DNA from: Microtetraspora glauca | GTDB lineage: Bacteria; Actinomycetota; Actinomycetes; Streptomycetales; Streptomycetaceae | NCBI GenBank assembly: GCA_000721275.1 | Contig: JOFO01000081.1 | Location: 1 to 23,703, forward strand | Direction of reading: 5' to 3' | DNA: 23,703 bases | Shown: in pieces, positions 1 to 23,703 of the stretch | Layout of the letters: each line of letters starts with the position of its first letter | How positions within the stretch are numbered: position 1 is the first letter of the stretch | Program-made: the position numbers and the translations under genes | Notes under the pieces: model-generated | Told to the model about the DNA's origin: nothing | The model's database searches: none | The model's input: only the letters and a program-made list of their open reading frames with translations

Positions 1-328
1 GGGCGGGGGCGGGCGGGCCGGTGGCCGGCTCGGTGGCCCGGGCGGCGCGCAGGGTGGTGGCGACGGCCGCCGCGACCGCCCGGGTGGCGGCCCGGCGCAG
101 AACGCGCGCCGAGGTGCGCCGGGGGGCGCGGAGCTCGACGTGGCCGCCCAGGTAGGCGCGGCCGGCCTCCGTCAGGGCGCGCTGCGCGGTGCGCCGGGCG
201 GTGCCGTCGAGTCCGTACGGGAGGGGGGCGCGGCTCCCGGCGGCGGTGACGGTGATGCCGGGGACCTCCCGTACGGAGAAGCGGGCGCGGACGGCGGCGG
301 CGCGCGGACGGCGGCGGCGGCCGTTCAC
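1..328 (-). CDS. Unrecognised protein, N-terminal part, cut by the window edge
   Basis: The frame is open from a GTG at 328 to the window edge, giving at least 109 residues. The GTG shares four bases (GTGA) with the stop of the upstream FMN-protein gene, the same coupling seen at several other junctions here, and this supports the start. The visible N-terminus is very basic (four Arg at residues 3-6) and is followed by an alternating segment around FSVREVPGITVTAAG and a long Ala/Arg-rich stretch. I see no signal peptide, membrane segment or catalytic motif, and I do not recognise the family. A GHMP-kinase-like N-terminus is a weak possibility from the pattern of small strands followed by a helix, but no glycine-rich loop is visible. 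Position as the last gene of the glutamate-mutase operon suggests a tailoring or precursor role, which is inference only. Confidence 0.55.
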   Translation of the reverse strand, partial: MNGRRRRPRAAAVRARFSVREVPGITVTAAGSRAPLPYGLDGTARRTAQRALTEAGRAYLGGHVELRAPRRTSARVLRRAATRAVAAAVATTLRAARATEPATGPPAPA

Positions 329-1728
329 GCGGGACAGCCCGGTCCGTCGGCCGGGGCCTGGGCGGGGGTGGGGGTGGGGGCGTGCGTCGGAGCCTGGTGC
401 GCGAGGTCCGGCGCGGGGCCGGCGTACGGGTCAGGGGCGGCGTACGACTCCGGGAACGGGGGCGGGGACCAGAGGTCGTCCGGGGTGAGGGCGGCGGGGG
501 TGTACTTGCCGAGGGCGCTGACGAGGAGGCGGAGTTCGAGGGCGAGCGCGCCGGCCAGGCGCTCCAGGCCGTGTTCGGGGTCCTCGTCGACGGCGACGAG
601 GGCGGCGCGGCCGAGGCCGACGGCGCCGGCGCCGAGCGCGAGCGCGCGGACGGCGCGGCCTCCCTCCCAGACGCCGCCGGTGGCGAGCAGGCAGCCGGTG
701 GGGGTGCCGATCCGGCGCAGGGCCTCCGCGAGCGGCAGGCCGACGTGGTCGAGGAAGACGCCCGGCGCCCAGCCGGTGCCGCCTTCCGCGCCGTCGACGG
801 TGACGGCGTCGGCGCCGGCCGCCCAGGCGGTGCGGGCCGCGTGGCCGATGTCGCGGCCGGGGTGGAACTTCACCCAGGTGCGGGCCTTGGGGAAGTTGTT
901 GCGCATGAAGCGGAGCTGCTGGCGGAGGATCTCCTCGGTGAACGTGCCCGGGGTGGCGCAGCGCAGGCTGCGCGGCGCGTCCGGTCCGAAGACCTCGCGG
1001 ACGGTGAAGCGGCGGGCCAGCTGCTCGGCCTCGGCCCGGTCGACGACGGTCATGCCGCCGAGGCCCGGCTTGGCGCCCTGGCCGGTCTTCAGCTCGAAGG
1101 CGAGGCGGCCCGTCTCCAGGAGGGGGCGGAAGGCGGGGTCGCTGTAGAGGAGGTTCCACACCTCGGAGTCGGCGTCCTCGGTGGACTGCTGGACGACGAC
1201 GCCGCCCACGCCGTCGGGGGCGGCCTCCAGGTACGCCTCGGCGCGGGCGAGGAGGGCGGAGCGGGTGGCGTCGCCTCCGCCCGCGCCGCCGCGCCGGTAG
1301 CCGTGCACCGGAACCATGTTCTCCCCGATGACCATGGGGATGCCGAGGCGTGCGGCCTGGCGGCTCGCGTGGACCGCGAGGTCGCCGCTGCCGGCCCGGG
1401 TGGAGCCGAAGGCGGAGAGGTAGAGCGGCAGGCGGGCGGTGAACCCGCCGACGCGGGTGGTGAGGTCGACGTCGTCGAACTCCGGCTCCCGCGCGAGGTC
1501 GATGAGCTTCTCCAGCCGCTCGGGCATGAAGACCGGCGGCACGATCCGCATCCGGTCGAGCGCGTCGCCGCCGGCCGCGGCCGTCGGGCCGAAGAGGCGG
1601 CTGCCGTACGCCGTAGGGTCGGGGAAGACGGCGGCGGTGCCGAGCCGGGCGCGGGCGCGTACCCGTTCCTCGGGGAAGCCGGGGGCGGTGAGGGCGGGAG
1701 CGGTGGGCGGGGCCGGGTGCGTGGTCAC
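325..1728 (-). CDS. FMN-binding glutamate-synthase-like protein lacking the Fe-S cysteines
   Basis: A 467-residue protein resembling the FMN-binding (beta/alpha)8 barrel domain of the glutamate synthase large subunit. Family landmarks are KTGQGAKPGLGG at about 214-225, VDGAEGGTG at 311-319 and a phosphate-binding end TGG...GLGRAAL at 350-377. In true glutamate synthases the barrel is followed by a cysteine motif for a 3Fe-4S cluster. Here that region reads VAVDEDPEHG and has no cysteines, and there is no N-terminal glutaminase domain and no C-terminal beta-helix. It is therefore a stand-alone flavoprotein, not a housekeeping glutamate synthase. The last 50 residues are Pro/Ala-rich and probably disordered. 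The GTG start overlaps the aaRS-like stop by four bases. A redox or amination step on a pathway amino acid is plausible; the substrate is unknown. Confidence 0.85.
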   Translation of the reverse strand: MTTHPAPPTAPALTAPGFPEERVRARARLGTAAVFPDPTAYGSRLFGPTAAAGGDALDRMRIVPPVFMPERLEKLIDLAREPEFDDVDLTTRVGGFTARLPLYLSAFGSTRAGSGDLAVHASRQAARLGIPMVIGENMVPVHGYRRGGAGGGDATRSALLARAEAYLEAAPDGVGGVVVQQSTEDADSEVWNLLYSDPAFRPLLETGRLAFELKTGQGAKPGLGGMTVVDRAEAEQLARRFTVREVFGPDAPRSLRCATPGTFTEEILRQQLRFMRNNFPKARTWVKFHPGRDIGHAARTAWAAGADAVTVDGAEGGTGWAPGVFLDHVGLPLAEALRRIGTPTGCLLATGGVWEGGRAVRALALGAGAVGLGRAALVAVDEDPEHGLERLAGALALELRLLVSALGKYTPAALTPDDLWSPPPFPESYAAPDPYAGPAPDLAHQAPTHAPTPTPAQAPADGPGCPA

Positions 1729-2738
1729 GGGGCCACCACCCCGGGGAGCTTCGGGTAGGCGCTGACCTGCCAGAGGGCGTCCAGGCCGGTGAGGAAGCGG
1801 ACGAGCCGCTGGAGGCCCATGCCGAAGCCGGCGCTGGACGGGATGCCCTCGCGGGCCTCCTTCAGGTACCAGGCGTACTTGGCGGGGTTCTCGCCGCTCT
1901 CCCGCATCCGGGTGACGAGGGTGGCGTAGTCGGCCTCGCGCTCGCTGCCGGAGACGAGCTCGCCGTAACCGTGCGGGGCGATGAGGTCGAAGTTGCGGAG
2001 CACGCCGGGGCGTTCGGGGTCCTCGCGGTCGTAGAAGCCGCGGGATCCCTTGGGGTAGTCGTCGACGAAGAACGGCCGGTCGCTCTCCAGGGAGAGGATC
2101 CGCTCGCCGGTCCAGTCGATCTCGCCGTCGGGGTTCTGCGGGTGGCCGAGCGAGAGCAGCCGGGCGACGGCCTCCTCGTGGGTGCGGACGTCGTACTTGC
2201 CGGCGCGGACGTCGGCGAAGTCGGCCTCCTCGCGGCCGAGTCCGGTGAGGAGGTCGGGGACGGCGGTCCAGACGTGCTCGGTGACGTGGGTGAGGAGGCC
2301 GGCGGCGATCGCCTGGGCGTCCTCGCGGCTCGCGTCGGCGATCTCGACGTCGATCTGGTGGAACTCGACCAGGTGGCGGCCGGTGGTGGCGGTCTCCTCG
2401 GGCTCCACCCGGACGTTGGGGGCGATGTAGAAGAGCCGGGGGAAGCCCCGCAGGGACGCCTGCTTGTAGAGGATAGCGCTGGTCATGAGCTTGTACGGGT
2501 GCCCGTAGTAGTCGACGTCGAGGGCCTTGGCGCCGCGCCCGCCGGGGTCGGTGACGGGACCGACGAGCGGCGGGAGGAGTTCGGTGAAGCCCTCGCCGCG
2601 CAGGTAGTCGCGGGCGGCCTGGAGGGCTTCCTGCTGGACGAGCATGGCGGTGCGCAGCCGGGGCGAGCGCAGGTGCTCGCCGAGCGGCGGCGGGGTGCCC
2701 GGCGCGGTCGCGTCGGCGGGGGCGGCGGTCAGGTCCAT
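1725..2738 (-). CDS. Asparaginyl-tRNA synthetase-like class II catalytic domain (AsnA/AS-AR type)
   Basis: A 337-residue class II aminoacyl-tRNA synthetase core of the Asp/Asn subgroup. Visible signatures are MTSAILYKQ at 85-93, motif 2 with VRVE (109-112) and RHLVEFHQIDVE (121-132), GELVSGSERE (259-268, as in AsnRS) and motif 3 GFGMGLQR (304-311) with its arginine. The N-terminal OB-fold that binds the anticodon is absent: only about 25 residues precede the core. Known relatives of this architecture are the archaeal asparagine synthetase-related protein (AS-AR) and other aaRS paralogues that activate an amino acid without charging tRNA normally. Next to a methylaspartate mutase, activation or amidation of (methyl)aspartate is an attractive inference. 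The start ATG at 2738 has an AGGAG about seven bases upstream. The frame stays open well upstream, but that would overlap the mutase gene and I reject it. Confidence 0.88.
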   Translation of the reverse strand: MDLTAAPADATAPGTPPPLGEHLRSPRLRTAMLVQQEALQAARDYLRGEGFTELLPPLVGPVTDPGGRGAKALDVDYYGHPYKLMTSAILYKQASLRGFPRLFYIAPNVRVEPEETATTGRHLVEFHQIDVEIADASREDAQAIAAGLLTHVTEHVWTAVPDLLTGLGREEADFADVRAGKYDVRTHEEAVARLLSLGHPQNPDGEIDWTGERILSLESDRPFFVDDYPKGSRGFYDREDPERPGVLRNFDLIAPHGYGELVSGSEREADYATLVTRMRESGENPAKYAWYLKEAREGIPSSAGFGMGLQRLVRFLTGLDALWQVSAYPKLPGVVAP

Positions 2739-2842
2739 GGCGGGGCTCCTGTTGCGTGCGTGCGTACGTGCGGGCGGGTGGCGGGAGGCGGGTGCGGCCT
2801 GGGCTTGGCCGTACGGTGCGGCCGGGGCGGCCTGATGGCGGG

Positions 2843-4177
2843 TCAGACGGTGAGCGGCGCGGCGGACGGGTGCGCGCGGCCGGCGGGGTCGTCGGGTGGA
2901 CCGGCGGCGGGGTCGCGCCGGCCGTCGTAGCGGGCGGCCACGTGCCGCAGGGCGGTGAGCAGGCCGTCGGCGGTCAGCGGGGCGGCGTCGGCGGCGGCGT
3001 CGGGCCGCAGGGGCATGGCGCCCGTGCGGGCCCAGCGGAGGCGGCCGGACGGGTCGATGAAGCCGAGGGAGCGGCCGGGGTTGTCGGGGTGCAGGCAGAA
3101 GGGGACGTCGAGGAGGCCGCGGGCGAAGGCGTCGGGCAGCGCCCGGGCGAGGTCGGGGTGGAGGTCCAGGACGGCTTCCACGAGGGCGCGGGCCTCCAGG
3201 TAGACCTCGCTGTCGGCGGCGCCGTCGGGGCCGGGGGCCTCTTCGAGGGCGGCGGCCGCGGCGGCGGTCTCCAGGGCGCGGACGTTCTCGTCGACGGTCG
3301 GGATGCGGTGGGCCTCGGCGGCGGTCTTGACGATGAGCCGGCCGGCCCCGGCGCGGACCGCGAGCCGCGCGGAGTCCTCCAGCAGGCGGAGCGCGCCGCG
3401 CTCGGTGCGCGGGTAGACGCCCATGTACGTGTAGAGGACCACGTGGCGTTCGACGTCGGCGGGGAGGAATTCGGCGGCGAGCCGGCCCAGGGCGCGCAGG
3501 GCCTCCTCGTCCTGGCCGGGGTGCGTCTGCTGGGCGTAGCTGAGGGAGACGCTGCGGAGCCCGTACCGGACGAAGAAGAGGCATTCGAGGAGGCTGGTGG
3601 CGACGAGCAGGCCGGGCGGGCAGAGCTGGCCGAGAAGGCAGCCGCCGAAGCTCTCCAAATGCGGGGTGGAGCCGGGCCGGGCGCCTTCGGCGAGCAGGGC
3701 GCAGGCGCGGGCCCAGGCGGCGACCGCGTCGCGGAGCGGGGTACGGCCGTAGGGCAGGCAGTAGGAGACGGGGCCGCCCTCGGTGGCGTCGAGTCCGGCC
3801 GCCAGCAGGGCGCGGACGATGGGCTCGGGGCGGGCTGAGCCGTGCCGGACCTGGACGGGGAAGGCGGCGCCGTGCAGTCCGTCGAGGACGGCGCGGGTGG
3901 TGGCCGGCGGGTGGGCGGCGATCGGGTAGCCGTTGAGGCGGGTGCCGTCGGCGACGGCGGCGCGGGCGCCGGCCAGGTCGCCGACGCGGGTGTAGCTGTC
4001 GACGGTGAGGGTGCCGGCGGTGTGCGCGGTGGCGGCTCGGGTGCGGGCGAGGCCGTCGCGCATCGCGCGGGGGTCGCCGAAGCCCATGCGGGGCTGGACG
4101 ACGAGCCGGCCGGCGGCGGCCGAGGCCGTGACGAAGGCCCCGAAGGAGGAGGCCGGCCCGGCGGGGTGCGCGGTCAC
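2843..4177 (-). CDS. glmE: Glutamate (methylaspartate) mutase epsilon/large subunit
   Basis: A 444-residue protein matching the catalytic TIM-barrel subunit of adenosylcobalamin-dependent glutamate mutase (EC 5.4.99.1), which interconverts L-glutamate and (2S,3S)-3-methylaspartate. Recognisable segments are VVQPRMG (Arg30), LNGYPIAAH (81-89), VQVRHG (Arg111), EGGPVSYCLPYGR (133-145) and TYMGVYPR. The arginines match the family's substrate-clamping arginines and Glu133 the conserved glutamate beside them. The start is the GTG at 4177, which overlaps the small-subunit stop as GTGA and gives a near-family length (clostridial GlmE is about 480). The Gly/Ala/Pro-rich tail from about residue 420 is likely disordered. 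In actinomycete NRPS clusters such as friulimicin this enzyme pair supplies 3-methylaspartate, and I infer the same role here. Confidence 0.93.
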   Translation of the reverse strand: MTAHPAGPASSFGAFVTASAAAGRLVVQPRMGFGDPRAMRDGLARTRAATAHTAGTLTVDSYTRVGDLAGARAAVADGTRLNGYPIAAHPPATTRAVLDGLHGAAFPVQVRHGSARPEPIVRALLAAGLDATEGGPVSYCLPYGRTPLRDAVAAWARACALLAEGARPGSTPHLESFGGCLLGQLCPPGLLVATSLLECLFFVRYGLRSVSLSYAQQTHPGQDEEALRALGRLAAEFLPADVERHVVLYTYMGVYPRTERGALRLLEDSARLAVRAGAGRLIVKTAAEAHRIPTVDENVRALETAAAAAALEEAPGPDGAADSEVYLEARALVEAVLDLHPDLARALPDAFARGLLDVPFCLHPDNPGRSLGFIDPSGRLRWARTGAMPLRPDAAADAAPLTADGLLTALRHVAARYDGRRDPAAGPPDDPAGRAHPSAAPLTV

Positions 4178-4584
4178 GCGGGGACCTCCGTACGGGCTCT
4201 GGCGGCGAGGAAGCAGCGCAGGGCCGCGAGGTCGTCGCCGAGGACGGCGTCGCAGCCGGCGTCGAGGAGCTGGGCGACGTCGTCGTCCTGGCGGTGGCCG
4301 GCGACGCCGAGCTTGCCGCCGAGGACGACGGGCAGGGCCGCGAGGGCGGGTTCGGCGCGCAGCCGGCGGACGGCGGCGAGGCCGTCGCGGTAGCCGTGGC
4401 CGTTGACGCTGCTGAGCACCACCGCGTCCGGCGCGTGCCGCCGGCAGGCGTCCGCGAGGAGTTCGGCGTCCACGCAGGGGCCGAGCCCGACGACCTCGTG
4501 CCCGAGCTCCTCCAGGAAGAGCCGGAGGTACACCAGATTCCACGTATGGGAGTCCGAGGCGGTCCCGCTCAAGAGAATCTTCAT
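4174..4584 (-). CDS. glmS: Glutamate (methylaspartate) mutase sigma/small B12-binding subunit
   Basis: A 136-residue cobalamin-binding Rossmann-like protein, the usual length of the small subunit of glutamate mutase. It starts MKILLSGTASDSHTWN: Asp11 and His13 correspond to the DxHxxG motif whose His coordinates cobalt, with the glycine replaced by Asn16, a form I associate with actinomycete homologues. Other B12-fold landmarks are VVLSSVNGHG (55-64) and LGGKLGVAG (88-96). It binds adenosylcobalamin together with the epsilon subunit, encoded immediately downstream with a four-base overlap. This glmS is unrelated to glucosamine-6-phosphate synthase. There is no convincing ribosome binding site before ATG 4584; instead a TATTCT hexamer sits at -12 to -7, suggesting a leaderless transcript. 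Confidence 0.93.
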   Translation of the reverse strand: MKILLSGTASDSHTWNLVYLRLFLEELGHEVVGLGPCVDAELLADACRRHAPDAVVLSSVNGHGYRDGLAAVRRLRAEPALAALPVVLGGKLGVAGHRQDDDVAQLLDAGCDAVLGDDLAALRCFLAARARTEVPA

Positions 4585-4590
4585 GTCTGA

Positions 4591-4616
4591 AGAATAATTT
4601 CCGGAGGGTTCCGGAA
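4591..4616 (-). promoter_or_regulatory. Putative leaderless promoter with overlapping inverted repeat, upstream of glmS
   Basis: On the minus strand, TATTCT (4596-4591) fits the actinomycete -10 pattern TAnnnT and ends six bases before the glmS ATG. Transcription would therefore begin at or next to the A of the ATG, and there is no Shine-Dalgarno sequence in between. Immediately upstream is an inverted repeat: TTCCGGA (4599-4605 on plus), a 4-base spacer, TCCGGAA (4610-4616). It covers -15 to -32 and could be an operator or replace the -35 box. The patch is markedly A/T-rich for this DNA and lies downstream of the mbtH terminator. Sequence inference only. Confidence 0.5.
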
Positions 4617-4683
4617 GGGGAAGTGGGAGCGGCAGCAACGACCGGCACTTTCCCATTTCGAGGGAATTCCGGGAGGGGTACGG

Positions 4684-4727
4684 AAAAGGCGCCGCGCCCC
4701 GCTGGGAATGCGGGGCGCGGCGCCTTT
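4684..4727 (-). terminator. Strong hairpin terminator after the mbtH-like gene
   Basis: A perfect 18-bp inverted repeat, 4685-4702 paired with 4710-4727, with a 7-base loop. On the minus strand the stem ends in T residues (TTTTCC), giving a classical intrinsic terminator about 20 bases past the mbtH stop. The stem is nearly all G/C. It separates the NRPS transcription unit from the glutamate-mutase operon. On the other strand the stem ends in a shorter T-run, so it may also stop transcription from the left. Confidence 0.85.
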
Positions 4728-4748
4728 CGCGGGAAGTCCGCGGGAGGG

Positions 4749-4964
4749 TCAGGCGTACTGGGCGACGAGGCTCCGGGGGCGGATGTCGGTCCAGTGGGCG
4801 GTGATGTACTCCAGGGCTTCTCCCCGGTCGCCGGGGCCCCAGACGCTGGTCCAGCCGGCCGGGACGGCGGCGAAGGCCGGCCACAGGGCGTGCTGTCCCT
4901 CGTCGTTGACGACGACGTGGAAGGGGTTCTCGGCGTTGTCGAAGGGGTTGACGGAATCGCTCAT
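4749..4964 (-). CDS. MbtH-like NRPS accessory protein
   Basis: A 71-residue MbtH-family protein. These small proteins bind NRPS adenylation domains and are often needed for their folding or activity. The family pattern is clear: NPFD at the start, HALWPAF (26-32), PAGW (36-39), a G residue before ALEYI, and the C-terminal WTDIRP (58-63). Its ATG at 4964 overlaps the TGA of the large NRPS gene (ATGA), and GAGGAA lies six bases upstream, so the two are probably translated in coupled fashion. It is expected to serve the cluster's A domains, and the divergent or unaccompanied ones are obvious candidates. Confidence 0.95.
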
Positions 4965-7900
4965 GACTGGTTCCTCGATTCTTTCTTCTGGAGGGCGGAG
5001 AGCTTCTCCGCGACGATGTTCCCGATGTGTGCGAGTGGTTCCGGTTCGGCGAGGTGGAGATGGCCGTGGTCGAGCGTGTGGTTCTCCACGATTCCTTCGG
5101 TGAAGGGAATCCAGGTGGCGGCGAGGGCGCCTTCGGGCTCCCCCGGCCTGCGGGCGGTGAAGAACAGGAGGTCGGTGTCGGCGCGGCCGGGGACGTGCCG
5201 GGCCATCAGCTCGGCGTGGGTCTCGGAGGCGCGGAGCACGGCGCGGAGTTCGGCGGTGGAGAACCCGGCGAGGACGGGGTCCTCGCGGCGGATCCGGTCC
5301 ATCGCCTCGGCCGGGTCGCCGGCGGGCCGGGCCGCGGTCTCCTCGGGCGGCAGTACGGACACGCTGCCCGGGCCGGTCTGGTGGACGTCCATGAGGGCGA
5401 GCAGTTCGACGCTCTCGCCGGCCTCTCGCAGCCGGACGGCCATCGTGTGGGCGACGAGGCCGCCGAAGGACCAGCCGAGGAGCCGGTAGGGCCCCCAGGG
5501 CTGGACGCCGCGGATCCGCTCCAGGTAGGCGTCGGCCATCTCCTCGACGCTGCCGGGGCGGTGGCCGGGGTCGCTGAGCGCGCGGGCCTGGAGGGCGTAC
5601 AGCGGCTGCTCGGGGCCGAGGTGTCGGGCGAGGCCGGCGTACGCCCAGCCGACGCCGGTCCCGGGGTGGACGCAGAAGAGGGGGCGGCGGGACCCGGCGG
5701 GGCTGAGGGGCAGGAGCACGCCGAGGGCGGAGGCCGTCGCGCCGGTCTCCGGGCCGTCCTCGCCGAGGAGGCCGGCCGGGGTGGGGGCGCGGAAGAGGTC
5801 GCGGACGGTGCGCTCGACGCCGAGGACGCCGCGCATCCGGTTGACGAGGCGGACGCCGAGGAGCGAATGCCCGCCGAGGGCGAAGAAGTTGTCGTCGACG
5901 GTGACGCGGGGAACGTCGAGGATCTCCGCGAAGAGCGCGCAGAGGACTTCCTCGCGGGCGTTGCGGGGCGCGCGTCCGCCCGGGGTCGCGGCGGGCCGGC
6001 CGGGGGCGGGGAGCGCGGCCCGGTCGGGCTTGCCGTTGACGGTGAGCGGCAGGGCGTCGAGGACGACGACGGCGCCGGGGACGAGGTGTTCGGGCAGCAA
6101 CCGGCGGGCCTCGGCGAGGAGTTCGGCCTCGGTGACGGCGTCGCCGGCGCGCGGGACGGCGTAGGCGACGAGGCGCTTGTCGCCGGGGCGGTCCTCGCGG
6201 ACGACGGCGAGGGCCTGGCCGACGGCGGGGTGGGCGGCGAGGACCCGTTCGACCTCGCCGGGTTCGACGCGGACGCCGCGGAGCTTGATCTGCCCGTCGG
6301 CCCGGCCGAGGAAGCGGAGTTCGCCGTCCGGGGTCCACAGGACGCGGTCGCCGGTGCGGTACATGCGGCTGCCGTCGGCCTCGAACGGGTCGGGCACGAA
6401 GCGTTCGGCGGTGAGGCCGGGGCGGCCGGTGTAGCCGCGGGCGACGTGGCCGCCGGCGATGTACAGCTCGCCGGGGACGCCGGGCGGGACGGGGCGCAGC
6501 GCGTGGTCGAGGACGTGGCTGCGGGTGTTGTCCATGGGCCGGCCGAGGTGGAGGCCGGCGCCGGTCAGGGTGCGCTGCCCGGTGGTGAACCACTGGTTGT
6601 GCGAGGCGAAGGTGGTCTCGGTGGGGCCGTAGGAGTGCACGAGGACGGTGTCGGGGCAGTGGGTGAGGACCCGCTGGACGGCGGCGGGCGAGGCGACGTC
6701 GCCGCCGGTCCACACCTCGCGCAGCAGACGGAGGGTGTCGAGTCCTTCGTCGGCCATGACGTGGAAGAGGCCGACGGTGAAGTAGGCCGTGGTGACGCCG
6801 TGCGCGCGGACGGTCCGGTCGGTCTCGGCGAGGTCGGTGCCGTCGCCGCGCATGAGGACGAGGGTGCCGCCGGACAGGAGCGGGGCCCACAGTTCGAAGG
6901 CGGAGGCGTCGAAGCCGGTCGCGGAGTGGACGAGCATCCGGCGGCCGGGGCCGAGGGAGACGTCGCGGTCGGCGGCGAGTTCGACGAGGTTGCGGTGGGT
7001 GACGCCGACGCCCTTGGGCCGTCCGGTGGAGCCGGAGGTGAACATGACGTAGGCGAGGTCGTCCTCGGAGGCGTCGCCGGCGGTGCCCGGGGCGAGGGGG
7101 CCGGTCCCGTCCGTGTCGACGCGCAGCACGGGTACGCCCTCCGGGGCCGTGTGGTGCCGGTCGGTGGCGACGAGCCGGGTGCCGGAGTCCTCCAGCATGA
7201 GGCGGACGCGTGCCTCGGGGAGCCGGGGGTCGAGCGGCAGGTAGGCGGCGCCGCTCCGGAGGACGGCGAGCGCGGTGACGACGAGCGGGACGCCGCGGTC
7301 CAGGAGGACGCCGACGGTGTCGCCGCGGCGGACGCCGGCGGCACGGAGCCGGGCGGCGAGGGCGTCGGCGCGGGCGTCGAGCTGCCCGTAGGTGACGGTC
7401 TCGTCGTCGGTGACGAGGGCGGGGGCCTCGGGGGCGCGGGCGGCGCGGCGGGCGATGACGCCGTGCACGGTGCCCCGTTCGGCCGGGACGGTGGCGGTGT
7501 CGTTGTGGTCGCCGGTGAGCCGGAAGCGGTCGGCGTCGGTGAGGAGGGGCAGGTCGCCGACGCGTACGGCGGGGTCGGTGGCGACGGCGCGCAGGGTGCG
7601 TTCGAGGTGGGCGGCGAGGAGGGCGGCGGTGGGGGCGTCGAAGAGGTCGGTGGCGTATTCGAGTCCGCCGGTGAGGCCCGCGGGCCGGCCGTCGGGGCCG
7701 CGCCGCTCGGTGAGGGCGAAGGTGAGGTCGAACTTGGTGGTGACGGTGGTGAGGAGGGCGGGCCCGTCCTCGCGGAAGAGGCCGTGCGCGGCGGCGGCGC
7801 CGGGGACGCCCCGCGTGTAGTCGTGGTGGAGCTGGACGACGATCTGGGCGAGCGGGTGGTGGGCGGTGGTGCGCGGCGGGTTGAGGTGTTCGACGACCCG

Positions 7901-10900
7901 GTCGAAGGGGAGCTCCTGGTGGGCGTAGGCGGCGAGGTCGGTGCGCCGGACGCGGTCGAGGAGTTCGGTGAAGGCGGGGTCGCCGGAGGTGTCGGTGCGC
8001 AGGACGAGGGTGTTGACGAAGAAGCCGACGAGTCCGCCGAGGTGGTCGTCGTCGCGGCCGGCGGTCATGGTGGCGAGCGGCAGGTCGGTGCCGGCGCCGT
8101 GCCGGGTGAGGACGGCGGCCAGCGCGGCCTGGAGGACCATGAAGAGGGTCGCTCCGCCGCGGCGGGCGAGGGCTTCCAGGGCCTCGTGGGTGGCGGCGTC
8201 GACGCTGACCGGGGCGTGTGCGCCGCGGTGGCTCGCCTCGGCGGGCCGGGGACGGGCGACGGGCAGGTCGAGGGCGGCCGGGGCGCCGGCGAGGGTGTCG
8301 CGCCAGAAGGCGCGGTGGGCTTCGGCGCGGGAGCCTTCGAGGAGGTCGCGCTGCCACAGGGTGTAGTCGGCGTACTGGACGGGCAGCGGGTCCCAGCCGG
8401 GCGCGCGGCCGGCGGCGCGGGCGGTGTAGGCGGTGGCGAGGTCGGCGAGGAGCGGGCCGGTGGACCAGCCGTCGGCGGCGATGTGGTGGACGAGGAGGAC
8501 GAGGACCTGTCCGGAGCCGTCGTCGGGGGTGAGGAGGGCGGCCCGGAGCGGGGTCTCCTCGGCGAGGTCGAAGACGTGGCCCGCGGCGTCGGCGGCGGCG
8601 TCGGCGAGCCGGGCGGCGGGGACGGTACGCACGTCGAGGGCGGGGCGGACGCCGGTGAGGACGTCCTGGTGGGGCTCGCCGTCGACGGCGCGGTAGCGGG
8701 TGCGCAGCACCTCGTGCCGGTCGGACAGGTCGGCGAGCGCGGCGGCGAGGGCGGCCGGGTCGAGGGGGGCGGCGGGGCGCAGGACGAGCGGGATGTTGTA
8801 GGAGGCGCTGGGGCCTTCGAGGGTGTCGATGAACCAGAGGCGGCGCTGCGCGTAGGAGAGCGGCAGGCGCTCGGAGCGGTCGGCGCGGGCGACGGGCCGG
8901 AGTCGCGGCGCGGTGCCGGGCGCGTCGCCGGCGGGCTCGGGGTCGGCGGGGGCACTGATGCGCCGGGCGAGGGCGGTGGGCGTGGGGGCGAGGAGGAGGT
9001 CGCGGACCTGGACGTCGGCGCCGAGCCGGGCGCGGATCCGGTTGGCGAGGCGGACGCCGCTCATGGAGTGGCCGCCGATGGTGAAGAAGCCCTCGTGGGG
9101 GCCGACCGCGTCGAGGCCGAGGACGTCGGCGAAGAGGGCGCGCAGGGTGTCGACGAGCTCCCGGTCGGCGGGATCGCCGGCGGCGGCGTCCGCGTCCGGC
9201 GGGGTGCCGGGCGCGGCGCCGGCGCGGTCGCGGCGGGCGTCGAGGGCGCGCCGGTCGGCGGCAGGGACGAGGTCCTGGTCCGTGACGGGGGCGGCCGGGT
9301 CGTCGGCGGCGGCGCGCAGTGCGGTGTCGAGGGCGGCGAGGAGGAGCCGGGGGACGTCGTCGTCGAGGACGTCGCGGGCGTATTCGAGGCCGAGGGTGAG
9401 TCCGGCTGGGGCGCCGTCGGCGTCGCGGTGGTCGACGCAGGCGGCGGTGAGGTCGAACTTGGTGGTGGCGGGTCCCTCCTCGGCCGGGAAGCGGCCGGTG
9501 AGGCCGCCGAAGGGGAAGGTCTCCGGGTCGGGTCCGGCGGCGCGGAGGGTGAGCATCACCTGGAAGAGGGGGTGGACGCCGGGGGTGCGGGGCGGGTTGA
9601 GGTGTTCGACGAGCAGGTCGAAGGGGAGCCGCTGGTGGGCGAAGGCGGCGAGGTCGGTGTCGCGGACGCGGTCGAGGAGGTCGGCGAAGGCGGGCGCGCC
9701 GGTGGTGTCGGTGGGCAGGACGAGGGTGTTGACGAAGAAGCCGACGAGGTCGTCGAGGGCTTCGTCGTCGCGGCCCGCGACGGGGGTGCCGAGGGCGAGG
9801 CGTTCGCCGGCGCCGGCGGCGCGCAGGGCGAGGGCGAGGGCGGCCTGGAGGACCATGAGGAGGCTGGCGTCGTGGTCCTCGGCGAGGCGGAGGAGCCGGG
9901 CGTGGACGGCGGGTTCGAGGCGGGTGGTGACGAGGCCGCCGGCGTGGTCGCGGAGGGCGGGCCGGGGCCGGTCGAGGGGCAGCGGGGTGACGGCGGGCAG
10001 GGCGCCGAGGGCGTCCCGCCAGTGGGCGAGGCCCCGGCCGGCGACGGAGCCGGGGTCGTCGGGGTCGCCGAGCACGTCGTGCTGCCAGAGGGTGTAGTCG
10101 GCGTACTGGACGGGCAGCGGTTCCCACTCCGGTGCGCGGCCCGCGGCGCGGGCGGCGTAGGCGGTGGCGAGGTCGGTCATGAGCGGGGTGAGCGACCAGC
10201 CGTCGCCGGCGACGTGGTGGAGGAGGACCGCGAGGGTGGCGCCGGGGCCGTCCTCGGGGAGGAAGACGGCGACGCGCAGCGGGAGTTCGCGGGCGAGGTC
10301 GAAGGTCTCGGCGGTGAAGCGGGCGACGAGGCCGGGCAGGGCGTCCGCCGGGGCGTCGACGGTCCTGAGGCGTACCGCGCTCGCGGCGAGGACGTGCTGG
10401 TAGGGCTCGTCGTCGGGGGCGAGGAGGACGGTGCGGAGTGCTTCGTGGCGTTCGGCGAGGTCGGTGACGGCGGCGGCGAGCGCGGCGCGGTCGGGGGCCG
10501 TGTCCAGGTGGAGGACGATCGGCATGTTGTAGGCGGCGGAGGGGCCGTCGAGCTGGTTGACGAGCCAGAGGCGGCGCTGGGCGTGGGAGAGCGGCACCCG
10601 CTCGCCGGCGGGGAGCGGGTCCTCGTGGACGACGGGGAGCCGGGGGTCGGTGGTGCGGAGCACCTTGCGGTTGATCTTGCCGGAGCTGGTGCGCGGCAGG
10701 GCGACGACGATCGAGACGGCGGGCACGGCCGCGGCGGGCATCCGCTCGCGCACCCGGTCGCGCAGTTCCTCGGCGCCGGTGCCGCCGTCGGTGACGACGA
10801 AGGCGACGAGGCGTTTGACCCCGTCGGCGTCCTGCTGGGCGACGACGGCGGCCTCGCGGACGGCGGGGTGTCCGGCGAGGACGGAGTCGACGGCGGCGGG

Positions 10901-12088
10901 GTCGATGCGCTGGCCGCCGATCTTGACCTCGTCGTCGAGGCGTCCGTGGTAGAGGATCTGGCGGTCGTCGCCGACGGTGACCAGGTCGCCGGTGCGGTAG
11001 GCGCGTGCGCCGTCGAGCTCGGTGAAGCGGCGGGCGTTCAGTTCGGGCCGGTGGAGGTAGCCGCGGGTCAGGCCGCCGCCGAGGAGCCAGAGTTCGCCTT
11101 CGACGACGGCGGCGCGCACGCCGGGGAGGGGGCGGCCGATGGGGACGGGTCCCGCCTCGTGCCGGGTGAGGTCCGCGACGGTGGCGACGACGGTGGTCTC
11201 GGTGGGCCCGTAGGCGTTGAGCAGCCGGACGCGGTCGCCGACGAGGCCGCGCCACTGGGCGATCCGCTCGGGCAGGGCGGCCTCGCCGTAGATGATGACG
11301 GTGCGCAGCGCCGCGGGGAGCCGGACCGCGCCGGTGGTGAGGACGTAGACCAGCTCGTGCCAGTAGGCGGCGGGCAGGTCGAGGAGGGTGACGCCGGTCC
11401 GCTCGCAGCCGGCGAGGAGTTCGCCGACGTCGAGCATGTCGTCGGTGCGCAGCACGAGGGTGCCGCCGGCACCGAGGACGGTGAAGACCTCCTGGATGCT
11501 GGCGTCGAAGTGCAGCGGGCTGAACTGCAGGACGCGGGAGTCGGCGTCGATGCCGTACGCGGGGGTGGCGCCGGCGATGAAGTGGGCGAGGGAGTCGTGG
11601 GCGACGACGACGCCGTTGGGCACGCCGGTGGAGCCGGAGGTGTAGATGACGTACGCGGCGCCCTCGCCCGCGCCGGGTCCGTCGAGGACGAGCTCGCCGT
11701 GGCGGGCGACGTCGGCGGGCTCGGGGGCGGCGTCGCCGCAGGCGTCCCGGAGGATGGCGGCGTTGCGGGCGTCGGGGGCCTGCACGTCGAGCGGCAGGTA
11801 GGCGGCGCCGGTGGTGAGGACGGCGAGGAGGCCGACGATCGCGTCGATGCCGCGCGGCCGGTGGAGCGCCACGAGACGGCCGGGTCCGGCGCCCTGGGCG
11901 GCGAGTTCGGCGGCCCGGGCGCGGACGGCGGCGCCGAGTCCGGCGTACGTCAGGTGCGCGTCGGCGTGGACCAGGGCGACGGCGTCGGGGCGGGTGCGCT
12001 CCTGGGCGGCGATGAGGTCGAGCACCGGCGGCGCGTCGGCGGGAGAGGGTCCGCCGTCGAGCAGGTCGTCCGTTCTGCTGCGGGGCAT
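4961..12088 (-). CDS. Nonribosomal peptide synthetase, A-C-T-C-A-T-TE (terminal)
   Basis: A 2,375-residue terminal NRPS. Domains: A1 about 1-475 ([31 protein letters not shown]); C about 495-930 with HHVAGDG near 624; T with GGHSM, phosphopantetheine Ser1008; C about 1073-1510 with HHIAADG near 1200; A2 about 1510-2025 ([22 protein letters not shown]); T with GGHSLLG, Ser2075; type I TE about 2105-2350 with GWSFGG (Ser2207) and a DHGHLHL histidine region near 2343. No carrier follows A1, and the first C-T pair has no A domain between, so either the module is rearranged as A-C-T or A1 loads in trans. Specificity codes read by eye are DAQDIYAVVK (A1) and DAFYWGSFAK (A2); I cannot assign either. 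The TE releases the peptide by hydrolysis or cyclisation. No epimerisation domain is present. ATG 12088 is chosen over upstream in-frame codons because of its GGAGG. Confidence 0.93.
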
Positions 12089-12096
12089 GCTGAGTT

Positions 12097-12101
12097 CCTC
12101 C
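12097..12101 (-). promoter_or_regulatory. Ribosome binding site deciding the start of the A-C-T-C-A-T-TE gene
   Basis: GGAGG (minus strand) lies eight bases before ATG 12088. The frame is open upstream to 12394, which would run through the terminator hairpin and into the previous gene. The residues encoded there are Pro/Arg/Ala-rich and unlike any NRPS domain, while the first A-domain motif follows naturally from 12088. Confidence 0.8.
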
Positions 12102-12154
12102 GGTAAGGGGCGGGAGACCGGGGCGAACGGTTCCTCTCGCCTCCGTGACCACCA

Positions 12155-12180
12155 CGCTAGGGGCGGCCGCCGCCCGTCCG
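12155..12180 (-). promoter_or_regulatory. Possible promoter for the terminal NRPS-mbtH unit
   Basis: Between the terminator hairpin (12193-12232) and the NRPS start at 12088 a new promoter is expected. On the minus strand TAGCGT (12160-12155) fits TAnnnT. The best upstream candidate, CGGACG (12180-12175), is a poor -35 match with short spacing. A 10-bp palindrome GGCGGCCGCC lies at 12162-12171. The untranslated leader would be about 60 bases. Weak. Confidence 0.2.
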
Positions 12181-12192
12181 GGGCAGGAGACG

Positions 12193-12232
12193 CGGCAGCT
12201 CCGGGCGGCAGATGCGCCGCCCGGAGCTGCCG
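12193..12232 (-). terminator. Strong hairpin terminator after the C-T-C-T-C-T NRPS
   Basis: A perfect 17-bp inverted repeat, 12193-12209 paired with 12216-12232, with a 6-base loop, lying 13 bases past the TGA of the upstream NRPS gene. No T-run follows, which is common for Streptomyces terminators. It may also attenuate rather than fully stop read-through into the next NRPS gene. Confidence 0.75.
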
Positions 12233-12245
12233 GTGCGGGGGCCGT

Positions 12246-15200
12246 TCAGCGGCCGGTGCGGGTGCCCGCCCGGGTGCGCCGCTTGAGCGCGGGGGCCGGC
12301 ACCGGGGGGCGGGGCGGCCCGGCGGGGCCGTGGGCGCGCGGCTCGCCGGGGGTCCGGGGGGCGCCGCCGGCGCGGGTGCCGTCCGGGGCCTCACGGGTGC
12401 CGGGGGCCGGCTCGCCGAGCAGCCGGGCGAGGGCCGTGGCGGTCGGGTTGCGGAAGACGTCCCGCAGGGTGAGGTCCTGGCCGAACTCGACCCGGATCCG
12501 GTTGAGGAGCCGCACCGCGAGCAGCGAATGCCCGCCGTTCTTGAAGAAGTTGTCCCCGCGGCCCACGTCCCGGCCGCCGAGGACGTCCCGGAAGAGGGCG
12601 AGCAGCCGCTCCTCCCGGGCGCGGGCCGGGGCCTCGTCCTCCGGCCCGGATGTGGCCGCGCCGGGCCGCGCTCCCCCGCCGCCGATCACGACCCGGGCGG
12701 GGGCCAGGTACTCGGGGAGCCGCCGCTCGGCCCAGGCGCGCAGCTCCTCCTCGGTGACGGCGGCGCCGGGCGCGCGGGCGACGGTGGCGTGCAGCCGGTC
12801 GTCGTGGACGGCGACGGAGACGCCGGTGACGGCCGGGTGGGAGAGCAGGGCCTCCTCGACGCGCCCGGGTTCGACGGCGTAGCCGCCGGCGGTGAGGACG
12901 GCGACGGGCCGCAGGGTGCCGTCGGCGGCGGCGTACGCCCTGCGGCCGGTGGCGCGCAGTCCGCCGCCCGGTGCCGGGACGTGCACCTCGCCGGGGACGC
13001 GGACGGGTGCGGGCCGTCCGCGCTCGTCGAGGACGGTGCCGTGCGCCGACGGCGACGGTGCGCCGGTCGTGTAGCGGGGGGCGGAGAGCGGGGCCGCGGG
13101 GTCGGCGGCGAAGGCGTCGAGGGTCTCGGCGAGGCGCGCCGCGAGAAGACGGGCGGTGCCGGCGTCGTACAGGGCGGTGGCGTACTCCAGGACGCCGCGC
13201 AGTCCGCCGGGGGCGCCGTCGGGGCCGGTGAGTTCGGTGAGGGCGAAGGTCAGGTCGCTCTTGGCTCCCGTACCGGTGAAGGCGACGGGGTCGCCGTCGA
13301 GGACGGACGGGCCGCGGCCTGCGGTGTCGGCGGCGTGGACCTGGAGCATGACCTGGACGAGCGGGGCGTGGGCGGCGGAGCGCTGCGGGCTGAGGTGCTC
13401 GACCAGACGGTCGAAGGGCAGGTCCTGGTGGCTGTAGGCGGCGAGCCCGGACTCGCGGACCCGGTGGACGAGGTCGGTGAAGGCGGGGTCGCCGGACGTG
13501 TCGGTGCGCAGGACGAGGGTGTTGACGAAGAAGCCGACGAGCGGGTGGAGGTTGTGGTCGGCGCGGCCGGCGACGGTGGTGCCGAGGGCGATGTCGGTGC
13601 CGGCGCCGTGCCGGGTGAGCAGGGCGGCGAGGGCGGCCTGGACGACCATGAAGAGGGTGGCGCCGTGGGCGCGGGCGGTGCGCAGCAGCGCCTGGTGGGT
13701 GGCGGCGCCCACCTCGAAGCCGGTGAGGGCGCCCCGGCCGTCGGCCTCCAGCGGGCGGGGGCGGTCGGTGGGGAGGGCGAGGAGCGGCGGCATCCCGGCG
13801 AGGGCGGTGCGCCAGTGGGCGAGTTGCGCGGCGGCGACGCCGGGGGTGCCGGGTTCGCCGTCGGTGCCGGGGGTGCCGTCGAGCAGGTGGTGCTGCCAGA
13901 GGGTGTAGTCGGCGTACTGGACGGGGAGCGGCGGCAGGGCGCGTGCGCGGCCGGCGGCGCGGGCGCGGTAGGCGGCGTCGAGGTCGGCGAGGAGGCAGGC
14001 GGTGGACCAGCCGTCGCCGGCGATGTGGTGGACGAGGAGGACGAGGGTCTGCCGCTCGTCGGCGTCGGTGACGAGCGTGGCCCGGAAGGGGATCTCGGCG
14101 GCGAGGTCGAAGACGTGTCCGGCGGCGGCGTCGACGGCGGCGCGGACGGCCTCGGGTCCTTCGGCGCGGATCTCGTCGAGGACGGGGGCCTGGTCGTCGA
14201 GGACCAGCTGGTACGGCTCTCCGTCGGCGTGCCGGTAGACGGTGCGGAGCACTTCGTGCCGGGCGGCGGTGTCGGCGAGCGCGGCGGAGAGGACGGCCGG
14301 GTCGAGCGGGCGGTGCAGGCGGGTGACGACGGGGATGTTGTAGGTGGCGCTGGGACCTTCGAGGCGGCCGACGAACCAGAGGCGGCGCTGGGCGGCGGAG
14401 AGCGGCAGCCGGGCGGGTCGCCGGGCTGCGGGGACCGGGCGGAGGGCGGGGCGGGCGGGGTCGTCGCCGTGCTCGTCGAGGCGGCGCAGCAGCGTCTTCG
14501 GGGTGGGGGCGAGGAAGACGTCGCGGATCGCGGCCGGGAGGCCGAGGGTGCCCCGCACCCGGTTGGCGAGCTTGCCGGCGAGGAGGGAGTGGCCGCCGAG
14601 CTTGAAGAAGTTGTCGTCGGGCAGGACGGTGTCGCGGCCGAGGAGTTCGGCGTAGAGGCCGCGGAGGATCTCCTCGCGGGGGTCGCGGGACGTGGTCTCC
14701 CGGCGGCCCGGCGCGTCGTCGGCGCCGGTGGCGGTCTCGCGGGCGGCGTCGAGCGCCGCGTGGCGCCGGTCGAGGTCGCTCCGCTGGGCGTCGGTGGTCC
14801 AGGCGACGGCACTCAGGGGTGTGTCCCCGGGCTGTGCGGCGAGGGTCGCGAGGGCGTGGCGGAAGAGGCCGAGGAGGAGGTCGGCGGTGCCGGCGTCGTA
14901 CAGGTCGGTGGCGTACTGGAGGCCGAGGAGCAGCGGGCCGGGGGCGCCGTCGGCGTCGTGGCTGCCGGAGCAGTGGAAGCTCAGGTCGAACTTGGCGCTG
15001 CCGAGGTCGGCTCCGTCGAGGACGGCGGGGACGCCGCCGAGGGTGGCGGAGTCCTCGCGCCGCTCCTGGGCGCTGACCATGACCTGGAAGAAGGGGTGGC
15101 GGCCGAGGGAGCGCTCGGGGTTGAGGTCTTCGACCAGGAGGTCGAAGGGCAGGTCGTCGTGGGCGAAGGCGGCGAGGTCGGCGTCCCGGACCCGCCGGAC

Positions 15201-18200
15201 GACCTCGGCGAGGGTGGGGTCGCCGGAGAGGTCGGTGCGCAGGGCGAGCGTGTTGACGAAGAATCCGACGAGGCCGTCGAGCGCGTCGTCGGGCCGGCCG
15301 GCGACCGGGGCGCCGACGACCTGGTCGTCGCCGGCGCCGGCGGCGCGCAGCGCGAGCGCGAGGGCGGCGCGGACGACCATGAAGAAGGTGGCGCCGGATT
15401 CCCGGGCGAGCGCGGTGAGCGCGCGGTGGGTCTCCGCGTCGAGCGCGGCGGTGGCGAGGGCGCCGCGGCCGCTGGGCTCGGTGCGGCGGGGCCGGTCGGC
15501 GGGGAGCCGGGTCTCGGCGGGGGCGCCGTCGAGGGCTTCGCGCCAGAAGTCGAGGCGCTGCCGCAGGAAGGCGCCGTCGGGGGCGAGGAGTTCGCGCTGC
15601 CAGAGGGTGTAGTCGGCGTACTGGACGGGCAGCGGCTGCCACTCCGGCGCGCGGCCCTCGGCGCGGGCCGTGTAGGCGGTGTCGAGGTCGGCGAGGAGGC
15701 GGGCGGTGGACCAGCCGTCGGTGGCGATGTGATGGACGGCGAGCACCAGGACCGCGCCGTCGTCGCCGTCGGTCGTGAAGAGCCGGGCGCGGAGCGGGAG
15801 TTCGCGGGTGACGTCGATCGGGCGGCGGGCGAACTCGGTCATCCGGTCCTGGAGTTCACCGGCCGCGCAGACGGTGGTGCCGACGGGGACGGCGGGGGCG
15901 GCGGTGACGGACTGGTACGGCTCGCCGTCGACGGCCGGGTACACGGTCCGCAGCACCTCGTGCCGGTCGAGGACGTCGCGGAGCGCGGCTTCGAGGACGG
16001 CCGGGGCGGGGCGGGCGGCGAGACGGAGGACGACGGGCGCGTTGTAGGCGGCGGAGGGGCCTTCGAGCCGGCCGAGGAGCCACAGGCGGCGCTGGGCGAA
16101 GGAGAGCGGCAGCCGGTCCGGGCGGCGCGCGGCGGGGACGGCGCGCAGGACGGGGCGCGGGGTTCCGCCGCCCTGCCCGTCGAGACGGCGCAGGAGCCGG
16201 CGCGGGGTGGGGGCGAGGAAGACGTCGCGGATCGCCGCGTGGAGGCCGAGGACGGACCGGACCCGGTTGGTGAGCCTGCCGGCGAGGAGGGAGTGGCCGC
16301 CGCGCTTGAAGAAGTTGTCGTGGGCGAGGACGGTGCCGGTGCTGCCGAGGACTTCGGCGAAGAGGCCGCGGAGGATCTCCTCGCGCGGGTCGGCGGCCGG
16401 TCCGGCGCCGGGGGCGCCCTGCGGCCACGGGTCGGGGCGGTGCTCCCGGCCGTCGGCGGCGAGGGCGCGGTGGCGCCGGTCGAGGCCGGCCCGCTGCGCG
16501 TCGGTGAGGAGGGTGACGTCGCTGACGCGGGTGGTGCCGGGGCGCTCGGCGAGGGCGGTGAGGGCGGCGCCGAGGAGGCCGAGGAGGAGGCCGGCGGTGT
16601 CGGCGTCGTACAGGTCGGTGGCGTACTGGAGGCCGAGGAGGAGCCCGGCGGGCTCGCCGTCGGCGCCGGTGCGCTCCTGGCAGTGGAAGGAGAGGTCGAA
16701 CTTGGCGGTGGCCAGGTCGGCCTCGTCGAGGACGGCGGGGACGCCGCCGACGCGCACCTCCCGCGGCTGCCCGGCGTGCGCCGCGACCATCACCTGGAAG
16801 ACGGGTTGGCGGCCGAGGGAGCGCTCGGGGTTGAGGTCTTCCACGAGCAGGTCGAAGGGCAGGTCCTCGTGGGCGAAGGCGGCGAGGTCGGCGTCCCGGA
16901 CCCGCCGGACGACCTCGGCGAGCGTCGGGTCGCCGGAGAGGTCGGTGCGCAGGGCGAGCGTGTTGACGAAGAACCCGACGAGTTCGTGCAGGTCCTCCTC
17001 GGGCCGGCCGGCGACGGGGGTGCCGACGACCTGGTCGTCGCCGGCGCCGGCGGCGCGCAGCGCGAGCGCGAGGGCGGCGCGGACGACCATGAAGAAGGTG
17101 GCGCCGGAGCCCCGGGCGAGGGCGGTGAGCGCCCGGTGGGTGGCGGCGTCGAGGTCGGCGGTGGCGAAGGCTCCCGCGTGGGTCGGCTCGGTGGGGCGGG
17201 GCCGGTCGGCGGGGAGCCGGGTCTCGGCGGGGGCGCCGTCGAGCGCCGCGCGCCAGTGGGCGAGCTGTTCGTGGGCGGTGCTGCCGGGGTCGCCGGGGTC
17301 GCCGAGCATGTCCCGCTGCCAGAGGGCGTAGTCGGCGTACTGGACGGGCAGCGGCTCCCACTCCGGCGCGCGGCCCGCGGCGCGGGCGGTGCAGGCGGTG
17401 TCGAGGTCGGCGAGGAGGCAGCCGACGGACCAGCCGTCGGTGGCGATGTGGTGGACGGCCAGCACCAGGATCGCCGGCTCCTCGCCGTCGGTCTCGAAGA
17501 GGCCGACGCGCAGCGGGAGTTCCCGGGTGACGTCGATCGGGGCGCGGGCGAACTCCGTGGCCTGCCCGTCCGCCTCGCCGGCCGCGCACCGGAAGGTCTC
17601 GACGGGGATCCGGACGTCGTCGAGGATCCGCTGGTGCGGCTCCTCGTCCACGGCCGGGTAGACGGTGCGGAGCACCTCGTGCCGCGCCACCACGTCCCCC
17701 ACGGCCGCCTCCAGGACGGCCGGGTCCGGCCGGGTGGCGAGGCGCAGCACCACGGGCGCGTTGTAGGCGGGGGACGAGCCCTCCAGCCGGTTCATGAACC
17801 ACAGGCGGCGCTGGGCGTAGGACAGGGGGATCACGGTTGCTGCCTCTCTGGAGGTGCGGGGGCGGGCGGGTGGGCCTGCGGCGGGGGGCGCGGGGGGGCG
17901 ACCGGCGGGCAGGGATCCCGCGCGGGCGTCCGCTCCCCGATGGGGGCGGCCACGCCGCGGGGGGGGGGCGTCGGGGCCGAGGGTGGCGGCGCCGAGGACC
18001 TGGGTCCAGACACGGGCGATGAGTTCCTCGGCGGGGCCGGTGAGGCCGGTGCCGCCGGCGGGGGCGGCCCCGGCGGGCGCGCCGGGCGCGGGCGCCTCGG
18101 CGCGGGTGGGCAGGGCGGCCCGGTCGAGCTTGCCGCTGGGGGTGGTGGCGAACCGGTCCACGGCGACGAACGCGGACGGCAGCATGTAGGCGGGCAGGGT

Positions 18201-19793
18201 CGCGGCGAGCGCGGTGCGCAGCGCGTCGGCGTCGCCGCCCCGGTGGTAGGCGAGCAGGGCGGGGTTTCCGGCGGCGTCCTCGCCGAGGACGACGGCGGCC
18301 TCGGCGACGCCGTCCTGCCGGGTGAGGGCGGCCTCGATCTCGGGGAGTTCGATGCGGTGCCCGCGGAGTTTGACCTGGCCGTCGGCGCGGCCGAGGTAGA
18401 CGAGGCGGCCGTCGGGGAGGAGGCGGCACCGGTCGCCGGTGCGGTAGGCGCGGGCTCCGGCGGCGGCGTCGGGCGCGGGGTCGGCGACGAACCGCTCGGC
18501 GGTCAGGGCGGGCCGGTTGCGGTAGCCGCGGGCGACGCGGGGGCCGGCGAGGTACAGCTCGCCGGTCTCGCCGGGGGCGACCGGGGCGAGCCGGTCGTCG
18601 AGGAGCCGCGCCGACAGGCCGGGCAGGACGGTGCCGATGTGCGGCTGTCCGGGGCGGTCGATCCAGCCGGCGGTGGCGTCGACGGTGCACTCGGTGGGTC
18701 CGTACACGTTGAGCGCGCGCAGCAGACCGGAGGCGTGCGCGGCGGCGAGCCGGTCCCACAGGGCGGGGCCGATGGCCTCGCCGCCGACGAGCAGGGTCAG
18801 CGGGCGGGGGCCGCCGTCCGCGGTCAGCAGGTCGAGCAGCGGGTCGGCGTGGGAGGGGGTGATGTCGAGGTCGGTGAGGCCGTGGGCGTCGACGAAGGCG
18901 GCGAGGAGGGCGGGGTCCCGGCGGGTCTCCTCGTCGATCATGACGAGGGTGTCGCCGCGGCAGAGCCGTACCCACTGCTGGACGGAGGCGTCGAAGGACG
19001 GCGAGGCGTTCCAGCCGACGCGGCGGCCCTCTCCGGTGGCGGCGCCGACGCCCTCCAGCTCCGCGAGCAGCAGCGAGGCGGCGCCGCGGCCGATCTCGAC
19101 GCCCTTGGGGCGGCCGGTGGAACCGGAGGTGTAGATGACGTAGGCGAGGGTGTCGGCGGTGACGGGGACGGGCCGGAAGGGGGCGGCGGGGGCGGCGCCG
19201 GGGGCTGTTTCGCCCGCGGTTCCGGTGGCGATCCCGTGGGCGGTTCCGGTGGAGGTTCCGGTGGCGGTTTCGCCGGCGGTGAGCTCCGCCAGGGTGAGGG
19301 TACGGGTGCCGGTGGGGGCCGCGGCGGAGGCGACCGCTTCGTCGGCCTGGACGACGACGAGGTCGGCGCCGGAGTCGGCGAGGAGGTAGGCGCGGCGCTC
19401 GGCGGGCAGCGCGGGGTCGACGGGCAGGTAGGCGGCGCCCGCGGTGAGGGTGCCGATGAGGGCCGTGGCGAGGCCGGCGCCGCGCGGCAGGCAGAGGGCG
19501 ACGACGCTCTCGGGACCGATGCCGAGGGCGGTGAGCCGGGCGGCGACGGCGGCGGCGTCGGCGCGCAGCTCGTCGAAGGTCAGGACCCGGTCGGCGGCGA
19601 CGACCGCGGTACGCCCGCCGGGGGCGGTGGCCAGCCGGGCGAGGAGGTCGGCGTGCCCGGTGCCGGCGGCGCAGCCGGAGCAGGCGCAGGGGGCGGCGCC
19701 GGCGAGGAGGGCGGCCACGTCGGGAGCGGTGGCGGTCTCGGGGCGGGTGGCGGTCGACGCGACGGTGGCGGTCTCGGGGAGGGTGGCGGTCAT
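12246..19793 (-). CDS. NRPS reading frame A(Gln)-[broken T]-C-T-C-T-C-T; probably two genes fused by a frame error
   Basis: As sequenced, ATG 19793 to TGA 12246 is one open frame of 2,515 residues. I think it represents two genes. The first should encode A-T (17831-19793) and the second C-T-C-T-C-T from GTG 17834. Three observations support this. The stretch between A and the first C (about residues 610-650) is a Pro/Arg-rich run with no carrier motif. A run of ten G at 17959-17968 sits exactly where the carrier should be. In another frame the sequence downstream of that run reads [16 protein letters not shown], like the end of a carrier domain, and stops at TGA 17833-17831, overlapping the GTG as GTGA. 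An automatic caller would report the single long protein. The two parts are described as separate entries. Confidence 0.8.
12679..13073 (-). other. Vestigial adenylation domain (C-terminal fragment)
   Basis: About residues 1588-1718 of the C-T-C-T-C-T protein. The fragment keeps faint A-domain landmarks: [11 protein letters not shown] (like GELYVAG), ADGTLRPV (like the A7-A8 stretch), [25 protein letters not shown] (the A8-A9 region, split here by eye) and [11 protein letters not shown]. Everything N-terminal of this, including the P-loop TSGSTG, the specificity pocket and YGPTE, is absent, and the final catalytic Lys motif (GKxDR) is lost. The frame is continuous on both sides with no homopolymer, so this looks like evolutionary decay rather than an assembly break. 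It cannot activate an amino acid. Confidence 0.7.
15101..15400 (-). repeat. Near-identical in-frame repeat, copy in second C domain
   Basis: This stretch, in the C-terminal half of the second C domain, repeats at 16811-17110 with an offset of exactly 1,710 bases (570 codons). Over 15181-15270 I count three differences in 90 bases, and 15312-15398 is identical. It reflects duplication of one C-T module and is a likely site for recombination or misassembly. Confidence 0.85.
16811..17110 (-). repeat. Near-identical in-frame repeat, copy in first C domain
   Basis: Partner of 15101-15400 at an offset of 1,710 bases, in the first C domain of the same protein. The similarity extends more weakly over the whole C-T module, including the carrier domains, which share [11 protein letters not shown] and [11 protein letters not shown]. 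Confidence 0.85.
17843..17849 (-). promoter_or_regulatory. Ribosome binding site for internal GTG 17834
   Basis: AGAGAGG on the minus strand, eight bases before GTG 17834. It would be unnecessary inside a single long NRPS gene, and together with the GTGA overlap it supports a separate start for the C-T-C-T-C-T protein. Confidence 0.6.
19218..19264 (-). repeat. Short tandem repeat encoding a Gly-Thr linker in the Gln A domain
   Basis: GGTTCCGGTGG occurs at 19218, 19242 and 19254 (spacing 24 and 12, in frame). It encodes a TGT-like linker between the A2 and A3 motifs, a surface loop in A domains, so it should not disturb the fold. Confidence 0.6.
19729..19779 (-). repeat. 36-base direct repeat in the leader of the A-T gene
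   Basis: A 15-base unit, GTGGCGGTCTCGGGG, occurs at 19729-19743 and 19765-19779 (period 36, in frame). It gives the repeated PETAT segments in the N-terminal leader, a likely disordered extension. Confidence 0.6.
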
Positions 19794-19803
19794 GGCGGCG
19801 GGC

Positions 19804-20865
19804 TCACATTCCGTACGGGTGGGCGGAGGGGGCGACGGTCGGGGCGCAGTCCGACAGGGGGACGGGATCGCCCATGGCGACGAGGATCTTGCGGGCGCCG
19901 GTGTACGCCTCGCGTCCGTGCGCGCAGAGGATGTTGTCGACGAGCATCAGGTCGCCGGCCTGCCAGGTCTCGCGGACGGTGACGGCCTCGTAGGCGGCGT
20001 TGACGGCGTCGACCTCGGCGTCGGTGAGGGCGGTGCCGTCGCCGAGCCGGGTGTCGAAGGGCAGGCCGTCGGCGCCGAAGGTCTCGGTGAGGACGTCGCG
20101 GACGTCCTCGTCGAGGCTGCGGGCGTTCCAGAAGGCGAAGTGGTTGAACCAGACGCGCTCGCCGGTGACGGGGTGGGTGACGATCGCGGAGCGGAGCTGG
20201 CGGGTGCGCAGGGTGTCCTCGTCGAGCCATTCGTACCCGATGGAGTGCGCGTCGCAGTACTCCTCCGCGCCGGCCGGGTCGTCGGCGGAGAACGCCTTGC
20301 GCCAGGGCATTCCGGCGAGGTCGGAGTAGTTGCGGACCAGCAGCCAGCCGGCCTGCTCGAAGCGGGCGACGAGCTCCGGCGGGAGGAGGGACAGGGCGCG
20401 GCGCATGTCGCCGACGGTGGTGGCGCCGCCGGTCTCGGGGGCGGTGACGCAGCCGAAGAGGAGGACGCCGGGGAAGTCGAGGGTGTAGCTGTTCTCGTTG
20501 TGCAGGCGGATCGGCTGGATCGCCGGCAGGTCGGTGGAGGAGAAGACGCCCTCGCCGAAGTCGGTGCGCGGGGTGGCCTTCTCCTTGTAGCCGGCACGAC
20601 GGGCGATCAGCGCGTCCCGGGCCTCCCCGAAGGTGCCGGCGTCGGTGACGGGCAGGCCGCGGAGCATCACGGCGCCGGAACGGTGCAGTTCGGCCTGGAT
20701 GTCGGGGCGGCGGGCGGTGAGCCAGGCGGTCGCCTCGGCCATGGTGGCGAAGCGGGGCACCTGGATCAGGGCGGGCTTGCCGGGTTCCCGGACGACGGTC
20801 ACCGCGTCGTCGGCGGCGGCGGTCGTGGCCGGGTGCGGGTGCGGGTGCGGGGCGAAGGTGGTCAT
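19804..20865 (-). CDS. SyrP/TauD-family Fe(II)/2-oxoglutarate-dependent hydroxylase
   Basis: A 353-residue non-heme iron oxygenase of the TauD/TfdA group, closest in style to SyrP-like enzymes that beta-hydroxylate carrier-bound amino acids in NRPS pathways. The iron-binding triad is visible as His122-x-Glu124 (LHNENSY) and His316 (ILCAHGREAY); Arg325 (GARKILVAM) is the expected 2-oxoglutarate ligand. Other family stretches are VMLRG (66-70), PETGGATTVGD and WFNHFAFWN (239-247). Glu in place of Asp in the HxD motif is common in the SyrP branch. The ATG at 20865 has GAGGAA about seven bases upstream; the N-terminus is His/Pro-rich. The Gln A-T gene follows after ten bases, so carrier-bound glutamine is the first candidate substrate, with aspartate or methylaspartate as alternatives. 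Confidence 0.92.
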   Translation of the reverse strand: MTTFAPHPHPHPATTAAADDAVTVVREPGKPALIQVPRFATMAEATAWLTARRPDIQAELHRSGAVMLRGLPVTDAGTFGEARDALIARRAGYKEKATPRTDFGEGVFSSTDLPAIQPIRLHNENSYTLDFPGVLLFGCVTAPETGGATTVGDMRRALSLLPPELVARFEQAGWLLVRNYSDLAGMPWRKAFSADDPAGAEEYCDAHSIGYEWLDEDTLRTRQLRSAIVTHPVTGERVWFNHFAFWNARSLDEDVRDVLTETFGADGLPFDTRLGDGTALTDAEVDAVNAAYEAVTVRETWQAGDLMLVDNILCAHGREAYTGARKILVAMGDPVPLSDCAPTVAPSAHPYGM

Positions 20866-20958
20866 GGCGTTGTTCCTCGTCTTCGGTGGGTGAGCGGCAC
20901 GGAGGCCGGGGAGGCGCGAATCCGGAGGCGGTGGTGGGGCGGCGGGGCTTTCGCGCCC

Positions 20959-20987
20959 GGGCGGTACGGAGCCTGGGCGGTACGGAG
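20959..20987. repeat. Direct repeat between the thioesterase and hydroxylase genes
   Basis: GGGCGGTACGGAG occurs twice (20959-20971 and 20975-20987), 16 bases apart, just after the thioesterase stop. The rest of the 131-base gap (20866-20996) shows only the hydroxylase ribosome binding site; I see no clear promoter or terminator hairpin in it. Confidence 0.5.
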
Positions 20988-20996
20988 GCCGACCGT

Positions 20997-21782
20997 TCAG
21001 GCCGTGGCGGCGGGGGCCGGGGCGAAGGAGCGCAGGACCGGGTTCAGCCGGGCGAAGAAGCCGGCCAGGTCCTGCTGGAAGTAGAAGTGGTCGCCCGGCA
21101 GGACCTCGGGGACGACGGCGTGGCCCGCCACCAGGGCCCACCCGTCGAGCAGTTCGACCGGGACGATCGGGTCGGCGTCGCCGCCGAGGACGGCGACGGG
21201 GCAGTCGAGCCGCACGTCGGGCGCGGTGCACCGGTAGGCGTCGTCGATGGCGAAGTCGGCCCGGATGGACGGGAGGACGATCTCGCGGAGCTCCGGGTCG
21301 TCGAGGATGCCGTCGTCGGTGCCGCCGCGCTCCTTGATGGCGGCCACCAGCTCGTCGTCGCCGAAGCGCTCCGGGTGCACGGGGGCCTGGTTGGGCAGCA
21401 CGGGCGCCCGGCAGGCGGAGGCGACGAGCCCGAGCGGGGTGTGGCCGGCGGCCTGGAGGGCGCGGGTGACCTCGAAGGCGACCAGGGAACCCATGCTGTG
21501 GCCGAGGACCACCAGGGGGCCGGCGTCCGCCGGGAGGGCTTCGACGACGGGAAGCGCCAGGTCGTCGACGGAGGCGGGCAGATCCTCGCAGTAGCGGGCG
21601 CCGCGGCCCGGGTACTGGCCGATGAGGAGCCGGACGTCGGCCGGAAGGTGCTCGCGCCAGGTGCTGTAGGCGTGGGCGTTGCCGCCGGCGTGCGGGAGGA
21701 CGAGCAGGGACAGGCGGTGCGGCGCGTCACCGGGCAGGTCCCAGACGACGTCCTCGGGCGCGGGGGTGAAGGAAGCGCTCAT
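20997..21782 (-). CDS. Type II thioesterase (NRPS editing)
   Basis: A 261-residue alpha/beta hydrolase of the stand-alone type II thioesterase family. These enzymes remove misprimed acyl groups or stalled intermediates from carrier domains, and some move aminoacyl groups between carriers. The start LLVLPHAGGNAHAYSTW (26-42) and the oxyanion region are typical. The nucleophile is Ser96 in GHSMGS (94-99), and the expected acid and base are Asp202 or Asp204 (LGGDADPIV) and His232 (PGDHFYF). There is no signal peptide, so it is cytosolic. Its ATG (21782) overlaps the upstream NRPS stop as ATGA, so it is translationally coupled. Confidence 0.95.
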   Translation of the reverse strand: MSASFTPAPEDVVWDLPGDAPHRLSLLVLPHAGGNAHAYSTWREHLPADVRLLIGQYPGRGARYCEDLPASVDDLALPVVEALPADAGPLVVLGHSMGSLVAFEVTRALQAAGHTPLGLVASACRAPVLPNQAPVHPERFGDDELVAAIKERGGTDDGILDDPELREIVLPSIRADFAIDDAYRCTAPDVRLDCPVAVLGGDADPIVPVELLDGWALVAGHAVVPEVLPGDHFYFQQDLAGFFARLNPVLRSFAPAPAATA

Positions 21783-23703
21783 GAGCTGATCCGATCTGTC
21801 TCGGTGCGGCGGCGGAGGGCCGGTCGGGCCTTCCGGGCGGCCGGCGCGGTCGTGAGGGAGTCGAGGTGCGCTGCGAGCCGGGCGGGGGTGGGGTGCTGGA
21901 AGACGTCGCGCACGGTGAGGCGGACATCGAGGGCGCCGGCGATGTGGTTGGTGAGGCGGGCTCCGAGGAGGGAGTGGCCGCCGAGGTGGAAGAAGTCGTC
22001 GTCGATGGTGAGGGGGGCGGTGGTGTCGAGGGTGCGGGCGAAGAGGGCGACGAGGGTTTCTTCGAGGGGGGTGCGGGGGGCCCGGCCGCCGGTGGTGAGG
22101 GCGGTGGGGGCGGGCAGGGCGCGCTTGTCGATCTTGCCGTTCGGGGTGAGGGGAAGGCGGTCGAGGACGGTGAGGTGGGTCGGGACGAGGTGGTCGGGGA
22201 GGCATTCGGCGATGTAACGGCGGATCTCGTCCGGGGACGCGCCCTGGGCCGTCACCAGGTAGGCGGCAAGCCGCTCCTCGTGGACGGTGACCACGGCCTG
22301 GGTGACGTCGGGGTGGCTGAGCAGCGCGGCCTCGGTCTCGCCGGGCTCGACGCGGAAGCCGCGGATCTTGATCTGGTCGTCGGCCCGGCCCTCGTACACC
22401 AGCCGCCCGTCCCGGTCGAAGCGGGCCAGGTCGCCGGTCCGGTACAGCCGACCGCCCTTGCCGCCGAACAGGTCGGGTACGAAGCGGCCGGCTGTCAGGT
22501 CGGGGCGTCCGAGGTAACCGTGGGCCAGGCCCTCCCCCGCGAGGTACAACTCGCCGGTGACGCCGGGCGGGCACAGATTCAGCCAGGGATCCAGGACGTA
22601 GGCGCCCTTGTTGAGGAGCGGGACGCCGATGGGGACGGGGAGGCGCGGATCGGTGCCGGGCGCCATGAGGTGGGTGGTGGTGAAGCCCATGGACTCGGCC
22701 GGCCCGTACCCGTTGACGACCGTGATCCCGGGACGCTGCGCGTGCAGTGTGCGGACGTGCGCGGCCGAGGCGGCCTCGCCGCCCGTGTAGGCGACGGTGA
22801 CGGTGGTGAAGGCGTCCGGGTGCTCGTCGACGAGGAAGTTGAACAGGCTCGCGGACAGCTGGAGCATCGTGACGCCGTGGCGCCGGGACAGTTCGCTGAT
22901 GAGGGCCGGCTCGGGGCGCTGCCCCGGCTGGAGGACCGTGGTCCCGCCGTGGAGCAGAGCACCCCAGAACTCCAGGCTGAACGCGTCCCACGACACCGGC
23001 GAGCACTGGAGGAACACCTCCTCCGGACCGAACCGCCCGTACGACTGCCCGCTCACCGTCGACACCAGGTTCCGGTGCGAGGACAGAATGCCCCCGCGTC
23101 CTCCGCCGCCGACCGCAGCCGCTCGTCGGGGAAGTCCGGATCGAGCAGCGTGTACGGGGGTCGGTGAGGACCTGGTCCAGGACGCGGCCGAGGAGCGCGG
23201 CCGTGCGGCGCACGGTCTCGGGGTCGAACAGGTCTGCGGCGTAGAGGAGCGAGCCGTGCAGCCGCCGGCCGTCGTCGGAGCGCAGCAGGAATTCGAGGTC
23301 GAACTTGGCGGCGCCGTTCGCGGTGCCGGCGACGGTGGCGGCGGGGAGCCCGGGGAGATGGAGCCGGGGCGCTCCGCCGGTCTCCAGGCCGAGGCAGATC
23401 TGGAAGAGGGGGTGCCGGGCGAGCGACCGGGCCGGGTTGACGGCCTCCAGGACCACGTCGAACGGGGCCTCCTGATGCGCGAACGCGTCCAGGTCGGCGG
23501 CACGCACCCGGCCGAGGAGATCCCGGAAGGTCGGATCACCCGCACTGTCCGTCCGCAGCACCAGCGTGTTCACGAAGAACCCCACCAGCCCGGCAAGGGT
23601 TTCGTCACTCCGCCCCGCCACCGGCGACCCGATCGCCAGATCGGAGCCGGCACCCAGCCGCGTCAGCGCCGCCACCAGCGCCGCGTGCACCACCATGAAC
23701 GGC
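21779..23703 (-). CDS. NRPS, C-terminal part: C (C-terminal half)-damaged A-T, cut by window edge
   Basis: This is the 3' end of an NRPS gene entering from the right. The C-terminal half of a C domain ([36 protein letters not shown]) is clean to VLTDP at about 23160. Then a 64-base fragment in a second frame matches an A-domain A2 motif, and a third frame resumes with GILSSHRNLV just after the place of A3. From there the A domain continues (SWDAFSLEFW, NGYGPAE, GELYLAG, YRTGDLARF, NGKIDKR), followed by a carrier with [11 protein letters not shown] and a stop at 21779. The A1 motif and the P-loop region are gone, so the encoded enzyme would be inactive as sequenced. The pocket code still readable by eye is DALQATGGFK, which I cannot assign. 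The HHxxxDG of the C domain lies outside the window. Either a pseudogene or an assembly collapse; I favour the latter. Confidence 0.8.
23091..23154 (-). other. Stranded A2-motif fragment between two deletions
   Basis: Read from TAC at 23154 this gives YTLLDPDFPDERLRSAAED, an unmistakable A2 stretch of an adenylation domain, in a frame used by neither flank. It is bounded by five-base runs (CCCCC at 23160-23156 and GGGGG at 23095-23091 on the coding strand). About 45-60 residues are missing before it and a similar or larger number after it, judged against a typical A domain. Confidence 0.7.

Follow-up and report, generated by a model that had tools for sequence, protein, structure and literature searches.

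Four condensation-carrier units without a working adenylation domain, probably charged in trans, in a conserved Streptomyces non-ribosomal peptide synthetase line

The contig JOFO01000081.1 of Microtetraspora glauca (the window, 23,703 nucleotides) encodes a non-ribosomal peptide synthetase (NRPS) line with four condensation-carrier (C-T) units. A working adenylation (A) domain is absent at the four C-T joins, and the C and T motifs are intact. We consider it likely that the four carriers of this conserved Streptomyces NRPS are charged in trans by two other A domains of the same cluster, called here A1 and A2, probably for the synthesis of a lipopeptide. From the sequences and their comparison we infer the trans loading, the substrates, the assignment of A domains to carriers, hydroxylation on A1-T and lipidation.

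The window spans an entire contig of a draft genome in 254 contigs; among the loci fetched, its closest relative is from Streptomyces bikiniensis (mutase protein, 94%). In the order of transcription, on the minus strand, it encodes a partial C, a damaged A and a T (23.7-21.9 kb), followed by a type II thioesterase (TE), a TauD-type dioxygenase, two large synthetases (NRPS-A and NRPS-B), an MbtH-like protein, GlmS-like and GlmE-like proteins, an asparagine synthetase A (AsnA) and a glutamate-synthase-like FMN protein. NRPS-A (19.8-12.2 kb) is a stop-free minus-strand open reading frame of 2515 aa (12246-19793) with the order A1, broken T, C-T, C-T, C-relic-T. NRPS-B, the terminal NRPS (12166-4964; 12.2-5.0 kb), has the order A2, C-T, C-A-T-TE. 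The features are as follows.

23142..23699, minus strand: partial C of the upstream canonical module, at the contig end (Pfam PF00668 and HMM from window domains)
22121..23095, minus strand: A of the upstream module, N-terminal half damaged in the contig (readable code DALQYGGGFK)
21872..22063, minus strand: T of the upstream module (domain searches)
21000..21776, minus strand: stand-alone type II thioesterase, GHSMG (PF00975, 6.2e-37)
19807..20904, minus strand: TauD-type dioxygenase (PF02668, 6.6e-41; adjoins A1-T in 22 relatives)
18117..19643, minus strand: A1, adenylation, code DAQDLGVVDK, Glu/Gln (domain searches; code meaning from the accessible part of PMC12283262)
17969..18070, minus strand: remnant of the carrier of A1, approximate limits (comparison with S. 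bikiniensis)
16491..17846, minus strand: C of A-less unit 1 (Pfam and HMM from window domains)
16194..16388, minus strand: T of A-less unit 1 (GGHS motif and HMM)
14781..16130, minus strand: C of A-less unit 2 (Pfam and HMM from window domains)
14490..14681, minus strand: T of A-less unit 2 (GGHS motif and HMM)
13059..14426, minus strand: C of unit 3 (Pfam and HMM from window domains)
12621..13058, minus strand: A-domain relic of unit 3 (PF13193; 12-sequence alignment; model and fold search)
12426..12620, minus strand: T of unit 3 (GGHS motif and HMM)
10667..12013, minus strand: A2, adenylation without carrier, fused ahead of C (code DAQDIYAVVK)
9251..10609, minus strand: C of A-less unit 4 (Pfam and HMM from window domains)
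8966..9166, minus strand: T of A-less unit 4, Ser 9065-9067 (GGHS motif and HMM)
7526..8881, minus strand: C of the terminal canonical module (Pfam and HMM from window domains)
6017..7456, minus strand: terminal A, code DAFYWGSFAK (HMM and code extraction)
5768..5959, minus strand: T of the terminal module (HMM from window domains)
4997..5698, minus strand: terminal thioesterase domain (PF00975)
4752..4961, minus strand: MbtH-like protein, 70 aa (PF03621, 8.6e-24)
4177..4590, minus strand: glutamate/methylaspartate mutase small subunit, GlmS-like (PF02310; NF002612 below cut-off)
2846..4261, minus strand: methylaspartate mutase E chain, GlmE-like (PF06368, 8.8e-81; TIGR01503 below cut-off)
1728..2708, minus strand: asparagine synthetase A, aminoacyl-tRNA-synthetase type (NF005052, 415.9 bits, cut-off 368)
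328..1728, minus strand: glutamate-synthase-like FMN protein (PF01645, 6.1e-19)

Three A-less units are found in NRPS-A (12426-17846) and one in NRPS-B (8966-10609). Pfam and HMM searches of the window detected no full AMP-binding domain between C and T in any of units 1 to 4; the C-to-T gaps are 102, 99, 438 and 85 nt, respectively, in contrast with the ~1.57 kb that separate C from T in the canonical last module, by domain coordinates. The HHxxxDG motif is present in all five full-length C domains of the window, including those of the four A-less units, and all four A-less carriers have an intact GGHS motif. These results agree with a previous sequence-only reading, which had proposed four C-T units without a functional A in continuous frames, three in NRPS-A and one in NRPS-B; its coordinates, frames and carrier Ser are correct, including the Ser placed at 9065-9067 in NRPS-B, where the GGHS motif begins at 9076. 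In the six clusters with three such C domains, DNA identity is 76-85% between those of units 1 and 2, versus 67-74% with the third, and units 1 and 2 are thus, judged from their sequences, copies of each other.

We investigated the conservation of this organization with loci from named genomes fetched with the mutase protein. A relative was encoded in 133 stretches, the best 80 of which were kept, and their domains were mapped using HMMs made from the domains of the window itself. The window and 28 of the 80 loci encode the NRPS-B order A-C-T-C-A-T-TE in a single frame free of stops, and two more loci (L012 and L028) have the same order with one domain match split in two. The remaining 50 loci are cut by contig ends or belong to other cluster types, such as L031 with ordinary C-A-T modules and L033 with the order C-T-C-A-T-C-A-T-TE. 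Residues 1-1000 of NRPS-B, used as the query of a protein search, yielded 7718 proteins at E <= 1e-100 among 7970 candidates scored; the best 120 of those 7718 comprise 48 proteins of the order A-C-T-C-A-T-TE, 15 of the order A-C-T-C-A-T-C-A-T-TE, one other with an A-C-T start and 56 of other kinds. When 121 genomes were drawn evenly from the genus, A2 was matched at E <= 1e-120 in 10 of them, that of the window included. Four of these matches are only 54-55% identical, and the two that were examined (L142 and L143) are different, A-C-A-T proteins. The first A of these two proteins has neither Asp235 nor a carrier (codes HILCVGINT and HVLCVGINT).

Upstream stretches were fetched for 16 genomes, and the gene for the C-T units of NRPS-A (gene 2) is fully in view in 12 of them in addition to the window. 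All 12 relatives have two or three A-less C-T units in gene 2. Three C domains are present in six clusters (the window, S. lavendulae, S. tanashiensis, S. litmocidini, CC208A and S. nymphaeiformis) and two in seven; in these 13 clusters the C-T gaps are of 87-114 nt and the last gap of 291-498 nt. Among three further genomes, L137 and L139 have three C domains in gene 2 (L139 is probably the same genome as L025), and L135 has C-T-C-A-T with a dead A. In five of the six relatives whose whole line is visible, the modules with a C total eight (4+2+2 or 3+3+2); a constant total of eight modules is not claimed, because S. lavendulae has seven.

The 438-nt join of unit 3 (12621-13058) is not empty, a point that the sequence-only reading had missed. 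It codes for an A-domain relic of ~146 aa, which the small set of HMMs built from the domains of the window missed and which was detected by Pfam PF13193 (AMP-binding C-terminal domain) at 1.3e-7. By our reading, the relic covers the A6-A9 part and the C-terminal subdomain, and both the A3-A5 core and the A10 lysine are absent. It could be aligned in 12 of the 13 gene-2 clusters, the shorter one of S. lavendulae (97 aa) being left out, and PF13193 matches it in the seven clusters tested out of seven, S. lavendulae among them. The predicted structure of the relic with its carrier has a mean pLDDT of 65 and a pTM of 0.43, with ten-residue blocks at 59-89 over residues 1-130, and its best fold matches are NRPS A-T structures. 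Because the TM-scores are low (~0.3-0.4), the model supports, rather than proves, an A-type fold. In L135, a more distant relative, the module equivalent to unit 3 harbours a full-length A whose A3, A5, A7, A8 and A10 motifs are ruined; this dead A lies between intact C and T (L135:14559-16500, in a 7.27-Mb single-contig Streptomyces genome). The three states can be read as a decay series, from a dead A to a relic of ~150 aa and then to a short relic. The full-length dead A in the equivalent module therefore suggests that the A of unit 3 was probably lost stepwise, and unit 3 would have become A-less by the decay of a domain that it formerly possessed.

The cluster has A domains that are not committed to a downstream module of their own, namely A2, which has no carrier, and A1-T, which stands alone in relatives. 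Of six code strings looked for in the open-access literature, DAQDLGVVD was the only one matched; in the accessible part of a published survey, the A1 code DAQDLGVVDK is said to recognise both Glu and Gln (PMC12283262). All 22 relatives that show TauD and A1 have a T after A1, and in the mapped loci that show both, this T is in a different frame from the next C. In relatives A1-T is a separate gene that keeps its carrier; in the window this carrier is broken: compared with S. bikiniensis, ~107 bp are missing at 17968/17969 inside the carrier, beside a run of ten G, and GGHS is gone. This loss fuses A1 to the next C, which belong to two separate genes in relatives. The 'Gln A-T unit' that had been proposed as free to load, which we take to be the A at 18.1-19.6 kb, is indeed free of an ordinary downstream module, but its carrier is broken here, which had been missed. 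Given the T of the 22 relatives, the lack of a carrier for the A at 18 kb was rejected as a trait of the family.

The TauD protein is likely to be a hydroxylase of carrier-bound Gln. In the type II TE the serine lies in a plain GHSMG motif, as is typical of editing TEs, and a shuttle role for it is therefore a guess. TauD with an A-T of Gln-like code also occurs near an AsnA cassette with no A2 protein in view in L039, L058, L063, L068, L073 and L076, which are Nocardiopsis, Lentzea, Kitasatospora and Streptomyces genomes.

The 'carrier-less A1' of the sequence-only reading, which we take to be A2 (10.7-12.0 kb), is confirmed to be carrier-less here and in the 28 of 80 loci that share the NRPS-B order. 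A2 keeps the core motifs A3, A5, A7, A8 and A10. Its code is DAQDIYAVVK in the window, and DAQDxYxVVK, DAQDGFSVAK or, in the S. lavendulae subgroup, DAEDxGTVVK across the subgroups; the substrate of A2 is not fixed, since the code differs between them.

Midpoint-rooted FastTree phylogenies were calculated for the C and T domains. In the C tree, units 1, 2 and 4 share a clade (support 0.994) and unit 3 branches with the terminal C (0.989); a C from the truncated SID9727 locus, which was labelled solely by its position, falls with unit 3. The mean identities to the carrier of A1 are 45-46% for units 1-3, 33% for unit 4 and 44% for the terminal carrier. Apart from a weak grouping of the unit 3 carrier with that of A1 (support 0.637), neither the identity comparison nor the tree revealed a special likeness of the A-less carriers to the carrier of A1. 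The proposal that one A charges all four carriers, giving repeated residues, is thus not established, as the C tree splits the units three to one and their carriers are no closer to that of A1 than the terminal one.

In the mechanism that we propose, A1-T, which in relatives is a stand-alone unit next to a TauD hydroxylase and a type II TE, would probably make (hydroxy)Gln-S-T, and A-less carriers would receive this product by transfer or by loading. A2, which is carrier-less in every mapped relative with its order and is fused ahead of a C-T, would act solely on carriers elsewhere in the line. Loading in trans by A1 and A2 would work beside the TauD hydroxylase, the type II TE, MbtH and the glutamate mutase/AsnA cassette.

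The absence of A domains might merely reflect the collapse of repeated modules in a short-read assembly. The window does come from a 254-contig draft and has real local losses at 17968 and at 23.09-23.16 kb. In the upstream A (22.1-23.1 kb), pieces of ~177 and ~319 nt are missing relative to S. tanashiensis, beside G/C runs; these two losses lie at 23092-23156, and the frame changes between C and A. Like the loss in the carrier of A1, they look more like assembly losses than like lesions of the strain. S. bikiniensis, moreover, has one C-T fewer, in what looks like a C1/T2 hybrid: the first C of its gene 2 (L117) is nearest to C1 of the window (92.9%) and its first T groups with T2, so that this gene appears to have arisen either by recombination or through collapse in the assembly of that draft. 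However, the local losses of the contig do not fall at the four C-T joins. S. bikiniensis is colinear with the window across the joins of units 2 and 3 (12213-16103, 92.3%) and across that of unit 4 (2818-12235, 96.1%); unit 1 has no counterpart there, yet three C domains are found in five other relatives. The 28 of 80 loci that show the A-less NRPS-B order include a complete chromosome, most of the other assemblies being drafts, and a single-contig genome also has A-less units. Since the same A-less gaps recur in many related genomes, they look real. Better assemblies had been expected to reveal full A domains at the joins if the absence were an artefact; independent genomes, including the complete chromosome (L023/L082) and the 7.27-Mb single contig (L135/L136), the lone gene-2 A of which is dead, have no working A there, and the absence holds. 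Collapse was therefore rejected as the cause for the family on the evidence of the relatives' genomes, and we regard it as extremely improbable.

Real A-less units might also be dead, the growing chain passing over them with no residue added. Module skipping is known in NRPSs, unit 3 contains the debris of a lost A, and the number of units differs between relatives. We nevertheless find this improbable, as each of the four units has an intact HHxxxDG and an intact GGHS motif, A-less units are kept in the 12 relatives with gene 2 in view, and C-containing modules total eight in five of six whole-line relatives. If the units are active, A1 alone could load Gln onto all four carriers, with the type II TE and the hydroxylated A1-T as intermediaries; the peptide would then contain consecutive 3-hydroxyglutamine residues, and A2 would serve none of these carriers. 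The clustering of A1-T, TauD and the TE is in keeping with this, as are the six further loci with TauD-A-T of Gln-like code near an AsnA cassette and no A2 protein in view, but the core motifs of A2 are preserved and no other use for it is visible, the C domains of the four units split into two clades, and carriers 1, 2 and 4 do not group with the T of A1. Loading by A1 alone thus seems rather unlikely. Charging by both A1 and A2 remains the reading that we favour. A specific division of labour, in which A2 would be the dedicated trans-loader of units 1, 2 and 4, and A1-T with TauD would give hydroxy-Gln to unit 3, whose decaying A would persist as a structural relic, is put forward tentatively and is itself rather doubtful.

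The GlmS-GlmE-AsnA-GltS cassette (328-4590) suggests a building block of the 3-methylasparagine type; among the 80 loci, 50 contain its AsnA gene, and they come from several actinobacterial genera. The B12-binding motif, usually DxHxxG, reads DSHTWN in the GlmS-like protein (4177-4590). A code of the terminal type, DA[FY]YWGSF[AG]K, occurs in 35 of the 50 loci with AsnA in view and in one of the 30 without it (L027, which ends before AsnA). The co-occurrence of this code with AsnA is a faint indication that the terminal A may take the product of the cassette, perhaps 3-methyl-Asn.

No paper with this cluster, and hence its product, was found in the open-access literature, largely without subscription papers. 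No methyltransferase domain was present among the Pfam matches of the NRPSs of the window, most upstream modules lying outside the contig, and the A codes of the window presumably do not specify Ser, as they do not look like it. As described in the accessible parts of PMC10172682 and PMC8211649, lipopeptin holds methyl-Asn and beta-hydroxy-Gln, the residues that the cassette and TauD suggest here, but lipopeptin and neopeptin differ in that they also contain Ser, Ser, Asp, Thr, Glu and MePhe. As far as the window codes are readable, the remaining residues of lipopeptin do not fit them.

Several tandem A-less units are known from siderophore synthetases, and we know of no A2-type carrier-less A that starts the last protein in systems of the yersiniabactin/SidC type. 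The latter resemble our proposal in that one A serves several carriers and differ in their residues; yersiniabactin and fungal siderophore synthetases such as SidC are named in the accessible parts of PMC7539972 and PMC12400406. A-less C-T units served in trans are already known from capreomycin, WS9326A, rotihibin, syringomycin and enduracidin, according to the text available for each. In capreomycin and viomycin, CmnI/VioI is an A-less unit loaded in trans by the A of another module, with an MbtH-like protein, as would be the case here, and CmnA-A1 loads CmnI in trans; it differs in that there is one A-less unit and the A also serves its own carrier, and the part of PMC12400406 consulted describes no A relic or carrier-less A-C fusion. 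The rotihibin system, another Streptomyces lipopeptide line, shares with the window a stand-alone A-T (RthB), a type II TE (RthD) and an A-less C-T (RthA). RthB and RthD were proposed to serve the A-less C-T (PMC8552735, in part), but there is one such unit, the residue is Thr rather than Gln, and loading there is a proposal. For WS9326A (Cal19/Cal22/Cal23), which also has an A-less C-PCP, gene disruption showed that the A-less unit and the trans A domains are needed for the product, with two such domains for one A-less unit (PMC7539972, in part). Missing or dead A domains complemented by a separate A-T are described for syringomycin, albicidin, enduracidin and ramoplanin in the accessible part of PMC8949500, the dead ones being as in L135, but in a single module each. 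The combination of four A-less carriers, a carrier-less A ahead of a C, and an A relic with a dead intermediate was not found in our searches of the open-access literature.

If A1 and A2 do form a shared pool with the division of labour outlined above, C-T units could be gained or lost, as between two and three in gene 2, without a new A, and the length of the peptide would thereby be changed cheaply. This NRPS family comprises numerous natural versions of the same line; several of their carriers are A-less, one A is carrier-less, and the loss of A is graded from a dead domain to a short relic. These natural versions and the graded loss make A-to-T loading and the tolerance of A loss directly testable, and such tests would be usable in NRPS engineering.
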